Source of the DNA: a virus
Reading direction: 5' to 3' (one strand)
DNA length: 64,000 bases
IMG/VR virus record: IMGVR_UViG_3300008262_000188
Span: 1-64,000 of that record
In this document: positions 1 through 64,000 of the stretch, piece by piece
How the letters are laid out: the number at the start of each line of letters is the position of its first letter
Numbering within the stretch: position 1 is the stretch's first letter
Program-made: the position numbers and the translations under genes
The notes under the pieces: model-generated
The model's database searches: none
The model's input: only the letters and a program-made list of their open reading frames with translations
Told to the model about the DNA's origin: nothing

Positions 1-542
1 CTCTCGTACATTTCTTCTTGATATCTTTTAATTGTATCGAAATCTTTTTTGTTCTTTTTTATGCAATTTTGAAATGCATGGTATGCTACTTTAGTAAAAT
101 AAGAAAAAGGATTGTAGCCAGCATTACATTTAAATCGTTTTCGTCTCAAAGCAGTCATCATTTTAACGATTGCGTCTCCTTGCATTTCGGTTTTAAAGCT
201 GTAGGAGTAAAAATTTCTAGCTAAACCTAGTCTAACAGCAATTAATTGTACCATTTCTGCAAGACTCTCGGAAAGCACTCCCGTTGAATAAAACTCATGT
301 ATTTTACGCTCCATTTCGACTGGGTCGATATAAACATCTTTAAGCTCCTCTTTAGTTCTTCTCACGCGTTTTTGTTGAGGTAAAGCTACAGCTTTAACTA
401 TTTCGTCTGGCAAATCGTCTGCTTGTTTCTTTTTTGAAGAAGATAACAATAACTTGCCTTTGGGTTTAGAAATCTTTACGTTTGCTATTTTAGATTGAAC
501 CTTTTTAGATTTTAAATCAGGTTTTTTTGTCTTTTTTTCCAT
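1..542 (-). CDS. 55: T4 gp55-like late-transcription sigma factor (3' end outside window)
   Basis: The gene reads leftward from the ATG at 542 and is open to the window edge, so the C-terminus is missing. The first ~60 residues are Lys-rich and unlike T4. The following part matches T4 gp55 in order: a stretch reading LGLARNFYSYSFKTEMQGDA, then NPFSYFTKVAYHAFQNCIKK, which corresponds to the T4 segment [20 protein letters not shown]. In T4 this protein binds core RNA polymerase and directs it to TATAAATA late promoters. Nine such boxes occur in this window next to start codons, which fits. It lies just downstream of uvsW in the same direction. The family assignment rests on recalled motif similarity; I am fairly sure. 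Confidence 0.85.
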   Translation of the reverse strand, partial: MEKKTKKPDLKSKKVQSKIANVKISKPKGKLLLSSSKKKQADDLPDEIVKAVALPQQKRVRRTKEELKDVYIDPVEMERKIHEFYSTGVLSESLAEMVQLIAVRLGLARNFYSYSFKTEMQGDAIVKMMTALRRKRFKCNAGYNPFSYFTKVAYHAFQNCIKKNKKDFDTIKRYQEEMYE

Positions 543-593
543 TACTCGCAAAGTATAGGTATTATTTTAAATAAATCAACGACGTCCAATAAT

Positions 594-2033
594 TTACGAT
601 TCATAATGCGTGGAAGAAACAACGGGAATGCGCTCGGATTCGTATAATCTAACTCTCTCGTCAAAATGCTTCTTTCCGTAAATTAAGCATGTGTCTGCTA
701 TGTCAAATATAGTGGCTATTTCTTTTGTGTGATGCAATCTCAAACTTCTTCCAATTGATTGAATTATTTTAATTCTTGCTTTTCCTATTGCTGCAAATAT
801 TATATTATGTAAATTTTTAATAGAAATACCTGTAGAAAATATTTTAGAAATTGCTATGCACACAACTCCAGACTTTTCTTCCATAAGCTTTCTCATGTTC
901 TCCCTTTCTTCCAATTCAACAGATCCTTGTATAAAATATATTTCTTTATTAGTGTGATCTTGTAAAAACTGCAAAAGATGCTCTCCGTGTACTATACGGT
1001 CAACCAATATTAAAGTGTTAGTTTCAAGTTTATTTATTAGTTTCGATATTATAGAATTTCTGTACAAGTTGGTATGAAGCCATGTGATTTCTTCTTCATA
1101 TCCTGCTGTTGGGTCGTTAACGGATGGTTTTGAAAACTGTGGTATGTCTTTATAGTTAAGCTCTAAAGAAACTACTCGCACTTTTGAAATATATTTATCC
1201 TGTCTAAGATCTATAGATTTCTTATGAAAGATAATAGAACCAAAAATTCTGTTTATAGACCAAACGTCAAATTTCGATTCTGGCAAAGAACCTGTAAATC
1301 CAAATATTCTTTCACACTTCAAATTCTTAATAAGCTTTGAAATTTTTTCAGCTGTAGCGAATTTGTGACACTCATCAACAATAATCGTCGAAAACGATGA
1401 AAGAACGTTTTGGTCTTGTTTTTCTGATAAAAGTATTTGATTGTTTGCTATTACTATTTTTGAGTTAGTAAATTCATGAGAGCCAGTCCATCTAGAAATC
1501 AACGAATCGTCAATTCCGTATTCTAAAAAATCTTTGTATGTTTGTTGAACTAATTGAATGTCTGGAACTAAAATTAGTACGTTATCACTACTGTGTTTTA
1601 AAATGGTTGAAGTTATTAAAGCAATTACAAGTGTTTTGCCTGCTGAAGTTGGAAGAACTACCACCCCTCTTCCTTTTTGTAATGCTGTTTCGGCAGAAGA
1701 TTTTTGATAATCTCTAGGTGGAAAGTTGAGTGTGACTAACTCTTCGTTTATACTTTTATTTGATAATCGGATTACTAGCTCATCAGTAAAATGGATTTTA
1801 GCAGAAGGAAATTTTGACTTAAGTTCTTGACAAATAGTTCCAGTAAAAGGCAAATCATACATTCCTTTATTTGTAATAGCATATTTTCTTACGGGTAAGT
1901 TTCTGCCAGTTCTTTTTCTTAAAAATAATAAAGCTTTGTCTTCTACTGAAAAATGCTCTCTAATTTGAGGCAAAAATTCGGATATGATTTTAGGTTTTCT
2001 GGAAACTGTATCAAAATCAAATGTTATATTCAT
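594..2033 (-). CDS. uvsW: UvsW-like RNA/DNA helicase
   Basis: SF2 helicase of 479 residues, close to T4 UvsW (about 500). An N-terminal ~100-residue region precedes the motor. Visible motifs: TSAGKT (Walker A, about 129-134), DECH (about 220-223), FTGS (about 246-249) and QSIGRSLRLHHTK near 430 (motif VI). T4 UvsW unwinds branched recombination intermediates and R-loops and helps switch off origin-dependent replication. It is followed at 10 bases upstream by the Nudix gene and then uvsY, giving a leftward recombination operon. Start at 2033 is the first ATG and gives a full N-terminal domain. Confidence 0.88.
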   Translation of the reverse strand: MNITFDFDTVSRKPKIISEFLPQIREHFSVEDKALLFLRKRTGRNLPVRKYAITNKGMYDLPFTGTICQELKSKFPSAKIHFTDELVIRLSNKSINEELVTLNFPPRDYQKSSAETALQKGRGVVVLPTSAGKTLVIALITSTILKHSSDNVLILVPDIQLVQQTYKDFLEYGIDDSLISRWTGSHEFTNSKIVIANNQILLSEKQDQNVLSSFSTIIVDECHKFATAEKISKLIKNLKCERIFGFTGSLPESKFDVWSINRIFGSIIFHKKSIDLRQDKYISKVRVVSLELNYKDIPQFSKPSVNDPTAGYEEEITWLHTNLYRNSIISKLINKLETNTLILVDRIVHGEHLLQFLQDHTNKEIYFIQGSVELEERENMRKLMEEKSGVVCIAISKIFSTGISIKNLHNIIFAAIGKARIKIIQSIGRSLRLHHTKEIATIFDIADTCLIYGKKHFDERVRLYESERIPVVSSTHYES

Positions 2034-2042
2034 GTAAAATTT

Positions 2043-2468
2043 TTATCTTAAAACTTGATTTAAAACTTCATGAAAACGCCAAAAAATTTTAAGTTCACTT
2101 TCTTGTTTTGTTAAAAACCCGGCCCAATCAATTTCATCTAATTGCAATTGGGTTTTCGGTACGACTAAATTCGTCAGTCCTATTTCCGATAAAGAATGAA
2201 TTTTTAATAAAAATAATATTACTTTTTTAACTATCTTTTTTTTGTTTTTATTATAGTATTCTACTTCGTATTTGGATGCAAATTTGGGATTATATAAACT
2301 TATTCCAATTTCTTCCTTGCATTCTCTTATTGCTGTTTCTTCAAACGTTTCTCCCTCATCAACTTGTCCTTTTGGAAAACTAAAGCTGTTATTATAAGAA
2401 GCGTTTGTAGGATGACAAAGAAGTACTTTGTTGTCAAATAAAAAAATAATACCAGCAGAAATCTTCAT
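2043..2468 (-). CDS. Nudix hydrolase
   Basis: A 141-residue protein with an intact Nudix box GQVDEGETFEETAIREC followed by KEEIGI (about residues 34-56), matching G-x5-E-x7-R-E-U-x-E-E-x-G-U. Such enzymes hydrolyse nucleoside diphosphates linked to another group; the substrate cannot be read from sequence. The stop codon of uvsY overlaps its ATG by four bases (ATGA type), so it is translated in the uvsY-Nudix-uvsW operon. Small Nudix proteins are common in T4-like phages (T4 NudE), but orthology is not shown here. Confidence 0.85.
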   Translation of the reverse strand: MKISAGIIFLFDNKVLLCHPTNASYNNSFSFPKGQVDEGETFEETAIRECKEEIGISLYNPKFASKYEVEYYNKNKKKIVKKVILFLLKIHSLSEIGLTNLVVPKTQLQLDEIDWAGFLTKQESELKIFWRFHEVLNQVLR

Positions 2469-2872
2469 GTCGTTTCTAATGTAATTATTTTAGTAAGATT
2501 AGTCATTCCGTATTGAGTGTCTCTAAAGTTAGCTTCGACCTTGCTGAGATATTCTACCAAAAACTCGTTATTTGCTATTTCATCATCAATTTTTAAGATA
2601 ATTTCATTCGTTGCTATGGATTCGCTGATAGTTTTAATGCTGAGAGTAACTGGCGATTCTTCTTCTAATTTTGCTTTAATGGTTTTGCTTGCTTTTTCTT
2701 TTGCTTTTTTGAGTTTTATAATTTGTTGTTTGTGATACATTAGCCGACCTACCCAATAATGTCTAACGGATGGTAGTGCCATTTGTGAGTCTTTAATGTT
2801 TAATTCATCAAATTTCAAAAACGTCTCAATTTTTTCATGATATTCTTGAAAAAGATTAGATGCATCAGCCAT
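2465..2872 (-). CDS. uvsY: UvsY-like recombination mediator
   Basis: A mostly helical, charged protein. T4 UvsY is 137 residues; from the ATG at 2872 this is 135. The reading frame can be extended to a TTG at 2893, but ATG 2872 gives the T4-like length and N-terminus. Recognisable features are the sequence MALPSVRHYWVGRLMYHKQQ near residues 33-52 and the Lys-rich helix that follows, as in UvsY, which loads the UvsX recombinase onto gp32-coated single-stranded DNA. Position upstream of uvsW supports the call. UvsX is not in this window. Confidence 0.8.
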   Translation of the reverse strand: MADASNLFQEYHEKIETFLKFDELNIKDSQMALPSVRHYWVGRLMYHKQQIIKLKKAKEKASKTIKAKLEEESPVTLSIKTISESIATNEIILKIDDEIANNEFLVEYLSKVEANFRDTQYGMTNLTKIITLETT

Positions 2873-2894
2873 ATCGTTAATGATATACGTCAAA

Positions 2895-3300
2895 ATAGGT
2901 TATTCAACAGCAAAAAAGGCTTAAAAGGTCTTTAAGTTCCGGTTATTCAGATTGAAGGAGGGAGGTCCCCCATTATTGGGATAACCTCCTGTCTTTGAAA
3001 TTCCGTATAAAACGAGTCTCAGTCGGGTTAACAAGCTTCAAAATTTTGCAAAGCAAAAAATATGCCCCCTCGGTTGTTCTGTAAGGGCTGGCTTGAGCGG
3101 TCCTGGCAATGGCCAAACAACGGTCACGCATAAAGCGCACATCGAGTAGTGTTTTTATTTATTAATCGCTGACTCCTGTTTATTTATCTCCCAACGAAGA
3201 CCCGCGTTGAAACGCTTTGGCTGGCACTAACAGCGACTGTTTTAAATTATGTTATTTTTTAAAAAAAGCAACATTTTGTTGTCTTTTTTAATTTTTAGTT
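2895..3300. ncRNA. Candidate structured non-coding RNA region
   Basis: About 400 bases without a convincing gene on either strand, and strikingly GC-rich compared with the surrounding DNA (34 of 60 bases are G/C at 3061-3120; 31 of 60 at 3181-3240). Complementary segments visible by eye: GGAGGT 2961-2966 with ACCTCC 2984-2989 enclosing CCC/GGG; GCCC 3064-3067 with GGGC 3085-3088; GTTGTT 3073-3078 with AACAAC 3116-3121, which would interleave with the previous helix as a pseudoknot; TCGCTG 3166-3171 with CAGCGA 3231-3236, enclosing CCAA 3191-3194/TTGG 3217-3220 and GCGTT 3204-3208/AACGC 3211-3215. It does not show RNase P, SRP, 6S or group I intron landmarks. Strand is undecided; a weak hairpin plus T-run near 2913-2935 would suit leftward transcription. 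Confidence 0.55.
3279..3284 (+). promoter_or_regulatory. TTGTCT -35-like box
   Basis: TTGTCT lies 36 bases before the ATG at 3315. It is one of a recurrent set of TTGWCW boxes at near-constant distance from start codons. Confidence 0.45.
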
Positions 3301-3314
3301 TGAAACTTTAGCCA

Positions 3315-3842
3315 ATGAATATCTTTTGCACCAATAACGATCCAGTGATATCAGCTCAAGAGCTTTGTGATCAGCATTGTAGGTCTAAAATGCAAATTGA
3401 ATCAGCAATTTTGCTTCAACATTGCTTTTCTAATCAAACATTACTGTCAGCTCCTTTGACTAAAAAAGGATCCCCACGTAAATCTGGCAAAGGGTATTAC
3501 AATCATCCATGTGCTGTATGGACAAGAGAGTCAACATCAAACTTTTTGTGGCTTTGTGATCATGCTTTAGAAATGTTTAATGAGCGAACCTATCGATGGA
3601 CAACTTCTAACGAGCATTTTACCAAATCATTTATAGAATGGTGCAAAAGCAATGTAGATAAAACAGAGCATTGTAAAAAAAGCGAATTGACTCCCTTTGC
3701 AATCGCTATTAACTTAGAATCTAAGTGCAGAAAAATTGCTGGTTTTGATCAACTTTCTACTATAGACAAATACAAACAATACATTCGGTTAGATAAAGCT
3801 TTTGCAACTTGGACAAAGCGCTCTAAGCCGTCTTGGTATTAG
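3315..3842 (+). CDS. Conserved phage protein, 'NHPCAVWTRES' family (pyrimidine-dimer glycosylase-like)
   Basis: A 175-residue soluble protein beginning MNIFCTNNDPVISAQELCDQ and carrying HCRSKMQIESAILLQ and YYNHPCAVWTRES. This pattern (MNIF..D.DP..cA...CD.H..KM..E.aQ...NHPc..W.R.S) is a widespread phage family that I recall being annotated as pyrimidine dimer DNA glycosylase-like; no catalytic proof is visible. It would cut beside UV-damaged bases if that annotation holds. It is preceded by a TTGTCT box at 3279 and stands alone. Confidence 0.55.
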   Translation: MNIFCTNNDPVISAQELCDQHCRSKMQIESAILLQHCFSNQTLLSAPLTKKGSPRKSGKGYYNHPCAVWTRESTSNFLWLCDHALEMFNERTYRWTTSNEHFTKSFIEWCKSNVDKTEHCKKSELTPFAIAINLESKCRKIAGFDQLSTIDKYKQYIRLDKAFATWTKRSKPSWY

Positions 3843-3848
3843 TCTTTA

Positions 3849-3965
3849 TTATTTTTTCTTTACGCAATTAGGGACAACCTTATTGCCCTTCTTCTTTACT
3901 CCCTTTTGTTGGTATCCCTTCCAACATTTTTCCATTATCATAGATACTAATTTGTCAAATTTCAT
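3849..3965 (-). CDS. Small Lys-rich phage protein (38 aa)
   Basis: A short leftward gene from ATG 3965 to TAA 3849. It reads MKFDKLVSMIMEKCWKGYQQ and then a basic tail ending PNCVKKK. The pattern KGY..KG.KKK.GK..PNCV recurs in small proteins of marine T4-like phages, so it is probably real although very short. It is divergent from the gene at 3988, with 22 bases between the starts. Function unknown. Confidence 0.5.
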   Translation of the reverse strand: MKFDKLVSMIMEKCWKGYQQKGVKKKGNKVVPNCVKKK

Positions 3966-3987
3966 ATATTTTTATTAAATATTATTT

Positions 3988-4251
3988 ATGACAAAAAGCT
4001 TTAAAGAAGCGTATAATGCAGCTCTTTCTTTTATATCGAACGATTGTTATACCAAAACGAACAGCATTAATGAGGATTCTGAGGGGGGTGCAACAAGTTC
4101 GTCGTTTGGCGATGGAATAGATTCAACATCTACAGCTTTTAGTGGTGACAATTACGCCAAAGATGATGCTAGAATTCCTTATGGTATATACGGAGGAGTA
4201 ATAACTCGTTATGGAATGAAAAAAAGCAGAAAAAAACGCAGAAAAAAGTAA
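3988..4251 (+). CDS. Small Ser/Gly-rich protein with basic C-terminus
   Basis: An 87-residue protein of unknown function. The N-terminus MTKSFKEAYNAALSF resembles the start motif shared by the putative internal head proteins at 8349, 12322 and 9555 (aromatic, acidic residue, Tyr, aliphatic), but no clear L/I-x-E cleavage site follows. The middle is Ser/Gly/Asp-rich and probably disordered. The last 14 residues are almost all Lys and Arg, suggesting nucleic-acid binding. It is followed after one base by the GIY-YIG-like gene. Confidence 0.5.
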   Translation: MTKSFKEAYNAALSFISNDCYTKTNSINEDSEGGATSSSFGDGIDSTSTAFSGDNYAKDDARIPYGIYGGVITRYGMKKSRKKRRKK

Positions 4252-4252
4252 A

Positions 4253-4669
4253 ATGGATTTAGGACATTGGATTTTAGCGGAGAATTTAAGCTTTAGTGAA
4301 GATGCATTCGGGTTTATTTATGAAATTACCAATAATGCCTTAGTTTGTCCAAAAAAGTACATTGGTAAGAAGCAATGCAGGTTTAAAGTAAAAAGAAAAC
4401 CACTTAAAGGAAAAAAGCGCAAACGTCTCGACACAAAAGAATCGGACTGGAAAACATATACTGGGTCATCTAAAGAGCTTAATGAAGATATTAAAAAATA
4501 CGGCAAAGAAAACTTTAGCTTTGTAATTTTAGAGTGGTGTTTTTCTAAATTCGAATTAGGATATAAAGAAATAAAAAGGCAAATCCAAGAAGACGTTTTA
4601 TTAAAAGAAGATTATTATAACGGAATAATAAATTGCCGTTTGGGTCGTGTTCCTAAGAACTTTAAATAG
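4253..4669 (+). CDS. GIY-YIG-type endonuclease (SegE-like)
   Basis: A 138-residue protein with GFIYEITN near residue 20 and KKYIGKKQ near residue 35, the two halves of the GIY-YIG nuclease core, followed by the Lys/Arg-rich segment and DWKTYTGSSKELNEDIKKYG typical of the phage Seg-like subgroup. These are free-standing homing endonucleases or small DNA-cutting enzymes in T4-like phages. It sits between two unknown genes with no gap on either side, so it is co-transcribed. The target site cannot be predicted. Confidence 0.7.
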   Translation: MDLGHWILAENLSFSEDAFGFIYEITNNALVCPKKYIGKKQCRFKVKRKPLKGKKRKRLDTKESDWKTYTGSSKELNEDIKKYGKENFSFVILEWCFSKFELGYKEIKRQIQEDVLLKEDYYNGIINCRLGRVPKNFK

Positions 4670-5122
4670 ATGAGAACTAAAATTTTTCCGAAGTCTAGAA
4701 TATGTGCTATAGATGTATATCCGTATTTTGAGTCAGCAATTAAACAGTCAATAAAATTCGCAACCAAACACAATATTTCATTAAATTCAGCTGATGGAAA
4801 AAAAATAATTATAAGCTTTTTTATAAATGAACTGGCCGAAAAATTTTATAAAATAAACAGCTCTTTTCCTAAAGTAGTATTTATTTCTACTAAATCAGCT
4901 AATTCGAGATTTAAAACGTTTATTACAAAGCATATTACAAAACTTTTAGAAAAAACCCCATTTTATTACTGCGGAATACATGAAATAGATTCACCAGAGT
5001 TAGAAATGGCCGCATCAAAATGCTTAGAACAACAGCAAAAAACTAACAACAAACAATTTATTAAAACTGCTGTTCGTTTGAAAATTAAAAACGCTAAAGA
5101 GATTAATTTTAGTAGAGCTTAG
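4670..5122 (+). CDS. Hypothetical protein (150 aa)
   Basis: Unrecognised. It begins directly after the stop codon of the GIY-YIG gene. The sequence is predicted alpha/beta, soluble, basic at the C-terminus, and has no signal peptide or membrane segment. It ends four bases inside the convergent P-loop gene. Codon use is like that of its neighbours. No function is proposed. Confidence 0.6.
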   Translation: MRTKIFPKSRICAIDVYPYFESAIKQSIKFATKHNISLNSADGKKIIISFFINELAEKFYKINSSFPKVVFISTKSANSRFKTFITKHITKLLEKTPFYYCGIHEIDSPELEMAASKCLEQQQKTNNKQFIKTAVRLKIKNAKEINFSRA

Positions 5123-5763
5123 ATTGCTGAAGTGTCTATTAAGCTGCCGTCTTCTTCACCATATCCAATCCCACTATCTTTAATGTATAGTTTCATTTGA
5201 GGCAATCTCATGTCTGGAGGTCCGTCGAGCCTAATGACAGCGGGACAATCTTCTAAAGGAAAAAACGCTCCTGTGTTTTTCTCATATGAAGAAACCATCG
5301 AATCAAATATATTGTCAATCTCTTCTCTAAAAATAGGATCAACTTCTCTTCCCTCTCTAGGAGTTAACGGAATTTCAGGCCTAGCCGGAACATAAAAAAT
5401 TACATCTATATGTTTAAGTGAGAAAGCTGCAATTGTTTTACAATCCATTACAAAATCCGAAGTAAATCCCTCTGTCCCTTTTGCATGATGCCATAACGTA
5501 TATACAACGTTATCAATAGGGCATCTATCAAAAATAATAAATTTATCGTCTGACGTACTGGCTGTTTGCAATTCGTCTATTAAAGCATTTAATATTATTT
5601 TTTGAGAATCTTTAGTTCCTTGTTTGTTTATTGATAATTGTTTTTCTTTAATAATTTCTCTATAAGTCTTAGAAGGCCTTTTATACATAGGCCATTGTTT
5701 AAGAATTTGTTCTATTAGTGTCGTTTTGCCCACACAATGAGCACCCATTAAAGCTATACGCAT
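5119..5763 (-). CDS. P-loop NTPase / small-molecule kinase-like (AAA_28 type)
   Basis: A 214-residue P-loop protein. Walker A is GAHCVGKTT at residues 7-15 immediately after the first beta strand, and IIFDRCPIDN near residue 95 supplies the acidic residue and a DR lid motif as in nucleoside and NadR-type ribosylnicotinamide kinases. Phage relatives are usually annotated AAA_28/NadR-like ATPase. The substrate is unknown; nucleotide or NAD metabolism is the reasonable guess. A TTGACA box lies 34 bases upstream of the ATG, inside the end of queE. Confidence 0.65.
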   Translation of the reverse strand: MRIALMGAHCVGKTTLIEQILKQWPMYKRPSKTYREIIKEKQLSINKQGTKDSQKIILNALIDELQTASTSDDKFIIFDRCPIDNVVYTLWHHAKGTEGFTSDFVMDCKTIAAFSLKHIDVIFYVPARPEIPLTPREGREVDPIFREEIDNIFDSMVSSYEKNTGAFFPLEDCPAVIRLDGPPDMRLPQMKLYIKDSGIGYGEEDGSLIDTSAI

Positions 5764-5791
5764 GGAGTATATTTACGCTTGTTAATGAATA

Positions 5792-5797
5792 TGTCAA
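5792..5797 (-). promoter_or_regulatory. TTGACA -35-like box
   Basis: On the minus strand TTGACA begins at 5797, 34 bases before the ATG at 5763. It overlaps the last codons of queE. Confidence 0.5.
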
Positions 5798-6543
5798 ACT
5801 TTTAAAGCCATGTCCCAAATTAGAAGATGCATTCTTGGGCTAAAGTTAACATGCATTGCTTTTGCATATTCAGCAACAGCAGGAGCTCTTTCGATGTGTT
5901 CTTTTCTTGATCCACAACAAGGCATGAACCAAACTCGATTTAGTGGGACATTAATGCCTTTATCGTCGTTTACATATTTTCTCCAAATTTCTTCGATGTC
6001 TTTATCCGAAGTAATGACGAACTTAAACCCAGAATTGTGTTTAACGTGCCACTTCAAAGCCTCTGGTTTGTATGTTTTTTCTTCTGGGTCTCCATTAGTA
6101 GTAAGTTTCGGAGAAGTAGTAAACGTAGCTTTAAATTCTCGTATCCAACGTTCATCTGGAATTAATGTAGCATTTGTTTCAAAATCAATTCTCGGAACAA
6201 ATTTATATCGCCCAATAAATTCTTCAATAAATTTAAGAAGTTGCTTTTGATTTATTAATGGTTCTCCACCAGTTAGCTTAAAAATAGCATTATTTCGAAG
6301 ATGCTCGATATAATTTTTTTCTTCCATTAATTGAAAAATGTCTTCAAAAGACATTTTATTTTTTACTGACCACGAAATAAAAGAATCACAACCATTTGGA
6401 CTATTTTCTGAAGCAAAACCTTTACAGGTAAGATTGCACATAGACATACGCATAAAAACAGAAGGTTGTCCGATATATTCCCCTTCTCCTTCTAATGTGT
6501 AGAAGATTTTATCATCAGATAAGAATAAAAAATTATTAGTCAT
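5794..6543 (-). CDS. queE: 7-carboxy-7-deazaguanine synthase
   Basis: Radical SAM enzyme of 249 residues that rearranges 6-carboxytetrahydropterin to 7-carboxy-7-deazaguanine, the second-to-last step towards preQ0. Cluster cysteines are C36, C40 and C52 in MRMSMCNLTC...NGCDS, an expanded loop (C-x3-C-x11-C) as in QueE relatives rather than the classical C-x3-C-x2-C. GGEPL at 92-96 is the SAM amino-group motif. The ATG overlaps by one base the stop of queD, so the two are coupled. QueC and FolE are not in the window, so the host or another phage region must supply them. Confidence 0.88.
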   Translation of the reverse strand: MTNNFLFLSDDKIFYTLEGEGEYIGQPSVFMRMSMCNLTCKGFASENSPNGCDSFISWSVKNKMSFEDIFQLMEEKNYIEHLRNNAIFKLTGGEPLINQKQLLKFIEEFIGRYKFVPRIDFETNATLIPDERWIREFKATFTTSPKLTTNGDPEEKTYKPEALKWHVKHNSGFKFVITSDKDIEEIWRKYVNDDKGINVPLNRVWFMPCCGSRKEHIERAPAVAEYAKAMHVNFSPRMHLLIWDMALKV

Positions 6544-7028
6544 TAAATTTCCTCGCGTACGGTTGTTCCGTGTTGATCATCAATTTCTGTATATACTGCT
6601 GAATTTTCTTCATGTTCCCATACTTCAACTTTAGAGACCCAGCAACGCTTATATGTTTCTTCATTTGACTCCAAAAACAATCTTGCGGTTTTAAAGCACC
6701 ACTCAGCTACTTTTTCAATCCCAACTGCATCCATTACTCGTATATCGCATCCTCCTTGGTTGTGTAGTTCTTGAAAATTAGCTAAAAGAGGATCATCGAC
6801 AGCTATACACAACGTGTGGTCGAATTGTTGTTGCAACATTCGCTTAAGTTCTTTTAATCCTCCAAAATTTACTGCCCAATTCCGATGATCTAGCTTAGAG
6901 CACTCAAACCAAAATTTAGCCATCAATCGATACCCATGAACAAATCTACAGTGCGTTCCTTCAGCTTTCCATTGTCTAAATGCACAAGAGCCTAATTCGA
7001 TTACTTTAGTTGAAGTGTATTTTTTCAT
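6543..7028 (-). CDS. queD: 6-carboxytetrahydropterin synthase
   Basis: QueD/PTPS-family protein of 161 residues. The zinc and catalytic segment reads GTHCRFVHGYRL (about 24-35) where cellular QueD has C...HGHN; the third His is Tyr here, as I recall from phage versions. FDHTLC near residue 74 and VEVWEHEENSA near the C-terminus (Glu/His) are the other active-site parts. It converts 7,8-dihydroneopterin triphosphate to 6-carboxytetrahydropterin, the substrate of QueE encoded directly downstream. The product may feed tRNA queuosine or 7-deazaguanine DNA modification. Confidence 0.8.
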   Translation of the reverse strand: MKKYTSTKVIELGSCAFRQWKAEGTHCRFVHGYRLMAKFWFECSKLDHRNWAVNFGGLKELKRMLQQQFDHTLCIAVDDPLLANFQELHNQGGCDIRVMDAVGIEKVAEWCFKTARLFLESNEETYKRCWVSKVEVWEHEENSAVYTEIDDQHGTTVREEI

Positions 7029-7310
7029 TTAAATATTTTCAAAAGATATAATTTCCAGATTTTGTTCAAACTCCTTCAATAATTCTTGGGTCGTAACATC
7101 TTCATAATTTTCTTCTCTCAAAAATTGTATATCAGTAATTTTTACGTCCGGTTTATATACTTTTAGTCGTTTAGCTAACTCAAACAACTTTTGCTGATAT
7201 TCTTGGCTGGTGTTCGAAACGATATTCACAGAGCAAGAAAATAAAAGTGCAGAAAGAACTGTAGAAAAATCTTCATCAGTTAACGAAATGTTTATACTAT
7301 TTTTAGACAT
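7029..7310 (-). CDS. Hypothetical protein (93 aa), first gene of the queDE operon
   Basis: Unrecognised acidic protein, N-terminal MSKNSINISLTDEDFSTVLS, without membrane segments or motifs. It abuts queD with no spacing and has its own TTGACA box 34 bases before the ATG, so it leads a three-gene leftward operon with queD and queE. No function proposed. Confidence 0.6.
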   Translation of the reverse strand: MSKNSINISLTDEDFSTVLSALLFSCSVNIVSNTSQEYQQKLFELAKRLKVYKPDVKITDIQFLREENYEDVTTQELLKEFEQNLEIISFENI

Positions 7311-7338
7311 GAATGAATCATATCTTATTTTTGAGTTA

Positions 7339-7344
7339 TGTCAA
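7339..7344 (-). promoter_or_regulatory. TTGACA -35-like box
   Basis: Minus-strand TTGACA begins at 7344, 34 bases before the ATG at 7310, in the gap between this operon and the zinc-motif gene. Confidence 0.5.
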
Positions 7345-7357
7345 GCTTTGTTAACTA

Positions 7358-7987
7358 TTAACCTTCAAGAAGATTCAATATATCTTCTAAACTTAAGCCT
7401 GCAGCGTTAGCTTCATCGATAATTTTGTACAAATCATTTATATTATCTCTAATCTTATCTTTATGTTCTATCAGCAGTTTATATTTGTCTAAACTTTCGC
7501 GATTTAGTTTGCTTGATTCTGTTAGAGAGGTTGTTGCTTCAAATAAATCAATTTTAGGGCCAATAAACCTTTTAATTTTTAGAAGAGTTTTAATTAACGG
7601 AGAGTATGATTGTTTCTCTTCAACGGTAATCGGCATTTTTATAGCTTGTCCCTTTTCATTAATAATACCCAATTTATAAGCATCGAATTCGACAAAAGGT
7701 TTTTTAAGTTCTTCTGTTAATACTTTATTAGTCAAAAAGCTTTGCACAAATTCTCTATACATATTATTATATGTAACTCCATGCACATGTAAATCTCCAG
7801 TTGGGTTTATTTTACATCCTCTTCCAAAGCTAGGAGATCCACAATAAGAACACTTCGTTGAATCGTCTGGATGGAAGTGTACTCCATGAGGACCATATCT
7901 GCAACCCTTTCCTCTATTTATAGAGCCACAAAACATGCAACGACTTCTTTGTAAACCTGGCTTGTTAGTAGCCTGCATGCTATTCAT
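7358..7987 (-). CDS. Double zinc-motif phage protein (209 aa)
   Basis: The first 70 residues hold two copies of one zinc-binding unit: C17-x2-C20 with C29, H37 and H39, then C46-x2-C49 with C58, H67 and H69. Both copies share the pattern C.yCGS...GrGC...P.G.H.H. The rest is helical with a coiled-coil-like tail ending LEDILNLLEG. Related proteins occur in marine T4-like phages near head genes. The position beside putative internal head proteins suggests a virion or assembly role, which is inference. Confidence 0.6.
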   Translation of the reverse strand: MNSMQATNKPGLQRSRCMFCGSINRGKGCRYGPHGVHFHPDDSTKCSYCGSPSFGRGCKINPTGDLHVHGVTYNNMYREFVQSFLTNKVLTEELKKPFVEFDAYKLGIINEKGQAIKMPITVEEKQSYSPLIKTLLKIKRFIGPKIDLFEATTSLTESSKLNRESLDKYKLLIEHKDKIRDNINDLYKIIDEANAAGLSLEDILNLLEG

Positions 7988-7995
7988 ATCATGCT

Positions 7996-8349
7996 TTAAA
8001 CCTTCTTTTGCTGATTATTTTGTTGTTGATTATTAGCTTGAGGTTGATTTTGTTGCTGGTTGGTATTGTTGTTTTGTTGAGGTGCTGGCTGTTGGGTGTT
8101 AGTTTTAGCAGCAGCTTGTTGCTGCTGTTGTTGCTGTTGATTAGCCTTAGCAGCTTGTTGAGCAGCTTGTTGAGCTTGCTTCATTTGTTTTTCTAGTTCT
8201 TGAAAAAGGGCTGGATTGTCTTTATGTTTTAAAAACAATCCTTGTAAATCTTTTTGTAAATTGGCTGGATTCGCCATTGGAGTTGCTGGAGCTGGAACTG
8301 TGTTTTCAGCGAGTGTAGCATTGTAAATTTCATCAAACGTCATTTTCAT
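7996..8349 (-). CDS. Gln/Asn-rich putative internal head protein with capsid-targeting-like N-terminus
   Basis: A 117-residue protein whose C-terminal half is almost only Gln, Asn, Ala and Pro, so intrinsically disordered. The N-terminus MKMTFDEIYNATLAEN matches the short start motif shared with the proteins at 12322 and 9555. L13-A14-E15 fits the L/I-x-E cleavage rule of the T4 prohead protease gp21. A minus-strand AATAAATA late box lies five bases before the ATG. I infer a protein packaged into the prohead; its job is unknown. Confidence 0.55.
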   Translation of the reverse strand: MKMTFDEIYNATLAENTVPAPATPMANPANLQKDLQGLFLKHKDNPALFQELEKQMKQAQQAAQQAAKANQQQQQQQQAAAKTNTQQPAPQQNNNTNQQQNQPQANNQQQNNQQKKV

Positions 8350-8354
8350 ATGTT

Positions 8355-8362
8355 TATTTATT
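8355..8362 (-). promoter_or_regulatory. Late promoter-like AATAAATA
   Basis: Minus-strand AATAAATA ends five bases before the ATG at 8349, the position expected for a gp55-type late promoter starting transcription at about the ATG. Confidence 0.5.
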
Positions 8363-8374
8363 ATATTTAATCAT

Positions 8375-9490
8375 TTATTCCATTTTGTCTTTAAAAGGAT
8401 TTGCTCCCTGCAAATCTCCAGCTTTAGGAATATATAAAATTGAAAGCAAACGCTTTAAAAAAGTATCAGCAGTATAGAACGTTTTTCTATTGGCAGATTT
8501 TCCAAATTCTCCAACTTTTTTTATTTTATCATAATTATGAATAAATTGTTCACAAAGCCTTCTAAATTCTGAAAAAAACTTCATAGTTTCTACTGAGAGA
8601 GGGTGAGTGCCGTGATACCTTACGTCTTCATCTCTTTCTGCAAACTCAGCAGAAGCTTTTGGGTTTTTTTTGGTTGCCTCCAATAACGTTAAATTAAAAT
8701 AGTTTTTAAAATTTTGATTTTCTGCAAATACTTTCTCTAAATCATTTTTAATTGTTTTGTATGTTTCGGGATCTTTTTGTTTTAAATTAGCTACTACCGT
8801 CACAAGTTTGCTGTAATCAGGAGTTGGAACTCCTGAAATTCCAGCTGATTTAGCATCACCTGTCGGTTTAATGCTAATGCTCGAAGGAGGAGTAGTAAAA
8901 TTAACTCTTTTCGGAGCTGATGCTGTCACTTCAGTTGATTCAGGCTTATCTGAGGAAGGTGCTGGCTCCGGAGTTGGTGCTACACCACGGCTAGGCACAG
9001 TTGGTGCAGACGGCACAGCACTAGAACCATCTTTACTTCCCGATTCTATACCTGAAGCTGTACCTCCGCTTACATCAGATACTGAACGGGGAGAAGATGA
9101 GGAAGCAGACGGATTATTCTTTATATAATTTGGAGGATCCTGCAAGAATTTTTGAGCTTCTTTAATTGCGTTTAGCTGTTTAGTAAATGACGAATTAGCA
9201 TTTTGCTCTGTGCTCAGCAAAGTAGATTGTTGTTTTAAATATTTTTCGATGGCATTTAAGGTTTTATTTCTAAACGAATTCCAAAGAGTTTGTACTTGAG
9301 CTTCTACTGGATTTTTTTGATTTTCTGGAGCTCTAACTACATTAGCTAATCTATTTCCAACATTAGAAGCCATTCCACCTAAAGCTCCAGCAGCATTAGA
9401 GGCTTTATGTTTTATTTGATCCCAAACTCCTTCTTCTAAAATTTGTTCAGAATAAACTTGTTCTAACAATTGTTGATCTTCAATTTTCAT
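8375..9490 (-). CDS. Large Ser/Pro-rich putative structural or internal head protein (371 aa)
   Basis: Unrecognised protein with three parts: a helical N-terminus (MKIEDQQLLEQVYSEQILEE), a Ser/Pro/Thr-rich linker at roughly 130-215, and a conserved-looking helical C-terminal domain with many aromatic and basic residues. I17-L18-E19 before EG would be a prohead-protease site. A CATAAATA box stands 13 bases before the ATG. It is next to, and co-oriented with, the Gln-rich gene. A head role is inference from the start motif and late box. Confidence 0.5.
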   Translation of the reverse strand: MKIEDQQLLEQVYSEQILEEGVWDQIKHKASNAAGALGGMASNVGNRLANVVRAPENQKNPVEAQVQTLWNSFRNKTLNAIEKYLKQQSTLLSTEQNANSSFTKQLNAIKEAQKFLQDPPNYIKNNPSASSSSPRSVSDVSGGTASGIESGSKDGSSAVPSAPTVPSRGVAPTPEPAPSSDKPESTEVTASAPKRVNFTTPPSSISIKPTGDAKSAGISGVPTPDYSKLVTVVANLKQKDPETYKTIKNDLEKVFAENQNFKNYFNLTLLEATKKNPKASAEFAERDEDVRYHGTHPLSVETMKFFSEFRRLCEQFIHNYDKIKKVGEFGKSANRKTFYTADTFLKRLLSILYIPKAGDLQGANPFKDKME

Positions 9491-9503
9491 TTAAATGCTC
9501 AAT

Positions 9504-9511
9504 TATTTATG
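9504..9511 (-). promoter_or_regulatory. Late promoter-like CATAAATA
   Basis: Minus-strand CATAAATA ends 13 bases before the ATG at 9490. It is 29 bases from the divergent late box of the 9555 gene. Confidence 0.45.
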
Positions 9512-9540
9512 TCATATTGGAGTTTTTTTGTAGTTTAACA

Positions 9541-9548
9541 AATAAATA
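9541..9548 (+). promoter_or_regulatory. Late promoter-like AATAAATA
   Basis: AATAAATA ends six bases before the ATG at 9555, which would put the late transcription start at about the base before the start codon. Confidence 0.5.
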
Positions 9549-9554
9549 ACTTTA

Positions 9555-10847
9555 ATGTTTGTAAATTTTAAAAACTTAATCGAATCAGTTCTTACTGAAA
9601 ATACTCTACAAAAGACCGAAGAAGCTGAACCACTGGTTTCAGACGATACGTCTAAAGAAACAACTGACGATTCAAAGGAAGACGAAACTCCTACTGAAGC
9701 TACTTTAGATGCAAAACCTTTATTTGAATTATTTTTTGATGTAGATAAACCAGCAAGTGACGGAAAGGCATCAGAAAGCTCGGATGTGGTCTTTACTCCG
9801 AAAAATTTAACGCGAGAAATTAATGAAGTTAATGTAATTTATCAAAACGCTTATGGTCCAGGATCTGCACCCACCTTAGACGTTTTAACTAAAATTTTTA
9901 ATATTTGGATAAAATGCTGGACAAGAACTTCTGCCTCTCAATTTTTCGAGTACTCACAATATTTACCTTATATTGAGCTTATGGCTCAAGTAGCAAATTT
10001 AGCTCCAGGCAACCCATCTTCTGTAGTAGAAAGATTTAAAAAAGCTCCAATTTCAATAACCGCTTTTAAAACTCAACTTGACAAATTTAAAGTATCAATT
10101 CAAAACAGAACTACAGCTAATCCTATAGACTTTCCTGTCGCAACAGCTGAAGGACAATATGTAGCTACTCAAATAAGAAAGCAATTACAACAAAATTATG
10201 TAGGACAAATAACGCTCGATAAATTTGCAGGCAACAGCATTAAAGATGCTATATTTTACATTTTAGAAGCAAGAAAAAAAGCAAGATTAGCTACACTTTC
10301 AACAACAAGTGTTCCCGATCAAGGTCCAGCTGTAACAGACGTATTACTACATCCAAAGAAATACGCTGGAGGAACCTACGCATTTAGCAATAAGGTTAGC
10401 AGCGACAAAATATACACAAGAGCGATACATACAGAATTATTAAACATAGGTCTAGCAGGCAAGAGATTTTTTGATTCTGAAATTAATAGATTATTTCCAA
10501 AGGACGAACAAGGTAAGTTTAAACCTCCTGGCCCTAAAACTGGCGATACTGCATATGAAGTATTTTTAAGTAACTCCTCAAAAGAACAAGGATTTTATGC
10601 ATTTGATGCAGAAGAAGGCAAAGTTGTATTGGCTAAAGACGTCGGAAAAGGAGGATATACGATCGGCAATATAAAATCGATCATGGGCAACAACGAAGCA
10701 GCTAAAGATTTATATGAATTATTAATGACTCTTGCTAATTACGTAAGAGAAGGAGAAATCGTAGATTGGTTGTCTGTAATTCGAGGAGCTGGTAAAATAG
10801 CTGATGGGTTAAGTTTTGGTGCACCTACCGTTGGTGGAAAACGCTAA
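9555..10847 (+). CDS. Putative internal head/virion protein (430 aa)
   Basis: Unrecognised 430-residue protein. It starts MFVNFKNLIESVLTEN, the same short motif as the internal-head candidates, with L13-T14-E15 as a possible prohead-protease cut. An acidic, Thr/Glu-rich linker follows (about 16-60), then a well-folded-looking body. Two regions are rich in Gly and aromatic residues (near 255 and 340). A late AATAAATA box lies six bases upstream. It converges on the primase gene with a four-base overlap of stops. Function unknown; virion location is inferred. Confidence 0.55.
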   Translation: MFVNFKNLIESVLTENTLQKTEEAEPLVSDDTSKETTDDSKEDETPTEATLDAKPLFELFFDVDKPASDGKASESSDVVFTPKNLTREINEVNVIYQNAYGPGSAPTLDVLTKIFNIWIKCWTRTSASQFFEYSQYLPYIELMAQVANLAPGNPSSVVERFKKAPISITAFKTQLDKFKVSIQNRTTANPIDFPVATAEGQYVATQIRKQLQQNYVGQITLDKFAGNSIKDAIFYILEARKKARLATLSTTSVPDQGPAVTDVLLHPKKYAGGTYAFSNKVSSDKIYTRAIHTELLNIGLAGKRFFDSEINRLFPKDEQGKFKPPGPKTGDTAYEVFLSNSSKEQGFYAFDAEEGKVVLAKDVGKGGYTIGNIKSIMGNNEAAKDLYELLMTLANYVREGEIVDWLSVIRGAGKIADGLSFGAPTVGGKR

Positions 10848-10866
10848 AAAGCGCTTAGTATTTTTT
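10842..10866 (+). terminator. Possible rho-independent terminator at convergent stops
   Basis: CGCT (10842-10845), AAAA loop, AGCG (10850-10853), with a run of six T at 10861-10866. The stem is only four base pairs, so it is weak. It covers the stop codons of the two convergent genes. Confidence 0.3.
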
Positions 10867-11851
10867 GCTTAATCAATGCACCGCTTCCCTTAAAACTGTG
10901 TTTTACTATAAACTTCCAATCAATCTCATTTAGCTTTAACTCACAACACACTTCATTTATATCTTTGAATCTCTTAAACTCTTTGGGCCAAATAAATACA
11001 GTCTTACCGTCTTTGATTGTCTTTTCTATTTTTTTAGACGTTTGTTTATTGTTTTTATCATTATCAAAAACGTAAATTTTCTCGTAGCCCAATAAATTGT
11101 TGAGCTCTTCTGTCTGACTTTCTGTTGGCGATAAAGCTGCAATTGCAACTCCGTTTTTCACAAACATAGAATCAATTGGTCCTTCGAATATAAAAACATA
11201 AGGTATATCAGAAATAATATTTGTTATATTAAACACATGTTTCTCTCCAAATTTAGTCAAATACTTTGGATGTTGGTCAGCTGTTAATGCTCGAGTTTGA
11301 TAACACACCACTTTGTCGTTATCACCGTAAAACGGAAGAATCAATCTATTCTTATGAATTTTATCTTCTAATGAAACATAAAAATGCTTACAGCGGTTTA
11401 TAGCTGTAAGCAAACGTCTGTGTTCACAATAGTTTATAGCATTTTTTACAACCTGACTCGAATTAAAAAATGCAACCTGAGACGCGTCTTCTATATCTAT
11501 ACTATTTTCTGGAAGATCAGGTATGTCCTTCACTAATTTAGAATGTGTTACTGTTTTTTTAATAAATGGCACTACCGAATTAGATTTTTCGTTATTCCGT
11601 TTAATAATTTCTGGTACTGAAAGTCCAGTCACTTCTTTAACCCACTCAAAAGGTTTCCAAGATTTTGAACAGTTATGGCAAAAAAAATATTGTTTATTTG
11701 GAAAATAGAATAAACGTCTAGTTCTACCTGCAGATTTTCCCTCCTTACATATAGGACATTCTGCGTTAAATATATTTTGATAACGTTTATGCATTGCCCT
11801 TTTACAATGCACGTAAATCATTTCAACCAAAAACTCTTGTGAAAGTTCCAC
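10844..11851 (-). CDS. DnaG-type DNA primase
   Basis: A 335-residue primase. The N-terminal zinc ribbon uses C32/C35 (CPIC) and C58/C61 (CHNC), and the TOPRIM domain shows EGPID at 223-227 and DNDK at 263-266, the metal-binding acidic residues. The gene is short compared with bacterial DnaG and lacks a helicase domain, fitting a phage primase such as T4 gp61. It lays RNA primers for lagging-strand synthesis. No late box is seen upstream; the partner helicase is outside the window. Confidence 0.83.
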   Translation of the reverse strand: MELSQEFLVEMIYVHCKRAMHKRYQNIFNAECPICKEGKSAGRTRRLFYFPNKQYFFCHNCSKSWKPFEWVKEVTGLSVPEIIKRNNEKSNSVVPFIKKTVTHSKLVKDIPDLPENSIDIEDASQVAFFNSSQVVKNAINYCEHRRLLTAINRCKHFYVSLEDKIHKNRLILPFYGDNDKVVCYQTRALTADQHPKYLTKFGEKHVFNITNIISDIPYVFIFEGPIDSMFVKNGVAIAALSPTESQTEELNNLLGYEKIYVFDNDKNNKQTSKKIEKTIKDGKTVFIWPKEFKRFKDINEVCCELKLNEIDWKFIVKHSFKGSGALIKQKILSAF

Positions 11852-11899
11852 TAAGGAACTATACTAAAAAAATAAATTTTTTTCAACAAAAATAACAAA

Positions 11900-12322
11900 T
11901 TAACGCTTAACAGCATTAATCATAAAGCTTTTTAGTTTTTCTGAAATCGATAACAAGGTTTCTGCTACACTAACAATGTCAGCTTTTGTTCTTCCAGAAA
12001 TTCCATCAAAAGGTGTTCCAGGTCTATCTAGTGAAGCTACTAAACTCTGTAAAGAACTACCTTCCATTCCATTAAGCTTTTCAGCAAAATCTTCTAACTG
12101 AAAAATATAATCTTTTAAAGTAGAAGCAGTAGGAACTTCTGAATTGACTGGTTGTCCTTCTTCTGTTTCAGTTGCTGGCTCTGCTTGAGGAATTGGTTCG
12201 ACGTCATCAAAATCTTCTGGCATAGGAACTGTAGATCCACCCTCTGTCTCGGCAGGTAAGTCCGCAGATTGCTTTTCTTCTTCAGCCAAATAAACGCTTT
12301 TGTATAATTCGTCAAACTTCAT
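11900..12322 (-). CDS. Acidic putative internal head protein with capsid-targeting-like N-terminus
   Basis: A 140-residue protein beginning MKFDELYKSVYLAEEE, the clearest example of the shared start motif; L12-A13-E14 is a good prohead-protease site. The middle is Glu/Pro-rich and disordered, the C-terminal ~50 residues are helical and end in a basic tail. A CATAAATA late box stands five bases before the ATG. By analogy with T4 internal proteins it would be packaged, cleaved and stay in the head; this is inference. Confidence 0.55.
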   Translation of the reverse strand: MKFDELYKSVYLAEEEKQSADLPAETEGGSTVPMPEDFDDVEPIPQAEPATETEEGQPVNSEVPTASTLKDYIFQLEDFAEKLNGMEGSSLQSLVASLDRPGTPFDGISGRTKADIVSVAETLLSISEKLKSFMINAVKR

Positions 12323-12327
12323 AATTA

Positions 12328-12335
12328 TATTTATG
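12328..12335 (-). promoter_or_regulatory. Late promoter-like CATAAATA
   Basis: Minus-strand CATAAATA ends five bases before the ATG at 12322, predicting an essentially leaderless late mRNA. Confidence 0.5.
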
Positions 12336-12710
12336 TATTTAATGGAGTTTTTCTATTGTATTGGTTGGATAAATTTATTAATGTTTATTTGGTTTGCTAC
12401 TAATGCAGCATATTCTTATTTAGAATTGTTCCATTTATTTACAAAATTAAGAATTCAGTATGCTCTTTTTTTATCATCAGCTCCTAATGAAGGGTTTTTA
12501 GAGTTTTTAAAACATCAAAGCGAGCAACCAAACATTTCTGCAGTTGTGCGATTTTTTTTAAAATTAATAACTTGCCCTTTATGCATATGTATGTGGCTAT
12601 CGTTGATAGCATGCTTTATGTATGATGATATTATATTAGTTCCGTTTGTATATTTTTCATCTCTGCTGATATTTTTGACTCTGCAAAAATTAATCCAAAA
12701 GCTTCTTTAA
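12333..12710 (+). CDS. Small membrane protein with CPLC motif
   Basis: Predicted membrane protein with three to four hydrophobic segments (the first covering roughly residues 5-35, others at about 80-100 and 103-122). The segment LITCPLCICMWLSL resembles the CPxC..W membrane motif of DUF1360-like phage and bacterial proteins. I start it at ATG 12333; an in-frame ATG at 12300 would overlap the start of the divergent gene. Its last 80 bases overlap the end of the convergent nuclease gene. Function unknown. Confidence 0.5.
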   Translation: MYLMEFFYCIGWINLLMFIWFATNAAYSYLELFHLFTKLRIQYALFLSSAPNEGFLEFLKHQSEQPNISAVVRFFLKLITCPLCICMWLSLIACFMYDDIILVPFVYFSSLLIFLTLQKLIQKLL

Positions 12711-13470
12711 TTTTTTCTTGTATATCTCGAAGCTCAAATACTTTGAATGTATCATTATCAGCATTTAACCAAACTATTTTCAAACCAGTAATTTTAATAT
12801 TTGTATACTTTTCTATAATATATTTGTAAGAATTCAATTGTATTGTATAGTGAGTCAACTCACAATCCGGCATATCTTCAAATGGAGCCTTTAAAATAGA
12901 ATTGTATTTGGATGAAACATTAATGTTTTTGTTTGTTTTAAAATCGATAATTTCAAAAGAATCCGTCAAACTATTATAGGAAAGCAAATCTACCATGCCA
13001 CATATTCTCGTTTCATCTAAATCACCAACGACCAATTCTGTCTTAGCGCACAGCAAGTGAGAATAAAACAGTTGAAATTGCTGAAAATGTCTTACTAAAA
13101 TAGGCAATCGCTCTATTAATTTTTGCTTCTGGTCTGTTTGTAAGTGTTCGGATACTAAAGCATGTTCTATTGCAATTTTTTTATTAGCATAAAAGTTTTC
13201 AATATATTTGTGTAAAATGCTGCCAAGAGTTGTAGAAAATTTATTTTTTAAAGTCCATTCTTGTTTTACTATATCTTGACTAACCCCTCTTCTTTTTGCC
13301 ACTCTTAAAGAAGCTCCTTCTACATCAAATACTGGTTTGAATCTTTTAATCAATCCAGTTACCGATAGTGTGCCAGCTAAATGACCGTCTATCAAATACG
13401 TATGGGTTTTTTCTACAAATGTAATTCTATTGAATGTTGATAGATCTTTAAAAATATTCACTCGATGCAC
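12631..13470 (-). CDS. RecB/Cas4-like PD-(D/E)XK nuclease
   Basis: A 279-residue exonuclease-type protein. GSILHKYIE at about 83-91 is the conserved His motif of RecB-family nucleases, GMVDLL gives D161, and FEIIDFKTN gives D176 and K178 of the D-x-K pair. Phage members act in DNA degradation or recombination. The C-terminus overlaps by 80 bases the end of the convergent membrane-protein gene, and the start overlaps the upstream 74-residue gene by 13 bases, so it belongs to the leftward group 12631-14751. Confidence 0.75.
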   Translation of the reverse strand: MHRVNIFKDLSTFNRITFVEKTHTYLIDGHLAGTLSVTGLIKRFKPVFDVEGASLRVAKRRGVSQDIVKQEWTLKNKFSTTLGSILHKYIENFYANKKIAIEHALVSEHLQTDQKQKLIERLPILVRHFQQFQLFYSHLLCAKTELVVGDLDETRICGMVDLLSYNSLTDSFEIIDFKTNKNINVSSKYNSILKAPFEDMPDCELTHYTIQLNSYKYIIEKYTNIKITGLKIVWLNADNDTFKVFELRDIQEKIKEAFGLIFAESKISAEMKNIQTELI

Positions 13471-13682
13471 GATACATTAACAATAATAAAAAGCTCCTCA
13501 TTTTGCCCAAAATGTCTCAAAGTTCCAAACATTTTTTTACCCTCCCAAAAAAATTTAATATTGTCTCCGCTTTGAAATCTTAGCGATTTATCAATAGATA
13601 AGTGATCTCCTTCGTTGTAGCATTCTAGATCAAAATAAAATTGATCTCCGTCTTTATAAATAAAATCAGATAAGTTAATCAT
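13458..13682 (-). CDS. Hypothetical beta-rich protein (74 aa)
   Basis: Small acidic protein, MINLSDFIYKDGDQFYFDLE..., predicted mostly beta strands, no cysteine motif except C22 and C72. Overlaps the nuclease gene by 13 bases and abuts the SprT-like gene, so it is translated as part of that operon. Unrecognised. Confidence 0.55.
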   Translation of the reverse strand: MINLSDFIYKDGDQFYFDLECYNEGDHLSIDKSLRFQSGDNIKFFWEGKKMFGTLRHFGQNEELFIIVNVSCIE

Positions 13683-14120
13683 TTAAATTGAATTATAGTC
13701 TGCTAACCAAGCTGAAAGCTGACCTTTTCTTGCTTTTGGGTAACTAAATTGATAATTGCCCCACTGTTTAATGTCTACATATTTAAGCCAAAGTGATTTG
13801 GCTATTAAATCTATTTTATTTTCAATAGCAAATTGTTTAGAAGGAGCAATATCAGAATCTGTTCCTTCATGATACGACATCCATTTTTTTTGTTGAACTG
13901 CAACATGATGAGCTAACTCGTGAAAAAACACGCAGAGCATGGTTTTTTTGCGTTGTTTATTGTTAATAAAAATGCTATTTTTATTGAAGTTGTAAGAACC
14001 ACCAAGAGACTTTGCTTGACTATTAAATGACAACTGCGTGACTTTATAATCAACAGCAATAAGATGCATCAAATATCTTATTTGCTTTTTAGGTAATGCT
14101 GCATCAATAAACAACTTCAT
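13683..14120 (-). CDS. SprT-like zinc metalloprotease
   Basis: A 145-residue protein with HELAHH at 67-72, the HExxH zinc site, embedded in a SprT-type domain (TMLCVFFHELAHHVAVQQKK). SprT/Spartan family proteins digest proteins crosslinked to DNA or act as general small metallopeptidases; the third ligand is probably a His downstream (SYHEGTD). A minus-strand AATAAATA box lies 11 bases before the ATG. Phage copies are of unknown target. Confidence 0.7.
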   Translation of the reverse strand: MKLFIDAALPKKQIRYLMHLIAVDYKVTQLSFNSQAKSLGGSYNFNKNSIFINNKQRKKTMLCVFFHELAHHVAVQQKKWMSYHEGTDSDIAPSKQFAIENKIDLIAKSLWLKYVDIKQWGNYQFSYPKARKGQLSAWLADYNSI

Positions 14121-14131
14121 GAGGAAACTAT

Positions 14132-14139
14132 TATTTATT
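14132..14139 (-). promoter_or_regulatory. Late promoter-like AATAAATA
   Basis: Minus-strand AATAAATA ends 11 bases before the ATG at 14120, overlapping the end of the upstream 70-residue gene. Confidence 0.4.
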
Positions 14140-14347
14140 GTTTATTAGAGCTGTTTTTACTTCGCTCATGGGTTATTAATTCCAACAAGGCTTGTTCAAA
14201 AGAAACGAAATTAATCTGATTGCTAGGAATAGTTGTGGTTTCGTGTCCATGTTTTTTTTCTATAATTTCTAATATTCTCAAACTTGTCTTAGAAGTCAAC
14301 TCATCTACATCAGGATCTTTTATTATACTACAGCCAAAATAACTCAT
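14135..14347 (-). CDS. Hypothetical protein (70 aa)
   Basis: Small soluble protein starting MSYFGCSIIKDPDVDELTSK, unrecognised. Its ATG overlaps by four bases the stop of the tail-anchored gene upstream, indicating translational coupling. Confidence 0.5.
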   Translation of the reverse strand: MSYFGCSIIKDPDVDELTSKTSLRILEIIEKKHGHETTTIPSNQINFVSFEQALLELITHERSKNSSNKQ

Positions 14348-14751
14348 TTTACTTTTAAATATATAGCAACTATTTGGATTAACGCATTAAGAATAAACAT
14401 AGCAATAGAACCATATAATGCTAATGTTGCCTTGCTTTTAGTTGCTAAGTGGTCATCTAAATCCAAATCACGCTCAACTTTAGATAAACGTTTGTACATA
14501 CCATGCTCTTCGTACAACTCTTTATCTACATCCGATCTCAAACTTTCGAGATCAGACATTACTTTTATTTTCCACATTTTAGACTCCGCATCAGCAACCG
14601 CATTTAATTGTTTCACTTCAACAATTTCTTTGTTTAAATTTTGAAGCACGGCATTATGATCTTTTAATTGCTGCAACACGAGCATTTGATATTTAGACCA
14701 CCCGTTTCCTTCATAACTATTTCCTATATTATTATCAAATTCCGTATTCAT
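14344..14751 (-). CDS. Tail-anchored coiled-coil protein (135 aa)
   Basis: A long charged helical region (about 20-100, with repeated Leu/Val heptads) followed by one C-terminal transmembrane segment at about 107-131 and the short tail LKVK. This layout resembles XhlA-type phage membrane proteins that assist holins. It begins one base after the stop of the PAS gene and lies about 1 kb from the lysis genes, so a membrane or lysis-timing role is possible but unproven. Confidence 0.5.
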   Translation of the reverse strand: MNTEFDNNIGNSYEGNGWSKYQMLVLQQLKDHNAVLQNLNKEIVEVKQLNAVADAESKMWKIKVMSDLESLRSDVDKELYEEHGMYKRLSKVERDLDLDDHLATKSKATLALYGSIAMFILNALIQIVAIYLKVK

Positions 14752-14752
14752 G

Positions 14753-15661
14753 TTAGTTATGATGTAAATGTATAAATCCGCTTTCTGAGTTCGGTGACCA
14801 TTCGTATTTTGTTCCTATTTTTTCTGAAATGTCTCGTATAATTCCTATAAAATGAGCAATTATATTATTTTCTTTTACTGCAGAAATAGCATATCGAGCG
14901 TAAAATAGCTCTCCGGTTGCCTTGTGACATTGCAATAAAACATCACAATTTGTTCCATTTAACATACACGTTTTAATGGTAGAAAATGCTCTAGAGTGCA
15001 AACTTTCATTGGTTAAGTTATTCCAAAAAGATTTTCCAATTAGCTCTTCGGACGGTGTGTTCATCATTCTTTCGTAAGCTTGATTTACATAGACTGCTGT
15101 TGCAGATTCTTCAGCAGATTCTATAATTACAATTCCATCTGTCGACGAATTAACAGCATTTTGCAATAATTTAAAATTATAAAAATGATTATTACCAAAT
15201 TGTGAAATATCTGAAGCTACTCCTATAACTTTATCTTCTTTTTCATCACATAAAGAAAAACGCCAAACCAAACGTACTTTTTGGCCTTCTTTGGAAATCC
15301 AATTGTTTATAAAAGCATTGTTACCTGTAAAATATGATACGCTCTTGGTTTTAATTTGATTGAATTTTTCTTTAGAGTCTTTTAAATCTTCTGTTGAAAT
15401 AAATTCCCATAATGAGCGACCTATCAGCTCAGCTCTAGTATATCCTAAAATAGTAAATGCTGCATCACTGATTTTAATAATATCAGCGTTTTTATCTAAA
15501 AATACTATAATATCAGGAGACGCAGCAAATATTAAAGCTAATTGACTTTCAAGCTCAATGAGATATGAAGACAAATTATTTAAACTGCCTTGTCTCGAAT
15601 GAATTGTTTCTAGCAATTTTTCGTTCTCTAAAATTAGCTGGCTTTTAGTCATCGTTTTCAT
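14753..15661 (-). CDS. Double PAS-domain sensor-like protein
   Basis: A 302-residue protein: an N-terminal coiled coil (about 1-40), PAS1 at about 41-150 (ASPDIIVFLDKNADIIKISD, GYTRAELIGRSLWEFI), and PAS2 at about 165-285 (DGIVIIES, VYVNQAYERMM, LIGKSFWNNL, IAHFIGIIRDISE). There is no kinase, cyclase or DNA-binding output domain. PAS domains sense small molecules, redox state or light through a bound cofactor, and signal by dimerisation. It lies immediately downstream of the endolysin gene with one base between them. No conserved Cys of LOV type is visible. Unusual for a phage. Confidence 0.8.
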   Translation of the reverse strand: MKTMTKSQLILENEKLLETIHSRQGSLNNLSSYLIELESQLALIFAASPDIIVFLDKNADIIKISDAAFTILGYTRAELIGRSLWEFISTEDLKDSKEKFNQIKTKSVSYFTGNNAFINNWISKEGQKVRLVWRFSLCDEKEDKVIGVASDISQFGNNHFYNFKLLQNAVNSSTDGIVIIESAEESATAVYVNQAYERMMNTPSEELIGKSFWNNLTNESLHSRAFSTIKTCMLNGTNCDVLLQCHKATGELFYARYAISAVKENNIIAHFIGIIRDISEKIGTKYEWSPNSESGFIHLHHN

Positions 15662-15662
15662 A

Positions 15663-16280
15663 TTAAACGCAAGCTTCTATTAATGTTGCTTCTGCTTCAC
15701 GTCTTTCTAACAACCCGTCTAATCCTTTTCCTACCCAGAGACGCTTCATCGCTCGAATTTCTTTTGCTATTTTTTTGTAATTTTTATCAGGAATGAGATT
15801 TTTAATGTTAACCATTTCTTTTCTAGAATTTCCCACTAAGCTAGTTCCTCTATTAAACACTAAAGAAACTATTGCTCCATAAGCGTCAGGTTTCAACTCT
15901 TTTAAACCAGGAAATGTTTTTTCTGCCAATTTAGTAAACTTTGGCCATGTTAAATTCTCAAAAATCTGGAGCGCTTCTTCCCAGTTCACTACAATTCCCT
16001 TTGCTCTCAATGTTGCTGTGTATTCCTTACCAGACAATCCGGTTTTTCCTGAAGCTTGCTGAATCATTTTTATTTGTTCATCAGGCAAAAAGCTAAAAAT
16101 GTGTTGTAATTCCGATTTCGAATAGTATGCACAATCAACTCCTATTGCTATCGTCGGTCCTGAAGCTCCTCCTGGCCATGTAAATTTGGAAAGATATTTT
16201 TCGTAATAATGCTTACCACCACCTACTTCATATTGTAAAAGTAAACTTAATGTATTTTCTGAAGGTTTATTTGAGTTCAT
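15663..16280 (-). CDS. Endolysin (lysozyme-like muramidase)
   Basis: A 205-residue lysozyme-fold protein. The likely catalytic Glu is E18 in LLLQYEVGGG, and the segment GPTIAIGVDC at 41-50 carries the Thr/Asp of the E-8-D/T type active site as in pesticin/T4-lysozyme relatives. RAMKRLWVG and LLERREAEATLI near the end match the C-terminal helices. It should cut peptidoglycan at lysis. No signal peptide, so it needs the holin encoded directly upstream, whose gene overlaps its start by 14 bases. Confidence 0.8.
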   Translation of the reverse strand: MNSNKPSENTLSLLLQYEVGGGKHYYEKYLSKFTWPGGASGPTIAIGVDCAYYSKSELQHIFSFLPDEQIKMIQQASGKTGLSGKEYTATLRAKGIVVNWEEALQIFENLTWPKFTKLAEKTFPGLKELKPDAYGAIVSLVFNRGTSLVGNSRKEMVNIKNLIPDKNYKKIAKEIRAMKRLWVGKGLDGLLERREAEATLIEACV

Positions 16281-16698
16281 AATCCTCCTCTTTAATATTA
16301 GTTTGAATAACTGTTAATGTTTCTACAGTTTCTTGATGGGTGGTGCTTTCTAGACTTACGTTCGACTTACTTCCATATTTTAAATCAACAACCGCCTGAG
16401 CTCCAACATAAGCTGCTATTATTATAGATAAAATTTCAATTGTTTTAGAAAAAATAGTAACAAATCCTGTAAAAAATTCAGGAGTTCCTTGAGGAATTAA
16501 AAATAATATACCTATGCTTGCAAAATAAAAAAACGCAAGAATAATAACCGAAGTCATTACTATATAAAATTTTTTTGACTCCATGTGATTTATAGATTTT
16601 AATCTTTCTATTTCGCATTCAGGAGTATTAGGCGGAGCTTTCGTTGAGCTCAAAAACGATAATCCAGTTGTTATAGCATTTTTAAGATTAAACAACAT
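16267..16698 (-). CDS. Holin-like membrane protein
   Basis: 143 residues with two hydrophobic segments, about 44-68 and 84-105, separated by a short loop, and a charged C-terminal tail ending KEEDYELK. The order spanin-holin-endolysin in one leftward operon supports a holin role: forming membrane lesions that release the endolysin. The N-terminal ~40 residues are cytoplasmic-looking. Sequence alone does not prove function, since holins are defined by behaviour. Confidence 0.6.
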   Translation of the reverse strand: MLFNLKNAITTGLSFLSSTKAPPNTPECEIERLKSINHMESKKFYIVMTSVIILAFFYFASIGILFLIPQGTPEFFTGFVTIFSKTIEILSIIIAAYVGAQAVVDLKYGSKSNVSLESTTHQETVETLTVIQTNIKEEDYELK

Positions 16699-16701
16699 AT
16701 T

Positions 16702-17382
16702 TTAAAAAATTCCTTTCATTCTAAGATAAATTCCTCCAACAATCGCTCCAAGTAAAACAGCTATCGTTATATATAATTTATAAATCGTAACTTGTTTTTC
16801 TGCTACTTTTGTTTTTAGGTTGTGAAGCTCGTTAAGTAGCTCCGAATTATATTTTTGTTGCTTTGCTAATTCTGCGTCAATATCTTGAGCTAGTTTTTGA
16901 AGATTTGCTTTATCTTGTTCTAATTGCAGATTTATTTCTTTGTTTTTAATTAATTCATTCCATTCTTCTGAATTTTCTATTAATAATTTTGCATGTTTTA
17001 AAAATTCAGGAATAACCAAACGTACTATTTTTTGGTTTTGATTATCTACAGTTGTTGCTGTTATTATGCTAGTAGGTATTACGGACGATTTTTTAGCAGA
17101 GTTACTAGTAATTTTTGTTGAACTGTTAACAGTCTCAATTTTTTTTACATCTTCTGTTATAAGAGGAAGAATGTCGATTTGTTTTTTTGGAGCATAAGCC
17201 AACCGCTTAGCTTGTTCTGCATATTTTGCTGCAAAATCAATTCTAGCGTTTAAAATGCTACTGGAAGTAGCATAGACAGCTTGCGACAAAGCTTCGCTGC
17301 GTTTTTCTGTATATATTGTGCATCCAGTTACTATTATTAAAAGTAACGTTAAAAGAGCTAATTTATGTAGCGAATGCCTCAT
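16702..17382 (-). CDS. Unimolecular spanin-like lipoprotein
   Basis: 226 residues with a lipoprotein signal (hydrophobic 7-19, lipobox IVTGC with C21), a long periplasmic region with a coiled coil at about 150-195 rich in Gln, Lys and Leu, and a C-terminal transmembrane segment at about 203-220 with a basic tail. An outer-membrane lipid anchor at one end and an inner-membrane anchor at the other is the layout of T1 gp11-type u-spanins, which fuse the two membranes at the last lysis step. It is longer than T1 gp11 (about 130). The host is therefore predicted to be Gram-negative. Confidence 0.65.
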   Translation of the reverse strand: MRHSLHKLALLTLLLIIVTGCTIYTEKRSEALSQAVYATSSSILNARIDFAAKYAEQAKRLAYAPKKQIDILPLITEDVKKIETVNSSTKITSNSAKKSSVIPTSIITATTVDNQNQKIVRLVIPEFLKHAKLLIENSEEWNELIKNKEINLQLEQDKANLQKLAQDIDAELAKQQKYNSELLNELHNLKTKVAEKQVTIYKLYITIAVLLGAIVGGIYLRMKGIF

Positions 17383-17429
17383 TATAAATACTACTTATGT
17401 TAAAGTTCGTATTTATAACTTTGGGCTGG

Positions 17430-17633
17430 TTATTGTAGTCCGGCTAACTCGAGATTTGTGTCTAAAAATTCTTGCAATTTATCTTCGTAAATTTCTATAA
17501 GAGCTTCTGCTGATTGTGTTTTTGTCCACATATTATAACGATATTTTTCTACAATTCCTGAAATGCCATCAGTAAGTTCGTCTAAAGGTGGTTTAGTTAA
17601 CAAAAAATAAGCTACTTCCTCAATAGTTGTCAT
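17430..17633 (-). CDS. Hypothetical protein (67 aa)
   Basis: Small acidic helical protein, MTTIEEVAYFLLTKPPLDEL..., unrecognised, between the lysis operon and the tmRNA gene. Its ATG lies 51 bases beyond the tmRNA 3' end. It could be read from the tmRNA transcript or from its own promoter; none is obvious. Confidence 0.5.
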   Translation of the reverse strand: MTTIEEVAYFLLTKPPLDELTDGISGIVEKYRYNMWTKTQSAEALIEIYEDKLQEFLDTNLELAGLQ

Positions 17634-17684
17634 AGGACTTGATTAACATTTGAATTATGAGTTTTTCAACAATTTTTATTTTAT

Positions 17685-18136
17685 TGGAGATGAGGGGAAT
17701 CGAACCCCTGTCCATATAACCTAAGCTAAAAGGTCTTCACACGTTTGGATACATTCAACATTTCAGCCACCTTACGGTGACAAAGACAAAAGGCTGCATG
17801 GTTGTATCAACCGATTTTTATGTCTGCCTGCACAAGTGAGAGGTCTTGTACTACCTCTGTATCAGTTTTTCTATGATCTCTAACAGTTCATCAAAACCTC
17901 TGCGTTTCAAAATAGATTTAGAGGATCCTCTATTAGGCTCTTAGGCTTCGAGAGCACAAGCTTCTTCAACGTCGATGAGAAACTCATCAGCGTTGTTGAA
18001 GATGTAATCAGCTTCAGCTAAGAGATCAGAAGTATTGTCTTCTGCGTTTAGTGTTCAATCGATTTTTAAAGAGGCCATCGATTAACCTCTACATGCGCTT
18101 TTAGTTTCAACTATATGTCGAAACCAGGGCACCCCC
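17685..18136 (-). ncRNA. ssrA: tmRNA (one-piece) with long tag reading frame
   Basis: The 5' end GGGGGUG (18136-18130) pairs with CAUCUCC (17692-17686) to close a 7-bp acceptor stem with A at 17685 as discriminator; CCA is not encoded. GGUUUCGAC near the 5' end and GGGGUUCGAUUCCCC at the 3' end are the standard tmRNA D- and T-arm features. An H-type pseudoknot before the tag (GAGG with CCUC, and AAUCGAU with AUCGAUU) matches PK1 of E. coli tmRNA. The resume codon GCA at 18045-18043 follows UAAAC, equivalent to UAGUC in E. coli. The frame runs 34 codons to UAA at 17943-17941 and begins AEDNTSDLLAEADY, ending VEEACALEA. Trans-translation with phage-supplied tmRNA is the expected role. Confidence 0.93.
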
Positions 18137-18269
18137 TTAAAATAATTTATCAAAGATCAAAAACCATCAAAACTTGCTTTTTTATTTAATATATAAATTT
18201 ATCATTTTTTCTAAATTTTTTGTTTCTTAACCATTTTATACTTTGAAATAAAATATTAAACATATAAAT

Positions 18270-19700
18270 TTAATTGATTCCTCGTTTGTAAAATTTCTTC
18301 CAAGCTACGGCATCGTTTTTATCGTTTAATAAAGGCTGGTTCTTAATGTTTAAACTCGTGTTAAGCAAAATAGGTATCTTCGTTTTATCATACCACTGCT
18401 TTAGTAAATTGTACAAGCCGGAGTGCTGCGATTTGTTTACGGTTTGCACTCTGGATGTACCGTCATAGTGCACAACGGAAGGGATTTCTGCAGGACGTTT
18501 GCATTTTGTTGCGTATTGCATATAAGGTGACGGAAAATTCATATCAAACCACTCGTTAGCATATTCCTCCAAAACGACAGGAGCAAATGGTCTGAACTTT
18601 TCCCGTTGTTTGATTTCATTGACTTTGTCTTTAATAAAAGGATCTCTTGGATCAGCTAATATGCTTCTGTTGCCCAATGCTCTTGGTCCAAATTCCGCTT
18701 TACCATTAGCTACCGCAGAAATACCTCTTGTATTAAGATCGTTTAAGATATTTTGAATCGGATAATCTCCTTCTATGTTATAACCCAAATATGGAGTATT
18801 CCATTCAACGTGCTTTTTATAATATGCAGCAGCAGCACCAAGACTGCTTCCTGCGTCCCCTGGGTTTGGCATAATCCAAATATCATCAAACAAATCCCAA
18901 AGCAACGTATTTGCAGAGCAGTTTAGAGCACATCCTCCCATAAACACCAATTTATTCTTTTTTGTAGTCTTTTTTAAGAAGTGCATGAGTTCCAATAAAC
19001 GTTGTTGATATGTTTTTTGAACTGCAGCTGCTATATCAAATTTAGTTTCTTCTGTTATTGGTATATTCCAATCCCAAATTCCTTTATGAAAATTATATTT
19101 TTGACTGTGTATATTAGGAAAATACTCGTTTACTTCTTTGTATAAAGTGTTTGGATTTCCATACGCAGCCATTCCCATTAATATATATTCCTCTTTGTTA
19201 GCTTCTAAGCCAATTAATTGCGTGAACGCGCTGTAAAACAATCCAAAACTAAAAGGATAATTTTGTTTGAAAATATTTTTTATAGACGTTCCTTCCCCAA
19301 TCCAGCCAGTAGTGGTGTTAAATTCTCCTATAGAATCAACAACAACTATTAGAGCATCATCAAATTTACTAGTGAAATAACCAGATGAAGCATGTGAATA
19401 ATGGTGTCCAAAATTAACGACAGGAACATTTTTTATTTGTGGGTTTCTTTGAAATGCAGATTTTTTACCTAAACCACCTCTTATGAGTAGTCGCAGTTGT
19501 TTTAATAGAGGCTTTTCATAATAAGCAATTACATCGGGCCGACCGTACTTTAAAGCTTCGTTAATTATAGCGTCATTTAAAAACCAGTCATTTTTTATTT
19601 TGCTGTACCGCTCAGAATGAGCAGCAAATAAAATATGTCCGTTTTCTATAACAGTTATTCCTGCATCGTGAGCAGCTTCGTTTATTCCAAAAATAATCAT
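18270..19700 (-). CDS. NodU/TobZ-type carbamoyltransferase
   Basis: 476 residues. The N-terminal YrdC-independent, ASKHA-type domain begins IIFGINEAAHDAGITVIENG and has GHHYSHASSGYF near 98-109, the His cluster that binds carbamoyl phosphate/metal. GGCALNCSAN near 257 and the C-terminal segments AEFGPRALGNRSILADPRDP and NTSLNIKNQPL are diagnostic of the NodU/CmcH family. Family members carbamoylate sugars or antibiotics from carbamoyl phosphate via carbamoyl-AMP. It is somewhat short at the C-terminus compared with 550-600-residue bacterial members. The target may be a surface sugar or modified base; this is open. Confidence 0.85.
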   Translation of the reverse strand: MIIFGINEAAHDAGITVIENGHILFAAHSERYSKIKNDWFLNDAIINEALKYGRPDVIAYYEKPLLKQLRLLIRGGLGKKSAFQRNPQIKNVPVVNFGHHYSHASSGYFTSKFDDALIVVVDSIGEFNTTTGWIGEGTSIKNIFKQNYPFSFGLFYSAFTQLIGLEANKEEYILMGMAAYGNPNTLYKEVNEYFPNIHSQKYNFHKGIWDWNIPITEETKFDIAAAVQKTYQQRLLELMHFLKKTTKKNKLVFMGGCALNCSANTLLWDLFDDIWIMPNPGDAGSSLGAAAAYYKKHVEWNTPYLGYNIEGDYPIQNILNDLNTRGISAVANGKAEFGPRALGNRSILADPRDPFIKDKVNEIKQREKFRPFAPVVLEEYANEWFDMNFPSPYMQYATKCKRPAEIPSVVHYDGTSRVQTVNKSQHSGLYNLLKQWYDKTKIPILLNTSLNIKNQPLLNDKNDAVAWKKFYKRGIN

Positions 19701-19789
19701 AAAGAATTAATAATTTTATTGTAATACATTTCAGCAATTATTTTTGCGGCTTTTTTACCTAAATGTTCGCCGTCTCTTTGCTTTTTCAT
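19697..19789 (-). CDS. Possible 30-aa upstream peptide of the carbamoyltransferase gene
   Basis: ATG 19789 to TGA 19697 overlaps the carbamoyltransferase ATG by four bases (ATGA). It reads MKKQRDGEHLGKKAAKIIAE and ends INSL. The flanking 19790-19905 holds another open stretch reading FAIPSRETFDYVMNEP without a start, so this area may be the ruin of an older gene. Coupling makes the peptide possible but not proven. Confidence 0.25.
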   Translation of the reverse strand: MKKQRDGEHLGKKAAKIIAEMYYNKIINSL

Positions 19790-19905
19790 TTTGTGGTTCG
19801 TTCATTACATAATCAAAAGTTTCTCGTGAAGGTATTGCAAAATTGCGAAACGCTAGCAATTTCACAAAACTACTTACTCGGCCATAATATGTAAAGCAAC
19901 CGTTT

Positions 19906-20376
19906 TTATTTTATATAAAACTGTAAAACGCCTTCATCTGCACTCTCCTTGTATAACATAGTTACTTCTTCGTTATATAAATTTACTTTTTCATCTAGTT
20001 TCAACAGGTCGTGTTGTAGGTTTTGGATTTCAGGAATTTGCATTTCAAATAAAAGCAAAATACGCCCTTCTTTAAATAATATTGTTTCTAAAAACGTATT
20101 AATATGTTCAGTAAAGCTAAATTTCCAATCAATTATTTGCGGCATTTCTCCAATTCCTTCCCAAAGACAACTGATTTCTCCAAAGTTTTCGATTGATACA
20201 AATATAGGCGTATCTAGCTCTTCAATTATCGTTTTTTGGTTCTTCTCTAACTTTTGTAAACGTGCAGTAAGTTCAGGATTTTTATTTTCTAACTCGTAAA
20301 CTTCTTGTTGAATTAAAGCTATTTTAGCAGTCAAATCAGCAAGTTGTTGTCTTTTTTGCAAAATATTTAATCCCAT
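19906..20376 (-). CDS. Coiled-coil protein (156 aa)
   Basis: Unrecognised. The first ~50 residues form a coiled coil (LQKRQQLADLTAKIALIQQE...), followed by a mixed region with Trp and Phe residues and a second helical pair at about 115-145. No membrane segment. Divergent from the 20436 gene with 59 bases between. Function unknown. Confidence 0.55.
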   Translation of the reverse strand: MGLNILQKRQQLADLTAKIALIQQEVYELENKNPELTARLQKLEKNQKTIIEELDTPIFVSIENFGEISCLWEGIGEMPQIIDWKFSFTEHINTFLETILFKEGRILLLFEMQIPEIQNLQHDLLKLDEKVNLYNEEVTMLYKESADEGVLQFYIK

Positions 20377-20418
20377 AAAGAGCCACTTTCACTTATATTA
20401 GAAAGCAAACAAAATCAA

Positions 20419-20426
20419 TATAAATA
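20419..20426 (+). promoter_or_regulatory. Late promoter TATAAATA
   Basis: A perfect match to the T4 late consensus, nine bases before the ATG at 20436. Confidence 0.6.
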
Positions 20427-20435
20427 AATATTGAT

Positions 20436-21005
20436 ATGTTACCTTTTATAGAAATTTTATTGTCCAATAGTACGCACCAAGAAGCTAAACTATACGGTCC
20501 GTCTGAAAAAGCGATAGCTCGGCCTGATACAGGAATAATAATTCAAAATCCAGGTGCGTATCATGTAATAAAGGATTGCGCTAGATTAGCAAACGGTTAT
20601 ATTCCGTTGTATGTATTCGAACATTACTTACAACCATTTGAAGCCCTTAAAGGTAAAGTCAAAATTGTAGAATTGCAACAAATTGTAGAAGCATCAGTAA
20701 ACGACGTATTTATGAGACATTTAGTCGTTGTGATGGTAAATAAAGCTATCACGTTATATCCGCAATACTCTCATCCCGACACAGTTGAAGTCGCTCCAGC
20801 TCAAGTTGCTTTAGAATTAGATTACACTCCATTTGACTCTACGCGAGAACGCAACTCCCCAACTGCTCCAGACCCATATGGAGTATACGGAATAACGGAT
20901 TCTGATGTAAAATATGAGTCCACTATACAACAAATTATTCACAAAAACACTACTCCAGAATACAGTTTAAATATTCTAATAAAAGCGTTTGACTGTAAAG
21001 TATAA
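20436..21005 (+). CDS. Late-expressed phage protein, probably structural (189 aa)
   Basis: Unrecognised 189-residue protein, MLPFIEILLSNSTHQEAKLY, rich in Pro and Tyr in its second half (DPYGVYGITDSDVKYES). It is the only gene in this window preceded by a perfect TATAAATA box, so late expression is likely, which suggests a virion or assembly component. It converges on the 21007 gene with one base between stops. Confidence 0.55.
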   Translation: MLPFIEILLSNSTHQEAKLYGPSEKAIARPDTGIIIQNPGAYHVIKDCARLANGYIPLYVFEHYLQPFEALKGKVKIVELQQIVEASVNDVFMRHLVVVMVNKAITLYPQYSHPDTVEVAPAQVALELDYTPFDSTRERNSPTAPDPYGVYGITDSDVKYESTIQQIIHKNTTPEYSLNILIKAFDCKV

Positions 21006-21006
21006 A

Positions 21007-21318
21007 CTAAAAAGTTTGTTGTTGATTCAATAAACAAATAGCTTTTTTTGTTTCAGCTATTGCTTTGGAATATATAGCAAGCTTTAGTTGCAGCTCTTCT
21101 TCATTTGAAATATAAAGCTCATCGTTTTTACTAAGCAATACTTTACGCTCGTTATTAAAATTTTGAATTATATAACCAAAATCGTCTCCTGAGTAAAGAT
21201 GATGCCAAATAGAAAAAACAAATAATATTTTACCGTAATTGTTTTCTATGTACTCATGAAGTTCATTTTTTGTAACAAAATTTGAAATTAGCATAAAATT
21301 ATTTCTTCTTCTTATCAC
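21007..21318 (-). CDS. Hypothetical protein (103 aa)
   Basis: Starts MIRRRNNFMLISNFVTKNEL and ends in a helical tail. Overlaps the exonuclease gene by 20 bases; a later ATG (MLISN, residue 9) would avoid most of the overlap and is a plausible true start. Unrecognised. Confidence 0.5.
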   Translation of the reverse strand: MIRRRNNFMLISNFVTKNELHEYIENNYGKILFVFSIWHHLYSGDDFGYIIQNFNNERKVLLSKNDELYISNEEELQLKLAIYSKAIAETKKAICLLNQQQTF

Positions 21319-22114
21319 TTTCTTTCATTCTGTCTTCAAATCTACTGTTTCTCATGTAATATTTTTTAAACGTAACTTTATCTGAGATTGTTTCAAAGTG
21401 TTTATCAAACATAAGTTTAAAGAAGTTTTCAACTAAATCTTTTAGCATTTCTACATCAGCCATTGCCTGATGCCAATTTCCAACGCTTCCTCTTAATGCT
21501 CCAATTAATGAAGAAAGACTATTTGAAATGTTAAGTCTTTGACCGCTTTTGTAGTACGTTTTTGTAATTTTATCTAAAATGTCTTTAGCTTTTTTTCTAG
21601 ATGTTTCGTTTTTGCTACTTTGTTCAATTGTAATAAGAGCTGGTACAAAAAATCTTCTTGAAAACGCTAACGTATCATAAACTGGAATATTTTGTAAATA
21701 ATCAATTCCATACATTTTGCATCTATGGTTAATCATTTTCATATCAAACGTAGCATTATGAGCAAGTAATATTGAAGAGCCCTTACAAAAAGCGACAAAT
21801 TCCTCTAAAGCGTTTTTTTCGGAACTGTCGGACGATGTGTTATGATAACCTGACATTGCTAACAATTCTTCTATAGTTTTATCTTTTTTTGTTTTTGGTA
21901 CAAAATTTTGCCTTTCATCTTCTATTTTTGTTTTAATTTCATCAGTAAGATGAATTTTTTTATAAAATTTTTCAGACCCTTTAATAGCAGCTATTTCAAC
22001 TATCTGTGAAGTTGCAGGATGCAATCCTGTAGTTTCTGTATCAAAATAACAAATTGCATTTAGATCTAACCCTTCAAAAGGGTTTTTTTTATTTAAATTA
22101 AAAGGACTAAACAT
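21299..22114 (-). CDS. DnaQ-like 3'-5' exonuclease (DEDD family)
   Basis: 271 residues with all three exonuclease motifs: DTETTG at 25-30 (Exo I), LLAHNATFDMKMINH near 117-131 (Exo II), and WHQAMADVEML near 218 (Exo III, the H-x4-D type). It can proofread or trim DNA or RNA from the 3' end; free-standing members also degrade small oligonucleotides. The insert at about 150-200 is larger than in compact DnaQ domains. A minus-strand AATAAATA box lies seven bases before the ATG. Confidence 0.82.
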   Translation of the reverse strand: MFSPFNLNKKNPFEGLDLNAICYFDTETTGLHPATSQIVEIAAIKGSEKFYKKIHLTDEIKTKIEDERQNFVPKTKKDKTIEELLAMSGYHNTSSDSSEKNALEEFVAFCKGSSILLAHNATFDMKMINHRCKMYGIDYLQNIPVYDTLAFSRRFFVPALITIEQSSKNETSRKKAKDILDKITKTYYKSGQRLNISNSLSSLIGALRGSVGNWHQAMADVEMLKDLVENFFKLMFDKHFETISDKVTFKKYYMRNSRFEDRMKESDKKKK

Positions 22115-22121
22115 GTTTAAC

Positions 22122-22129
22122 TATTTATT
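22122..22129 (-). promoter_or_regulatory. Late promoter-like AATAAATA
   Basis: Minus-strand box ending seven bases before the ATG at 22114; predicted leader of about two bases. Confidence 0.45.
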
Positions 22130-22155
22130 CCATTTAATAATTAAAACTAGATTGA

Positions 22156-22228
22156 GGGGGTATAGCTCAGTTGGTAGAGCGCCAGCTTTGCAAGCTGGAT
22201 GTCAGGGGTTCGAATCCCCTTGCCTCCA
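22156..22228 (+). tRNA. tRNA-Ala (TGC)
   Basis: Acceptor GGGGGTA pairs with TGCCTCC, anticodon loop TTTGCAA, T loop TTCGAAT, discriminator A. CCA is not encoded. It stands alone, 1.8 kb before the main array. Confidence 0.93.
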
Positions 22229-22240
22229 CTTTAATTAAAG

Positions 22241-22246
22241 TTGTCT
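22241..22246 (+). promoter_or_regulatory. TTGTCT -35-like box
   Basis: TTGTCT 33 bases before the ATG at 22274, directly after tRNA-Ala. Confidence 0.4.
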
Positions 22247-22273
22247 TTTGTTTTTTATTAACTAAATTAATTA

Positions 22274-23041
22274 ATGAGCACAAGTCAAAATCATCCTCTT
22301 GGAGAAACAACACTCGCAAATAATAAAAAAGCGTGGTCAACTCCAGGAAGCGACACCTTTAGAGGAGAAGGATGGAGCAATGCTTTTGGCGGAAGCGACT
22401 CTCAATGGTGGACTACAATATTTCCCAGAATTAGAAAATATATTAATTCACACTGCATTGTAGAAATAGCTTGTGGTTGGGGTAGGTGGTCTCGGTTTTT
22501 AAACAACACGTGCAACAAGTTCGTTGGCTATGACATTAACGATACAGGAATTAAGAATTGTGAGCAGCAATTCTATTTCGACATCTTAAATAAAAAAGCT
22601 TTCTTTTATTTAAATGACGGAAAAACATTAACTCATACCGAAGACAATTCGGTAGATTTTATATTTAGCTATGATTCGCTAGTTCACTCTCAATTGGATG
22701 TAATAGAAAGCTATATTAAAGAAGCAAAACGAACTCTAAAGCCCGGAGGAACCATGTTTTTACATCACAGCAATTTGCAAAATTGCAATACATCGAATAA
22801 CAAACACTGGAGATCTCCAGATGTAGGGTTTGAGTTAGTTAATAACTTAACTAAAGCCAACAATTTATCAATAATTAGTCAAGAGATGTTCTCTTATGAT
22901 ACAACAAACGACAGCAAGTCGTTACACGATTGTTTCACAGTAGTACGAAACTCTCCACAAGCAAATGAAACTATTTTTTTTAACTTAAATTATAACGACG
23001 AAATGACTAATTGCAAAAGAATAGCTCAAACATACAGCTAA
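22274..23041 (+). CDS. SAM-dependent methyltransferase
   Basis: 255 residues, class I methyltransferase fold. VEIACGWGRWSRFL at about 63-76 is motif I (SAM-binding glycine loop), DFIFSYDSLVHSQLD near 135 is motif IV region, and AKRTLKPGGTMFLHHSN near 160 is the post-IV/V strand. This is the type found in glycan and small-molecule methylation. It is followed after one base by a 90-residue fragment-like gene. The substrate may be a sugar, given the rest of the genome; not demonstrable. Confidence 0.75.
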   Translation: MSTSQNHPLGETTLANNKKAWSTPGSDTFRGEGWSNAFGGSDSQWWTTIFPRIRKYINSHCIVEIACGWGRWSRFLNNTCNKFVGYDINDTGIKNCEQQFYFDILNKKAFFYLNDGKTLTHTEDNSVDFIFSYDSLVHSQLDVIESYIKEAKRTLKPGGTMFLHHSNLQNCNTSNNKHWRSPDVGFELVNNLTKANNLSIISQEMFSYDTTNDSKSLHDCFTVVRNSPQANETIFFNLNYNDEMTNCKRIAQTYS

Positions 23042-23042
23042 A

Positions 23043-23315
23043 ATGAACAGCAATTTGCCGTGTTTAAATAAAACCTCGTGGAAAGGAGTACATAACGGAA
23101 ATTACGAATTTGACCATTTAATTGAAAAATCAGCACTAGCTGTTCATTTTTTAAGCATGGTTCTTACATTGGCTAAATGTAAATGGATAATAACTACAAC
23201 AACAAATGTTTCTTTGTGGATGGTACTTTATAGAGGAAACACAACAAATGTGCACCAGTGGACTGAAATTGAAAAGGATTCTGAAGGAAAATGGATATAC
23301 GGTTGGAATTGTTAG
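23043..23315 (+). CDS. Short protein, probably C-terminal remnant of a larger enzyme
   Basis: 90 residues, MNSNLPCLNKTSWKGVHNGN then AVHFLSMVLTLAKCKWIITT and LWMVLYRGNTTNVHQW. The last 50 residues have the look of the conserved C-terminus of a longer sugar-related protein (a strand ending in ..TNvSLW..lyRGN..NV), without the catalytic N-terminal part. I therefore suspect a truncated gene attached to the methyltransferase operon. Identity uncertain. Confidence 0.4.
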   Translation: MNSNLPCLNKTSWKGVHNGNYEFDHLIEKSALAVHFLSMVLTLAKCKWIITTTTNVSLWMVLYRGNTTNVHQWTEIEKDSEGKWIYGWNC

Positions 23316-23325
23316 AAGTCCTACC

Positions 23326-23877
23326 TTATAAAATTTTTGATAACTGATTAGTTAAAATTATTTTAATGTCATTTGTTGTACGATTTATAGAATCCAACTT
23401 AATTGATATTCCTCCGCTTTCTGTCCAAGCTTTAAGATACGGATCATAATCATCAATTAATATATTAGGCTGTCCACTTTCACTAATAGCCCACTTAGCT
23501 TTATTTTGAGTCAGTATTATTTCGCTTGGAGGATTTTTAACTAAATATTTTTTAATCCAGCGAATTTTTCCTTTTTTTGATGCTTCTATATCAATTTGAG
23601 CAGGCTTAGAGCATATTTTATAAAAAGGATCGAACCCCGACACGATTTCTACGATTTGTTGAGTTTTGTCTTCAAATTCGAGCAAATCAGCAAAAAATGA
23701 TTCTACTCCTCCGAAATTATTAAAAAAAGCTGAAGCACGCTTTTTGTCCTTCCAAATTGCTTTTGCGTTTAATATTTCATCTTGTGTGAGTTCCAAGTAA
23801 GTCTTATTAAACATTTCTAACGCAATTTTTCCATACAAATCAACAAGGACACCATCCATGTCTAAAAATATATTCAT
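23326..23877 (-). CDS. HAD-family 5'(3')-deoxyribonucleotidase-like phosphatase
   Basis: 183 residues. LDMDGVLVD at 5-13 is HAD motif I with nucleophile Asp and acid/base Asp; ILIDDYDPYLKAW near 139-151 is motif IV with paired Asp; a Lys-containing strand lies between (EIILTQNKAKWA). This arrangement matches phage NT5C-like deoxyribonucleotidases, which dephosphorylate nucleoside monophosphates. Monocistronic, leftward, before the tRNA array. Confidence 0.72.
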   Translation of the reverse strand: MNIFLDMDGVLVDLYGKIALEMFNKTYLELTQDEILNAKAIWKDKKRASAFFNNFGGVESFFADLLEFEDKTQQIVEIVSGFDPFYKICSKPAQIDIEASKKGKIRWIKKYLVKNPPSEIILTQNKAKWAISESGQPNILIDDYDPYLKAWTESGGISIKLDSINRTTNDIKIILTNQLSKIL

Positions 23878-24049
23878 GTGTTAACTATACTCCATTATCT
23901 ATAAAAGCCGACTGTTTATTATTTTACCGTAATTTAATTTATTTTTTGATTTTTTGTTGCCTTTATAGAGTAAATAACGGACAGTAGTCAAACAATAAAG
24001 CTAATTCAAAACTAGCAAACAATGATCTTTGAAAAGTACAACAAAAATT

Positions 24050-24124
24050 TGGCGAGTAGCTCAGTGGTAGAGCGGTCGGCTGTTAACCGATTGGTCGTAG
24101 GTTCGAATCCTACCTTGCCAGCCA
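24050..24124 (+). tRNA. tRNA-Asn (GTT)
   Basis: Acceptor TGGCGAG/CTTGCCA, anticodon loop CTGTTAA, T loop TTCGAAT, discriminator G, CCA encoded at 24122-24124. Confidence 0.93.
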
Positions 24125-24140
24125 CTTTAACATTGTTTTT

Positions 24141-24226
24141 GCTCGGATGGCGTAATGGCAGCCGCAACGGACTTAAAATCCGTTGGTCTAACGACCGTGA
24201 GGGTTCGAGTCCCTCTCCGAGTACCA
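24141..24226 (+). tRNA. tRNA-Leu (TAA)
   Basis: Class II tRNA: anticodon loop CTTAAAA, long variable arm, T loop TTCGAGT, acceptor GCTCGGA/TCCGAGT, CCA encoded. Confidence 0.92.
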
Positions 24227-24234
24227 CTTTCTAC

Positions 24235-24311
24235 GTTTCCATAGCTCAACTGGATAGAGCAACGCTCTTCTAAAGCGTAGGTTGCTGGTTCGATTCCAGC
24301 TGGGAACGCCA
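24235..24311 (+). tRNA. tRNA-Arg (TCT)
   Basis: Acceptor GTTTCCA/TGGGAAC, anticodon loop CTTCTAA, T loop TTCGATT, CCA encoded. Confidence 0.93.
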
Positions 24312-24320
24312 TTTTATAAT

Positions 24321-24393
<73 letters not shown>

Positions 24394-24401
24394 TTTTTTT
24401 T

Positions 24402-24496
24402 GCAAGGTTAGTATAACTGGATAGTACCGACAGACTTATAATCTGTGTGCCCTAGATGTGGGCCGAGCGTGGGTTCGATTCCCACACCTTGCACCA
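24402..24496 (+). tRNA. Class II tRNA with TAT anticodon (Ile by codon)
   Basis: Acceptor GCAAGGT/ACCTTGC, D stem GTAT/GTAC, anticodon stem ACAGA/TCTGT with loop CTTATAA (anticodon TAT, reads AUA), then a 22-base variable arm containing GCCC/GGGC, T loop TTCGATT, A73, CCA encoded. A long variable arm is normal for Leu, Ser and Tyr, not for Ile. Confidence 0.85.
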
Positions 24497-24520
24497 TTTT
24501 TAAACAAAACAATATTTTGC

Positions 24521-24605
24521 GGGTAGTTCGTATAGCGGCAATTACCGGAGACTGTAAATCTCCTGCCTTCGGGCTTCGCAGGTTCGAGTCCTGCACTACC
24601 CACCA
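24521..24605 (+). tRNA. tRNA-Tyr (GTA)
   Basis: Class II: acceptor GGGTAGT/ACTACCC, anticodon loop CTGTAAA, variable hairpin GCCTTCGGGC, T loop TTCGAGT, CCA encoded. Confidence 0.92.
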
Positions 24606-24655
24606 CTTCAGGAAGATTTGAACTCGATGTACAAATTGTATAAATAAACCAACTT

Positions 24656-24727
24656 CGAGTACGAGGAAGAAAGAAATCCGCCTGGTTTGGGACCAGGAAA
24701 TACTCGGGGCAGTACCGAGGTACTCGA
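24656..24727 (+). tRNA. Degenerate tRNA-Pro-like element (TGG)
   Basis: A complete cloverleaf can be drawn: acceptor CGAGTAC (24656-24662) with GTACTCG (24720-24726), D stem GGA/TCC, anticodon stem CCTGG/CCAGG with loop TTTGGGA (anticodon TGG), T stem CTCGG/CCGAG. C1:G72, A73 and the TGG anticodon are the bacterial proline identity set. But the D loop (AGAAAGAAA) lacks GG and the T loop (GGCAGTA) lacks TTC, so the normal elbow cannot form. No CCA. It sits three bases before tRNA-Gly. Confidence 0.6.
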
Positions 24728-24730
24728 TAT

Positions 24731-24804
24731 GCGGGATTAGTTTAATGGTAAAACAGGAGTTTTCCAAACTTCGGTTGGGAGTTCGATTCTCCCATCCCGC
24801 ACCA
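24731..24804 (+). tRNA. tRNA-Gly (TCC)
   Basis: Acceptor GCGGGAT/ATCCCGC, anticodon loop TTTCCAA, T loop TTCGATT, CCA encoded. Confidence 0.93.
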
Positions 24805-24809
24805 TTTTC

Positions 24810-24883
24810 AGACCTATAGCTCAGTTGGTTAGAGCAGTTCATTGATAATGAACAGGTCGTTGGTTCAAGTCCAACTAGGTCTA
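24810..24883 (+). tRNA. tRNA-Ile (GAT)
   Basis: Acceptor AGACCTA/TAGGTCT, anticodon loop TTGATAA, T loop TTCAAGT, A73, no full CCA. Confidence 0.92.
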
Positions 24884-24894
24884 CATTTATAATA

Positions 24895-24920
24895 GGCGGA
24901 GTTAGCTCAGCGGTAGAGCT
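24895..24920 (+). pseudogene. 5' fragment of a tRNA gene broken by the HNH gene
   Basis: GGCGGAGTTAGCTCAGCGGT and the following AGAGCT form the acceptor 5' strand and a complete D arm of a tRNA, then the sequence stops abruptly. No matching 3' half exists between 24921 and 25526. The tRNA identity is lost with the anticodon. Confidence 0.75.
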
Positions 24921-25468
24921 AATTTTTTAATTCTATATCTTTTATTATAAGATGAACGTTTGGTGTTTTTAATGTTCCGTCCACAAAATGTTTCAGTTTG
25001 TGAGTGACAATTTGGACATAACAATCTTAAATTCTCTAAAAAATTGTTATCAGAATTACCGTCTATGTGATCCAAATGCAAACTTAAACGTTTTCCGTTC
25101 CATTCTGTAATGCCACAGCAAAAGCATTTGTGCTTTGTTTTAAATTCTATTACACGTTTTAATGTCGAGGATTGGTTTATTAGTCCTTGCTCAGCTCTTA
25201 AAAGAGTTTCATTAAGAAATTGAAAATCTCTTTGACATTTATTACTGCAATATGTTCCAGTAGACGCATGACAAGAATACACAAACTCGACTTTACAATT
25301 TTTACAGTTGCTTTTAAATGAGGTTGTATTTTTATACTCTCTTTGCTTGTTATTATATGAAGCTGCACAAGATCGATTACAGAATTTTTTTAAACGCTCT
25401 TCTTTGCATTTGTTTTGAAAAAAAATACTAGTACAATTTTGACAAACTGATTCAATTAGATTAGGCAT
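24902..25468 (-). CDS. HNH homing-type endonuclease with zinc fingers
   Basis: 188 residues. Three Cys clusters in the first ~80 residues (CQNC.., CKNCKVEF, YCSNKCQRDF) are zinc fingers; the HNH core reads CFCCGITEWNGKRLSLHLDH then NFLENLRLLCPNCHSQT (about 115-165). This is the phage-type homing endonuclease layout. Its last six codons and stop (LALPLS) are read from the antisense of the tRNA 5' fragment at 24902-24920, so the gene invaded a tRNA. A CATAAATA box lies six bases before the ATG, suggesting late expression. Confidence 0.85.
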   Translation of the reverse strand: MPNLIESVCQNCTSIFFQNKCKEERLKKFCNRSCAASYNNKQREYKNTTSFKSNCKNCKVEFVYSCHASTGTYCSNKCQRDFQFLNETLLRAEQGLINQSSTLKRVIEFKTKHKCFCCGITEWNGKRLSLHLDHIDGNSDNNFLENLRLLCPNCHSQTETFCGRNIKNTKRSSYNKRYRIKKLALPLS

Positions 25469-25474
25469 GTATAT

Positions 25475-25482
25475 TATTTATG
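25475..25482 (-). promoter_or_regulatory. Late promoter-like CATAAATA
   Basis: Minus-strand box ending six bases before the HNH ATG at 25468. Confidence 0.45.
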
Positions 25483-25526
25483 AGAATAAGACCAAATATT
25501 TCAAAACAAATGGTCTATTTTTCAAA

Positions 25527-25602
25527 GCTCGGGTAACTTAGCGACTAAAGTACCTGCTTTACACGCAGGCTATCGTGGGTTTGAGTCCCACCCCGAGCAC
25601 CA
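25527..25602 (+). tRNA. tRNA-Val (TAC)
   Basis: Acceptor GCTCGGG/CCCGAGC, anticodon loop TTTACAC, T loop TTTGAGT, CCA encoded. Confidence 0.92.
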
Positions 25603-25609
25603 TTTTAAA

Positions 25610-25692
25610 GCTCATGTGGCGAAATTGGCAGCACGCGCCAGACTTAGGATCTGGTTCCGTAAGGAATGTGGGTTCGAGTCCCTCCATGAGCA
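25610..25692 (+). tRNA. tRNA-Leu (TAG)
   Basis: Class II: acceptor GCTCATG/CATGAGC, anticodon loop CTTAGGA, T loop TTCGAGT, A73, no CCA. Confidence 0.92.
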
Positions 25693-25710
25693 TATTTTAA
25701 TTAAATAAAA

Positions 25711-25795
25711 GGAAGGGTGGCAGAGTGGTCTATTGCAGCGGTTTACTAAACCGCCGAGGCGCAAGTCTCCGAGAGTTCGAATCTCTCCTCTTCCG
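25711..25795 (+). tRNA. tRNA-Ser (ACT)
   Basis: Class II: acceptor GGAAGGG/CTCTTCC, G73 as in Ser, anticodon stem GCGGT/ACCGC, loop TTACTAA giving anticodon ACT, T loop TTCGAAT, no CCA. Bacteria normally use GCT here; A34 is unusual. Confidence 0.85.
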
Positions 25796-25801
25796 TTTTT
25801 T

Positions 25802-25876
25802 GCTCCCATAGTGTAGCGGTTAGCACATCTCCCTTTCACGGAGGTAGCAGGGGTTCAAGTCCCCTTGGGAGTGCCA
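25802..25876 (+). tRNA. tRNA-Glu (TTC)
   Basis: Acceptor GCTCCCA/TGGGAGT, anticodon loop CTTTCAC, T loop TTCAAGT, G73, CCA encoded. Confidence 0.92.
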
Positions 25877-25882
25877 TTTTAA

Positions 25883-25955
25883 TACGGAGTAGCACAATTG
25901 GTAGTGCATCAGAATTTGGATCTGAGGGTTATAGGTTCGAGTCCTATCTCCGTAG
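25883..25955 (+). tRNA. tRNA-Gln (TTG)
   Basis: Acceptor TACGGAG/CTCCGTA, anticodon loop ATTTGGA, T loop TTCGAGT, G73, no CCA. The U1-A72 pair is typical of Gln. Confidence 0.92.
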
Positions 25956-25960
25956 TTTTT

Positions 25961-26008
25961 TGTTGTCTTTCAAATAGCTTAATTTAATTATTCGTACAAT
26001 GGGAACAA
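25961..26008 (+). repeat. 48-bp leader repeat, copy 1
   Basis: Identical to 26802-26849. It contains TTGTCT (25963-25968, 36 bases before the ATG) and the first three codons of the sulfotransferase gene. Confidence 0.9.
25963..25968 (+). promoter_or_regulatory. TTGTCT -35-like box
   Basis: 36 bases before the ATG at 25999, just after tRNA-Gln. Confidence 0.5.
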
Positions 26009-26793
26009 AACAGCAAGATAATATAAAACAATTTGCAATATTCTCTTTGCATAGGTCAGGCACGAATCTTTTGACGTGTTTATTGGATAACATTGATCAC
26101 GTTCAATGTTACGACGAAGTATATTGCAGCCAGGATGAGTTGAATCCCAACTATCTTCACACAAAACTTATTATATCTAAACTAGGAATAGAGCAATACA
26201 GTAGATTAGAAGAACAAAAAAAATCTAACCCATTAGCTTTTTGGAATACAATAGTAAGATTGAGTGATAAATCTACTAAAGCTGTAGGATTTAAAATATT
26301 TGCAGGGCACCACGACAAATTTTTAGAGTTTATAGCGAAATCTTCTAACTACGAAAAAATTATATTATTAAGAAATCCTATTGCAAGGTTTATTTCATTT
26401 ACTAGAGCAATCACTACGGGTTTATGGTTGCAAGTAATAGATGACGAACATACAACATTAACAAAGAAACTAATATTTAATCCTGATGAGTTTGAACTTT
26501 TTTTGAAAAAACACAATGAATCCTTTAATTGGTATTTGCATTTAGCTAAACAACAACCACATAAATATTTGATTACAACGTATGAGGACGTTGTAAGTAG
26601 AAAATCAATAAAACTCATTCTCGATAAGTTAACCATCAATTGTCCTCCCAAGTGTAGAATGTTTACAGATTTAGCAAAGCAATCGACTGAGCCAATTGAT
26701 AGTTGTTTTGTAAACTACGAACAAATGAAAGACTATTTAATCTCAAACCATCCGACTCTATTAAATAACCCCGGTTGCCCAGAACTTCCCTAG
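25999..26793 (+). CDS. Sulfotransferase, copy 1
   Basis: 264 residues, PAPS-dependent sulfotransferase fold. IFSLHRSGTNLLTCLLD at about 13-29 is the 5'-phosphosulfate-binding loop, and KIILLRNPIARFISFTRA near 118-135 is the 3'-phosphate-binding motif (R-N-P..R..S). It would transfer sulfate from PAPS to a sugar or other hydroxyl. A second gene with the same leader and a clearly related protein follows, so this is a tandem duplication inside the tRNA array. PAPS must come from the host. Confidence 0.8.
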   Translation: MGTKQQDNIKQFAIFSLHRSGTNLLTCLLDNIDHVQCYDEVYCSQDELNPNYLHTKLIISKLGIEQYSRLEEQKKSNPLAFWNTIVRLSDKSTKAVGFKIFAGHHDKFLEFIAKSSNYEKIILLRNPIARFISFTRAITTGLWLQVIDDEHTTLTKKLIFNPDEFELFLKKHNESFNWYLHLAKQQPHKYLITTYEDVVSRKSIKLILDKLTINCPPKCRMFTDLAKQSTEPIDSCFVNYEQMKDYLISNHPTLLNNPGCPELP

Positions 26794-26801
26794 CTTTTTT
26801 G

Positions 26802-26849
26802 TGTTGTCTTTCAAATAGCTTAATTTAATTATTCGTACAATGGGAACAA
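26802..26849 (+). repeat. 48-bp leader repeat, copy 2
   Basis: Exact second copy of 25961-26008, again covering the promoter-like box and the first codons. Confidence 0.9.
26804..26809 (+). promoter_or_regulatory. TTGTCT -35-like box
   Basis: 36 bases before the ATG at 26840; part of the duplicated leader. Confidence 0.5.
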
Positions 26850-27610
26850 GTCATCAAGATGATATAAAACAATTTGCAATATTTTCTCTGCATAGAACAG
26901 GTTCATCCTTATTGGTAGATATATTAGATCGTATTCCTTCGATTAAATGTTATTATGAATTATACAAACCGGATACAGAATATTCGGATCAGGAATGGAT
27001 AATTCAGCATGGAAGTACACATCAAAATTGGAAAGAACGAAACAAAGCTGAACCTTTAGCTTATTGGAACGAAATAGTAAAGCTGAGTAGTAATTCTAAA
27101 TTTAAAGCTATCGGATTTAAAATATTCTGGGATCAAAATCAAACATTATTAAAGTATATAGCTGATTCACCTAAGTATCAAAAAATTATATTATTAAGGA
27201 ATCCCATTGCGAGGTACATCTCGACGTTGAGAGCTAAAGCTACAGGAAAATGGTTTCAAATTAAGACTGAACCGACCGCAAGAAAACTAGTATTTGATCC
27301 TGACGAGTTTGAACTTTTTTTGAGAGATCATATCTGTGGAGCTCGGTATTATTTGCGAAAAGCAAAAGAATTTCCTGATAAATATTTAAACATAACATAC
27401 GAAGATGTTATTAGTAGAAATTCGATAAAAAACATTTTTGATAGATTAGAAATTAATGATTTTTCTGAGCATAAATTAACCACACAGTATGCAAAGCAAT
27501 TTATCGAACCAATCGACAGTTGTTTTTTAAACTACGACCAAATGAAAGACTATTTAATCTCAAATCATTCATCCTTATTGAATGAACCTGGTTGCCCAAA
27601 ATTTTTCTAA
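26840..27610 (+). CDS. Sulfotransferase, copy 2
   Basis: 256 residues, paralogue of the gene before it. IFSLHRTGSSLLVDILD is the 5'-phosphosulfate loop and KIILLRNPIARYISTLRA the 3'-phosphate motif. Both proteins end with nearly the same stretch (NYDQMKDYLISNHSSLLNEP here). The region after the first motif, which usually selects the acceptor, differs most, suggesting different acceptors. Both lie between tRNA genes. Confidence 0.8.
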   Translation: MGTSHQDDIKQFAIFSLHRTGSSLLVDILDRIPSIKCYYELYKPDTEYSDQEWIIQHGSTHQNWKERNKAEPLAYWNEIVKLSSNSKFKAIGFKIFWDQNQTLLKYIADSPKYQKIILLRNPIARYISTLRAKATGKWFQIKTEPTARKLVFDPDEFELFLRDHICGARYYLRKAKEFPDKYLNITYEDVISRNSIKNIFDRLEINDFSEHKLTTQYAKQFIEPIDSCFLNYDQMKDYLISNHSSLLNEPGCPKFF

Positions 27611-27621
27611 TCATTTTGAAG

Positions 27622-27627
27622 TTGTCT
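27622..27627 (+). promoter_or_regulatory. TTGTCT -35-like box
   Basis: 35 bases before the ATG at 27657. Confidence 0.45.
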
Positions 27628-27656
27628 TTTTAAAAAAATCTTTTAATGTACTAAAC

Positions 27657-27794
27657 ATGAAAACACTCATGGCTATTTTGTCGCTAGCAACTGTAATTGC
27701 TCTTTCTTCTTGTACATCTCCCAAAGCTTGCGTAAAAAATTCTTGTAAACCTGCTGATTGCAAAACCGTTTGTAAACCAGTCCGTTCTAACTAA
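27657..27794 (+). CDS. Tiny Cys-rich lipoprotein (45 aa)
   Basis: MKTLMAILSLATVIALSSC is a lipoprotein signal with lipobox ALSSC (lipidated C19). The mature part is only about 27 residues and has four more cysteines in CVKNSCKPADCKTVCKPV. The frame is open further upstream but would overlap the sulfotransferase; ATG 27657 gives the clean signal peptide and a TTGTCT box 35 bases before. Outer-membrane phage lipoproteins often block superinfection; that is inference. Confidence 0.55.
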   Translation: MKTLMAILSLATVIALSSCTSPKACVKNSCKPADCKTVCKPVRSN

Positions 27795-27805
27795 ATAATT
27801 TTAAT

Positions 27806-27881
27806 CGCGATGGGCTAGGCCAGGTGGTCTGGTGTGTCTCATAAGCACACAAATTGGGTTCGAGTCCCAACGTCGCTACCA
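27806..27881 (+). tRNA. tRNA (CAT), initiator-like Met or Ile2
   Basis: Acceptor CGCGATG/CGTCGCT has a C1.U72 mismatch with six further pairs; D stem CTAG/CTGG, anticodon stem TGTGT/GCACA, loop CTCATAA, T loop TTCGAGT, CCA encoded. The unpaired 1:72 position recalls initiator tRNA, but the three G:C pairs of initiator anticodon stems are absent. Confidence 0.85.
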
Positions 27882-27887
27882 TTTTAA

Positions 27888-27959
27888 GCCGGGTTAGCAC
27901 AGTGGTAGTGCGACGGTTTTGTAAACCGTAGGTCATCGGTTCGACCCCGATACCCGGCT
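27888..27959 (+). tRNA. tRNA-Thr (TGT)
   Basis: Acceptor GCCGGGT/ACCCGGC, anticodon loop TTTGTAA, T loop TTCGACC, discriminator T, no CCA. Last tRNA of the array. Confidence 0.9.
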
Positions 27960-28000
27960 CCCTCGTATAAAATTACAAAGGTTTGATTAAATACTTTATT

Positions 28001-28327
28001 ATGCATAAAGACGAAAAACTTTTAATTGAAGCTTATACTGCTATGACAGAAAAGGCAGAACATTGCAAATATGCTGTAGATGGATGTGAATGTGGAGAAT
28101 GTATTGAATGTTCAGAGCACAAAGCTAATAAATCAAAAGATTTAACAGGTGATGGCAAAGTTAACTCAGAGGATTATTTAAAAGCTAAGGATTTGGCTAT
28201 CAAAAAAGCTCATTTTAAAAGTAAAGAAAAGAAAAACAAAAAAAGCGTAAAAGAATCTTTTGTTCCTAGTCAATCTCTAACAAAATTTGAAGAAGCATAT
28301 AAAGATATTTTAGAATGGTTTGAGTGA
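28001..28327 (+). CDS. Small protein with Cys cluster and dockerin/EF-hand-like loop
   Basis: From ATG 28001: MHKDEKLLIEAYTAMTEKAE, then a compact Cys cluster C22...C29-x-C31-x2-C34-x2-C37, then DLTGDGKVNSEDYLKAKDLA at about 47-66, which fits the 12-residue calcium loop of dockerin/EF-hand proteins (D.TGDGKVN..D). The C-terminus SLTKFEEAYKDILEWFE resembles the head-targeting start motif seen elsewhere, but at the wrong end. An upstream in-frame TTG at 27983 is possible. Function unknown; a calcium- or metal-binding virion protein is plausible. Confidence 0.55.
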   Translation: MHKDEKLLIEAYTAMTEKAEHCKYAVDGCECGECIECSEHKANKSKDLTGDGKVNSEDYLKAKDLAIKKAHFKSKEKKNKKSVKESFVPSQSLTKFEEAYKDILEWFE

Positions 28328-28675
28328 TTATTTATTAATTGTTTCTGAAAGTTTTTGTTTCCAATAAACAGCGTCCTTATCAACATCTTTATTAATTTTT
28401 TTGTAGTTTCCAGAATGACCAACAAAAAGATGGCAAACTACCCCAAAACTTTTGGACTCACAAAGTGTAATCAAATTGCTTGGTTCTAATTCTAAATTAG
28501 GATTTTCGTGAAATGGAACTTTATGGTGAACTTCCAATTTCGTCTTTCCTCCACAAACAGCGCAAGTTGGATTAGTTTTTAAATGTTGTTTTCTGACAGA
28601 AGGCCATTGTTTAGATCTTGTTTTTCCAAAATCTGCCTTTCCTTGAACGACATCTTTTAAGTTTTTTAATACCAT
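28328..28675 (-). CDS. HNH endonuclease (115 aa)
   Basis: Small HNH protein: CAVCGGKTKLEVHHKVPFHE at about 38-57 gives the first Cys pair and the HH of the motif, then NLITLCESKSFGVVCHLFVG with Asn and the second Cys pair, spread wider than usual by an insertion. Such HNH enzymes can be homing endonucleases or packaging-associated nickases. It converges on the dockerin-like gene with no gap. Confidence 0.75.
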   Translation of the reverse strand: MVLKNLKDVVQGKADFGKTRSKQWPSVRKQHLKTNPTCAVCGGKTKLEVHHKVPFHENPNLELEPSNLITLCESKSFGVVCHLFVGHSGNYKKINKDVDKDAVYWKQKLSETINK

Positions 28676-28699
28676 ACCTCTATTTTATTTAAGTTATTG

Positions 28700-28705
28700 T
28701 TGACA
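28700..28705 (+). promoter_or_regulatory. TTGACA -35-like box
   Basis: 36 bases before the ATG at 28736; leads the rightward small-gene operon 28736-30606. Confidence 0.55.
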
Positions 28706-28735
28706 TATTTTAAAATATATAAGAGATTGTACTAA

Positions 28736-28927
28736 ATGGATAGTAAAGTTACAACAGATTCAGAAAAAATGCGTAATGCTATTGTATCGATTGTTCAAAA
28801 AGCTTTAACTTCTCCGTTGTCGGAAGATGTGGATTTTATTTACAGCAAAACTGAAATTTTAAATTTTCTTAAATCGGATATTGATGAATTTATAAAAGAC
28901 TTTATTCTCTTTGAAAAAAGATATTAA
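28736..28927 (+). CDS. Hypothetical acidic protein (63 aa)
   Basis: Helical acidic protein MDSKVTTDSEKMRNAIVSIV..., unrecognised. First gene after a TTGACA box, typical of small phage early genes. Followed after three bases by the next small gene. Confidence 0.5.
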   Translation: MDSKVTTDSEKMRNAIVSIVQKALTSPLSEDVDFIYSKTEILNFLKSDIDEFIKDFILFEKRY

Positions 28928-28930
28928 CAG

Positions 28931-29104
28931 ATGAAAACAATAGACGACAATATAGAACAAACTTTAGAAAAACTATGCTCTCTTCTTTCATATAGTAACT
29001 TAAGTATTGCAGAAACAATACTAGCAGTTATTAAAAGAGCTAAAAACATGTGGAAAGAACATCGTCAAGATAACAATAAAATTATTAATTTGTATGAAAA
29101 TTGA
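28931..29104 (+). CDS. Hypothetical helical protein (57 aa)
   Basis: ATG 28931 to TGA 29104, MKTIDDNIEQTLEKLCSLLS and ending NKIINLYEN. Fully helical, no motif. It overlaps the next small gene by 11 bases and follows the previous one by three, so it is part of the operon. The spacing is the main evidence that it is real. Confidence 0.5.
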   Translation: MKTIDDNIEQTLEKLCSLLSYSNLSIAETILAVIKRAKNMWKEHRQDNNKIINLYEN

Positions 29105-29273
29105 ACCGACTACTCCGATTTATTCTAATTTTTCTCATAGTTTTCAAAAACATTGGAATCGCAACAAGAAACAAAAAGAAAAAAAAGAAACAGAAAATAC
29201 ATCACCAGATACGTTAAACACTAACACTTCGCAAACAGAACTGTCCACTTCTAAACATCTTTGGTACGCATAA
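29094..29273 (+). CDS. Hypothetical Lys/Thr-rich protein (59 aa)
   Basis: ATG 29094 to TAA 29273, MKIEPTTPIYSNFSHSFQKH, then a Lys-rich run and a Thr/Ser/Asn-rich tail ending HLWYA. Probably disordered. Placed between two operon genes with an 11-base overlap on one side and four bases on the other. Confidence 0.45.
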   Translation: MKIEPTTPIYSNFSHSFQKHWNRNKKQKEKKETENTSPDTLNTNTSQTELSTSKHLWYA

Positions 29274-29277
29274 ATTT

Positions 29278-29529
29278 ATGAAATGTAAAACATGTAATGA
29301 TAATATTGAACTCGAAAGACTACAAATTCTGCCAAATACTTTATGTTGTGCTGCTTGCGCACACAAATATAATTTTATTAAACCTAGAAAAGGTATTATG
29401 GTATTTGACGGAAAAACTGGAGGAGTGTTACAAACAATGTCTGCAGAATTTTATGAAAATAACAAACACTATTTCACTCCGATAAAAGCTCAAATGCATA
29501 ATCATTCTATCAAAAAAGAAAACGAATAG
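29278..29529 (+). CDS. DksA/TraR-like zinc-finger protein (83 aa)
   Basis: The first 30 residues are a four-Cys zinc finger of DksA/TraR type: C3-x2-C6, I10, RLQILPN at 14-20, C24-x2-C27, matching C..C...I...RL...P....C..C. DksA proteins enter the RNA polymerase secondary channel, but the coiled-coil hairpin that does so is missing here, so only the finger is kept. TraR of F plasmid is similarly short. A role in modulating host RNA polymerase is possible. Confidence 0.6.
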   Translation: MKCKTCNDNIELERLQILPNTLCCAACAHKYNFIKPRKGIMVFDGKTGGVLQTMSAEFYENNKHYFTPIKAQMHNHSIKKENE

Positions 29530-29530
29530 C

Positions 29531-29767
29531 ATGAAAGACGAAGAAGACGAATCATCAAAACAAAAAAATAGTTTTACAGCTATTAGCGTCAGCATTATTG
29601 CTGTTATTGGAGCTATAATGTTGCTAGCTGCTTGTCCATTAGCAATTATTTGGGCAATTAATGGATTATTTAATTTAACTATTCCTTACGACTTTTTTCA
29701 TTGGTCTTGTGCTGCGGTACTTCTGATCATGCTTAGGGCAGATTTATCATCTCCATCAAAAGATTAA
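29531..29767 (+). CDS. Small two-helix membrane protein (78 aa)
   Basis: Charged N-terminus, then two hydrophobic segments at about 17-43 and 45-68 (IIAVIGAIMLLAACPLAIIW; FFHWSCAAVLLIMLRADL). Starts one base after the zinc-finger gene. Small inner-membrane phage protein of unknown role. Confidence 0.55.
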   Translation: MKDEEDESSKQKNSFTAISVSIIAVIGAIMLLAACPLAIIWAINGLFNLTIPYDFFHWSCAAVLLIMLRADLSSPSKD

Positions 29768-29777
29768 TAAAGGCGTG

Positions 29778-29783
29778 TTGCCA
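29778..29783 (+). promoter_or_regulatory. TTGCCA, weak -35-like box
   Basis: 34 bases before the ATG at 29812; a weaker match to the TTGWCW set at the same spacing. Confidence 0.3.
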
Positions 29784-29811
29784 AAAATTAAAAATTTAAT
29801 AAATTACCTCA

Positions 29812-30396
29812 ATGATTAGCGTAGCAGTTAATAAAAAGGCATCTAAAAGAAAACCTTTTAAACTCGTTCCTGGATTAAAATTAACAGAAGATCAAATTGT
29901 GGTTTTTGTTAAACATTATAATAAACACAAAAGTTTTCCTGGATCAAAAATTCCTTGTAATGTTACTGGAAAACTCACCACAGCAGTAGGACCATGGTTA
30001 AGAAAAAAAGTAAATGAGTTTGGTTCTGCTGAAAAATTACTCAGAAGTTATGTGTGTAGACAAGCAACAAAAAAGCAGAAAACAACTCTAATTTATAAAA
30101 AACGAAAGAAAAAAGATAGAGAAGATTCAAACGCTTTAACGAAAGAAAATGGTAGGTACGATATACCTCTCATTAATATTAACAATCCTTCTAGACCGAT
30201 GACAGAAAGTGAATTATCAAAAGACTCTCAAAGTATGTGTTTAAGGCCTGACATTTTCTTACATAACGGAAGACATTGCGATGGTTGCAAATATTACAAA
30301 ATCTGTGAAAATGATTTGAAAAATTTACCAAAACATATTTCATTTGATGGAATTAAATTCGTTTCAAATGAAATTCCTAAAACTAAAAAAAAATAA
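29812..30396 (+). CDS. Basic protein with C-terminal Cys4 motif (194 aa)
   Basis: Unrecognised. The first 100 residues are strongly basic (KKASKRKPFKLVPGLKLTED, later KKQKTTLIYKKRKKKDRE), suggesting nucleic-acid binding. Near the C-terminus MCLRPDIFLHNGRHCDGCKY and KICEND supply four cysteines for a metal site. It is followed after three bases by an acidic small gene. Confidence 0.5.
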   Translation: MISVAVNKKASKRKPFKLVPGLKLTEDQIVVFVKHYNKHKSFPGSKIPCNVTGKLTTAVGPWLRKKVNEFGSAEKLLRSYVCRQATKKQKTTLIYKKRKKKDREDSNALTKENGRYDIPLININNPSRPMTESELSKDSQSMCLRPDIFLHNGRHCDGCKYYKICENDLKNLPKHISFDGIKFVSNEIPKTKKK

Positions 30397-30399
30397 TTT

Positions 30400-30606
30400 A
30401 TGACAATAGAAACTTCAGTACAAGAAACAATCGATTCAATTAATTCACTGTCCAAATACGTTAAAACTCATCAATCTGCAGTAATTGATTATGATTTATT
30501 AGACGAACTAGAAACGGCGGTATCAGAACTTCAAGAAATTGCGTACGATTTAGAGGCAAGAGCTCAGGATCCAGACGAAGACTTAGAAGGCTACGAAGCA
30601 GTGTAA
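30400..30606 (+). CDS. Small acidic helical protein (68 aa)
   Basis: MTIETSVQETIDSINSLSKY..., ending in the very acidic tail DPDEDLEGYEAV. No family recognised. Last gene of the small-gene group; the next 79 bases hold nothing clear. Confidence 0.5.
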   Translation: MTIETSVQETIDSINSLSKYVKTHQSAVIDYDLLDELETAVSELQEIAYDLEARAQDPDEDLEGYEAV

Positions 30607-30685
30607 AGAACCACATGCTTTGAGCGATTTATTTAAGATAAGATAAAGTTAGTTAAAAAAAAACAATTTTACGTTAAGTAACTTT

Positions 30686-30991
30686 ATGGCAAAACCCATA
30701 AGCCTAAGAGTTGCTCATGAATTATTACTTCAATGTCCTGTAGTTGAGTTAGAAGGGCAATTTTTAGAACCTCAGATTTATGATTTAGTAGGAGAAGACT
30801 CTAACGAATTTTTTTGTCTATCGTGGACGGAAGTAGTCGAGGGAGAAGAAGTATTGGTATTGCTGACTTTCAACGAAAAGGACAACAAACATCCAACGAT
30901 AAATGGGAGTGTTCTAACTTTAATTTCATCAGAAGATAAGGTTAAAGAAGAATTAACTCTGTACACACGTTTGTTTAACGACGGCAAATGA
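30686..30991 (+). CDS. Hypothetical acidic protein (101 aa)
   Basis: MAKPISLRVAHELLLQCPVV..., mixed alpha/beta, no known motif, resembles small phage proteins of unknown function by composition only. Monocistronic, upstream of the RNA ligase gene by 47 bases. Confidence 0.5.
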   Translation: MAKPISLRVAHELLLQCPVVELEGQFLEPQIYDLVGEDSNEFFCLSWTEVVEGEEVLVLLTFNEKDNKHPTINGSVLTLISSEDKVKEELTLYTRLFNDGK

Positions 30992-31001
30992 TTTTTTGCT
31001 G

Positions 31002-31007
31002 TTGACA
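31002..31007 (+). promoter_or_regulatory. TTGACA -35-like box
   Basis: 37 bases before the ATG at 31039 of the RNA ligase gene. Confidence 0.55.
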
Positions 31008-31038
31008 TATACGAAATTTAATCGTAGTTTGATGTTAT

Positions 31039-32043
31039 ATGAAATTAGCATCAATAGAAACCATTAAAAGCTTAAAGAAGCATCCAAATGCTGATAAACT
31101 AGAATTGGCTCAGGTAATGGGGTGGCAATCTGTCGTACAAGCTAATTTACACAAAGAAGGAGATAAAATTGTTTTTATTATGATCGACACAATCCTTCCA
31201 AAAACAGCGTGGTCCGAATTTCTGATTGATAGAAAAAATCCCGAAAAACAAATTAGATTAAAGATGATTAAGCTTAGAGGAGAACACTCAGCTGGAGTAG
31301 TTCTTCCGCTGTCGCTGTTTCCAGACTTACAATTACTTGAAATCGGAGCAGATGTAACAGAATACCTAGGAATTAAAAAGTACATAAAAGAAATTCCTGC
31401 TAATCTGTCAGGAGAAAACGTTGGGGATTTTCCGACTCATCTAGCAACAAAAACAGACGAAGACAACGGACTGTCGAATTTAGATTTAGTAGAAGAAGTA
31501 ATTAAACATTCTTCAGTTACAATTACACAAAAGCTTGATGGTAGTTCTATTACTATAATAGTAGAAAACGGACAAATTTCAGAAGTGTGTTCTCGAAATT
31601 TATCTAAAAAAAATACCGAAGACAGTATTTTTTGGAAAGCTGCTCAAAAGCTAAATTATTTGGAGGGATTTACCGGAGTAATTCAAGGAGAGCTTGTAGG
31701 TCCAGGAATTCAAAAAAATACACTTAAATTAGAAGATCATGAAGTTTTTGTTTTTCAAATAAAAAAAAGCTCTGGAGAATATATGAACTACCAAGAAATG
31801 AAAGGATTTTGCAATATCGAGCTAAAGTGTAATGTAGCACCTTTTGTAGCAGAATGCTCTTTTGTAGGATGCGACTTACAAATCGCTTTAGAAAAACTTG
31901 GAGAATTAGCTGATCAGCAAAAATATTCATCTGGAGAAGTTGCTGAAGGTATTGTAGTACGGCCTACTGCATATCCGAAATCATTTTCTTCTAGAAGGCC
32001 TTTAGGCTTTAAAATCCTTAGCAGAAATTATAAAGATAATTAA
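31039..32043 (+). CDS. RNA ligase, DraRnl/Rnl5-like
   Basis: 334 residues. An N-terminal OB-type domain (about 1-110, MKLASIETIKSLKKHPNADK...) precedes the nucleotidyltransferase domain, the domain order of Deinococcus DraRnl (Rnl5). Catalytic Lys is K165 in KLDGSS; GELVGPGIQKN near 216 is motif IIIa-like; EGIVVRP near 305 is motif IV, and GFKILS near 325 motif V. It seals nicked or broken RNA using ATP. A second, T4 Rnl1-like ligase is at 60688, so the phage has two RNA repair ligases. Confidence 0.8.
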   Translation: MKLASIETIKSLKKHPNADKLELAQVMGWQSVVQANLHKEGDKIVFIMIDTILPKTAWSEFLIDRKNPEKQIRLKMIKLRGEHSAGVVLPLSLFPDLQLLEIGADVTEYLGIKKYIKEIPANLSGENVGDFPTHLATKTDEDNGLSNLDLVEEVIKHSSVTITQKLDGSSITIIVENGQISEVCSRNLSKKNTEDSIFWKAAQKLNYLEGFTGVIQGELVGPGIQKNTLKLEDHEVFVFQIKKSSGEYMNYQEMKGFCNIELKCNVAPFVAECSFVGCDLQIALEKLGELADQQKYSSGEVAEGIVVRPTAYPKSFSSRRPLGFKILSRNYKDN

Positions 32044-32060
32044 CAACTTTCGTTTTATAA

Positions 32061-32327
32061 GTGAAAAGACACGAACCACAAATACCTATGTGTGTAAAGT
32101 TAACGTGCGTTTTAATTGGATATGTAATTATAATTTGTAATTTTTGGTTGTTTGTTTTCTATATAAAAAACGATCGATTTATTAATTCATATTTAAGTTC
32201 TTTTGCTACAAAAAAGAAAGAAACATTTAATTTCGGTCCGTATTCTGATGCTCTTGATAGTAATTTTATTAAAAATAAAAAAATAGTTGAAATGTCCTCC
32301 AGAAAAAAGCAAAATACAAAATTATGA
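32061..32327 (+). CDS. Small single-helix membrane protein (88 aa)
   Basis: Starts at GTG 32061. One transmembrane segment at about 12-33 ([20 protein letters not shown]), then a Lys/Ser-rich tail. Overlaps the LysM gene by four bases (ATGA). Probably an inner-membrane protein working with the LysM protein; no family recognised. Confidence 0.45.
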
Positions 32328-32893
32328 AAACCGAACAACAATACCACATAGATGTAACGCCAGAAGAAGACAATATGTTTCGAACAAAACTTATGAAAAA
32401 GAAAACAACAGACAAAACTATTTCCAATTTTAATGTAATTCTTGGAGTTGTTTTAATCGCTCATCTCATTGGAGCGGCAGCGGTGTTTGGAATTACTCCT
32501 ATTTTAAACTCCAAAGAAAACAGTTCGAATCCAGCACAAACTAACAATTCTACTTTATGCTCGACGACAGAAAATAAAACAACTACGAATGACTCCTCTT
32601 CCACTAAGCCGGCAGTAACTAATGTTATGAAAGACATTAAACCAGTGCAAACAACAAATGCACCAAAAGTATCAAATGCACCTTCCACAAAACATCCTAT
32701 TCAAAATGACTATAGTAATAAAACAGAGTCTGTTTCAACTAATAATCTAATAAGAGAATATACAGTAAAGCCAGGAGATACAATATATGGAATTTCAAAA
32801 CGCTACAAGCTAGTATCGCAAAGATTGATGGATTTAAATCAAATTAAAAATCCTAATCAACTTAAAGTTGGACAAAAACTCAAATTTTTCTAA
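32324..32893 (+). CDS. Membrane-anchored LysM-domain protein
   Basis: 189 residues: short cytoplasmic N-terminus, one transmembrane segment at about 35-58, a Ser/Thr/Asn-rich linker, and a C-terminal LysM domain at about 145-189 ([39 protein letters not shown]). LysM binds peptidoglycan, so the protein should span from the inner membrane to the cell wall. It lies between two other single-helix membrane genes, with overlaps or two-base gaps. Not a lytic enzyme, as no catalytic domain is present. Confidence 0.75.
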
Positions 32894-32895
32894 AA

Positions 32896-33162
32896 ATGCT
32901 TCAGACTAAACCAAAGCCAATAACGTTTAAACAAGCATTCTTTATAACAATTTGTTTGCATATTCTTGGGTTTTGTGGAATTTCTGCGTTTTCTGCATAT
33001 AGAAAAGAAAAACAAAAAGAATATGCATTAGCTAAGCAAATATACAGAGAGCAATTAATGCAAAAAAATTCCTCTTCTTTGTTTCCTAAGCCCGGTCCTC
33101 TTTCCCGCAACAGTTCAACCGCAAACACCTTCTTTTTTAGGAACAGCACTCAACTTAGCTAA
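32896..33162 (+). CDS. Membrane-anchored protein, N-terminal part of a frame-interrupted gene
   Basis: 88 residues, with a transmembrane segment at about 12-32 (FFITICLHILGFCGISAFSA) and a charged helix after it. The frame stops at 33162, but from 33059 another frame, one base ahead, is open to 33673 with fitting Ser/Pro-rich sequence. A run of seven A at 33062-33068 is a likely slip point. Either a +1 programmed shift, a mutation or a sequencing error. It starts two bases after the LysM gene. Confidence 0.5.
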   Translation: MLQTKPKPITFKQAFFITICLHILGFCGISAFSAYRKEKQKEYALAKQIYREQLMQKNSSSLFPKPGPLSRNSSTANTFFFRNSTQLS

Positions 33163-33673
33163 AGATTTAACTTTTAACTCAATTCCAACAAACTCTTTAG
33201 AACAACCTCCGTCGACAAACTCTTTAAGTAATAGTTCATCTGGTATAAATACTGATAAGAAATCGTCTAGCACAAACTCAAGCAAGGAAATTACAGTATC
33301 TAAAACTTCGCCGCAACGTGTTCTTCGGTCAGCTAATAGATTTTTTGATGCATTAAAAGGAGTGGAATTTGATCTTCAGAGTGGCCCAAAAACTCTACAG
33401 AGTCCAACAATTGCACATAAATCAAAAAGCCCAGCAACCAAAGCAAAAGAACTTCAAGAATTTAAAAACGCAACCGATGATTTAAAAGCTCAGTTTTTAA
33501 AAGCAAAAAACCAAATATCATCCGATGTTCATTCCTATTCAAACCAGACTAAAGAGGAAATAGAAAAAACTAAAAATCAATTTATACAAAATCGGATTCA
33601 GCACGAATCTTCTGGGGAAATTATTAAAGAAGAAATTACCAGAAGAATTATTGATTCGCGTATTGTATTATAA
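33059..33673 (+). CDS. C-terminal part of the frame-interrupted membrane protein
   Basis: Open frame without a good start (a GTG exists at 33362) that continues the 32896 gene after a +1 shift. It reads QPQTPSFLGTALNLAKDLTF, a Ser/Asn-rich linker, then a long charged helix (about 33420-33660) with KNQISSDVHSYSNQTKEEIE and ending IIDSRIVL. Joined, the protein would be about 259 residues: membrane anchor, disordered linker, coiled coil, parallel in design to the LysM protein beside it. Confidence 0.45.
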   Translation, partial: CKKIPLLCFLSPVLFPATVQPQTPSFLGTALNLAKDLTFNSIPTNSLEQPPSTNSLSNSSSGINTDKKSSSTNSSKEITVSKTSPQRVLRSANRFFDALKGVEFDLQSGPKTLQSPTIAHKSKSPATKAKELQEFKNATDDLKAQFLKAKNQISSDVHSYSNQTKEEIEKTKNQFIQNRIQHESSGEIIKEEITRRIIDSRIVL

Positions 33674-33782
33674 AAGCCTTAAGGTTTCCCCTAAAAGAAA
33701 CAGCAGAAAGGACAGCAATGCAATAAGCAAAGCTTCTTCTAAATTAAGATTCAAAACAACGTTGTTAGTAAATTCAAAAAAT

Positions 33783-34064
33783 TTAAAATAATTTCTTGAA
33801 TTTACCGATCAACGAATTGACTGCTGATTTAACAAGCATTATCGTGCAGCAACTAGCTTTTTCGTATGCCGTTTTGCCTTCACAGCAATTATCACCGCAT
33901 GTCTGTTGTGGTTCAACTGCAGCTTTAACTTCAACTGATGTAGAAGAGGGTAGAGACTTCTTTTTTGAAGGACGTCCTCTCTTAACTGTTGATGGTTTAG
34001 TTGTAGTTTTTTCTTTTTTCATATCAGAATTACTTATCTCATAAGCTTCAAATTCTCGTTGCAT
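33783..34064 (-). CDS. AT-hook-like protein with Cys pairs (93 aa)
   Basis: KRGRPSKKK near residues 28-36 is an AT-hook-like minor-groove DNA-binding motif. A second part has CGDNCCEG and ASCC, then a helical basic C-terminus SLIGKFKKLF. It is divergent from the 34094 gene with 29 bases between the starts. DNA binding is a fair inference; the target is unknown. Confidence 0.5.
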   Translation of the reverse strand: MQREFEAYEISNSDMKKEKTTTKPSTVKRGRPSKKKSLPSSTSVEVKAAVEPQQTCGDNCCEGKTAYEKASCCTIMLVKSAVNSLIGKFKKLF

Positions 34065-34093
34065 TGTCCACTATAGCAAATTATAGTTAATTC

Positions 34094-34381
34094 ATGGTTC
34101 AAGAAATTACATCTCTTTCTATTTTTGAAGAATTAAAATATAAAAATAATTCTTATGCAGAAGATATCAAACGTATTTGCAAAATCTTTGTAGATTGTAG
34201 TTTAATTTCGATAACAATAAACGACCTTGCAGCAAAGCTGAACTATCAAGAAGATATTAATTATGGAGTACTGATGATTCAGTTAGCACTATCGTTTGGA
34301 CACGAACACGGTTTAATAGAAACAATAAACGAAGATGCATATACTTTGACTGATAAAGGCTGGATGCTGGGTCTTAATTAA
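34094..34381 (+). CDS. Hypothetical helical protein, possibly winged helix (95 aa)
   Basis: MVQEITSLSIFEELKYKNNS, then three helices and a C-terminal DAYTLTDKGWMLGL, which resembles the wing (yxLTdkG) of small winged-helix DNA-binding proteins. A TTGTCC element lies 30 bases upstream. Regulatory role possible, not shown. Confidence 0.45.
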   Translation: MVQEITSLSIFEELKYKNNSYAEDIKRICKIFVDCSLISITINDLAAKLNYQEDINYGVLMIQLALSFGHEHGLIETINEDAYTLTDKGWMLGLN

Positions 34382-34456
34382 AAATGCTTTAGCGAAAAAA
34401 ATAACGAACGAAAATATTTTCTTTATTAATATAAATTCAAGCTATAATTACTTTAA

Positions 34457-35338
34457 ATGTCACAAATCAGAAAAGGAATTGTTCTAGCTGGTGGATCAGG
34501 AACGAGACTTCACCCTCTTACATTAGCTGTTAGTAAGCAATTGATGCCAATTTATGACAAGCCAATGATTTATTATCCAATTTCAACGTTGATGTTGGCT
34601 GGAATTAGAGACATACTGATAATTTCTACTCCATGGGATTTACCGGATTTTAAAAAACTTTTAGGAAAAGGACACCAGTTCGGAGTTAACTTTTCTTACG
34701 CTGAACAACCTGTTCCTTTAGGATTGGCACACTCATTTTTAATTGCTGAAGATTTTTTGGGAAATTCTCCTTCAGCTTTAGTTTTAGGAGATAATTTATT
34801 TTATAGTTGTGATTTCACTAAAACACTACAAGAGGCGAATGAAGATTTAGAGAATTCTACGATATTTGCATATGAAGTTGCTGAACCAAGTTCTTATGGT
34901 GTTGTTGAATTTAACAATGAAGGAGTAGCTGTTTCTTTAGAAGAAAAACCAGCGAAACCAAAAAGCAACTTTGCTGTTCCTGGTTTGTATTTTTATACTA
35001 ACGAAGTAGTGAATCGAGCTAAAGCTATCGGTCCCTCCTTAAGAGGAGAGCTCGAAATAACTAGCTTAAATCAAAGTTATTTGCATGACAATAAACTACG
35101 AGTTAAAAAGTTAAGTAGAGGAACAGCTTGGCTTGATACCGGAACTCACGATTCTTTACTTCAAGCTGCAGAATTTGTTAGAACGATTCAACAGAGACAG
35201 GGGTTATATTTAGGTTGTTTGGAAGAAATTGGTCTTAATCAAAATTTTCTTACTAAAGAACAGTTTAAAAATTGCACAAACAATCTTGGTAATTCGAATT
35301 ATAAAAAATATTTAGAAACGGTATTACTAAAATGTTAA
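34457..35338 (+). CDS. rmlA: Glucose-1-phosphate thymidylyltransferase
   Basis: 293 residues, the standard RmlA length. GIVLAGGSGTRLHPLTLAVS at 7-26 is the nucleotide-binding signature; QLMPIYDKPMIYYPIST, LVLGDNLFY (about 108-116), EEKPAKPKSNFAVPGLYFY and GTAWLDTGTHDSLLQA are all intact. It makes dTDP-glucose, the first dTDP-rhamnose step. Followed after one base by rmlC; rmlB and rmlD are absent from this window, so host enzymes would be needed for the 4,6-dehydratase and reductase steps. Confidence 0.93.
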   Translation: MSQIRKGIVLAGGSGTRLHPLTLAVSKQLMPIYDKPMIYYPISTLMLAGIRDILIISTPWDLPDFKKLLGKGHQFGVNFSYAEQPVPLGLAHSFLIAEDFLGNSPSALVLGDNLFYSCDFTKTLQEANEDLENSTIFAYEVAEPSSYGVVEFNNEGVAVSLEEKPAKPKSNFAVPGLYFYTNEVVNRAKAIGPSLRGELEITSLNQSYLHDNKLRVKKLSRGTAWLDTGTHDSLLQAAEFVRTIQQRQGLYLGCLEEIGLNQNFLTKEQFKNCTNNLGNSNYKKYLETVLLKC

Positions 35339-35339
35339 T

Positions 35340-35897
35340 ATGGAAAAAATAAACACTGATATACAAGATGCTTTTTTATTAAAGCCGAAAGTGCATAAAG
35401 ACAATAGAGGTTTTTTTTTAGAAGCATGGAATGAAAATACGTTTAAAAGTCTAGGCTTAGAGTTAAAATTTATTCAAGATAACCACAGCCAATCAACAAA
35501 AAATGTTTTGAGAGGTTTGCACTTTCAAATTGGTGATGCTGCACAAGGAAAACTAGTCTGGGTTATGTCAGGTTCCGTGTATGATGTCATAGTTGATTTA
35601 CGAGAAAATTCGAAAACGTTCGGTAAATGGGCTGGGTTTACATTGACGTCAGAAAACCATCTTCGGTTATGGGTCCCTCCCGGATGTGCACATGGGTTTT
35701 TGGTTTTAAGTGATGTTGTAGATGTTTATTACAAAGTTACTAAAACGTATCATCAACCATTATTTGATAGAACATTATTGTGGAATGATAATACATTAAA
35801 TATCAAATGGCCTTTACATGAAGCACCAATTGTTTCATCAAAAGACTTATGTGGATTGCCGTTTCAGCTTTGCGAAAAATATACTGTTAATTTATGA
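35340..35897 (+). CDS. rmlC: dTDP-4-dehydrorhamnose 3,5-epimerase
   Basis: 185-residue cupin. KVHKDNRGFFLEAWNENTFK, FIQDNHSQSTKNVLRGLHFQ (active-site His), GKLVWVMSGSVYDVIVDLRE and WVPPGCAHGFLVLSD are the RmlC landmarks. Converts dTDP-4-keto-6-deoxyglucose to the rhamno isomer. Cotranscribed with rmlA. Its stop overlaps an ATG that begins a fucosyltransferase-like remnant, so another sugar gene once followed. Confidence 0.92.
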   Translation: MEKINTDIQDAFLLKPKVHKDNRGFFLEAWNENTFKSLGLELKFIQDNHSQSTKNVLRGLHFQIGDAAQGKLVWVMSGSVYDVIVDLRENSKTFGKWAGFTLTSENHLRLWVPPGCAHGFLVLSDVVDVYYKVTKTYHQPLFDRTLLWNDNTLNIKWPLHEAPIVSSKDLCGLPFQLCEKYTVNL

Positions 35898-35968
35898 AAA
35901 GTCCTACAATTAGCGTTGTTTTAGCAGGTGGTTTAAGCAATCAACTTGTTCTGTGTTTACTATTTTAA
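35894..35968 (+). pseudogene. Remnant of a GT11 (fucosyltransferase-like) gene
   Basis: The 24-residue peptide SPTISVVLAGGLSNQLVL resembles the start of family 11 glycosyltransferases (..v.l.GGLGNQlfq..). It ends at a TAA, and 35996-36046 holds an open stretch reading FDSSELLFKFCEKYS, which may be the old C-terminus, so an internal deletion is likely. It overlaps the rmlC stop as ATGA. Confidence 0.4.
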
Positions 35969-36077
35969 TCTATGGACTATCTCATTCGTTAGAAATATTT
36001 TTGACTCGAGTGAGTTATTGTTTAAATTTTGTGAAAAATATAGTTGAATGTTGTTTGTTTTGAAATAACATTTTTAT

Positions 36078-37241
36078 ATGAAAGAACTATTCCATGTAAT
36101 GGCTAAGCCTATAGGCCCTTTGTGTAATATAGGAGAAAAAATGTTTCCGAAAAACGAAACGTTTAAAATGAAAGAAGAACTTTTAGAAGAATATATAAAA
36201 CAGTATATAGATTCTCAGCCAACTAAAGAAGTTATTTTTACCTGGCAAGGTGGAGAGCCTACAATGCTGGGAATTAAATACTTTGAAAAAATTATTGAAA
36301 TGCAACAACAATACGCCAAAGGGAAAATTGTTTCAAACAGCATTCAAACTAACGGTACTCTATTAAACGATGACTGGGGAAATTTTTTAAAGCAACATAA
36401 TTTTTTAGTCGGTCTCAGTATAGATGGTCCTCCGAAACTACACGATGCATACAGAGTAGATAAAAAAGGACTTCCAACATACGAAAAAGTAATAAAAGGA
36501 CTACGTGTATTGCAAAAGCATGAAATTGAATTTAACACTATAACTGTTGTTAATAATATTAATTCAAAAAAACCACTAGAAGTTTATAATTTTTTAAAAA
36601 AAATTGGCTCAAACTTTATACAATTCATTCCTTTAGTTGAACGGCTACCTGATGTTAAAACTAATCAATTAAGTTTTGATCTAGCTTTTCCACCAACAAT
36701 AAACGACGAGAAAAATTTGCCCGTTACCGAGTGGAGCGTTAAACCTACTCAGTATGGAGAATTTTTAATAACGGTTTTCGATGAATGGTATAAAAAAGAC
36801 AAAGGTAAAGTGTTTGTTCAAATTTTTGATGTAACTTTAGGTAATTGGTCTGGACTGCAGCCGAATAGTTTGTGTGTATTTAGTGAAACGTGCGGTAAAG
36901 CAATTGCTTTAGAGCATGATGGCACAGTTTATTCGTGCGATCATTATGTTTACCCGTCATATAAATTAGGAAGTATAACATCATCATCTTTAGGAGATAT
37001 GATTAGCTCAGAACGGCAAAAAAAATTTGGAAACGACAAGCGGGACACCTTACCAAATTATTGTAAACGCTGTGATGTTAGATTTGCCTGTCATGGTGAA
37101 TGTCCCAAGCATCGTTTTTTAAGAGCACCTGGCGGAGAGTACGGTTTAAATTATTTATGCTCTGGTTACAAAAAATTTTTTCATCATATTGCACCAAAAA
37201 TGCAAACGTTAACAAATGAATTATTGCAACCACTCACATAA
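36078..37241 (+). CDS. Anaerobic sulfatase-maturase homologue lacking two radical-SAM cysteines
   Basis: 387 residues, matching anSME (AtsB/ChuR) enzymes along the whole length: FHVMAKPIGPLCN at the start, TWQGGEPTMLGIKYFEKIIE, SIQTNGTLLNDDW, FLVGLSIDGPPKLHDAYRVD, FIQFIPLVER, and the C-terminal SPASM cysteines (CGKAIALEHDGTVYSCDHYV, YCKRCDVRFACHGECPKHRF). Family members oxidise a sulfatase Cys or Ser to formylglycine. Here C16-N-I-G-E-K replaces C-N-x-x-C-x-Y-C-x-Y-L-E-K: about seven residues with the second and third SAM-cluster Cys are gone, in frame. It may be inactive. The sulfatase gene converges on it with seven bases between. Confidence 0.85.
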   Translation: MKELFHVMAKPIGPLCNIGEKMFPKNETFKMKEELLEEYIKQYIDSQPTKEVIFTWQGGEPTMLGIKYFEKIIEMQQQYAKGKIVSNSIQTNGTLLNDDWGNFLKQHNFLVGLSIDGPPKLHDAYRVDKKGLPTYEKVIKGLRVLQKHEIEFNTITVVNNINSKKPLEVYNFLKKIGSNFIQFIPLVERLPDVKTNQLSFDLAFPPTINDEKNLPVTEWSVKPTQYGEFLITVFDEWYKKDKGKVFVQIFDVTLGNWSGLQPNSLCVFSETCGKAIALEHDGTVYSCDHYVYPSYKLGSITSSSLGDMISSERQKKFGNDKRDTLPNYCKRCDVRFACHGECPKHRFLRAPGGEYGLNYLCSGYKKFFHHIAPKMQTLTNELLQPLT

Positions 37242-37248
37242 AGATAAC

Positions 37249-38676
37249 TTAAGGGGTTACTCTTGTGTTTACACTATAATTTAAAAGAGTTCTTAAGCTA
37301 GTCAACTCCTCTATTGTTTGTTTTAAATGGTCTTGGTCTATCAAATTTGTTGTTTCAGAAGAATCTGCTTCTAAATCATATAATGCAATTGGATGGTTAC
37401 CTACCAGTACATCCCCAGCAAATATTAATTTCCAGTTTAAGTAATAAATCGAGCTTGCTCCTCCCCATTCGTTTTTCGTTTCGTTTATACAACAGTGAGC
37501 ATGATTGATTAATAAATGCTTTCTGTTAGGCTCAAGCGAATTTGTTGTAAGAAGAGGAATTAGACTTTTCGCATCCAGCATTTCATCTTCGTTAATCTGT
37601 ACTTCAATAAGATCTAAAAAGGTTGGTAAAATATCCATAGCACAAACTAAATCTTCACACACTTTTCCTTGCAAAAATTTAGAAGGATAATTAACAATCA
37701 AAGGAACTCTCACTCCTCCCTCGTAGATTGTGCTTTTCCCGTCTCTTAAATGCATATTTCCTTTATCGCCACTGACAGCTCCGTGATCCGAACTGAAGCA
37801 TATGACTGTGTTTTCTTCAAGACCTCTCGTTTTTAAAATTTTACGTAATTCTCCTAAAAGCACATCTGTTTCATAAACCATGTCGTCTCGTCTATTAATA
37901 CACGTATTTAATATCTCGTTCCCTCTTATCGTTTGAGGGGGGTCGTGAGGAGAATGTGCTCCATCACAACAAAAATGCATAAAAAACGGTTTTGCCATAT
38001 CGGTTGTATCTAAAAATTTTTCTACTTTAGTTAAGAGAGTCTCTCCAATTTTTGATAATTCAAAATTAGGATCAACATAATCAAGCCAATTTAAAAAATG
38101 CTGTTCATTGCCTCCACCAACACATTTTTTTTGTCTAGCAAATTCTATTGCTTGCTGACCTCTGATTAAGGTTTTAGGGTCGCAAGTTGGAATATTATTT
38201 TCCAAAAAGATTAAAGGAAGCCATTGATGACCACGAGGTATGATAAACGAATAATCAAATCCCCAATTAGATGGACCATCTACCATTGGAGCTGTCCAGT
38301 CTATTTCTCCTGTTTCTGTCTTGTTGTATAATCCTCCTATTCCCGTCTTGCCAAAAAGACCAGTTCGATAACCATTTTGTTGCAAAATATTCGCTAACGT
38401 TTTTTGATTAGGAGTAATAGAAGATGAGACATCAAATCCCCACTCTCCTTTATTGCCTAATCTTTGTCTATTAGGATAATTGCCGGTCAGAAGCGAATAT
38501 CTAGCAGGAGCACACAATGCTGCTGTCGAATGAGCGTTTGTAAAAATTACTCCACCGTTTGCTAAATCTTCTACGTTTTTTGTTTTAATTTTACTGTAAT
38601 TATTGTAACATGAATAATCCCCTATTCCTACATCTTCAGCAATAATAAATAAAAAGTTAATTGGGGATTTTGTCAT
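37249..38676 (-). CDS. Formylglycine-dependent sulfatase
   Basis: 475 residues, alkaline-phosphatase fold. CAPAR at 55-59 is the Cys-type C-x-P/A-x-R signature that is converted to formylglycine; ALCAPARYSLLTGNYPNRQR is textbook. The metal-binding acidic pair near 14-20 (AEDVGIGD) and CFSSDHGAVSGDKGNMHL near 300 (Asp-His) are present. No signal peptide, so it acts inside the cell or on the virion. It removes sulfate from a carbohydrate; substrate unknown. The adjacent maturase homologue makes a functional pair likely. It overlaps the GT8-like gene by 20 bases. Confidence 0.9.
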   Translation of the reverse strand: MTKSPINFLFIIAEDVGIGDYSCYNNYSKIKTKNVEDLANGGVIFTNAHSTAALCAPARYSLLTGNYPNRQRLGNKGEWGFDVSSSITPNQKTLANILQQNGYRTGLFGKTGIGGLYNKTETGEIDWTAPMVDGPSNWGFDYSFIIPRGHQWLPLIFLENNIPTCDPKTLIRGQQAIEFARQKKCVGGGNEQHFLNWLDYVDPNFELSKIGETLLTKVEKFLDTTDMAKPFFMHFCCDGAHSPHDPPQTIRGNEILNTCINRRDDMVYETDVLLGELRKILKTRGLEENTVICFSSDHGAVSGDKGNMHLRDGKSTIYEGGVRVPLIVNYPSKFLQGKVCEDLVCAMDILPTFLDLIEVQINEDEMLDAKSLIPLLTTNSLEPNRKHLLINHAHCCINETKNEWGGASSIYYLNWKLIFAGDVLVGNHPIALYDLEADSSETTNLIDQDHLKQTIEELTSLRTLLNYSVNTRVTP

Positions 38677-39847
38677 TTTGTGTAAGATTTTTTTGGACTT
38701 TTGTTAAATTTGAAATTAGCTGCTCTTTAAAATTTGAATTTACGTTATAATGTTTAGGAATTTCCGCAACTTTAGTTAGTATGATATTTTTCAAACAGCT
38801 TAGTTCGTACGTTTTCCACAATTCTAAAGCATGTAAAGGAATGTTATCTGTATGTTGCCAAGGTTTATACTGCCCATTAAAATGTATTATGTTAGCTTCT
38901 TTAAACTCTTTTTGAATTTCGGGAGTCGGATGAAGAAGATAATAATAACCACAACCGTAATCAGTCAAGTTCCACGATTTTGGTATTATTCCAACTTTGT
39001 TAAAAAACACAAAATTTAAAAGTCCTTGATCGTTATGAAAAAAAGTATGAAATTTTTTCTGAATAACGACACAATCTTTACAAATTTGCTGGATATTATT
39101 TCGTCTATATTCGGTAAGATCAAACATTAATACTCCAGCATTAAAATGTATTGCGTTTTTTGTGCTTAAATCAGTACAATAGTCTAAGTAATTAATAGGC
39201 GTATTTAATGTACGAGAGCATTCGATAAACCATTTAAACCACTTATCCACATAATATTGAAGAATAGTTTTTCCTCTAATTGGTATCCATTCTTGTTGTT
39301 CGTTAGGTCCTAACGTTGAAAGTTTAAAATCCCAGCACTGAATGGCAGGCCATTCGCACGCATATAAGCTATGCTTAGTTGTTTTGCTCATGTCGTATAC
39401 TAGTTGAAACAAAGATTTTACCGGTTGCTTAAAAACTAAATCTAAATCAATCTGTAACACTAATCCATCTAGTGTAGGCCAAATTGTATCCAAAAATAGT
39501 CTATAATACACAGAACAGGTTTGCAGAGTATTTCTCGATCTACTGAACGGATAGTTTTCAACCAAAAATTTATAAATTTCCTTGCATTCAGTCGGAACAT
39601 GTTTATAATTAAAAATTATCGTTGGAAAAATAGACGTAATATAGCTTTGTATGGCAGGCAAATTAGATAAATTGCCATCATAGCAAACAAAAAATTCTAG
39701 CGTATCTGTTATATTTAATAAATCATTGCTGCAGCGTGACGGATTTGTGTATTGTTTGTGTAACGTGTAAATGTTATTTACAACAGTTAGAAATTGATCT
39801 ATATATGTTTCATCAAAAGAGACAGCTATTTGTAGATTTTGCTTCAT
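38657..39847 (-). CDS. GT8-like glycosyltransferase
   Basis: 396 residues, GT-A fold. It starts with IAVSFDETYIDQFLTVVNNI (a nucleotide-binding strand plus helix), has LVLQIDLDLVFKQPV near 150 with the metal-binding D-x-D, HFNAGVLMFDL near 235 (GT8 acceptor-side Asn/Gly motif), and NDQGLLNFVFF later. Retaining transfer from a UDP-sugar is expected. First of four sugar-related genes reading left from 42602. Confidence 0.7.
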   Translation of the reverse strand: MKQNLQIAVSFDETYIDQFLTVVNNIYTLHKQYTNPSRCSNDLLNITDTLEFFVCYDGNLSNLPAIQSYITSIFPTIIFNYKHVPTECKEIYKFLVENYPFSRSRNTLQTCSVYYRLFLDTIWPTLDGLVLQIDLDLVFKQPVKSLFQLVYDMSKTTKHSLYACEWPAIQCWDFKLSTLGPNEQQEWIPIRGKTILQYYVDKWFKWFIECSRTLNTPINYLDYCTDLSTKNAIHFNAGVLMFDLTEYRRNNIQQICKDCVVIQKKFHTFFHNDQGLLNFVFFNKVGIIPKSWNLTDYGCGYYYLLHPTPEIQKEFKEANIIHFNGQYKPWQHTDNIPLHALELWKTYELSCLKNIILTKVAEIPKHYNVNSNFKEQLISNLTKVQKNLTQNDKIPN

Positions 39848-39855
39848 TTAGTTAA

Positions 39856-40710
39856 TTACTTTATATGAGTTAAAAGGCTACAAAAGCTCATTTTGTTCCT
39901 ATCGTAAAAAGCTAGTTCTGTTTGATAAAGCACATTAAACATATCAACCAACTCTTTCGTAAAGAAACTCATAGCATCAAATTTAGTTATTTTTAAAACA
40001 TTTCTTAATTCAGCTACCGTGTAATCACACATACGTTTCTTGCTGCAGTCAAAATCGAAACGATCAGAACAGTTGGTTGCTAATTTCAAACAACAGCTTT
40101 TATAATTCCACGCTTCTGTTAATCTATCTGCTATTTCTTCGAATAATATTTTTTCTCCCGCCATATCATATAACGATCGTAAATTAGCGGGGTCGTGAAT
40201 TAATTTTCCATCAGGCAACCAAAAGTCCGGAAGAAGATAAAAGACCGCATGTGTTTGTTTAATTAGAAGTTCTTCAAAAAACAAAAAGGACTCACCAGTA
40301 GTTATAGGAAAAAATCCATCAAAAATTTCAATCTGCGAGTTCTCCGAAAAAAACCCCACATTGTATATATGCTCTATAAATTCTCTAAAAGTGTTCGTGT
40401 TTCGATTAATTTCAGGAGTAGGTGAATCAATCGCGACATATTTATCTAAATACAATGAAACAATTCGGTGATATGGATTTCTACCAAAAAAGACTATTTT
40501 GTGATTTTTATAATAATCTACATCTTTATAGTTTGGTTGGTTTTTATAAAAAACCTCGTAAATTTGATGTGTAACATCGTCGTTTCCACCATTATCAAAA
40601 AAGCTTCCGGAGCTATCTAAGTGCATTATTATTTCTTTAAGACACGTAGCTCCACATTTTTGTCCCCAAAACACTAAAACTTGTTGTTGAGTTAATTCAT
40701 GACATTTCAT
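39856..40710 (-). CDS. Sulfotransferase-like protein
   Basis: 284 residues. VFWGQKCGATCLKEIIMHLD near residues 12-31 occupies the place of the 5'-phosphosulfate loop (Lys and Ser/Thr present), and IVFFGRNPYHRIVSLYLDKY near 66-85 is a good 3'-phosphate motif (R-N-P-Y-x-R-x-x-S). Similar in its motifs to the protein at 47697. Acceptor probably a glycan. Reads left, nine bases upstream of the GT8-like gene's start. Confidence 0.6.
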   Translation of the reverse strand: MKCHELTQQQVLVFWGQKCGATCLKEIIMHLDSSGSFFDNGGNDDVTHQIYEVFYKNQPNYKDVDYYKNHKIVFFGRNPYHRIVSLYLDKYVAIDSPTPEINRNTNTFREFIEHIYNVGFFSENSQIEIFDGFFPITTGESFLFFEELLIKQTHAVFYLLPDFWLPDGKLIHDPANLRSLYDMAGEKILFEEIADRLTEAWNYKSCCLKLATNCSDRFDFDCSKKRMCDYTVAELRNVLKITKFDAMSFFTKELVDMFNVLYQTELAFYDRNKMSFCSLLTHIK

Positions 40711-40723
40711 TTCAAACGTTTGG

Positions 40724-41581
40724 TTATAGTATTTTTACTTTATCTAATTGTTCCATTAAAAGCAACGCTATAGACTTAACAGCATTTACGTCAGTTAACT
40801 CTTTGATTAAAGAAGTTATATTGGATTTATTTATACGTTCTTCTCCTAATAATAAATCCAACAAAGATTTCGCATTTTCGTATTTTACATTATATTGATC
40901 TTGAATACAAGAAATCATTTCATTTACTGCTAACTGGTCATTTAAATCCGAAATTCCTCCTTTATAAAAGTTTACTACACACTTATGGACTACAGCCATT
41001 TTCATTTTTTGTAAAAATAAAAGTTTAATCCATTGATAATCTGAAGCAATTGTTAGTTGTTCGTTAAATAAGCCGCAAACATCAAAACATTCTTTAGAAG
41101 CCAATAAGGCTTGATGACAAAACGGCATCAAGCCCATAAGGATTCGTTCATCAAATTCCGATATTTTAAAAATTTTATCGAGTTTTTGTATACTAGGGTC
41201 GATTATTTTCGCATAACCTACAGCAAAATCGGACCGATTTTGCTGTATAGCGTCGAGTAATTCTTGTATACAAAAAGGTTCTAACCAATCATCAGATCCT
41301 AAAATTAATAAGAACTTACCTTTCGATTTCCGAATTGCATAGTTTAACGCAGGATAAATACCAGGTGCTGATTCATATAAGATACGTATATTATGTTGCG
41401 GATTAGCTAACATATAACTGTCAATAACATTATTAGTTCCATCTGTTGACTTTCCTAACACAATTATGTGTTCTATATGCTTATATGTTTGGTTAGCTAC
41501 AGAATTTATGCATCGCTTAATTACAGACTTACTGTTTTTAGCAGCAGTGATTACCGTTACAAGTTTAGGCTGAATAGTCAC
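40724..41581 (-). CDS. GT2 glycosyltransferase
   Basis: 285 residues. VTVITAAKNSKSVIKRCINS at the start, SVANQTYKHIEHIIVLGKST, and LLILGSDDWLEPFCIQELLD near 100 (D-D of the GT2 nucleotide/metal site) are typical. Later CHQALLASKECFDVCGLFNE and ASDYQWIKLLF give the acceptor/catalytic Asp region. Inverting transfer of one sugar to a growing chain. Confidence 0.82.
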   Translation of the reverse strand: MTIQPKLVTVITAAKNSKSVIKRCINSVANQTYKHIEHIIVLGKSTDGTNNVIDSYMLANPQHNIRILYESAPGIYPALNYAIRKSKGKFLLILGSDDWLEPFCIQELLDAIQQNRSDFAVGYAKIIDPSIQKLDKIFKISEFDERILMGLMPFCHQALLASKECFDVCGLFNEQLTIASDYQWIKLLFLQKMKMAVVHKCVVNFYKGGISDLNDQLAVNEMISCIQDQYNVKYENAKSLLDLLLGEERINKSNITSLIKELTDVNAVKSIALLLMEQLDKVKIL

Positions 41582-41587
41582 TCCTAA

Positions 41588-41794
41588 TTATTTTTTATTT
41601 TTTGTAGTAGATAGTATCTCATTCAATATGTTTTTCAGAGTCGTATTGCTGTGATTTTTCGTAGTTTTTTCTTTGTACAACTTTTTAAATAGTTCTTGAA
41701 GAGCAATGCTAAATGTTTTGGTATATTTTTTATTTAATTCCGCTTTTAATATAGTTAATATTTCTTTCTTATTATGGTTTACAATGGTTTTCAT
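41588..41794 (-). CDS. Small Lys/Thr-rich protein (68 aa)
   Basis: MKTIVNHNKKEILTILKAEL..., basic helical, unrecognised. It lies between two glycosyltransferase genes with 6- and 13-base gaps, so it is part of the operon. Confidence 0.45.
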   Translation of the reverse strand: MKTIVNHNKKEILTILKAELNKKYTKTFSIALQELFKKLYKEKTTKNHSNTTLKNILNEILSTTKNKK

Positions 41795-41807
41795 AAATTA
41801 AATGGTG

Positions 41808-42602
41808 TTAACAATTATATAAAGAAGTTAAATGTTCAAGCTGAAATAAGCGATCTGATATATTGCCGGTTAAGTACGGATGGTAACAATAACACTCATC
41901 GATTGCCCACTTAGGTGGATTTGTCCACCTTGTTATCAATCCTCTATGAAGACCAACTATCGAAACGTCTCTTATGTTGATATTTTGTGAAGGATGTTTT
42001 TTTGAAGGCTGATCGATTAGAGAAATAGAAGCAACTTTAGAAAAAATCCACTCATTGGTTGCTATTTGATCGTCTATTAGCTTGGACGTATTTTTTATAT
42101 GATTTTGTATTATATTATTAAAAAAATTTTTAGTATTTTCCTTATATTTTATTACAAAAAACCCACAACACAATACAAAACCGTATTTTTCTGCTAGGTG
42201 CTTGGGATATTCGTTTCCAGTTGAATATATTACATCTTGTTCAAAGCAACTTAGTAAAGGTATTATATTTTTAATCCAAAAGCAATCAACGTCGGTATGT
42301 ATTAACGTTTTTTTTGAACTTGTAAAAATAGAGTTAATAATATCTAAACGAATTGCCCAGAATTCTGGTTTGCAAGAGACAACATATTTAAAATAAATGC
42401 ATGGAATGCATAACTTCTCGATTTCTTGTTTTGTTTTTTCATCTAAGCAAACGACAATCAAATTATTTAACTCGTGGGTTTTCCAAAATTTGTAAAATAT
42501 TCTAAATATTTCAATATATTTGAAATCAACGAACGTTATAACAACGACATCTTCTTTAATTTTATTAGTAATGGCTGTTATTTCGTTTGCGCTTATTTTC
42601 AT
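41808..42602 (-). CDS. GT77-like nucleotide-diphospho-sugar transferase
   Basis: 264 residues. The first strand VVVITFVDFKYIEIFRIFYK and the core KTLIHTDVDCFWIKNIIPLL with D-x-D (DVD) fit the GT77/PF03407 group; CGFFVIKYKENTKNFFNNII and DDQIATNEWIF follow in the right order. A sugar is transferred to protein or glycan. It abuts the clpC gene by one shared base, so the two may be co-transcribed. Confidence 0.6.
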   Translation of the reverse strand: MKISANEITAITNKIKEDVVVITFVDFKYIEIFRIFYKFWKTHELNNLIVVCLDEKTKQEIEKLCIPCIYFKYVVSCKPEFWAIRLDIINSIFTSSKKTLIHTDVDCFWIKNIIPLLSCFEQDVIYSTGNEYPKHLAEKYGFVLCCGFFVIKYKENTKNFFNNIIQNHIKNTSKLIDDQIATNEWIFSKVASISLIDQPSKKHPSQNINIRDVSIVGLHRGLITRWTNPPKWAIDECYCYHPYLTGNISDRLFQLEHLTSLYNC

Positions 42603-45109
42603 TAAAAATAATTCTTTTTACGTTGTTTTTTATTTTGATTTTTTAATAGAGTTATATTATTTTTATTGTCAGCCGATACGGTCGCAATTACTGTTTCTTT
42701 GTTCTTTATAGCACCGCTTAAGATTTTTTCGGCTATTGCATTTTCCAAATAAGTTTCAATCGCTCTTCTAATCGGACGAGCGCCATATTCGTTTTTAGAA
42801 CCCTTTTCTGCAATAAATTCTACAGCTAACTCATCAAGAATTAACGTAATTTGTTTGTTTTCTTTTAATCGATTAATTAAACACAAAGCCTCTAATTGAA
42901 CTATTAATTTAATGTTTTCTGTAGTTAAAGATTTAAAAACAACAATGCTATCCATTCGATTTAAAAGTTCTGGCTTAAAAAAAGACCTAACTTCGCTCAT
43001 AGTTTTTTCTTTCATTGTCTCATAATTCGTGTTTGGTTCATTTTTTACTCCAAATCCCAAGTTAGTTTGTTTTGAAGCAAAGGTAGCTCCAACATTTGAA
43101 GTGAGAATTACAATTGTATTTTTAAAATCTATTTTTCTACCAAGCGAATCCGTAACAATTCCTTCTTCGAATATTTGCAATAACAAATGTAGAGCATCAG
43201 GATGAGCTTTTTCTATTTCATCAAATAGAACTACAGAATAAGGATTTTTTCTGACTTTCTCTGTTAATTGTCCTCCTTCTTCATGACCGATATAACCAGG
43301 AGGAGATCCTATTAATCTGGAAACTGAAAATTTTTCCATATATTCGCTCATATCAATTTGAATAAGCGAATCTTTATTGCCAAAAATTAATTCAGCAATA
43401 TTTTTTGCTAAAAATGTTTTACCGACTCCTGTAGGACCTAAAAATAAAAAAGTGCCTATAGGACGTTTTGGATCTTTTAAATCCGCTCTAGCTCTACGAA
43501 TTGCTGTACTCACAGCTTTTATTGCTTCCTCTTGACCGATAATTCGCTTTTCTAGAGTTTGTTCTAACTGTAATAATTTTTCTGCTTCCTTTTCATCGAT
43601 TCTCGACAAAGGGATTCCTGTCCATTTAGATAATACAGTTATAATATCCTCTTTATTCACCGTAACGATATTTTCTTTGTTAGTTTTCTTCCATTTGTTT
43701 AGAGCTTCAGCTAACGATTCAGTAGCTCTACGCTCTTGATCTCTCGTAGCTGCGGCCTTTTCAAACTCCTGATTTTTAATTGCTTCTTGTTTTTTAGCTT
43801 TTAATTCTGTAATAGAATTTTCTAAGGTAGTAAAATCTTGGGGCTTTATTGTGGAGTTAATTCTTGCTCTAGATCCTGCTTCATCGATTAAATCGATTGC
43901 TTTATCTGGCAAAAATCTATCAGAAATATATCTATCCGACAACAGTGATGCTGATTCTAGTGCCTCGTCTGTATATATAACTTTATGATGCTCTTCGTAC
44001 TTATGTTTGATTCCTTTTAAAATCTGAATAGCGTCATTGACGCTCGGAGCCTCAATTTTAACTTGCTGGAACCTTCTTTCCAGCGCAGTATCTTTTTCTA
44101 TATACTTTCTATATTCATTTAACGTAGTTGCTCCAATGATTTGAAGTTCACCTCTACTTAAAGCAGGCTTAAAAATATTAGAAACGTCCATTGACCCTGA
44201 AGCGGATCCTGCTCCTACGATTGTATGTAGCTCGTCTATAAACAAAATAACATTTCCGTTTTTCTTTACTTCATTCATTACAGTTTTCAATCTTTCTTCA
44301 AATTGACCTCTATACATAGTTCCTGCAACCAATAAAGCTAAATCTAATGTAATAACTTGTTTATTTAACAGTAACTCAGGAACATTATTTGATATAATTT
44401 TTTGTGCTAATCCTTCAGCAATAGCTGTTTTGCCAACACCAGCTTCTCCTATTAAAACTGGATTATTTTTTGTTCTTCTGCAAAGAATTTGAATAGTCCT
44501 TTCGATTTCATTTACTCTACCTATAACAGGATCGAGCTTTCCGTTTTTTGCTAATTCTGTTAGATCTTTTCCGTATGTTTTAAGTGCTGTAGATTTTTTT
44601 GATGAGCTTGATTTTTGAAAATTTTCTTGACCAGCTAGTACAGGTTCATTGCTTTGATAGTTCGGATCGATCTCTTTTAGTATTTGCTCTTTTGCTTTTT
44701 CGTAATTAATATTAAACTCTTGCTGTAGAATTGTTGCAGCAGCTCCCTCAGTTTCTTTCAATAATCCTAGCAATAAATGTTCCGTTCCAACATATGTATG
44801 GCCCATTTTTTTAGACTCTTTTTCCGCTAAATGTAAAACCTTCTTAACTCTAGGTGTAATCGGGATATTCTCTTTTTTAGAATTTAGTAGCGAGTTATTA
44901 TTTTCAGAAGAATTATTTTTAATTATCTCGTAAACAATTTCTATAGTTACTCCTAACTCTTGTAATACTTTTAATGCTAATCCTTGACCTAGTTTTAAAA
45001 ATCCTAGCAACAAGTGTTCTGTTCCTATGTAAGTGTGATTTAAATTTTCAGCTTCTTTTCTTGCTAAAGCTAAGGCTTGCTGAGCACGTGGAGTAAAATT
45101 TTGAGACAT
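42602..45109 (-). CDS. clpC: ClpC-type AAA+ unfoldase
   Basis: 835 residues, a full ClpC. Two Clp_N repeats (about 1-75 and 78-150, both with TYVGTEHLLLG-like cores), AAA1 with GEAGVGKTAIAEGLA near 210 and ALERRF near 335, a middle coiled coil with KAKKQEAIKNQEFEKAAATR (the UVR/M-domain type of ClpC, shorter than in ClpB), and AAA2 with GPTGVGKTFLAKNIAE near 550. NLGFG near 660 is the hydrophobic loop that docks onto ClpP, so it can feed a protease. Phages rarely carry this. No clpP is in the window, so host ClpP would be used. Confidence 0.9.
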   Translation of the reverse strand: MSQNFTPRAQQALALARKEAENLNHTYIGTEHLLLGFLKLGQGLALKVLQELGVTIEIVYEIIKNNSSENNNSLLNSKKENIPITPRVKKVLHLAEKESKKMGHTYVGTEHLLLGLLKETEGAAATILQQEFNINYEKAKEQILKEIDPNYQSNEPVLAGQENFQKSSSSKKSTALKTYGKDLTELAKNGKLDPVIGRVNEIERTIQILCRRTKNNPVLIGEAGVGKTAIAEGLAQKIISNNVPELLLNKQVITLDLALLVAGTMYRGQFEERLKTVMNEVKKNGNVILFIDELHTIVGAGSASGSMDVSNIFKPALSRGELQIIGATTLNEYRKYIEKDTALERRFQQVKIEAPSVNDAIQILKGIKHKYEEHHKVIYTDEALESASLLSDRYISDRFLPDKAIDLIDEAGSRARINSTIKPQDFTTLENSITELKAKKQEAIKNQEFEKAAATRDQERRATESLAEALNKWKKTNKENIVTVNKEDIITVLSKWTGIPLSRIDEKEAEKLLQLEQTLEKRIIGQEEAIKAVSTAIRRARADLKDPKRPIGTFLFLGPTGVGKTFLAKNIAELIFGNKDSLIQIDMSEYMEKFSVSRLIGSPPGYIGHEEGGQLTEKVRKNPYSVVLFDEIEKAHPDALHLLLQIFEEGIVTDSLGRKIDFKNTIVILTSNVGATFASKQTNLGFGVKNEPNTNYETMKEKTMSEVRSFFKPELLNRMDSIVVFKSLTTENIKLIVQLEALCLINRLKENKQITLILDELAVEFIAEKGSKNEYGARPIRRAIETYLENAIAEKILSGAIKNKETVIATVSADNKNNITLLKNQNKKQRKKNYF

Positions 45110-45162
45110 TTAACATAACTTAAGCTATGGTCTGATTAAGGTCAAACACATAAAGATATTAG

Positions 45163-45168
45163 TTGACA
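45163..45168 (+). promoter_or_regulatory. TTGACA -35-like box
   Basis: 34 bases before the ATG at 45197; heads the rightward glycan operon 45197-56507. Confidence 0.55.
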
Positions 45169-45196
45169 AAATGCCAATTTCGATTTAATAATTTTT

Positions 45197-47059
45197 ATGA
45201 AAAATGTTGATCAAATTGTAAATAAAACGTTAGAGACTTCTGATGTTTATGACGTCGTGTTAAACAACATAATACGACTTAAAGAAGACCAAAAAGAATT
45301 AGAGCAGTTTATAGAAACACAAAGTTCTCAAAAAGAAACTTTAATTTTATGCGGAATCACTGCAAAGCAGTTAAATAAACCAAGCTTAGTAAAATATGTC
45401 TTAAACAAACTATACAAAGACGGCGAACCAACCGAACACTCATTAGATCAAATGTGGGTAGAAGCGGTGAATGAATTACAGCAATGGTTTGCTGAGAATG
45501 AAACAACAACAGAACAAAGTATTATAATAAAAAATCACGTAAAAACTTCTAAAATAGAAGCTTCTTTAATCGTAGCATGCATGGACCGTCACGAACACTT
45601 GATTCAAACTTTACCAACATGGTTTGATATACCTCAAATTAAAGAATATATAATCGTAGATTTTAATTCTAAAATTCCTTTATCCGAACTTTCTTTGATT
45701 AAAGAATGGGCCAAACATCAAAAAATCATTATAGTTAGAGTCGAAGAAGAAAATCACTTCAATTTAGGCAAGGCTTACAATTTGGCAGCAGATTTTGCGT
45801 CGTGTGATAAATTATTAAAAATAGACTGTGATCACTTGTGCGTTGATTCTTCCTGGATTACCAGACTTGATAATGCAGTATACGATAGTTCAGAATGTTA
45901 CTTTATTAGAGGAGATTGGAGATTCGGTCATTCGATGAGCGGATTGCTTTTTTGTGATAAAAAGGACTTTGTTTACTACAGAGAAGATTTAAATGGTTGG
46001 GGATTTGATGATTTAGATTTGAGTAGAAGAATAATAGAAACCAAGCCAAGAATGAAAGAAGTAATCTGGCCAGACGCTAGTCTGTTTATCAAACATTTAC
46101 CTCATAATGACGACGAAAGGACTAAAAACTACGAATTAGCAAATAAATCAAAATCTAATATATCTAACAGACTAATTTGTCATCAGCCTCTTGCATCTGT
46201 TCAAAGAACTCCTTATAAAGTTTTTTATAAAACTTCTGAATTCAATGTTAAGTTTATTCCAAACAAATCTATAGAACATGGAGTTTGCGTTACACTTAAA
46301 GACAACCGTGAGAGATGGAAAAAAATTAATTCGGACATACCTTTTATTCAAGAATTTAGCGCCATTGATACTCGGAAAACTCCCGAATTGTGTCTAGATT
46401 ATAATCTCGTAGTAAGACCTTCTACCATTACTTATTCTATGTATTTTAAAGGAGCAAATGGAGCAGTAGGATGTTATTTAAGCCATTATTTAATTTGGGA
46501 ACAAATTGTACAACAAAAGTTATCACATGTTCTCGTGGTTGAAGATGATGTTGATACTCATTCTTTAAACAAATTTTTAAATCGTATGCCAGTAAATATA
46601 GAGGCATACGAATTTATTCAATTGAATAAAAGGTTTAGCTATGTAAAACCAGAGCATAGAGTAATTTTTCATGGAACTGAAAGTTATATTGTTAGTCTTG
46701 AGGGAGCTAAAAAATTAATTAGAGCAACTCAACAACCTAAGTTTTTAGAGCATGTGTATCACTATGATCCACCAAACGTGAAATTAATAGCAAAACAACA
46801 GAAAATTAAACAACCTTGCAAAGTATACGAACCTAACAGTATTATAGCTCCTGCTGATAAGTTTATATCTATGTGCTGTGATCCAAAAAGCGATCCGGAA
46901 GTGCAATTGAAGTTTTTAAACTACCCGTGCGTAGATATTAATGCTGATTGTGCAGCGTCAGATATTGATGGCGGAATGGGCCATATATGGAAAATGTCTC
47001 CCAGTCAAGTTGAAGCACAAATTAACAAATATCCTCTTTGCTTAGATCATTATTTATGA
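45197..47059 (+). CDS. Fused GT2-type and GT25 glycosyltransferase
   Basis: 620 residues with two catalytic units. N-terminal ~100 helical residues, then a GT2/GT27-like domain (EASLIVACMDRHEHLIQTLP, LLKIDCDHLCVDSSW with D-x-D, WGFDDLDLSRRI). From about 365 a GT25 (LPS galactosyltransferase-type) domain: GVCVTLKDNRERWKKI, AVGCYLSHYLIWEQIV, HVLVVEDDVD, and SYIVSLEGAKKLIRAT. Two sugars could be added in sequence by one protein. First gene of a long rightward operon. Confidence 0.8.
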   Translation: MKNVDQIVNKTLETSDVYDVVLNNIIRLKEDQKELEQFIETQSSQKETLILCGITAKQLNKPSLVKYVLNKLYKDGEPTEHSLDQMWVEAVNELQQWFAENETTTEQSIIIKNHVKTSKIEASLIVACMDRHEHLIQTLPTWFDIPQIKEYIIVDFNSKIPLSELSLIKEWAKHQKIIIVRVEEENHFNLGKAYNLAADFASCDKLLKIDCDHLCVDSSWITRLDNAVYDSSECYFIRGDWRFGHSMSGLLFCDKKDFVYYREDLNGWGFDDLDLSRRIIETKPRMKEVIWPDASLFIKHLPHNDDERTKNYELANKSKSNISNRLICHQPLASVQRTPYKVFYKTSEFNVKFIPNKSIEHGVCVTLKDNRERWKKINSDIPFIQEFSAIDTRKTPELCLDYNLVVRPSTITYSMYFKGANGAVGCYLSHYLIWEQIVQQKLSHVLVVEDDVDTHSLNKFLNRMPVNIEAYEFIQLNKRFSYVKPEHRVIFHGTESYIVSLEGAKKLIRATQQPKFLEHVYHYDPPNVKLIAKQQKIKQPCKVYEPNSIIAPADKFISMCCDPKSDPEVQLKFLNYPCVDINADCAASDIDGGMGHIWKMSPSQVEAQINKYPLCLDHYL

Positions 47060-47700
47060 TAAACTCGACGTTTGTTATAATAATGGGCGTTGGGAGATGT
47101 GGGTCTACGTTTGTTATGAATCAACTTAACAGAGATTGTAATACTACAATTTATGGAGAGGATATGGGTACAACTTTAAGTTTATTAAAAACTATTGATT
47201 GTTTAAATGAATTTTTAACTCATATTTCTAACCACCCTCATATAAAAAAAAGCATAAAAACAGTGGCCGATGCTAAATTGCAAACACAAATAGCTGGAGT
47301 TGACTATTATATTGGTAATGAAATGTACCATAATTGCGATGCATATGAAACGTTAAATTATAAATTAATTAAAACTTTAACTACATATTATAACCAACAA
47401 ATTACAGGATTTAAAGAGATTAGATGGGACATGTATGAAAATTTAAATTTTTTAAATATATTAAATAAATTATATCGCACTGTAAAATACATATATTTAA
47501 AACGCTCTGATAACGAAGTATTAACAAGCTCCATGAAAAATTGGTCAGAGAATGAGGAGTCAATAGCAAAAAGAATTAAAAGCAAAAAAGAAAAAATCGA
47601 AACGTTTTTAAATACACAAACTGATATCAATGTTATTCAAGGCGATATAACAAAAGATTCTTATTTTATTGAGCAAATAAAATCATTTATTAAATCATGA
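47056..47700 (+). CDS. Sulfotransferase family protein
   Basis: From ATG 47056 (ATGA overlap with the gene before): VIIMGVGRCGSTFVMNQLNR at 7-26 is a clear 5'-phosphosulfate loop (G-x-G-R-x-G-S/T). YIYLKRSDNEVLTSSMKNWS near 145 is a divergent 3'-phosphate motif. 214 residues. Acceptor unknown, presumably a glycan from the same operon. Confidence 0.7.
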   Translation: MINSTFVIIMGVGRCGSTFVMNQLNRDCNTTIYGEDMGTTLSLLKTIDCLNEFLTHISNHPHIKKSIKTVADAKLQTQIAGVDYYIGNEMYHNCDAYETLNYKLIKTLTTYYNQQITGFKEIRWDMYENLNFLNILNKLYRTVKYIYLKRSDNEVLTSSMKNWSENEESIAKRIKSKKEKIETFLNTQTDINVIQGDITKDSYFIEQIKSFIKS

Positions 47701-48461
47701 AACTTCATAAATTAATAAAAGGAAATTCTAAAGCTGTTTGCTTATGGTCCGATATTTCCCCTTATCCAGCAGTGTTAGAAATTGTAACTCATTTAGAAAA
47801 TGGAGTAATATTAAACAACAAAAAGGAGCAAAACTACAAAATAAACAATAAGATTTATGATAAATTTTATGCTAAACCTGTAACGAATTGTGACAATTTA
47901 GACGAATTTAAATTAATAATTTTTTGGCGCAATCCTTATTATCGGCTTTTTTCGGAATATCTAGAAAATTACTCTCTGAACGATACTCATTTGGAATTCG
48001 AGCGTTCGTTTTCTTCTTATATTGAACATAAAACTGAAGATTGCACTCAAGAAGAAGTTAATAAAATCAAAGAATGGATTTTAACGCATTTTGAAAAGAA
48101 AGTTAGTAGTCTTAATACATTTGTTGCTTTGCTTCCGAACCGTATTTCGTCTACGTTAAGCTTATTTTATGACACTTCTGTCGTCGAACGTATATATAAA
48201 TTTATTTGGAGAAAGCAGTATTATGATAAGATCAAACATTTACACAAAAAAACAAACAATATATTCAATAACATTTATAGGATTGAAAACAATGCAGATA
48301 AAAATCAAATCAAACAAATTTCTGCTATAGATATTCATAAAAGTTATAAATATCCAAATATTCGAACTGTGTTTTCCGATGCAACATTAACAAAAATAGA
48401 TTTTTTAATTAAAAACGAACTCGAGTTTTTTAGAAATATTGAAATCAACTTTGATTTATGA
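47697..48461 (+). CDS. Sulfotransferase-like protein
   Basis: 254 residues. LIIFWRNPYYRLFSEYLENY near 74-93 is the 3'-phosphate type motif R-N-P-Y-x-R; the 5' loop is weak (CLWSDISPYPAVLEIVTHLE). It resembles the protein at 39856 in layout. Overlaps both neighbours by four bases, so strictly coupled with them. May be inactive as a sulfotransferase or use an unusual donor loop. Confidence 0.5.
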   Translation: MKLHKLIKGNSKAVCLWSDISPYPAVLEIVTHLENGVILNNKKEQNYKINNKIYDKFYAKPVTNCDNLDEFKLIIFWRNPYYRLFSEYLENYSLNDTHLEFERSFSSYIEHKTEDCTQEEVNKIKEWILTHFEKKVSSLNTFVALLPNRISSTLSLFYDTSVVERIYKFIWRKQYYDKIKHLHKKTNNIFNNIYRIENNADKNQIKQISAIDIHKSYKYPNIRTVFSDATLTKIDFLIKNELEFFRNIEINFDL

Positions 48462-49072
48462 TTTACTGTAAGCCTCTATCTTTCTGCTTCATTGCAGTGC
48501 CAAAAACCGGAACAACTTCTATAGAATCTTTTTTGTCATTGTACTGTGAAGAAAATGACTTTCCACACATTAAAACCAAAGAAACTAATAAACCTTTTGG
48601 TGATGTTAGCGGAAAGCATGCTTCTTTAATGGCAGTAAAACAACATTATAATGTATCAAATATAAATACTATAGGATTTGTAAGAAATCCTTGGGACAAA
48701 GTAGTATCTTGGTATAATTATCTCAAATTACATAAACAAAGTAAATACTCAATCTCAGATAATATTTCTTTTGAAGAATTTATTTTAACTGCTCCGAACT
48801 TTGTGTTTACCGAATCATCAAAGTTTATAACCGATAGCACTGGCAAATTAGACGTCAATTTTCTCGGACGGTTTGAAACAATTAACGAAGACTTTAAGCG
48901 TATATGCAATAATGTCTTAGAAATTGAATGGTCACCATTACTGCAGTTAAATGGGTCAAATAATAAAACACATTATTCGGATTTTTATACTACAAAAACG
49001 AAAAAAATAGTAGAACAATATTTTTTGACAGATATTAAAATGTTTGATTATACATTTGATTTAAACCACTAG
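48458..49072 (+). CDS. Sulfotransferase (family 2 type)
   Basis: 204 residues with textbook motifs: FCFIAVPKTGTTSIESFLSL at 7-26 (5'-phosphosulfate loop P-K-T-G-T-T-S) and TIGFVRNPWDKVVSWYNYLK near 71-90 (3'-phosphate R-N-P-W-x-x-x-x-S). KHASLMAVKQHY contains the likely catalytic His. The best-preserved sulfotransferase in the window and the strongest evidence that glycan sulfation is real here. Confidence 0.85.
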   Translation: MIYCKPLSFCFIAVPKTGTTSIESFLSLYCEENDFPHIKTKETNKPFGDVSGKHASLMAVKQHYNVSNINTIGFVRNPWDKVVSWYNYLKLHKQSKYSISDNISFEEFILTAPNFVFTESSKFITDSTGKLDVNFLGRFETINEDFKRICNNVLEIEWSPLLQLNGSNNKTHYSDFYTTKTKKIVEQYFLTDIKMFDYTFDLNH

Positions 49073-49073
49073 T

Positions 49074-50069
49074 ATGTTAGAATGTATAAAAGAAAATAAC
49101 GTAAACGTAGACACTAATATAGTTGATGTAACCTTAATATGTGTGATATGGAATGAATTGTTATTGCTGCCGTTTTTTATACAGTACTACAAAACCCTAG
49201 GAGTAACTCACTTCATTTTTATTGACAACAATTCAAACGATGGTACTATTGAGTATTTAAAGAATCGGAATGACTTAAATCTAGAATTGTATTCTTGTAG
49301 CGACTCATATTCGAAGGCCAATTATGGAATTGCTTGGGTAAACGAAATTCTTAATTTAAAAATGCACAATAAATGGTGCTTGGTCGTAGATATAGATGAA
49401 ATTTTAGTTCTTCCGAGTAGTAGTACTACAGTACAAGATTCAGTATTACAAATGGAAAACCAAAAAACTAATATTGCACAAACTTGTCTCGTCGACTTTT
49501 ATCCCAAGAGGTTTGATGGAGTTGCATATTCGACCGGAACTTCTTTTTTTGAACATTCATGTTATTTTCACAAGTTTACTGAAAAAACGATATACTCTAA
49601 AGCAGCACCCGACAACTCTTATGAAATAAAAGGCGGTTTGAGACACGTTATTTTAAATGGTAACAAAAAACCTAATTCCAGCTCAGTCTGCTTAACCAAA
49701 AAAAGTTTTTTTAAATATGATTTTTACGATACTCATAATCTTTCTGTGGGGATGCATTGGATATTACCAAAAGATTTTACTTGTTGGTGGCCTCCTGAAA
49801 TTGCATACTCCAACTGGACGGAATCAAACAGACATTTAAATATAACCCAACAACATTTTATATTAGCACATTTTAAATATTTAAAACCTGATATTAAGCA
49901 AGTATTCCAAGAAAGAATTTATAGAAATCAAGATTGGAATAATAGTTGCGAATATAAAAGATATTTGAATTATTTATCAGAAAGCTATTACGATGAAGAA
50001 TTGACTGAGATTTTTACTACTATTTGTAATTTATATAAACATACGGTTTATACGATTCAACGTATGTAA
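49074..50069 (+). CDS. GT92/GT2_4-like glycosyltransferase
   Basis: 331 residues. VTLICVIWNELLLLPFFIQY, TLGVTHFIFIDNNSNDGTIE and WCLVVDIDEILVLP (D-x-D) are the core of the GT92-like group (PF13704). The C-terminal third holds LAHFKYLKP, common at the end of this family. Follows the sulfotransferase gene by one base. Confidence 0.8.
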   Translation: MLECIKENNVNVDTNIVDVTLICVIWNELLLLPFFIQYYKTLGVTHFIFIDNNSNDGTIEYLKNRNDLNLELYSCSDSYSKANYGIAWVNEILNLKMHNKWCLVVDIDEILVLPSSSTTVQDSVLQMENQKTNIAQTCLVDFYPKRFDGVAYSTGTSFFEHSCYFHKFTEKTIYSKAAPDNSYEIKGGLRHVILNGNKKPNSSSVCLTKKSFFKYDFYDTHNLSVGMHWILPKDFTCWWPPEIAYSNWTESNRHLNITQQHFILAHFKYLKPDIKQVFQERIYRNQDWNNSCEYKRYLNYLSESYYDEELTEIFTTICNLYKHTVYTIQRM

Positions 50070-50086
50070 GTTATGCTATACGTTTA

Positions 50087-50094
50087 AATAAATA
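50087..50094 (+). promoter_or_regulatory. Late promoter-like AATAAATA
   Basis: Ends ten bases before the ATG at 50105. The beta-helix gene may thus be late, unlike its neighbours. Confidence 0.45.
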
Positions 50095-50104
50095 AACACA
50101 TAGT

Positions 50105-52684
50105 ATGTTAAAAAACATTACAAATAAAACTTTTTATATAGACTCAATAAACGGTTGTGACGAAAATGTAGGAACCCACGTTAACTGCCCTTGGAAAACT
50201 TTAAATAAATTAGCTTTATATCACATAAATGATCCACTCGGTCCGGGTGACAAAATTTTACTCAAGTCAGGTTCTGTATTTACTGATACAGTAATGTTTA
50301 AAAACTTGCATGGAACTAAAGATAATCCGATTAAAATAAATTGGTATGATAGCTCTTCATCACAACACTTAAAGAGACCCGTCATACTTCCTTCGCCAGA
50401 TAGACACCAATGCATACAATTCAAAAACTGCAGTTTCATTCATATAGAAAATTTAGAAATAAGGCACGGAAAAATATATTTTACATTTGGTAATTTGATA
50501 AATCAATCAACCCACAATGAATTATTTGGCGGGTTTTTTATCAGCAATGTTTATATGCACAACATATATACAGGAGATTCGTCTAAATCATCAATAGAGT
50601 TTAACGTGCTAGGAAATAATATTAAAATAGAAAATATTAGTATAGAAAATTGTGAATTTGAAGGCATTGCATGTCACGCAATTTTACTAAGAACTTCTCA
50701 AACAATTTATTTGGATAATAATGCTAATATTTTTAAAAATGTTATAATAAAAAACAACCAAATTAGAAATACATCTTCTACAGCAATACTCTTAAACCAT
50801 GTAACACATGGTTTAATCGAACTCAATAAAATAACAAGAGCTGGAAAATTTCTAACATCAGATATTTCAACAAAAGGATCTTCGGGTGTTACAATTGAAA
50901 ATTGTTCAAATGTTAAAATATTAAAAAATGAAATAACTTCATGTTTTGGAGAAATTCGCTCAACAGCCGTTTATTTAAAAAAGAACAACCACTCTATTCA
51001 TGTGAACTACAATATTTGTAGAGACAATGCAGGCGGATTTATTAGTGTGATGGGTGGAAATACTAATATAACAATTGAGTATAATATTTCTTTCAATGAC
51101 GGATGTAGAGCTAAACATATATCTAAAGAAAGTACAGTTGGCAGAACAGTGACGGTATCTGACTTCAATAAATGGTCTTATACTCGATCTGAGAATATTT
51201 ATATCAGCAATATTAATGTAATCTTAAGCAAAAACGTGTTTGTAAACATTTTATCCAACCCTGTCACGTTTGCGTTTTTCGGGAAGCATACAGGAATACA
51301 CGTACGAGAGAATAGTTTATTAACCAATAATACAAAGTTTGTTGAAGTTACAACAAATGATTTAAATGAAGACTTTATTATAAAAGATAATATTTCAAAT
51401 GTTTCATGGAATAGTATTGTACAACAAAATTTTAAGTCGCCTATTACGAGCAACGAATTGAACAATAGCAATAATATTCAAAAATTACAAACCGAAATAA
51501 CTTTTGAAAGCTCGCTTATTGTCTTTTTAGAAATTTTAAAACGCAATGATATATTAGAACACATATTAGACATTTCACAATTATTTGAAAAAACCAACGA
51601 TTATATTAATGTTAAACATAAAACAACAGCAAAAAATAACACCCCAAAGCTATTTTGCATGTTTTGTTATGCTCCTAGAAAAGTTTTAAGCCTAATGGAA
51701 TACCTTGCTGCTAACGATCAAATAGTATTTTTAAACGAACGTTTAGCAAAAGAGTTTAAAACGTCTCGGTGGGAGATAACATCGTGGTTTTCTGATCCGT
51801 CTAGAATCTTACATAATACATTAGCCAGACAACTACTCAAGCTAACTGACGAATCAGAACACAGAGCTTTAATTTCTTTATTACGTTACATCTCTCTAAC
51901 AATAAAAGAAGACAGTATTTTATTATTAGGAGAGCAGTTTGTTATGTCAGGAACAGAAATATTTAATTATTTTTACGATGAAATGAATAATTTTCTTGAA
52001 ATTAACTCTATATTTTTAGTAGACAACTTATATGATGATCTAAAATTTAAAGCAATTAAACGGATAGAAAACTCTTCTATAGAAACAATTAAAAATTTTA
52101 ATATAAATCACTATATACAACATTGTTCTACTCAATTTTTTCCTCAAATAGAAACTTTAGTAGGTTCACTGTATACACAATTAAGTCCTGAGCATTTTTT
52201 CCTAATAGATTTTCAACAGCATATTTTGACGGAAACGTTTAACGCTTTTTGGAAAAGACTATCTCATTTATGTCCAGCCAATTTTAAAAAATTGATTAAG
52301 CGACTTAGCCAGTCTGAAAGTACAACTCAAAGTTTAATTTTCGATGAACGTTGTGCAGATCCAGTATTTTTACAGTATATAGTTAATGATTTAAAGAATA
52401 AATCAACAGAACAACAAAAAATCGAATTGACGGAAATCATCGAGGTTCAAACAAAATACAAAATACAAACAGAAAAACATACCTTAATAAATATTAAGAA
52501 AGAGCTAGCTGATAAGTGTAAAACGCACCTTCTTAATTTAGAACGATTAGGAGAATTCAATTACTTTGGTAACACCTCGGTTTTTTATAAAAAAGCTGAT
52601 AATACAACAGACTACATAAAAACAAATTACTACAAAATTAATTTACATCTATTATCTGAAAGCATAATTACAAGCATATGTTAG
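50105..52684 (+). CDS. Right-handed parallel beta-helix protein (859 aa)
   Basis: The first ~440 residues form a right-handed beta helix: FYIDSINGCDENVGTHVNCP, PWKTLNKLALYHINDPLGPG and KILLKSGSVF are the standard entrance of such proteins, then repeated N-x-I rungs (IKIENISIENCEFEGIACHA, NVIIKNNQIRNTSSTAILLN). Such folds bind or cleave polysaccharides and are common in tailspikes. The C-terminal ~400 residues are helical and unrecognised. No signal peptide. It has its own late box, so a virion-borne depolymerase is possible, as is an island enzyme. Confidence 0.7.
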   Translation: MLKNITNKTFYIDSINGCDENVGTHVNCPWKTLNKLALYHINDPLGPGDKILLKSGSVFTDTVMFKNLHGTKDNPIKINWYDSSSSQHLKRPVILPSPDRHQCIQFKNCSFIHIENLEIRHGKIYFTFGNLINQSTHNELFGGFFISNVYMHNIYTGDSSKSSIEFNVLGNNIKIENISIENCEFEGIACHAILLRTSQTIYLDNNANIFKNVIIKNNQIRNTSSTAILLNHVTHGLIELNKITRAGKFLTSDISTKGSSGVTIENCSNVKILKNEITSCFGEIRSTAVYLKKNNHSIHVNYNICRDNAGGFISVMGGNTNITIEYNISFNDGCRAKHISKESTVGRTVTVSDFNKWSYTRSENIYISNINVILSKNVFVNILSNPVTFAFFGKHTGIHVRENSLLTNNTKFVEVTTNDLNEDFIIKDNISNVSWNSIVQQNFKSPITSNELNNSNNIQKLQTEITFESSLIVFLEILKRNDILEHILDISQLFEKTNDYINVKHKTTAKNNTPKLFCMFCYAPRKVLSLMEYLAANDQIVFLNERLAKEFKTSRWEITSWFSDPSRILHNTLARQLLKLTDESEHRALISLLRYISLTIKEDSILLLGEQFVMSGTEIFNYFYDEMNNFLEINSIFLVDNLYDDLKFKAIKRIENSSIETIKNFNINHYIQHCSTQFFPQIETLVGSLYTQLSPEHFFLIDFQQHILTETFNAFWKRLSHLCPANFKKLIKRLSQSESTTQSLIFDERCADPVFLQYIVNDLKNKSTEQQKIELTEIIEVQTKYKIQTEKHTLINIKKELADKCKTHLLNLERLGEFNYFGNTSVFYKKADNTTDYIKTNYYKINLHLLSESIITSIC

Positions 52685-54360
52685 ATGCAATTTTTATACA
52701 ATCTTGCTCAAAAGAAATCGAAGATGGACGATTAGCACGACTTATCAAAAGCATTTTTAAACACAAAACAAGAATAATAGACATTTGTGTGTTTTTAGAT
52801 AAAGAAAGTTTTAAAGCCAACCTATCATCTTTAATTGGCTTTAGTTCTTTAATACAATTCATTGTCGTTGACGACACAACCGTATTGAATCCAACAACAA
52901 AAGTTTTTCATTTTTTAATAAATTATGAACCAGAAAAGTATAAAAAAATTCTTTTGTTGGAATCTGATTGTGCCATATTTCCAAGATTTGACGAACATCT
53001 TAATCGTGAGATTTTATCCTTAAATAAGTCTGAATGGTTTATTTGTGGTTCAACATACTACGGAAATAAATGGAAAACGGTTGAAAACACCCCACAAGAT
53101 TATTCAAACCACATGAACGGAGTAGCTGTTTATAACAGAAGTAGTAAATTTCTACAGTTATTAAACGAGCTTTTCTTAACTCACAATCTTGAAAACATTC
53201 ACACAAATTATGATTTTGCTTTACATCAAGCAATGAAAGACAGCTATTCATCATATTGTGTTGACAGTAAATCAATATTAAACCTTTCAGATATTGATGA
53301 TTTCAATTTACATCACAAAGACAAAAAAAATGAAGCTGTCGTAATTCACACGAAAAACTTCTATTATACTCATATAGATTTAATTAAAAAACTAAAAACG
53401 CAAAAAAACAACATTAAGCAGAATCTGTCAAATAATTGTCGAAAAGTCCCCGTATTTCTCCATATACCAAAATGCGCAGGAACTTATATAGAAGGAGTAC
53501 TAACTCGAGTAATGACATGGTATGGGTTACAAAACAAATGGAACGAAACGTCTAGCCATTTATGGAATTTTTGTCTTCGTAGAGTGTCGGTTTTAACAAG
53601 AACGGACCAAACTTGCTTAACTTTATTAGTCTATGATTATCAAAACTTATGCGAAGAAAACGAGAAGGTTGAAAGAGTGGATGATTATAGTTCTACTATA
53701 TATCTAGACGATTTACTTGCAAACATACACAGCTTTCGTTTTTTTGTTTTTGCTATTGTAATACAATCACACGGCATTCAGTTTATTTTATCGGGTATAA
53801 TTGAAGCTATTTGTGACAACTGGGGTCTCGATCCTGTTCTTTTTACAACCATGCGAGATTCTTTCACTAAAGCAAAATCAATGTTTTCATATCTCTCAAG
53901 TGCTGCTTCACAGCACGAAACAACACATAAGGCTATAAAATCAGAAACATTCGAGTCATATCTAAGCTCCTTCGAATGTGAAGATAGTTGGTTGATACGA
54001 GAATTGTTGAGATTAAAACCAAGCGAAATTATAACTGAACAACATTATGAAAATACGACACAATATTTAAATTCATTTTTTGTTATAGATAGCACAAAAA
54101 AAACGAATTTAGTATTAACAAAAATATTACAAGAATGTTATGAAATAGATTACAGCAAATTGCCAAATGAGTTTAACGGACAATTAGTTTCGAGAAATGA
54201 AAGCACCAATAAGCCAAAAACGACTTTTAATGATTTAAACGAAGAAGCTAAAGAGTTTTTCTATAATAGAACTATGTACGATCAAAAATTATATGAAAAG
54301 TATTGTTCGAGAACTCTTAATATAGACAACAAACAAAATGAAAATTTACACATATCATGA
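52678..54360 (+). CDS. Glycosyltransferase-sulfotransferase fusion
   Basis: 560 residues. About 1-245: GT-A-like domain (AIFIQSCSKEIEDGRLARLI; KYKKILLLESDCAIFPRFDE with E-S-D-C in the metal position; MNGVAVYNRSSKFLQLLNEL). From about 258: VPVFLHIPKCAGTYIEGVLT, a sulfotransferase 5' loop (P-K-C-A-G-T); DPVLFTTMRDSFTKAKSMFS near 385 resembles the 3' motif with R and S. One protein could add a sugar and sulfate it. It overlaps the beta-helix gene by seven bases and the next by 23. Confidence 0.65.
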   Translation: MLDAIFIQSCSKEIEDGRLARLIKSIFKHKTRIIDICVFLDKESFKANLSSLIGFSSLIQFIVVDDTTVLNPTTKVFHFLINYEPEKYKKILLLESDCAIFPRFDEHLNREILSLNKSEWFICGSTYYGNKWKTVENTPQDYSNHMNGVAVYNRSSKFLQLLNELFLTHNLENIHTNYDFALHQAMKDSYSSYCVDSKSILNLSDIDDFNLHHKDKKNEAVVIHTKNFYYTHIDLIKKLKTQKNNIKQNLSNNCRKVPVFLHIPKCAGTYIEGVLTRVMTWYGLQNKWNETSSHLWNFCLRRVSVLTRTDQTCLTLLVYDYQNLCEENEKVERVDDYSSTIYLDDLLANIHSFRFFVFAIVIQSHGIQFILSGIIEAICDNWGLDPVLFTTMRDSFTKAKSMFSYLSSAASQHETTHKAIKSETFESYLSSFECEDSWLIRELLRLKPSEIITEQHYENTTQYLNSFFVIDSTKKTNLVLTKILQECYEIDYSKLPNEFNGQLVSRNESTNKPKTTFNDLNEEAKEFFYNRTMYDQKLYEKYCSRTLNIDNKQNENLHIS

Positions 54361-55042
54361 AGATCTTAGGTTCGAACATTCAAACAGACTTTTAAAAATA
54401 TGGAAACAAAGTTGGCAACAGAATGGATTTATTCCAATAGTTTTGTCGAGAAAAGATTGTATTGAGCATCCATATTACACAAGCTACTCAAATGAACTTA
54501 GAAAAATTTCAATTGAAATAAGTGGAAAACCTCCAACCGAATATGGATTAGCTTGTTGGCTACGCTGGCTAGCATATTCTACACAAAACGATGAAGAATT
54601 TTACGTAAGTGATTATGACGTTATAAATCATAACTTTTATCCAACAAAACCGCTCGTAGGGTTATATATGTTGGATCACACTTGCCCGTGCATTGCTAGT
54701 GGTAGACCAAAAGATTTTGAGTGGTTGTGCAAAACCTTAATACATACAGTAAATAATAATAAAGATTTTTTTAAAAAAATTTATAAGAACATGCAAGAAA
54801 CTTACTGGTTTAATGATCAAGAATTTTTTCAAATTGTTAACGAGCTGGATCATAACTTAATTAAAATGACTAGAAATAGGGAAACGTTTTTAAGCACTCC
54901 ACTCATGCACGAATTTTGGAAAAAGCCTTTAGTACATTATGGTAGTGCTTTATGTGATTTATATTTACAACGTTTTTTGAAAAAATTTACTCCACAAGCT
55001 CGAGTTAATTTAATCGAAGAATCCTTAAAGAAAAATTCATGA
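54338..55042 (+). CDS. Glycosyltransferase-like protein, tandem paralogue 1
   Basis: 234 residues. MKIYTYHEDLRFEHSNRLLK, GLACWLRWLAYSTQNDEEFY and VSDYDVINHNF: a nucleotide-sugar transferase-like core with D-Y-D in the D-x-D place. Later YWFNDQEFFQIVNELD and MHEFWKKPLVHYGSA. Two related proteins follow directly, overlapping or spaced by two bases. Family not named with certainty. Confidence 0.6.
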   Translation: MKIYTYHEDLRFEHSNRLLKIWKQSWQQNGFIPIVLSRKDCIEHPYYTSYSNELRKISIEISGKPPTEYGLACWLRWLAYSTQNDEEFYVSDYDVINHNFYPTKPLVGLYMLDHTCPCIASGRPKDFEWLCKTLIHTVNNNKDFFKKIYKNMQETYWFNDQEFFQIVNELDHNLIKMTRNRETFLSTPLMHEFWKKPLVHYGSALCDLYLQRFLKKFTPQARVNLIEESLKKNS

Positions 55043-55740
55043 AAGTGTATACATATTTTAACAATATTGGATTTGAACATCAAGACGAATTACTAAGTTT
55101 ATGGAAACTAAGCTGGAGTAATCAAGGATATCAACCAATCGTACTATCTCAAGTTGATGCTGAAAATCATTTATTGTATAATGAGTTTAAATCTAAACTT
55201 TTAGAGTTTCATATACAAATAATGAGCAAACCTCTCAGCGATTACGGCTTAGCTTGTTGGTTGCGTTGGTTGGCTTATGCTACTCAACCTGAAGAAAAAT
55301 TTTACGTTTGTGATTATGATGTTATAAATCATCATTTTCCTATCAGCGAGCCAGATGATCAATTACATTTTTTAAATGGGTGCTGTCCTTGTGCCGCAAG
55401 CGGTACTTCATCTCAATTCGGAAAAATGTGTCAAACGCTTTTAAGTTTTACAGAAGAAAACTTAAAAGACGTTATTAAGATAGTTCAGCAGAACCAATTT
55501 ATTCATTTTCATGATCAGGAATTTTTATTAATTACTCATTTTTTAAACCCGATTTTGTTTAAAAAGACAGAGGAAAGGACAAAGAGATTCGGATTTCCAG
55601 GAGAAGGCATTTTTTGGGAAAAAGAACTAGTTCACTATTCTACTGCTTCATGCCGTTCTTATTGCCAGCAACAAAACATTAACTACAACAGACATGTTAG
55701 ATGTGAAATTGTTAAACGTTATTTGCAAAAAACCAACTAA
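55039..55740 (+). CDS. Glycosyltransferase-like protein, tandem paralogue 2
   Basis: 233 residues. MKVYTYFNNIGFEHQDELLS, GLACWLRWLAYATQPEEKFY, VCDYDVINHHF, and IHFHDQEFLLITHFLN align with paralogue 1 over the whole length. The Cys-rich bit NGCCPCAASGTSSQF parallels DHTCPCIASGRPKDF in copy 1. Overlaps copy 1 by four bases. A tandem duplication with clear divergence. Confidence 0.6.
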   Translation: MKVYTYFNNIGFEHQDELLSLWKLSWSNQGYQPIVLSQVDAENHLLYNEFKSKLLEFHIQIMSKPLSDYGLACWLRWLAYATQPEEKFYVCDYDVINHHFPISEPDDQLHFLNGCCPCAASGTSSQFGKMCQTLLSFTEENLKDVIKIVQQNQFIHFHDQEFLLITHFLNPILFKKTEERTKRFGFPGEGIFWEKELVHYSTASCRSYCQQQNINYNRHVRCEIVKRYLQKTN

Positions 55741-55742
55741 AC

Positions 55743-56507
55743 ATGCGTATTTGTACATATTATGAGGACATACGTTTTGATCAACAAGATCAACTTTTAG
55801 AAATATGGAAAACAAGCTGGGAAAATCAAGGCTTTACAACGTTAGTTCTAAATTTAGAACATGCAATTCAATGCTCATATTATAATAATTTTTTTAGTAA
55901 TATTGATCAGTTGTATATAAAAATTACTAAGCAGTCATTAAAAAAATATGGTAAATCTTGTTATTCGAGATGGTTAGCATATGCTAGTTTAAATACGGAA
56001 GAGCCATTCTTAGTTTCAGACTATGATGTTATAAATTATAACTTCTCAGTAAATGATGCAAGAAACCAAATTACCAATAAATTAACATTTTTAGATCGAT
56101 ATTGTCCTTGCTTGGCGATAGGAACTTCAGAGCAGTACTTAAATTTTACAAAGCAAATTATTAATTTTTCTGAAGAATTTGCTGAACCGTTAACTTATTA
56201 TTACCAACAATATAACTTACAAACGTTCCATGATCAAGATTTTTTGTGGTTGATTCATAAAATTCAGCCTTTTTTTAATTCTGTTAATGAAAACGGATGG
56301 TTGGCAACTCCTCTTAATGTCACCATACCAAAAGAAAGTAAAGTATATCTTTATAATGGTGAACAACAAAATCATCAATTATATCATATATCAAATGATA
56401 GCGTAATTAATTTAAAAACAACAAATTCTAACTTAAATTTGATTTGCAATGGAGTTCTCAAACAACGTATTGCTAAAAATATCTTAACGACAAAAAACGC
56501 AAAATAA
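55743..56507 (+). CDS. Glycosyltransferase-like protein, tandem paralogue 3
   Basis: 254 residues. MRICTYYEDIRFDQQDQLLE, KYGKSCYSRWLAYASLNTEE, VSDYDVINYNF, DRYCPCLAIGTSEQY and TFHDQDFLWLIHKIQ keep the family pattern, but the central LACWLRW has become KSCYSRW, and the C-terminus is extended. The most divergent copy and the last gene of the rightward operon. Confidence 0.58.
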   Translation: MRICTYYEDIRFDQQDQLLEIWKTSWENQGFTTLVLNLEHAIQCSYYNNFFSNIDQLYIKITKQSLKKYGKSCYSRWLAYASLNTEEPFLVSDYDVINYNFSVNDARNQITNKLTFLDRYCPCLAIGTSEQYLNFTKQIINFSEEFAEPLTYYYQQYNLQTFHDQDFLWLIHKIQPFFNSVNENGWLATPLNVTIPKESKVYLYNGEQQNHQLYHISNDSVINLKTTNSNLNLICNGVLKQRIAKNILTTKNAK

Positions 56508-56510
56508 AAT

Positions 56511-56540
56511 TATTGACTTTTAAATGTTTTCGACGAATAT
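56511..56540 (+). repeat. 30-bp direct repeat, copy A
   Basis: Matches 58361-58390 at 29 of 30 positions. It contains TTGACT (56513-56518) facing right, but the next rightward gene is 1.8 kb away behind two leftward genes. Confidence 0.85.
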
Positions 56541-56563
56541 GATGTTAATTATTAAACAGTATT

Positions 56564-57256
56564 TTATGATGGACTTTGATGGTAAAAATGGCGATGTCCA
56601 TTGGGATCCTTATATACTTCGAAAAAATTTGTGTCGTTATACAGAATCCATCTTTCATATAAAAACCGCACATTAGTTTCAGAAAGGTTTAAATGAGACA
56701 TGTTCAGACTAGGCAATGTTCTCACATGGGATGCTTTTGTCCAAAAAAAATTTCCTGCAAAATGTTTTTTGTGTGGAGGAAAAACATTAGGATAAAAATT
56801 ATTATCAGGTCCTGCATCGTGTAGATAACATCCGAGCACATCATACCTTTTTAAAAGAGATATACACTCATTATAGTTTGTTATTAAATGTTTTTGAAGC
56901 ATTTGTCTCCATTGTTGAACAAAAATATTGTCTTTATGACAAACTCCCTTTACGTGAAAATAAAAAATATTATAATCTTTATTAGTTTCAGCAGCATCGT
57001 TTTGCATTAGCACAAAAGAAGGACGCTCATACAATAGTAAGTCGTTGCTATAAAAATATAAATTGAATTTTTTATGAGTTTCCAGTAAAAAATTAATATT
57101 TTTTCTATCTTTACCTAAAAATGATATTTTTATTTCTTTTGCTAAGTCAAATAACCCGGTCTCTACCAATAAAGCTTTTTGCTCTAAAACAATATCTTTC
57201 CAATGGTTAATTTCAGCAATTTGCCAATATATATATATATATATTTCCGGTTGCAT
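56564..57256 (-). CDS. Glycosyltransferase-like protein (HFAGNFFW family)
   Basis: 230 residues. FYFHVKGVCHK, DVLGCYLHDAGPDNNFYPNV and KKHFAGNFFWTKASHVRTLP follow a pattern seen in phage and bacterial glycan-cluster proteins of glycosyltransferase type (..HFsGNfWWa.asyi..LP). Reads left from 57256, six bases downstream of the GT61-like gene. Lies inside the 30-bp repeat pair. Confidence 0.6.
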   Translation of the reverse strand: MQPEIYIYIYWQIAEINHWKDIVLEQKALLVETGLFDLAKEIKISFLGKDRKNINFLLETHKKFNLYFYSNDLLLYERPSFVLMQNDAAETNKDYNIFYFHVKGVCHKDNIFVQQWRQMLQKHLITNYNECISLLKRYDVLGCYLHDAGPDNNFYPNVFPPHKKHFAGNFFWTKASHVRTLPSLNMSHLNLSETNVRFLYERWILYNDTNFFEVYKDPNGHRHFYHQSPS

Positions 57257-57262
57257 ATTAAT

Positions 57263-58312
57263 TTATATACTAAGACATTTTAAAAATTCCTGTAAATTGC
57301 ATATTTCAATTGAAGTACATGAATTAGTTGATTCTTTATTAAAAGGTATTAAAAAATATTTGAACAAATCGTTCGGCAAATGTCCATATAGCATATTATA
57401 GTGCTTTATAAACGATCCTGCATAAATTATATTTTCAGTGCCACTTGTAAATTCACATATACTGCAATTGTTTTTAGGATTTAAATATATAATATTAGCC
57501 ATTGCACTACCATGAGGTCCGATTACCACTGTTGCCTCACTAAACAGTTTTAGTTGGTTTAAGTGACTCATCGTTTTTCCATTTTCTTCTCCGTTAAAAA
57601 GTGTAAAAATTAAGTTATTTTGAACACAAAACTGCTTCAACAATAAAATTATTTCAGCTTCATTAGCTGGTTCCATTTTTCTGGCATGAGTAACATCTTT
57701 ACTGTTTCTGGAACAATATATTAAGCGGTTTGAGATAACGGTTTTGTATTGTTTTTCAATAACATTATCGATTTGCGCTTTCAGCATTTTAATTTTGTTT
57801 TTGTCTCTGTAATGAAATGACTCGTGATTTTCAACAATTATTTCGTTTGCAAAAATTTGTAATTCTGTATTGTTCAATAGTACCACTTTGCTGAATTTAA
57901 TTTGAAATAATGATACCAACGAATTTAAAACCGGACTAGAACACACGTACACAACATCACAATCCGTATTTGCTTCTTCATATATTATTTTAGGAATCAC
58001 GTCATGTAAACAGTGACCATAGTTTTCACCCCAAGGTACATTTAAAATTTTAACTTTTGAAAAGGTTAAAATGTTTTCGTTTTTGTTTTGTAAAAAATAA
58101 TAATAATTACCAGAGGTCACTTCTAATCCATAGATTCCTTGAACACTTATATTTTGTTGAGTTTTTATAATGAAAGGAGAAGGAGAGATACTATGTCCTT
58201 TTGAAAAATTTTTAATGATATTAATATGCTTATCACTTATTGGAAACTTTGAAATATCTTCACAAGGATATTGAAATTCTTTATCGGATTGCACTTGGCT
58301 GATGATTTTCAT
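57263..58312 (-). CDS. GT61-family glycosyltransferase
   Basis: 349 residues. ILNVPWGENYGHCLHDVIPK near 88-107 (the N-Y/W-G-H...D..P motif) and VVIGPHGSAMANIIYLNP near 265 (G-x-H-G-S/A) with CEFTSG after it are the GT61 hallmarks. RLIYCSRNSKDVTHARKMEP supplies the R..R nucleotide contacts. Together with the 56564 gene it forms a two-gene leftward cassette between the 30-bp direct repeats. Confidence 0.8.
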   Translation of the reverse strand: MKIISQVQSDKEFQYPCEDISKFPISDKHINIIKNFSKGHSISPSPFIIKTQQNISVQGIYGLEVTSGNYYYFLQNKNENILTFSKVKILNVPWGENYGHCLHDVIPKIIYEEANTDCDVVYVCSSPVLNSLVSLFQIKFSKVVLLNNTELQIFANEIIVENHESFHYRDKNKIKMLKAQIDNVIEKQYKTVISNRLIYCSRNSKDVTHARKMEPANEAEIILLLKQFCVQNNLIFTLFNGEENGKTMSHLNQLKLFSEATVVIGPHGSAMANIIYLNPKNNCSICEFTSGTENIIYAGSFIKHYNMLYGHLPNDLFKYFLIPFNKESTNSCTSIEICNLQEFLKCLSI

Positions 58313-58360
58313 AGTTATTTGTATTTATCATTATTCATAAAATATAAAATATTTTAACTC

Positions 58361-58390
58361 TATTGACTTTTAACTGTTTTCGACGAATAT
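58361..58390 (+). repeat. 30-bp direct repeat, copy B
   Basis: Partner of 56511-56540; here it is the apparent promoter region of the 58397 gene. Confidence 0.85.
58363..58368 (+). promoter_or_regulatory. TTGACT -35-like box
   Basis: 34 bases before the ATG at 58397, heading the thyX gene pair. Confidence 0.55.
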
Positions 58391-58396
58391 CGTGAA

Positions 58397-58660
58397 ATGA
58401 GTAATAAATTTGATAAATTTCTCAAAAAGGCTTTAGATAAAATGTTTACATATGTAGGGTTTAAGTGTTTTAATGAAGATTTTACTAGGAACTCTGAAGA
58501 TTGGTACAATCAAAAAACCTGGACTGAAGCTCAATCAGAAGACTTTAAAAAATGGTTTATTACTGAAGCTAAAAAAGATTTAAAGTTCAACAAAACCATG
58601 ATTGAAAGAGAATATGAATGGTTTAATTTAAAATGGGGATGGAAAGTTCTTAATTCTTAA
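58397..58660 (+). CDS. Conserved small phage protein upstream of thyX (87 aa)
   Basis: MSNKFDKFLKKALDKMFTYV, WTEAQSEDFKKWFITEAKK and EYEWFNLKWGWKVL form a pattern I recognise from other phage genomes as a small conserved protein of unknown function. Helical, aromatic-rich. Its stop is immediately followed by the thyX ATG. Confidence 0.6.
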   Translation: MSNKFDKFLKKALDKMFTYVGFKCFNEDFTRNSEDWYNQKTWTEAQSEDFKKWFITEAKKDLKFNKTMIEREYEWFNLKWGWKVLNS

Positions 58661-59317
58661 ATGGAAAATCGAGTTGAATTAATTGGCCATTATGGCTCAG
58701 ACGAAATTATTGCATGCTCTGCTTGGACTTCCACATCAAGAGAATTAACGGAAGAGAAAAAAGGCAGAGTCGGAAACTTGATTAGAACTCTTTGGGAAAA
58801 TGGTCATGAAACTCCCTTTGAAAAAGCTACGGTTCACTTTTTAATAGATTGTGATATTGCAAGTCATATTCATTTACTTAAACACAGAATAGCTAGCATC
58901 AATGCAGAGTCAGCAAGATATAAAGAATTGAAAGAAGATAAAACATATCTTCCTGACGATTGGGAAGGAGTAAGGGTTTTATCTTTAAAAGGAGGAGATC
59001 CAAATATGACTTGGAAAAGATTGTTAGAAATATATACAGATTTAGGTAATACATATTATCATGCATGCATAAAGGATTTAGAGCCCTTGGTAGGGAGAAA
59101 ACGAGCCAAAGAATCTGCTAGGTTTTTTAAAACTTATAATTCGCAAATACAATCTGATGTTATGTTTAACATGAGAAGTTTTGCAAATTTTCTTAAATTA
59201 CGACACAGCGAACATGCTCAAAAAGAAATTAGAGAAATTGCTCAAAGCATGCTGAGACTGGTTCAGCAAATAAATGGTAGCCCATTTAAGCATACTCTCA
59301 ATGCATGGAAGGTTTAA
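58661..59317 (+). CDS. thyX: Flavin-dependent thymidylate synthase
   Basis: 218 residues, usual ThyX length. The signature reads KHRIASINAESARY at 74-87, matching R-H-R-x7-S-x-R except that the first Arg is Lys. GHETPFEKATVHFLIDCDIA before it and the C-terminal RSFANFLKLRHSEHAQKEIR (second FAD/dUMP region) are intact. Makes dTMP from dUMP with methylene-tetrahydrofolate and FAD. Confidence 0.93.
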   Translation: MENRVELIGHYGSDEIIACSAWTSTSRELTEEKKGRVGNLIRTLWENGHETPFEKATVHFLIDCDIASHIHLLKHRIASINAESARYKELKEDKTYLPDDWEGVRVLSLKGGDPNMTWKRLLEIYTDLGNTYYHACIKDLEPLVGRKRAKESARFFKTYNSQIQSDVMFNMRSFANFLKLRHSEHAQKEIREIAQSMLRLVQQINGSPFKHTLNAWKV

Positions 59318-59321
59318 GTTG

Positions 59322-59327
59322 TTGACA
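59322..59327 (+). promoter_or_regulatory. TTGACA -35-like box
   Basis: 38 bases before the ATG at 59360; leads the operon 59360-62576. Confidence 0.55.
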
Positions 59328-59359
59328 AAACCATTTTTTGCGTTTATTGTTGCTTGTAG

Positions 59360-59926
59360 ATGATTAATAAAATAAAAATAACAAATTTAGCTGATGCTGA
59401 AAGTTACAGCTATAATAAAAACAACACCGAATGGGATGTTTGGATATCGGTTGTTGGAGAAGAAGATAGAAAACAAATAAATCGGATGAGAAAAAATTTT
59501 CAAGAAAAAAATGTAAAGTTTTTTCATCAATTTTTTGCAGATTGGTCTGATGATGACGGAATAGAGTGGGAACATTTAAAACGCGAAGCCCCTCAAATAC
59601 AGCACATTCAAAACATTATAACATTTATTAAACCTTATACGCAAGATCTTAAGCCGCATTGTTTAGGAGTAAATTGTTTTGCTGGTATTTCAAGATCAAC
59701 AGCTATTGGTATTACTGCGCTAGTAATGTCAGGCAGAACTGCAGAACAAGCCTTAACAGAAATTTTAAAAGTTAGACCTGTAGCTTGGCCTAACTTAAGA
59801 ATTTTAGGTTTTGCATCACAAATTTTAAATATAGACATTAAGACTCCCATAGCAAATTGGAAAATGCGTTGTCTTAATTCGGAAGAATTGTTTATAATAC
59901 CTGATCGACAACAAAAGGAAGAATAA
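59360..59926 (+). CDS. Dual-specificity-phosphatase-like protein
   Basis: 188 residues with the Cys-phosphatase loop NCFAGISRST at 105-114 (C106-x5-R112-S) and an upstream Asp-containing WSDDDG near 62-67 that can serve as general acid. Members dephosphorylate proteins, or RNA 5' triphosphates in the PIR1/BVP branch. Its position three bases before a gene leading to an Rnl1-like RNA ligase makes an RNA-end role worth considering. Confidence 0.75.
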   Translation: MINKIKITNLADAESYSYNKNNTEWDVWISVVGEEDRKQINRMRKNFQEKNVKFFHQFFADWSDDDGIEWEHLKREAPQIQHIQNIITFIKPYTQDLKPHCLGVNCFAGISRSTAIGITALVMSGRTAEQALTEILKVRPVAWPNLRILGFASQILNIDIKTPIANWKMRCLNSEELFIIPDRQQKEE

Positions 59927-59929
59927 TAG

Positions 59930-60691
59930 ATGAAAACTTCGAAGACCGTTTCTAAAAAAATTCAAGTAGAGTTTGATGCAGAACATTTACCTGTAATTAT
60001 TTCGGCTTTAGAAACATATTCCCGGCTGCAATCCGGTCAAGTTTCAATTGCTATGGATGAAGTTTATGCTGATAGATGGCTTACCCATGACGAGAGAAAT
60101 CACATCGAAAATACTATAAGATATGCAGCGTTTCCAAAAAATCTTAAAAGAGAGTATGATGGTCACGGAGGTTTTTATGATCAATACAACAACGTATACG
60201 ATGAGAATGGGAGCGTTGTAGAAGAAAGCGAAGAGTGGAAGCAAAAAAAGGCAAGACCTCATTTAGATCATGCTAATTCTTCCTTTGGAGTCGGTTGCAA
60301 AGAAATGACACGTGGCACGATTGCATGGGAGATCAAAAAAGCACTTCAAGAGTATTTACATTATGAGCGAAACAACGGTTATAGAGATATGGGTGTGGAT
60401 GGTGACGGTGTTCTTAATATTTCTGGCGTTCCTAGTGCGAAAGTAATTGATCCAGAAACAAAAAAATACTGGAAACCCATAAAAAAAGTAAAAATACCAC
60501 AACGATATCAACAAAAAATAAAACAATTAGTCCAAAATAAACAATATAGCGAAGTTTGGAATGTAATCGATAAAGGATTTAAACGAACTCCTCTTCCGCA
60601 AGGCTCTCAATATGCTATAGAGGAAGAGGCAGGAACTTTTTTTGTAATAATTGAAAAACCGTTTAAACCTATTAAACTTCTATTTCAATGA
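59930..60691 (+). CDS. Hypothetical protein (253 aa)
   Basis: Unrecognised. A His/Asp-rich middle (REYDGHGGFYDQYNNVYDEN, RPHLDHANSSFGVGCKEMTR) might bind metal; the C-terminus is basic and helical then beta-rich. It overlaps the RNA ligase gene by four bases and follows the phosphatase gene by three, so the three are coupled. Confidence 0.55.
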   Translation: MKTSKTVSKKIQVEFDAEHLPVIISALETYSRLQSGQVSIAMDEVYADRWLTHDERNHIENTIRYAAFPKNLKREYDGHGGFYDQYNNVYDENGSVVEESEEWKQKKARPHLDHANSSFGVGCKEMTRGTIAWEIKKALQEYLHYERNNGYRDMGVDGDGVLNISGVPSAKVIDPETKKYWKPIKKVKIPQRYQQKIKQLVQNKQYSEVWNVIDKGFKRTPLPQGSQYAIEEEAGTFFVIIEKPFKPIKLLFQ

Positions 60692-61776
60692 AAGTTAAGT
60701 TGCCAACCGAAAACGAACAGTTTTATATAAACGAAGGAGTTTTTTGCGGTATAGATTCATACTTAATTACACCCAAAATTAGTGCTGAATGGAATTCGAA
60801 TAACTTATTTTACCGTTCTTTAATAGTTGGTAGAGAAACCCAACAAGTACTTTCTTGCGGTTGGCCAAAATTTTTTAATTTAGGCGAAGCTTCCTCATTG
60901 TATCCTAATCCAGAAGAGTTTAAAGATTGGTCAATACAAGAAAAGTTAGACGGTTCGTTGTTAATCGTGGATCACGTAAATGGTCAATTCTCTATGAGAA
61001 CGAGAGGCTGTTTTAATTATCTCCAGCAAGACAATTCACAGGACTTCACTTTATTGTGTACAAAATACCCAAAAGTTGTAGAATTTTTAAAAAACAATTC
61101 TCATTTAACTTTGTTGTTTGAAATAGTAACTCCAAACAACGTCATTGTAATACGACCAAAAGAGGTTGAATTTTATTTTCTTGGAGCAATTAATAAAAGT
61201 TGTATGCAAATAGTTTGTCAACAAAATGTATTGGATATTTGGAGACAAATCGGCTGCATGCCAACTCCAAAAACCTTTCAAATCGAAGAGCTTAAAACAA
61301 TTGCAGATTTAGCAAATGCGATAAAGCATTGGAAGGGGCAAGAAGGGGTAGTTGTTTGTTATAATAACAATCAAAACAGAATAAAATTAAAATCTGATTG
61401 GTATCTGTTTTGCCATCGAGTCAAATCTCAATTAAACTCTGAAGATAATTTAATTGATTATTATATTGAATCTGAATTGCCTGATTTTGAAGAATTTTTC
61501 GAAAAAATTAAAACGAACTTTGATTTTGAAATTGCTGTTCAATTGACTGACCAAATACATAAAATAGTTGATGCTGGAATTTTAGCAAAAGAATACATAA
61601 GCAAAGTGATGAGCGTAGTACACGATATTAGAAATGTTAAAACGAGAAAAGAGCAGGCTGAAATGATAAAAAGAAATTTTTCTTCAAACTCTTCTTATGC
61701 TTTTACTCTATTAGACAACAAGCCTCTAACCAGTCTGCAATGGATCAAACTTATAAAAGAGCAGCTTACCAACTAG
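60688..61776 (+). CDS. rnlA: T4 Rnl1-like RNA ligase
   Basis: 362 residues (T4 Rnl1 is 374). The adenylated Lys is K86 in EKLDGSLLIV; RTRGCF is motif Ia-like; LLFEIVTPNN near 140 is motif III; GVVVCY near 228 is motif IV and KLKSDWYLFCHR near 234 motif V. T4 Rnl1 rejoins tRNA cut by host anticodon nuclease. Here the phage also carries odd tRNAs and a second ligase. The partner Pnkp is not in the window; the phosphatase two genes upstream may contribute. Confidence 0.82.
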   Translation: MKVKLPTENEQFYINEGVFCGIDSYLITPKISAEWNSNNLFYRSLIVGRETQQVLSCGWPKFFNLGEASSLYPNPEEFKDWSIQEKLDGSLLIVDHVNGQFSMRTRGCFNYLQQDNSQDFTLLCTKYPKVVEFLKNNSHLTLLFEIVTPNNVIVIRPKEVEFYFLGAINKSCMQIVCQQNVLDIWRQIGCMPTPKTFQIEELKTIADLANAIKHWKGQEGVVVCYNNNQNRIKLKSDWYLFCHRVKSQLNSEDNLIDYYIESELPDFEEFFEKIKTNFDFEIAVQLTDQIHKIVDAGILAKEYISKVMSVVHDIRNVKTRKEQAEMIKRNFSSNSSYAFTLLDNKPLTSLQWIKLIKEQLTN

Positions 61777-61777
61777 T

Positions 61778-61999
61778 ATGAAAGTCAAAGATTTAATGCA
61801 GTTGCTGAGTGAAAAAAATCCTGAGCTGATAGTTGTTGTTGATGGGTATGAATGCGGTTTTGATGAAGTAGATAAAATTAAAGAAGTGCTTATTATTCCT
61901 AATTCCGAATCAAAAAAGAAAACCTGGGAGGGAGAATATCACGAAGACTACTTAAAATTAAAAGGAAAGCCAGCACTTTTATTGCCCAGAAAATCATAA
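61778..61999 (+). CDS. Small conserved protein (73 aa)
   Basis: MKVKDLMQLLSEKNPELIVV followed by VDGYECGFDEV is the start of a widespread small phage/bacterial family in which the first strand-loop-strand reads ..v.V.gy..G..d. Function unknown. One base after the RNA ligase stop. Confidence 0.6.
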   Translation: MKVKDLMQLLSEKNPELIVVVDGYECGFDEVDKIKEVLIIPNSESKKKTWEGEYHEDYLKLKGKPALLLPRKS

Positions 62000-62014
62000 A
62001 TTATTTTTAAAAAT

Positions 62015-62290
62015 ATGAAAAAACGTTACGATTATTATACTGATGGAGAATGGAGAGTTTGTAAACCATTAACAAAAGATTGTAAAGACATAGTTGGTGA
62101 TCTCATGAATTCGGTTAATGTAGCACACCATTGGCCAAAAGAAAAACAACAACAATACTTCGAAAGAATTATTTCGGTTACTTATGATCTTGCTACCAGA
62201 AAACCTAAAACGAAGACGCGTAAATTTGCTGAATTCATAAAGGATAAATTTTTTAGCGTCGCTTCTCGATTAGTAATTTATGTACCTTAA
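62015..62290 (+). CDS. Hypothetical protein (91 aa)
   Basis: MKKRYDYYTDGEWRVCKPLT..., basic and helical, ending in a hydrophobic VASRLVIYVP. Overlaps the next gene by 11 bases. Unrecognised. Confidence 0.5.
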   Translation: MKKRYDYYTDGEWRVCKPLTKDCKDIVGDLMNSVNVAHHWPKEKQQQYFERIISVTYDLATRKPKTKTRKFAEFIKDKFFSVASRLVIYVP

Positions 62291-62576
62291 TTTTTCAATT
62301 AAAAATTTTTTTTATAAAAAAAACAATTTTAAAGGTTTTTTTTCATTTCATAAAAAACTTACTGAATACAAATACTTTGAATTTGAGTGCCTCAGAGATT
62401 CTTATCACTTACTAAATTTAGAATTTAAGGTTAGTTTTAAAGAAGATCATGCGGGGATTAGACTTGCAATTAGTTTGCTTGGCGTAGAACTTTATGCACA
62501 AATTTATGATAGTCGACACTGGGATTTTGCTAATAATTGTTGGCAAAGCAATCCAAATAATTTAGATGGATTTTAA
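62280..62576 (+). CDS. Conserved phage protein with HAG and RHWD motifs (98 aa)
   Basis: FEFECLRDSYHLLNLEFKVS, KEDHAGIRLAISLLGVEL and YDSRHWDFANNCW match a small beta-rich protein that recurs in phage genomes. Its first 25 residues overlap and differ. No known activity. Confidence 0.55.
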   Translation: MYLNFSIKNFFYKKNNFKGFFSFHKKLTEYKYFEFECLRDSYHLLNLEFKVSFKEDHAGIRLAISLLGVELYAQIYDSRHWDFANNCWQSNPNNLDGF

Positions 62577-62603
62577 CCGTCGACGACATACAATATTAAT
62601 GTT

Positions 62604-64000
62604 TTATTTTACAAAATATTCTAGCCAAATGTTTAAAATATCAATGTCTAGTTGTTTAATTATATTTTGATTTAGCAAGTTTTTATAAATTTGTTTAAGT
62701 AAATCCCGTGTTGAAATTAATCCTTCAGTATTTTCTTCGATTATATCAGCAATATACTCATTGTGTTTGTACATTTCTATTTCACTCTCTAAATCTTTAA
62801 ATGTATCGTGGTTGTTTCTATTTTGAACTACATTAGGAGCAACAAACATTAAATTTTTATTTAGTTTCTTTAATATTATATTTGTTATTACGCCTCTTAA
62901 TATGTCGCAATATCTAAAAGATACCGAAGAAGGGATCAATAAACAAGCAAATATATCTTTATCGATCCAAAATGTATTTTGGGTATTGAATGGACAAATA
63001 TTTTTATTATCTACAACTATATCTTGACAATGACTCCAATGTATATTTTTATGTGCATGAGTTAATCTGTAAATAGCGTCTACGTCAGGTTCGTTCTCTA
63101 TGAGACCATTAATAATCGAAGGTTGTGTATTTGTATATTCAACAGCAAACTCTGTAGATTTATATGCTTGAGAAAGTGGAAGACCTCTAGGCCATATACT
63201 ATTATTTTGTCGTTGAGCCTCTGATAAAGGCAGTCCTTTCAACCATAAGTTTATAGTATCTCCAAAAAAAAGATTGAAGATGTTTATCCACTGACTGTTT
63301 ATTTGCTTAACCAGCAATGCATTTTCGCTCTTATTTATTAAACATTTATCGAAATCATTGTTTGGAATATTGTCGTCATCGGTTTCGTATATAACTTCGT
63401 ATCCTTTTTGAATGGCATACAAATAACCAAGATTTTTTCTGCAATAATGATTAAACGGAATTAACTTACTCAATTCAGGAAATAAACGATATTGTGAATC
63501 AATGTCTAAATAAATGCAGTTTAAATCTCGATATTCTCCTGAAGGTGTATTTTCATCTGCTACAATAATGGTGTCATACTCTTCATTTAAAACATGTTTT
63601 AATATTGTCTCACTTGGTGAATTTATTGTTGTTATAACTACACATTTTTTTTTGCAAAAAATATCCCGTAGCCATTGTTTTGTTTCTGGTACATGTTGAT
63701 AATCGGTAGAAGCACTATTAAATTTTAAAGGATGTAAAGCAAATGTGTGGGTTTGGTTAAAAGAATTCTTTATATAAGAAAAATTTGTTAAATTTTGCCT
63801 TAACTTATTCCACAGATAGGTAGCATGTCCAAATAATTGATAATCATTTTTATTAGGTATAAGATGACTTATAATAGTTGGAATTGCAATCTCGAGGAAA
63901 ACCTTCATTTTTGCAAAAATATCCATTGCATCAACAAAATCTTGATTAAAATGTTTTCGTGGTATAAAAAAATAATCACTAAGAGAATGGATTCCATCCT
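62604..64000 (-). CDS. STELLO-type glycosyltransferase (5' end outside window)
   Basis: CVVITTINSPSETILKHVLN, TIIVADENTPSGEY, RKNLGYLYAIQKGYEVIYET and TDDDNIPNNDF are the STELLO/PF03385 signatures (D-D-D-N metal site). An ATG exists at 63926, but the frame stays open to the edge and reads DGIHSLSDYFFIPRKHFNQD before it, in keeping with the family, so the true start is probably beyond 64000. STELLO proteins are best known from plants and some bacteria and sit in glycan pathways. Confidence 0.78.
   Translation of the reverse strand, partial: DGIHSLSDYFFIPRKHFNQDFVDAMDIFAKMKVFLEIAIPTIISHLIPNKNDYQLFGHATYLWNKLRQNLTNFSYIKNSFNQTHTFALHPLKFNSASTDYQHVPETKQWLRDIFCKKKCVVITTINSPSETILKHVLNEEYDTIIVADENTPSGEYRDLNCIYLDIDSQYRLFPELSKLIPFNHYCRKNLGYLYAIQKGYEVIYETDDDNIPNNDFDKCLINKSENALLVKQINSQWINIFNLFFGDTINLWLKGLPLSEAQRQNNSIWPRGLPLSQAYKSTEFAVEYTNTQPSIINGLIENEPDVDAIYRLTHAHKNIHWSHCQDIVVDNKNICPFNTQNTFWIDKDIFACLLIPSSVSFRYCDILRGVITNIILKKLNKNLMFVAPNVVQNRNNHDTFKDLESEIEMYKHNEYIADIIEENTEGLISTRDLLKQIYKNLLNQNIIKQLDIDILNIWLEYFVK

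Follow-up and report, generated by a model that had tools for sequence, protein, structure and literature searches.

Comparative evidence for a pseudoknotted structured RNA family beside uvsY in one clade of T4-like phages

What is encoded by the apparently gene-free DNA that lies upstream of a uvsY-like gene in an uncultured T4-like phage? The window analysed here comprises 64,000 nucleotides (positions 1-64,000) of the record IMGVR_UViG_3300008262_000188, the parent virus record being 69 kb, and carries 16 tRNA genes and a tmRNA. A sequence-only reading had proposed a structured RNA at 2895-3300, in a GC-rich stretch of an AT-rich phage, with a nested two-helix domain at 3166-3236 and two interleaved helices (3064-3088 and 3073-3121) that suggested a pseudoknot. 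The claim on composition held exactly (34 of the 60 positions at 3061-3120 are G or C), and the 300-nt element as a whole has a GC content of 46%, whereas the window averages 32%. A GC content as high is reached by only 1.3% of the 300-nt stretches of the window, the richest being the tRNA cluster. A check of genes and reading frames in the window found no convincing gene overlapping the RNA element within 2895-3300. Comparison with relatives shows that 2937-3238, on the minus strand and thus that of uvsY, encodes a conserved structured RNA, its transcription being inferred. The claim of a structured RNA was thereby upheld with two refinements, namely a core of 2937-3238 and assignment of the minus strand as that transcribed. 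The locus is arranged as follows.

2465..2872, minus strand: uvsY-like gene (phrog_231, E=0.0056, weak by itself), adjoining uvsW, downstream of the RNA and on the same strand
2937..3238, minus strand: conserved structured RNA core, 5' end near 3238 and 3' end near 2937, found at the same place in 34 fetched homologous loci
3243..3270, minus strand: putative promoter region (TTGAC, about 16 nt, weak -10), the -35 box being a degenerate TTGCTT in the window
3988..4251, plus strand: small divergent gene, conserved, which flanks the RNA on its other side and falls into one and the same neighbour cluster in 27 loci

Downstream of the RNA in the window lie the UvsY-like gene, a nudix gene and a UvsW-like helicase gene, and in relatives the uvsY-uvsW block continues with proteins that we take, from reading of their sequences, to be gp55, gp47 and gp46. 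The window also carries a SegE-like GIY-YIG endonuclease gene at 4253-4669 (plus strand), which is kept at the same place in approximately 27 relatives. As a separate observation, the tmRNA of this genome with 16 tRNA genes (17682-18136, minus strand) has an unusual tag prediction, EADYIFNNADEFLIDVEEACALEA, and that of one relative (L064:4603-5036) has a predicted tag with the unusual ending YELAA.

Homologues were collected by several routes. The first relative (L002) came from a search with the uvsY protein, and the region upstream of its uvsY aligns with the whole element. When IMG/VR was scanned for exact matches to three different conserved segments, and later to a fourth, essentially one common set of records was returned, always at the same locus; L015, L027 and L030 were rejected as chance matches to one pattern. 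A uvsY-profile search gave 80 loci, 34 of which are matched by the core covariance model at E<=3e-24, as is the window. In all carriers (the 34 fetched IMG/VR loci and the window) the RNA lies between the small divergent gene and the uvsY-uvsW block, and it was never found away from uvsY. Where UvsY is at least 64% identical, the RNA is present in every locus whose contig reaches far enough; the contigs of L098 and L105 start too close to uvsY to be informative. In sister clades with UvsY 46-56% identical, the RNA is absent beside uvsY, another ORF usually being found 50-240 nt from that gene, and it was not found elsewhere either in ten records of the sister clades, which range from 26 to 218 kb and include fragments. 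This distribution, in one UvsY clade and not in its sisters, indicates a clade-specific gain, or loss in the others.

Outside these records, searches of cultured phages, plasmids and E. coli genomes yielded no homologue, and GTDB genomes scanned by pattern gave no convincing one. When 398 genomes from a single bacterial phylum were scanned with the covariance model, using stricter filters and without a positive control, nothing was returned. Eighteen pattern hits on bacterial contigs, with approximately ten expected by our own chance estimate, were rejected as the rest of the RNA was not matched (13 bits at best with nhmmer; nothing with the covariance model), and LR756504.1 (E 0.02 over 45 nt), which also had no covariance-model match, was rejected as an AT-rich chance similarity. 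No RNA at this locus is described in the open-access literature searched. Within the family the RNA element has a mean pairwise nucleotide identity of 79%, compared with 69% for the uvsY gene.

Folding of the single sequence gave weak z values on both strands (-1.1 for plus and -1.9 for minus), and as such folding is unconvincing by itself the structural proof is a comparative one. Nine helices, the pseudoknot included, are backed by covariation. The elements of the structure, in order from its 5' end, are given below.

3166..3236, minus strand: 5' domain, in which P1 (3231-3236/3166-3171) encloses P2a (3219-3221/3200-3202), P2b and P2c; both-side changes in 9 of 15 pairs
Inside P1, minus strand: P2b (3214-3215/3204-3205) and P2c (3196-3199/3188-3191)
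3143..3165, minus strand: conserved A/U-rich single-stranded linker, then invariant CUCGA (alignment A2)
3126..3138, minus strand: P3 hairpin; both-side changes in 3 of 4 pairs in alignment A5
3073..3121, minus strand: pseudoknot helix, 3116-3121 (GUUGUU) with 3073-3078 (AACAAC); 99.4% of cells paired
3104..3115, minus strand: P4 hairpin, UGGC/GCCA; both-side changes in 3 of 4 pairs
3032..3095, minus strand: P5, 3091-3095 (CAAGC) with 3032-3036 (GCUUG); variants in relatives
3064..3088, minus strand: P6, 3083-3088 (GCCCUU) with 3064-3069 (GGGGGC), crossed by the pseudoknot
2949..2994, minus strand: 3' domain, P10 (2983-2988/2962-2967) and a tentative P11 (2989-2994/2949-2954); alignment uncertain

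Across 25 aligned sequences, 96.1% of the cells of the 52-pair structure are paired, and both sides have changed in 18 of the 52 pairs, compared with 8.9 +/- 1.6 in shuffled controls (none of 500 reached the observed value) and 2-9 when the partners were slid. The covariation score of the 25 homologues was 0.228, as against 0.117 for the shuffles and 0.03-0.06 for slid partners. The shuffle control leaves sequence relatedness unremoved; the slid control keeps that relatedness and still separates clearly. In 31 model-aligned sequences, both sides have changed in 13 of 25 core pairs and 99.7% are paired, and since the pseudoknot was omitted from the model this alignment was not fitted to it. Compensatory changes within the pseudoknot include U-A to C-G in L115 and L093, and C-G, U-G and U-A at another pair. 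P5 occurs in relatives as CAAAC/GUUUG and UAAGC/GCUUA, the third pair of P6 is C-G or U-A (20 and 10 rows respectively) and its fourth is A-U in L086, and by our reading of the sequences P1 has been wholly rebuilt, yet remains complementary, in L034 and L110. The 3' domain is less well supported: P10 and P11 are paired in 93% and 78% of cells, with no double changes counted, and P10 is conserved and hardly covaries, being rebuilt with G-C pairs in L093 and L110. A CGU/ACG hairpin near 3005-3014 was dropped as it is broken in relatives, as was an anti-Shine-Dalgarno role for the segment CCUCCUUC, which is not conserved. The nested domain read earlier is P1 enclosing P2a-c, and the interleaved helices correspond, down to their end coordinates, to P6 and the pseudoknot. 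The long unpaired stretches of the RNA are nearly invariant, as would be expected for contacts with a partner.

The boundaries of the RNA were examined by conservation and by search for signals. In 25 of 28 loci a sigma-70-like TTGAC precedes P1 at a constant spacing, and a weak -10 (GAYATT/TAAATT) comes after it, so that a start just before the first helix is predicted; the window's own promoter region, with its degenerate -35 box, was not scored by the promoter scan. Conservation rises at P1, just downstream of this promoter, and falls after CCGGAA, approximately 65-110 nt before uvsY, the values being 0.54-0.73 upstream, 0.74-0.95 inside the RNA (a single variable hairpin, at 0.59, being the exception) and 0.50-0.62 between the 3' end and uvsY. 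No conserved intrinsic terminator was found after the RNA, so its 3' end is not settled. Other genes (0.6-2.2 kb) separate the RNA from uvsY in L014, L023, L028, L031, L033 and L034, and on the opposite side extra genes set the RNA apart from its other neighbour in L013, L019 and the window; with genes intervening on either side, the RNA behaves as a separable unit.

Several further features of the flanks were observed. An AT-rich hairpin with T-runs on both strands (AAAAAAAGCAACATTTTGTTGTCTTTTTT; window 3258-3290) overlies the promoter region of the RNA and is adjoined by an inserted phrog_624 DNA-binding gene (3315-3842, plus strand), which L002 does not have. In L013, L014, L023, L028, L031, L033 and L034, the RNA is flanked on one or other side by different genes, which belong to families c23 (373-666 aa) and c56 (approximately 212-231 aa) or are unclustered, and from these varied neighbours the borders of the RNA appear to be insertion-prone. 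In addition, a G-run (AAGGGGCGGGGAG-like) followed by a T-run recurs between the RNA and uvsY in L012, L017, L020, L021, L023 and L024, though not in the window, and is possibly a promoter start or a 3'-end signal.

The explanation that we favour, while rating it no better than an even chance, is that this is an independently transcribed, trans-acting non-coding RNA gene of approximately 300-330 nt, specific to the clade. Its sequence family, location, structure and lack of coding are shown. In the absence of transcript data, we only infer that the RNA is transcribed, that this happens early, that the transcript is separate from the uvsY mRNA and that it acts in trans. A sigma-70-type promoter of its own would drive transcription of the RNA on the minus strand, probably at an early stage of infection. 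The fold would comprise a stem domain at the 5' end, a pseudoknotted domain in the centre and a GC-rich hairpin domain at the 3' end. The RNA would most likely then act in trans by binding a protein or the translation or transcription machinery, the partner being unidentified, as a scaffold (possibly an RNP scaffold), regulator or decoy. We favour this reading because of the putative promoter, the bounded conservation, the slower evolution relative to uvsY, the invariant unpaired stretches and the separation from uvsY, and the presence of the RNA in all 34 fetched loci of the UvsY clade that reach its position lends support. Against this reading stand the constant linkage to uvsY, which a cis role would also predict, the missing conserved terminator, the degenerate -35 box of the window and the lack of transcript data.

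The most serious rival is that the RNA is a cis-acting, ligand- or protein-sensing 5' UTR of the uvsY-uvsW-gp55-gp47-gp46 block, controlling recombination and late-transcription genes. This remains a real possibility: the RNA is always upstream of uvsY on the same strand, in most loci approximately 65-110 nt from its start, and no terminator lies between the two. However, conservation drops to background in that interval, leaving no conserved expression platform, an unrelated gene, in place of uvsY, follows the RNA in six loci, and the conserved T4-like gene order accounts equally well for the fixed location. With no demonstration of a separate transcript, a leader role nevertheless cannot be dismissed. 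The large pseudoknotted fold and nearly invariant unpaired stretches would also fit a catalytic RNA, or a highly diverged RNase P RNA, group I/II intron or self-cleaving ribozyme. We regard this as very improbable, as neither the window nor ten relatives' loci gave a credible match to Rfam, permissive thresholds included, and no gene is interrupted. In the window, Rfam 15 covariance models gave no match at the gathering threshold and only sub-threshold permissive hits (E 0.45 or worse), GOLLD, ROOL and HEARO being among the models without a match, and nine relatives' loci gave no match at E<=1; the element likewise lacks a tmRNA model match and tag frame, the genome's tmRNA lying elsewhere (17682-18136). 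This supports the earlier exclusion of RNase P, SRP, 6S, tmRNA and group I intron. That a protein-coding or DNA-level element mimics RNA covariation can be almost completely ruled out. Short ORFs do overlap the element in some members, but all six frames of the 300-nt element contain 4-7 stops on average, anchor spacings and loop lengths shift by one or two bases and not by multiples of three, and no conserved reading frame was found across the relatives' RNA loci; against a DNA-level element, the compensatory changes (U-A to C-G, wholesale replacement of P1) are RNA-like. The claim that the region holds no gene was thus upheld, no frame being kept across relatives. The earlier reading of a structured, non-coding, pseudoknotted RNA is likewise supported, none of the refutation tests run having gone against it and covariation proving strong and not absent; structure and lack of coding are shown, and the transcript is inferred.

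A further rival is that a structured transcript of the uvsY locus forms or stabilizes an RNA-DNA hybrid and primes replication, in the manner of T4 oriF with a fold like that of ColE1 RNA II. T4 oriF is ori(uvsY), where a transcript forms a persistent R-loop that is unwound by UvsW (PMC3016281), and it relies on a middle promoter dependent on MotA, together with an unwinding element, no sequence-specific RNA being involved (PMC3016281). ColE1 RNA II is a folded transcript that serves an R-loop. In favour, the RNA occupies the oriF-equivalent place beside uvsY and uvsW and is followed by AT-rich DNA. A promoter-like TTGAC box and the RNA element lie upstream of uvsY, the transcript itself being inferred. 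Against an origin, two relatives (217 and 124 kb) show no inflection of GC- or AT-skew at the element (a skew shift is seen at several, not all, T4 origins), R-loop formation at T4 oriF is independent of specific sequence (PMC3016281), and sister phages with uvsY-uvsW do without the RNA. The present RNA thus resembles the oriF transcript in its location at uvsY, adjoining uvsW, but differs from oriF, with its MotA middle promoter and no sequence-specific RNA, and has no skew support; it resembles RNA II as a folded transcript whose structure could serve an R-loop, but has no sequence relation to it in the plasmid collection and no evidence of priming. We therefore consider this origin unlikely, and much the same applies to a bolder reading in which the oriF principle of transcript, R-loop and removal by UvsW is joined to a conserved pseudoknotted RNA governing how the hybrid forms.

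Closest in kind to the present RNA are GOLLD and ROOL, which differ from it in size, location and sequence (PMC12286853). They too are phage-encoded pseudoknotted non-coding RNAs of unknown function from tRNA-rich genomes (PMC12286853), and they form homo-oligomeric RNA cages. However, they measure 659 nt (ROOL env-120) to more than 800 nt (many GOLLD), whereas the core here, at approximately 300 nt, falls short of the approximately 600-800 nt or more typical of them, and the present RNA neither lies beside the tRNA island nor matches their covariance models (nor that of HEARO). The PhiKZ non-coding RNA candidates from Grad-seq are likewise phage-encoded and derive from UTRs or intergenic DNA in a large phage (PMC8545117), but the PHIKZ298 RNA is of approximately 100 nt with two stem-loops and is thought to be processed from a 3' UTR (PMC8545117).

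The RNA thus represents a new pseudoknotted phage RNA family with strong support, intermediate in size (approximately 300 nt) and without a match to known families. It is restricted to one clade of T4-like phages and has been retained by every member examined, and so must pay its way. Its covariation-supported structure offers concrete targets for mutational and pull-down tests, and its position at uvsY-uvsW allows direct tests of a link to replication, to recombination or to the early-to-late switch.

Follow-up and report, generated by a model that had tools for sequence, protein, structure and literature searches.

Why should otherwise unrelated proteins of an uncultured T4-like phage begin alike, each start ending in L/I-x-E, the cleavage rule of the T4 prohead protease gp21? 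The question is raised by a stretch of 64,000 nucleotides (the window) from a virus record of 69,126 bases, for which the first-pass annotation had proposed capsid targeting followed by prohead-protease processing. The answer favoured here, with a probability of roughly 0.8, is that these starts are capsid-targeting propeptides of the T4 internal-protein design, used in an uncultured lineage; packaging and cleavage are inferred. The four frames concerned and their N-termini lie exactly where they had been placed, and each ends in L/I-x-E (Table 1).

Table 1. Features of the window discussed in the text (an arrow marks a predicted cut).
Feature	Position	Strand	Details
T4-type helicase	594-2033		
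Late-box-like element	3974..3981	+	ATTAAATA (6/8), upstream of mini-gp23
Mini-gp23, 87 aa	3988..4251	+	propeptide 1-29 (3988-4074) ending INE; gp23 N-arm-like segment 30-64; TRYG piece 70-77; K/R tail 78-87
Tagged protein, 117 aa	7996..8349	-	start MKMTFDEIYNATLAE; tag residues 1-15 (8305-8349); predicted cut TLAE↓N
Late box	8355..8362	-	AATAAATA
Tagged protein, 371 aa	8375..9490	-	start MKIEDQQLLEQVYSEQILE; type-B-like tag residues 1-20 (9431-9490); predicted cut LEE↓G
Late box	9504..9511	-	CATAAATA
Late box	9541..9548	+	AATAAATA
Tagged protein, 430 aa	9555..10847	+	start MFVNFKNLIESVLTE; tag residues 1-15 (9555-9599); predicted cut VLTE↓N
gp61-like primase	10844-11851		
Tagged protein, 140 aa	11900..12322	-	start MKFDELYKSVYLAE; tag residues 1-14 (12281-12322); predicted cut YLAE↓E
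Late box	12328..12335	-	CATAAATA
Weak type-B-like start	28001..28327	+	start MHKDEKLLIEAYTAMTEKAE; type-B profile 8.2 bits, 0.35 expected; G001 ortholog MHNDEKLLSEAYATMLEKAE

The window record carries T4-type genes and no capsid genes: gp20–gp23 and the protease are absent from it and from its one close relative, G001 (IMG/VR 3300028569_002824, 124 kb), in which the complete gene order of the window is kept. Both are read as fragment records. Since searches of G000 and G001 with PF03420 and PF07068 gave no match, relatives were sought through the terminase (gp17), which solved the gap and yielded G002 (217 kb), G003 (125 kb) and G004 (78 kb). G002 and G003 contain gp20, gp21 and gp23, and a scaffold ORF between gp21 and gp23 that is assigned to gp22 by position. 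Peptidase_S77, the gp21-type protease, was found in 9 of the 25 records searched and in six of the seven of at least 114 kb, G001 being the exception; it was not found on the window's own 69-kb fragment. Among the matches listed, the nearest isolate-phage terminases are at most about 37% identical.

The similarity had been described as one common 15-mer on unrelated proteins. The tagged starts are real, but the single 15-mer is not: there are two related tag types, A and B. Type A is found in the 117-, 430- and 140-aa families, each followed across five phages. E15 is kept in five of five phages in the 117-aa family. The 430-aa family has no invariant column before E15 and none between E15 and L111, with a variable linker after the predicted cut, and in the 140-aa family M1, F3, Y7, V10 and E14 are invariant, the next invariant column being P35. 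Together, the three families keep the tag glutamate in 15 of 15 sequences; at P3, 12 of the 15 type-A tags have L or I and three have V or F. By inspection, type A contains an aromatic/hydrophobic pair three residues apart (F3/L6, F5/I8 or F5/L8), although written as a regular expression the pair is only marginal in the window; type B differs. Homologs of the 140-aa family in G012 and G008 begin differently. Beyond its tag, the 117-aa protein is Q/N-rich. An AF2 model of the 430-aa protein, of low confidence (mean pLDDT 52.2), consists of a helix at residues 5–14 and then coil at 15–55; a BFVD search with this poor model returned no match under 0.001.

Judged by its sequence, the 371-aa protein, the less clear case of the first-pass annotation, belongs to the second type, MKxKDQxLLE(E/Q)AYxx(I/V). 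Its tag stands, whereas the cut previously placed after ILE probably does not: comparison with the G001 ortholog (LEE↓GVWDQI) reveals that E20 is invariant and E19 is not, so cleavage is likely one residue later, after E20. P3 is L in the window protein and F in its ortholog. The late boxes attributed to all four frames were found, each with a 7/8 match to TATAAATA starting 13–21 nt before the start codon. TAAATA lies at most 40 nt upstream of 15 of the 76 window ATG ORFs of at least 60 aa. Across the genomes compared, it precedes 14 of 15 type-A genes (p 1.4e-9) and 8 of 12 type-B genes (p 4e-4), against 116 of 625 other ATG ORFs.

A pattern taken from the published T4 CTS rules, as given in PMC9026906 (targeting residues 4 and 7, L/I-x-E, 10–19 residues), matched 4 of 84 ATG ORFs of the window contig against a shuffle mean of 1.56, and 31 of 500 shuffles reached four. 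This result is marginal, too weak for the claim to rest on the window by itself. The same pattern matched 8 of 147 ORFs in G001 (reached by 0 of 500 shuffles), 5 of 97 in HTVC008M (8 of 500 shuffles) and 1 of 140 in P-SSM4. As a direct detector it was too loose and was dropped. A profile built from the 15 type-A tags was run on 1374 N-terminal candidates from five phages and on 20 shuffle sets; leaving out alternative starts and seeds, it identified 12 further loci where 0.4 were expected from shuffles. Among them are the mini-gp23 family, the N-terminus of the G003 gp22 scaffold (29941) and, at 12.7 bits, the 371-aa protein's ortholog in G001. On the held-out phages G008 and G012 the profile found eight loci against 0.85 expected, five of them with a late box (background 80/343). 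When each family was left out of the profile in turn, the N-termini of the 117- and 140-aa proteins ranked 11 and 10 of 1364 (0.10 and 0.05 expected), and that of the 430-aa protein only 210 of 1364; the 430-aa tag generalises poorly. Among 532 N-termini from HTVC008M, P-SSM4 and a 25-kb stretch of T4, the top match was T4 IPI, a weak one (6.2 bits, 1.97 expected).

Eight type-B genes lie within the first 9 kb of G004, and a profile of their tags detects clear members in G001, G002 and G003. No members were found in the control T4 stretch, HTVC008M or P-SSM4, and T4 IPs score negative. The start of the window's 371-aa protein reaches only 6.3 bits (1.0 expected). The window also contains a fifth tagged protein, the mini-gp23 described below, and one weak type-B start, likewise passed over in the first-pass annotation, which has no late box upstream.

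IMG/VR was scanned with the type-B core only, without requiring a start codon. All 70 distinct protein matches lie at the protein N-terminus, the core beginning 2–3 residues past an ATG (68) or GTG (2). After two matches shorter than 40 aa were left out, the remaining 68 proteins fell, beyond the tag, into 43 unrelated cargo clusters (BLASTP 1e-3). This set was selected by the core alone and not by [LIV]xE, yet the 11 residues that follow the core contain [LI]xE in 42 of 68 and [LIV]xE in 54 of 68, against column-shuffle expectations of 26.0 and 33.9 (reached by 0 of 2000 shuffles); later windows give 2 to 8 of 68. With one protein per cluster the counts are 24 of 43 (14.5 expected) and 31 of 43 (21.2 expected), each reached by 0 of 5000 shuffles, and 12 of the 43 representatives lack [LIV]xE after the tag. 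Within the type-B set no enrichment was seen at other spacings, or when D, K, Q or S took the place of E after [LIV]x. At the codon level, Leu8 and Leu9 use all six leucine codons and Ala12 all four alanine codons; selection is inferred to act on the protein, and a nucleotide-level signal in place of a protein tag was rejected on this ground. The type-B DNA pattern, in its exact form only, was absent from 84,980 prokaryote genomes, and a 23-residue query retrieved nothing from isolate phages, a weak test with so short a query.

The first-pass annotation had overlooked the 87-aa mini-gp23. Its start is longer than the other tags and diverged (MTKSFKEAYNAALSF...SINE). Its mature part aligns with the gp23 of G002 (BLASTP E=4e-8), and the alignment starts with INE↓DSEGG opposite LRE↓GSNS, the predicted gp23 maturation site; the position of that site is itself predicted from L/I-x-E (T4 FLTE↓A, HTVC008M FLGE, G003 FLSE). 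The G002 member of the family likewise aligns with gp23 from the predicted maturation site (E=7e-9), and a mini-gp23 profile run against the ORFs of seven records retrieved gp23 at E=1.5e-7. A further piece, GVITRYGM, resembles the conserved GLLTRYGV close to the C-terminal end of gp23, and is followed by KKSRKKRRKK. Mini-gp23 is thus like gp23 in the segment just past the predicted maturation site and in a TRxG piece, and unlike it in being mostly 69–92 aa long, without the gp23 body, and in having its own propeptide and a K/R tail.

A search for the family gave 80 loci. Of these, 45 were small copies, reduced to 35 distinct complete ones by leaving out incomplete or repeated copies; longer frames containing the segment (L193-like, 400 aa, and L209-like, 200 aa, four copies each) were not counted. 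L-x-E stands 19–22 residues before an FSGD motif in all 35, with 11 different middle residues, and a late box is found upstream of 23. Correspondingly, [LI]xE stands 20–23 residues before FSGD in 14 of 14 distinct gp23 sequences. No match to mini-gp23 was found in isolate phages at E up to 1. As far as sequence comparison can establish it, nothing argues more strongly for a genuine protease site at the end of the tag than this register between mini-gp23 and gp23. Because it combines a mature gp23 N-arm with a lysine/arginine tail, mini-gp23 is inferred to sit, probably, between shell and DNA. It may occupy gp23 N-arm contacts while its tail binds DNA, a speculation from its make-up.

Domain scans covered 116 of the 125 listed tagged proteins, L097 having been dropped as a duplicate of a G004 gene, and known families proved rare among these tagged or tag-like sequences. 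A NUDIX domain was identified on the type-B cargo L070 and a cytidylyltransferase match in G002 95048. Weak metallopeptidase matches with HExxH were obtained for G001 3541 and G004 70100, and G003 87830 has HExxH without a family match. PADLOC gave two candidate matches on the 116 proteins. One member of the list, probably G002 192638, matches T4_baseplate and a baseplate-hub family; the list is therefore not pure. G002 192638 and G001 6294 (AAA/CobS-like by family tallies) are likely profile false positives, although both were judged without a single-protein scan.

Might short N-termini simply look alike by chance in an AT-rich genome? The marginal showing of the T4-derived pattern inside the window leaves room for this, and the explanation is hardest to rule out for the 430-aa protein considered by itself. 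It is nevertheless scarcely credible overall, and already refuted for type B and mini-gp23, in the face of ortholog conservation, the uniformly N-terminal placement of the type-B core, the held-out profile matches and the gp23 register. It is improbable, too, that the tagged starts are ordinary amphipathic helices with which late virion proteins bind a tail, baseplate or portal partner, no proteolysis being involved. The probable baseplate-hub match of G002 192638 would suit such helices, as would the late boxes that also stand upstream of other genes, but they do not account for the restriction of the [LIV]xE enrichment to E and to the protease spacing, nor for the way the tag glutamate of mini-gp23 lines up with the maturation site predicted for gp23.

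A further alternative confines capsid targeting to type A and takes type B for a different signal, for example one read by another binding partner. That T4 IPs score negative with the type-B profile, and that positions 3–5 of type B lack an aromatic residue, keep this unlikely alternative in consideration. Late boxes and a trailing [LIV]xE are, however, common to both types, the type-A profile also picks up the 371-aa protein's ortholog in G001, and G012 31558 scores with both profiles (14.3 and 20.8 bits), so that types A and B look like ends of one range. Capsid targeting with prohead-protease processing, as originally proposed, remains the best explanation, supported by the conserved tag glutamate, the gp23 register, the spaced [LIV]xE and the gp21-type protease in relatives.

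The capsid-targeting principle is already known. According to PMC12373910, T4 IPs have only the leader in common, and injected internal proteins of T-even phages were found via this leader and proved to be anti-restriction; Ip1–3 are reported there and in PMC3012670 to inhibit different type IV restriction enzymes. The tagged proteins resemble IPI, IPII and IPIII in their short leader, unrelated mature parts, terminal L/I-x-E, T4-type late box and, in relatives, a gp21-type protease, and the aromatic/hydrophobic pair seen by inspection in type A would match the IPIII targeting residues, reported as 4 and 7 in PMC9026906. They differ from T4 IPs in their tag residues, in having many more cargo families and in cargo that is mostly not basic; nothing like type B turned up in the stretches of T4, HTVC008M and P-SSM4 that were examined. 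N-terminal residues of phage P1 DarB likewise route the protein to the capsid for delivery, according to PMC9024508, a parallel drawn without sequence comparison; DarB is one large protein, in contrast with the many small tagged proteins here. Prohead-protease propeptides of SPN3US/phiKZ are also N-terminal and cut after Glu, but in SPN3US the motif is A-x-E and the propeptides are mostly long (PMC10052503).

It is proposed, under the capsid-targeting reading, that a tagged protein would be made late in infection from a T4-type late promoter and that its amphipathic N-terminal stretch (approximately F/Y-x-x-L/I, or LLEEAYxx(I/V) in type B) would dock on the prohead core. The gp21-type protease would then cut after the E of L/I/V-x-E, leaving the mature part free inside the head, and the phage would deliver this cargo together with its DNA. 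What the sequences themselves show is the tags and how they are conserved, the gp23 register, the late boxes and, in relatives, the gene for the protease; docking, cleavage, packaging and injection are inferred in the absence of virion data. A bolder claim is put at even odds: that the label MKxKDQxLLE(E/Q)AY..[LIV]xE on more than 40 unrelated proteins lists the injected arsenal, and that the basic-tailed mini-gp23 ties DNA to the inner shell via the N-arm contact of gp23.

Full-text and topic searches of the open-access literature found no description of the type-B leader, its spread over 43 clusters or mini-gp23. Mini-gp23 offers a built-in reference for where the cut falls, and suggests a shell–DNA linker that did not turn up in the phage isolates searched. 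Where such a leader can be recognised in uncultured T4-like phages, it allows candidate injected proteins for host takeover and counter-defence to be listed, most of them without a known domain. If the bolder claim is true, sequence alone would suffice to read off, through the type-B label, what these phages inject.

The window carries a tmRNA gene for which ARAGORN predicts the tag peptide EADYIFNNADEFLIDVEEACALEA and which the Rfam model matches over its full length with a score of 111.6 bits. Carriage of a tmRNA by a phage is unusual, and none was found in the searched stretches of G001, a close relative with the same gene order. The tRNA set of G001 is similar to the window's sixteen tRNA genes.

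Features of the window and of related phage records
Feature	Position	Strand	Remarks
Nucleotidyltransferase	L051:15048-15653 (G002 95048)		CTP_transf_like; motif GRYNPPTVGH
tmRNA gene, complete	window 17682-18136	-	ARAGORN, Rfam RF00023
tRNA genes (n=16)	window 22156-27962		mostly in two clusters
Tandem paralog pair	window 25999-26793, 26840-27610		BLASTP
Tandem paralogous genes (n=3)	window 54338-56507		starts MK(I/V)YTY or MRICTY
Gene pair, 91% identical	G001 (L008) 103296-104147, 109551-110423		record positions

Members of the tandem pair are 53% identical (5e-91), and their 40 nt upstream are nearly identical; identity among the three tandem paralogs is 35-42%. The two genes of the G001 pair lie about 6 kb apart.

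The gp23 N-arm segment, immediately downstream of the predicted gp23 maturation site, is also contained in longer open frames of loci L193-L196 (400 codons) and L209-L212 (200 codons), the latter having a longer gp23-like stretch followed by a basic tail.

The nucleotidyltransferase of G002, a T4-like relative, begins with the T4-like N-terminus MKTFRQFFLES. Judged from sequence alone, it may possibly be a packaged nucleotide or NAD enzyme.

Follow-up and report, generated by a model that had tools for sequence, protein, structure and literature searches.

The window analysed here, a stretch of 64,000 nucleotides, makes up most of the 69,126-base virus record of an uncultured T4-like phage. 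T4-like families are matched by a UvsW-type helicase, a primase and an RNA ligase/tail-fibre protein, with about 28–32% identity to named phages for the helicase and the primase. On the minus strand, at positions 17685-18136, lies a complete one-piece tmRNA gene of 452 nt. This gene had been proposed by the initial annotation, and ARAGORN returned the same coordinates. It also matches Rfam RF00023 over the full model (positions 1-374) with a score of 111.6 bits (E 9e-43), the cut-off being 47, and its minimum free energy fold has a z of -4.2 relative to shuffles. A carbamoyltransferase gene (18270-19700, minus strand) adjoins the tmRNA gene; in the syntenic region of G001, the contig with the closest related tag, none was seen between the flanking genes. 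Fifteen tRNA genes are clustered at 24050-27962, and a tRNA-Ala is found at 22156. A further block, at 36078-42602, encodes radical SAM/SPASM, sulfatase, glycosyltransferase and sulfotransferase-like proteins, with surface-sugar modification as a possible function.

The tRNA-like domain of the tmRNA is intact. Its 5' end GGGGGUG (18130-18136) pairs with CAUCUCC and contains the alanine identity pair G3-U70, and its 3' half, delimited by the RF00023 alignment and the sequence (17685..17713, minus strand), comprises the T arm GGGGUUCGAUUCCCC and the acceptor strand. The CCA 3' end is not encoded, the discriminator A being followed by AUA; many bacteria add CCA enzymatically. Pseudoknot 1 (PK1) occupies 18057..18092 on the minus strand, limits that are approximate and come from the same alignment. 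The tag reading frame of 34 codons, AEDNTSDLLAEADYIFNNADEFLIDVEEACALEA, covers 17944..18045 (minus strand) and is closed by a UAA stop at 17941-17943. We consider it likely that the phage has here a functional tmRNA of the usual one-piece type, with a tag template enlarged to 34 codons.

Reading frame and composition of the tag

The initial annotation had claimed that the resume codon and the pseudoknot fix the tag frame, and several observations agree. The resume codon GCA at 18045 lies 11 nt downstream of PK1, a spacing also known for E. coli tmRNA, in which U85 and A86 occupy positions -5 and -4 and A86 is the main determinant of the frame (PMC2481249). The Rfam model aligns the GCA region with high posterior probability. 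Furthermore, in codons 1-24 all 5-7 nucleotide differences from the relatives L085, L086 and L109 fall at third positions, so that these codons behave as protein-coding. A resume codon placed differently in relatives would have changed the picture; U at -5 and A at -4 are kept in the window tmRNA and in 73 of 73 relatives. The frame of 34 codons, running from the resume codon to UAA as annotated, is thus supported by the PK1 spacing, the U/A pair, the Rfam posterior and the third-position pattern. ARAGORN itself reports a tag of 24 residues (EADY...), whose start is too late and is ruled out by the position of the resume codon and by conservation. This program shortens tags of this type by 10 codons.

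The peptide is acidic, with 11 D/E and no K/R/H, contains one Cys and has CALEA as its C-terminus, in line with its first description. Since the commonest length of tmRNA tags is 10 (PMC11915505), its size is unusual. Judged from its letters, the tag resembles a short tag of the usual type (AEDN...YALAA) interrupted by about 24 codons. In the AlphaFold prediction, residues 5-17 and 19-33 form helices (mean pLDDT 81), the second helix being of lower confidence, and the predicted helix is amphipathic (hydrophobic moment 0.38 versus 0.18 ± 0.09 for shuffled peptides, p 0.02). Neither a Pfam search nor a fold search with the tag gave any match. A profile match in the PDB to the TPR hairpin of BepA was weak (E 0.03) and was taken as chance, and a prohead-protease motif (LxE) in LAEAE was dropped, relatives having LAQ or LTE there.

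A family of long tags with variable ends

Relatives were gathered by pattern and protein scans of IMG/VR followed by RF00023 searches of the records. This look for related phage tags, which the initial annotation had recommended, yielded 73 distinct tmRNAs, counting the one in the window; their homologous tags span 32-45 codons and all lie on uncultured phage contigs. Tag length is therefore a trait of the family. Among 50 further tag-bearing contigs checked, 48 carry a tmRNA over the Rfam cut-off, and the other two are consistent with contig ends or with the strict limit used. Two of the search patterns had themselves fixed residues of the tag, and identities were therefore calculated again from those rows alone whose selection did not depend on the codons concerned. 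For codons 12-20 (n = 27) the residue identity is 95% and the codon identity 74%, so the peptide is kept better than its codons in this part, and for codons 1-10 (n = 51) the values are 71% and 49%. Across 52 tags the residues A, Y and A at positions 12, 14 and 19 are invariant, and L, E, I, F and N are nearly so.

The tmRNA genes of the family look mosaic: L120 and L161 are 93-96% identical at both ends and 75% identical in tag codons 1-24. Comparisons of this kind (e.g. L120 with L161, and L001) suggest recombination within the tmRNA gene. Unrelated long tags, as called by ARAGORN, were seen on other ClpC-bearing phage contigs, namely GNNSTHIFNQYPLVGNTQTQYAVAA, GKNTHIFNHYPMVEVSQNQYAIAA and GNEFDIDENFLDTASVEVGTGEVAFA on L110, L111 and L130 (records G010, G023 and G041), and large phages may often have long tags. 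On record G041 (380343 bases) the Rfam cut-off is exceeded by two tmRNA genes, at 82619-82990 and 327939-328335.

The long-tag family is known here from uncultured virus contigs only. A first degenerate pattern run against about 85,000 GTDB species genomes gave no tag match. A second pattern gave 30 stretches in species genomes, none with a tag-like frame of the long-tag family; a scan of these stretches for tmRNA-like tag frames retrieved a single unrelated frame of 27 codons (L241). No homologous tag was obtained by a profile search of 793 genomes of Pseudomonadota and Bacteroidota, for which 5 of 5 phage records served as recovered positive controls. The absence of the tag from these pattern and profile searches of bacterial genomes speaks against a host origin. 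Among 50,697 phage records tblastn found no homologous tag, and blastn of phage records gave no match.

The C-termini of the tags vary within the family. LAA is the end in 60 of the 73 tags, and the other 13 end in LVA, MVA, LTA, LFA, FAA, YAA, LAV, LLT, CLA, MFV or LEA. The ALEA end given in the initial annotation in place of ALAA is genuine: LEA occurs only in the tag of the window and in its closest relative found, that of G001 (tag AELDNSDLFAEAEYIFNNASEFLVTADEAYSLEA, ending SLEA), and a sequencing error is unlikely as its source given this sister contig. A DNA pattern search for further LEA tags gave chance matches only. The GAA codon for the penultimate Glu (17947..17949, minus strand) is shared with the G001 tag. 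The window tag ends Glu-Ala and lacks the terminal Ala-Ala of the ssrA degron of ClpXP, i.e. it has no LAA-type C-terminus, a feature of ClpX degrons that does not define a tmRNA. ClpX depends mainly on the terminal Ala-Ala, and replacing the penultimate Ala raises the KM of E. coli ClpXP (PMC7652416), which is why LEA is probably a weaker ClpX signal.

Contig G001 is syntenic with the window in the block at 8-21 kb, where its tmRNA has the matching position, and protein identity in the block shared by G001 and the window record (G000) is roughly 33-77%. The two tmRNA bodies nevertheless fall in different clades (p-AU 4e-5), and segment-wise identities look mosaic. This could mean that LEA was kept through recombination of the tmRNA body or that it was gained twice. 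Either history argues against mere drift, under which LEA would be one more sporadic end, like LVA, MVA, LTA, LFA, FAA or MFV, and the C-termini of phage tags would be loosely constrained. Nevertheless, we regard drift as a serious possibility, somewhat short of an even chance: the 13 departures from LAA are of many kinds, the ends change at least 8 times on the tmRNA-body tree, and no clear tie links them to phage Clp genes, non-LAA ends being present in 4 of 13 contigs with such a gene versus 5 of 29 without.

Hairpins within the tag template

Three hairpins are predicted along the template, all on the minus strand, and the GAA codon of the LEA end lies outside them. Hairpin a (CAGAAG-ACAAUA-CUUCUG, 18027..18044) starts inside the resume codon and is called by RNAalifold, with compensatory pairs 6-15 and 7-14. 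Hairpin c (UUAGC-UGAA-GCUGA, 18008..18021) is called by RNAalifold and backed by pair counts. Hairpin b (17963..18002), with the outer arms UCUUCAAC and GUUGAAGA and the inner stem GAUGAG-UUU-CUCAUC, comes from the minimum free energy fold, pair counts, the synonymous-codon test and RNAalifold in a subclade. In this subclade of 25 sequences RNAalifold calls all three hairpins with 5 compensatory pairs, and pair 6-15 is found as A-U, C-G and U-A. On the tmRNA-body tree the type of this pair (U-A, A-U, G-C, C-G, G-U or broken) changes at least 14 times. For hairpins a and b, 52 tags show 28 double-sided pair changes versus 8.7 ± 2.4 when shuffled and at most 12 when slid; for hairpin c, there are 24 versus 11.2 ± 2.1 when shuffled and at most 1 when slid. 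As the rows are related by descent, these shuffle counts are not probabilities. With the full diverse alignment RNAalifold calls hairpin c alone, not a or b, so these two are best supported in the main subclade; outside it, many rows have a disrupted hairpin a.

The choice of codons points in the same direction as the pair changes. When synonymous codons were drawn for an unchanged peptide, the native RNA folded more stably than the draws over codons 14-31 in 66 of 68 tags and over codons 1-8 in 62 of 68, with a median z of -1.7 in both cases. The tags of L149 and L150 reach 45 codons and have an extra stretch, DSVVDFFNG; in L149 the extra codons form a long added hairpin. Covarying hairpins along the whole frame, the synonymous-codon test and this added hairpin would all be expected if the long tag were mainly an RNA device, with hairpins that were inserted into the template for stability, folding or protein binding and by chance left the frame open, and a peptide that is largely a by-product between the AEDN start and an LAA-like degron. 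We find this explanation possible, if on the unlikely side, for it does not account for a peptide that is better conserved than its codons between codons 12 and 20, nor for the invariant and nearly invariant residues. As read from the alignments, the tag template is doubly constrained, by a conserved peptide and, in the main subclade, by three hairpins backed by compensatory changes and codon choice. In the literature cited here on tmRNA and Mollicute tags, we found no description of structured tag templates. This dual-coded, family-wide template is more surprising than the ALEA end itself.

Clp genes and the fate of tagged products

A candidate partner for the tag is encoded about 24 kb from the tmRNA, at 42602..45109 on the minus strand, according to Pfam and motif analysis. 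This intact-looking, full-length ClpC-type AAA+ unfoldase of 835 aa has the Pfam domains Clp_N, AAA, AAA_2, ClpB_D2-small and UVR, with two AAA modules, two Walker A/B sites (GEAGVGKT, GPTGVGKT, ILFIDE and VVLFDE) and an LGF tripeptide at residue 684, a putative ClpP-docking motif. We take this tripeptide to be at the place where ClpP-docking loops lie. The protein thus has all domains, both Walker sites and the LGF of ClpC unfoldases; unlike these, it is phage-encoded and has no ClpP on the same record, the 69-kb sequence containing no detectable gene for ClpP or SmpB. The closest ClpC found is that of G001 (73%). Among 42 tag-bearing contigs, most of them fragments, ClpC occurs in 7, a count inflated by the several contigs that were found via ClpC, and ClpP in 6, never both together; SmpB was found in none of the 42, and neither of the adaptors ClpS and SspB in 22 tag-bearing contigs. 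Records G064, G065, G066, G067, G075 and G079 belong to long-tag phages with a ClpP-family protease instead of ClpC. Large phage contigs bearing ClpC often have a tmRNA as well: in 15 of 50 such records, mostly fragments, one scored above the Rfam cut-off.

The tag may direct stalled products to a different protease. Points in favour of such re-routing are that LEA is shared with the sister contig, that changes of the penultimate Ala raise the KM and that the phage possesses a ClpC with LGF. Points against it are the weak tie of the tag to ClpC, present in only 7 of 42 tag-bearing contigs, and the lack of a clear association of non-LAA ends with phage Clp genes. The long tag in itself is no sign of re-routing, since length and acidity are family-wide and most relatives end in LAA. 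In its most elaborate version, which we hold to be quite unlikely, the tag would be a dual-coded module, a chain of RNA hairpins with a conserved helical peptide recognised by a specific partner (the phage ClpC, an adaptor or another host factor), through which these phages would send stalled translation products down a proteolytic pathway of their own, LEA excluding host ClpX.

A Lon-type degron has a precedent in Mollicutes: the tag of Mesoplasma florum exceeds its E. coli counterpart in length, has NYAFA at its end and is read by Lon (PMC9382460). The hydrophobic aromatic stretch YIFNNADEFL of the phage tag would fit this explanation. It is however improbable, given that the LAA end is kept in 60 of 73 phage tags, unlike the Mollicute end, and that ClpC or ClpP is present in some of these phages; none of the 73 tags ends in NYAFA, that of the window ending in CALEA. 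Finally, that the window tmRNA is a degenerate or non-functional relic, as its missing CCA and merely moderate Rfam score could suggest, is very improbable in view of the full model match including G3-U70, the T arm and PK1, the open tag frame under purifying selection, the compensatory base pairs in the template and the common enzymatic addition of CCA.

Trans-translation of the ordinary kind with host SmpB is the most likely function. During infection, the tmRNA would be charged with alanine and, using SmpB of the host, would release ribosomes that have stalled on mRNAs cut short by cleavage or otherwise truncated. The long acidic tag would be added to the product, which would then be destroyed by a Clp machine. 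The hairpins probably make the long template compact and shield it from nucleases, the ribosome opening them while reading. Our best guess for LEA is that it is tuned to the phage ClpC, which would dock on ClpP of the host, or that it makes turnover slower.

In its fold, the placement of the resume codon, the U/A at -5/-4, the alanine identity pair and an AxDN-like start, the window tmRNA resembles E. coli ssrA (RF00023, tag ANDENYALAA), and tags among its relatives end in YALAA like that of E. coli. It differs by its 34 codons versus about 10, the predicted helical insert, the template hairpins and the penultimate Glu. Like the tmRNAs of the mycobacteriophage Bxz1 group, Wildcat, Bacillus phage G and Melnitz-like phages, it is carried by a phage in which no SmpB gene is detected and probably relies on host SmpB; the tmRNAs of the Melnitz type are two-piece, whereas this one is one-piece. 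With mf-ssrA of Mesoplasma florum it shares an extended tag, a lineage-specific terminal change and a proposed co-evolution with a protease, although the sequence is different, the NYAFA/Lon end is absent and the phage family mostly ends in LAA. The Mollicute tag read by Lon is the nearest precedent for a lineage that changed both the length and the end of its tag.

Tags of tmRNA are usually treated as short and unstructured degrons. In this family they are about three times longer, the peptide and the RNA folds are both under selection, and the ends vary by lineage. These phages therefore offer a natural system for asking which roles tags may have beyond ClpX, how a ribosome resumes when a hairpin starts within the resume codon itself, and whether phages couple their tmRNA to a Clp unfoldase of their own.
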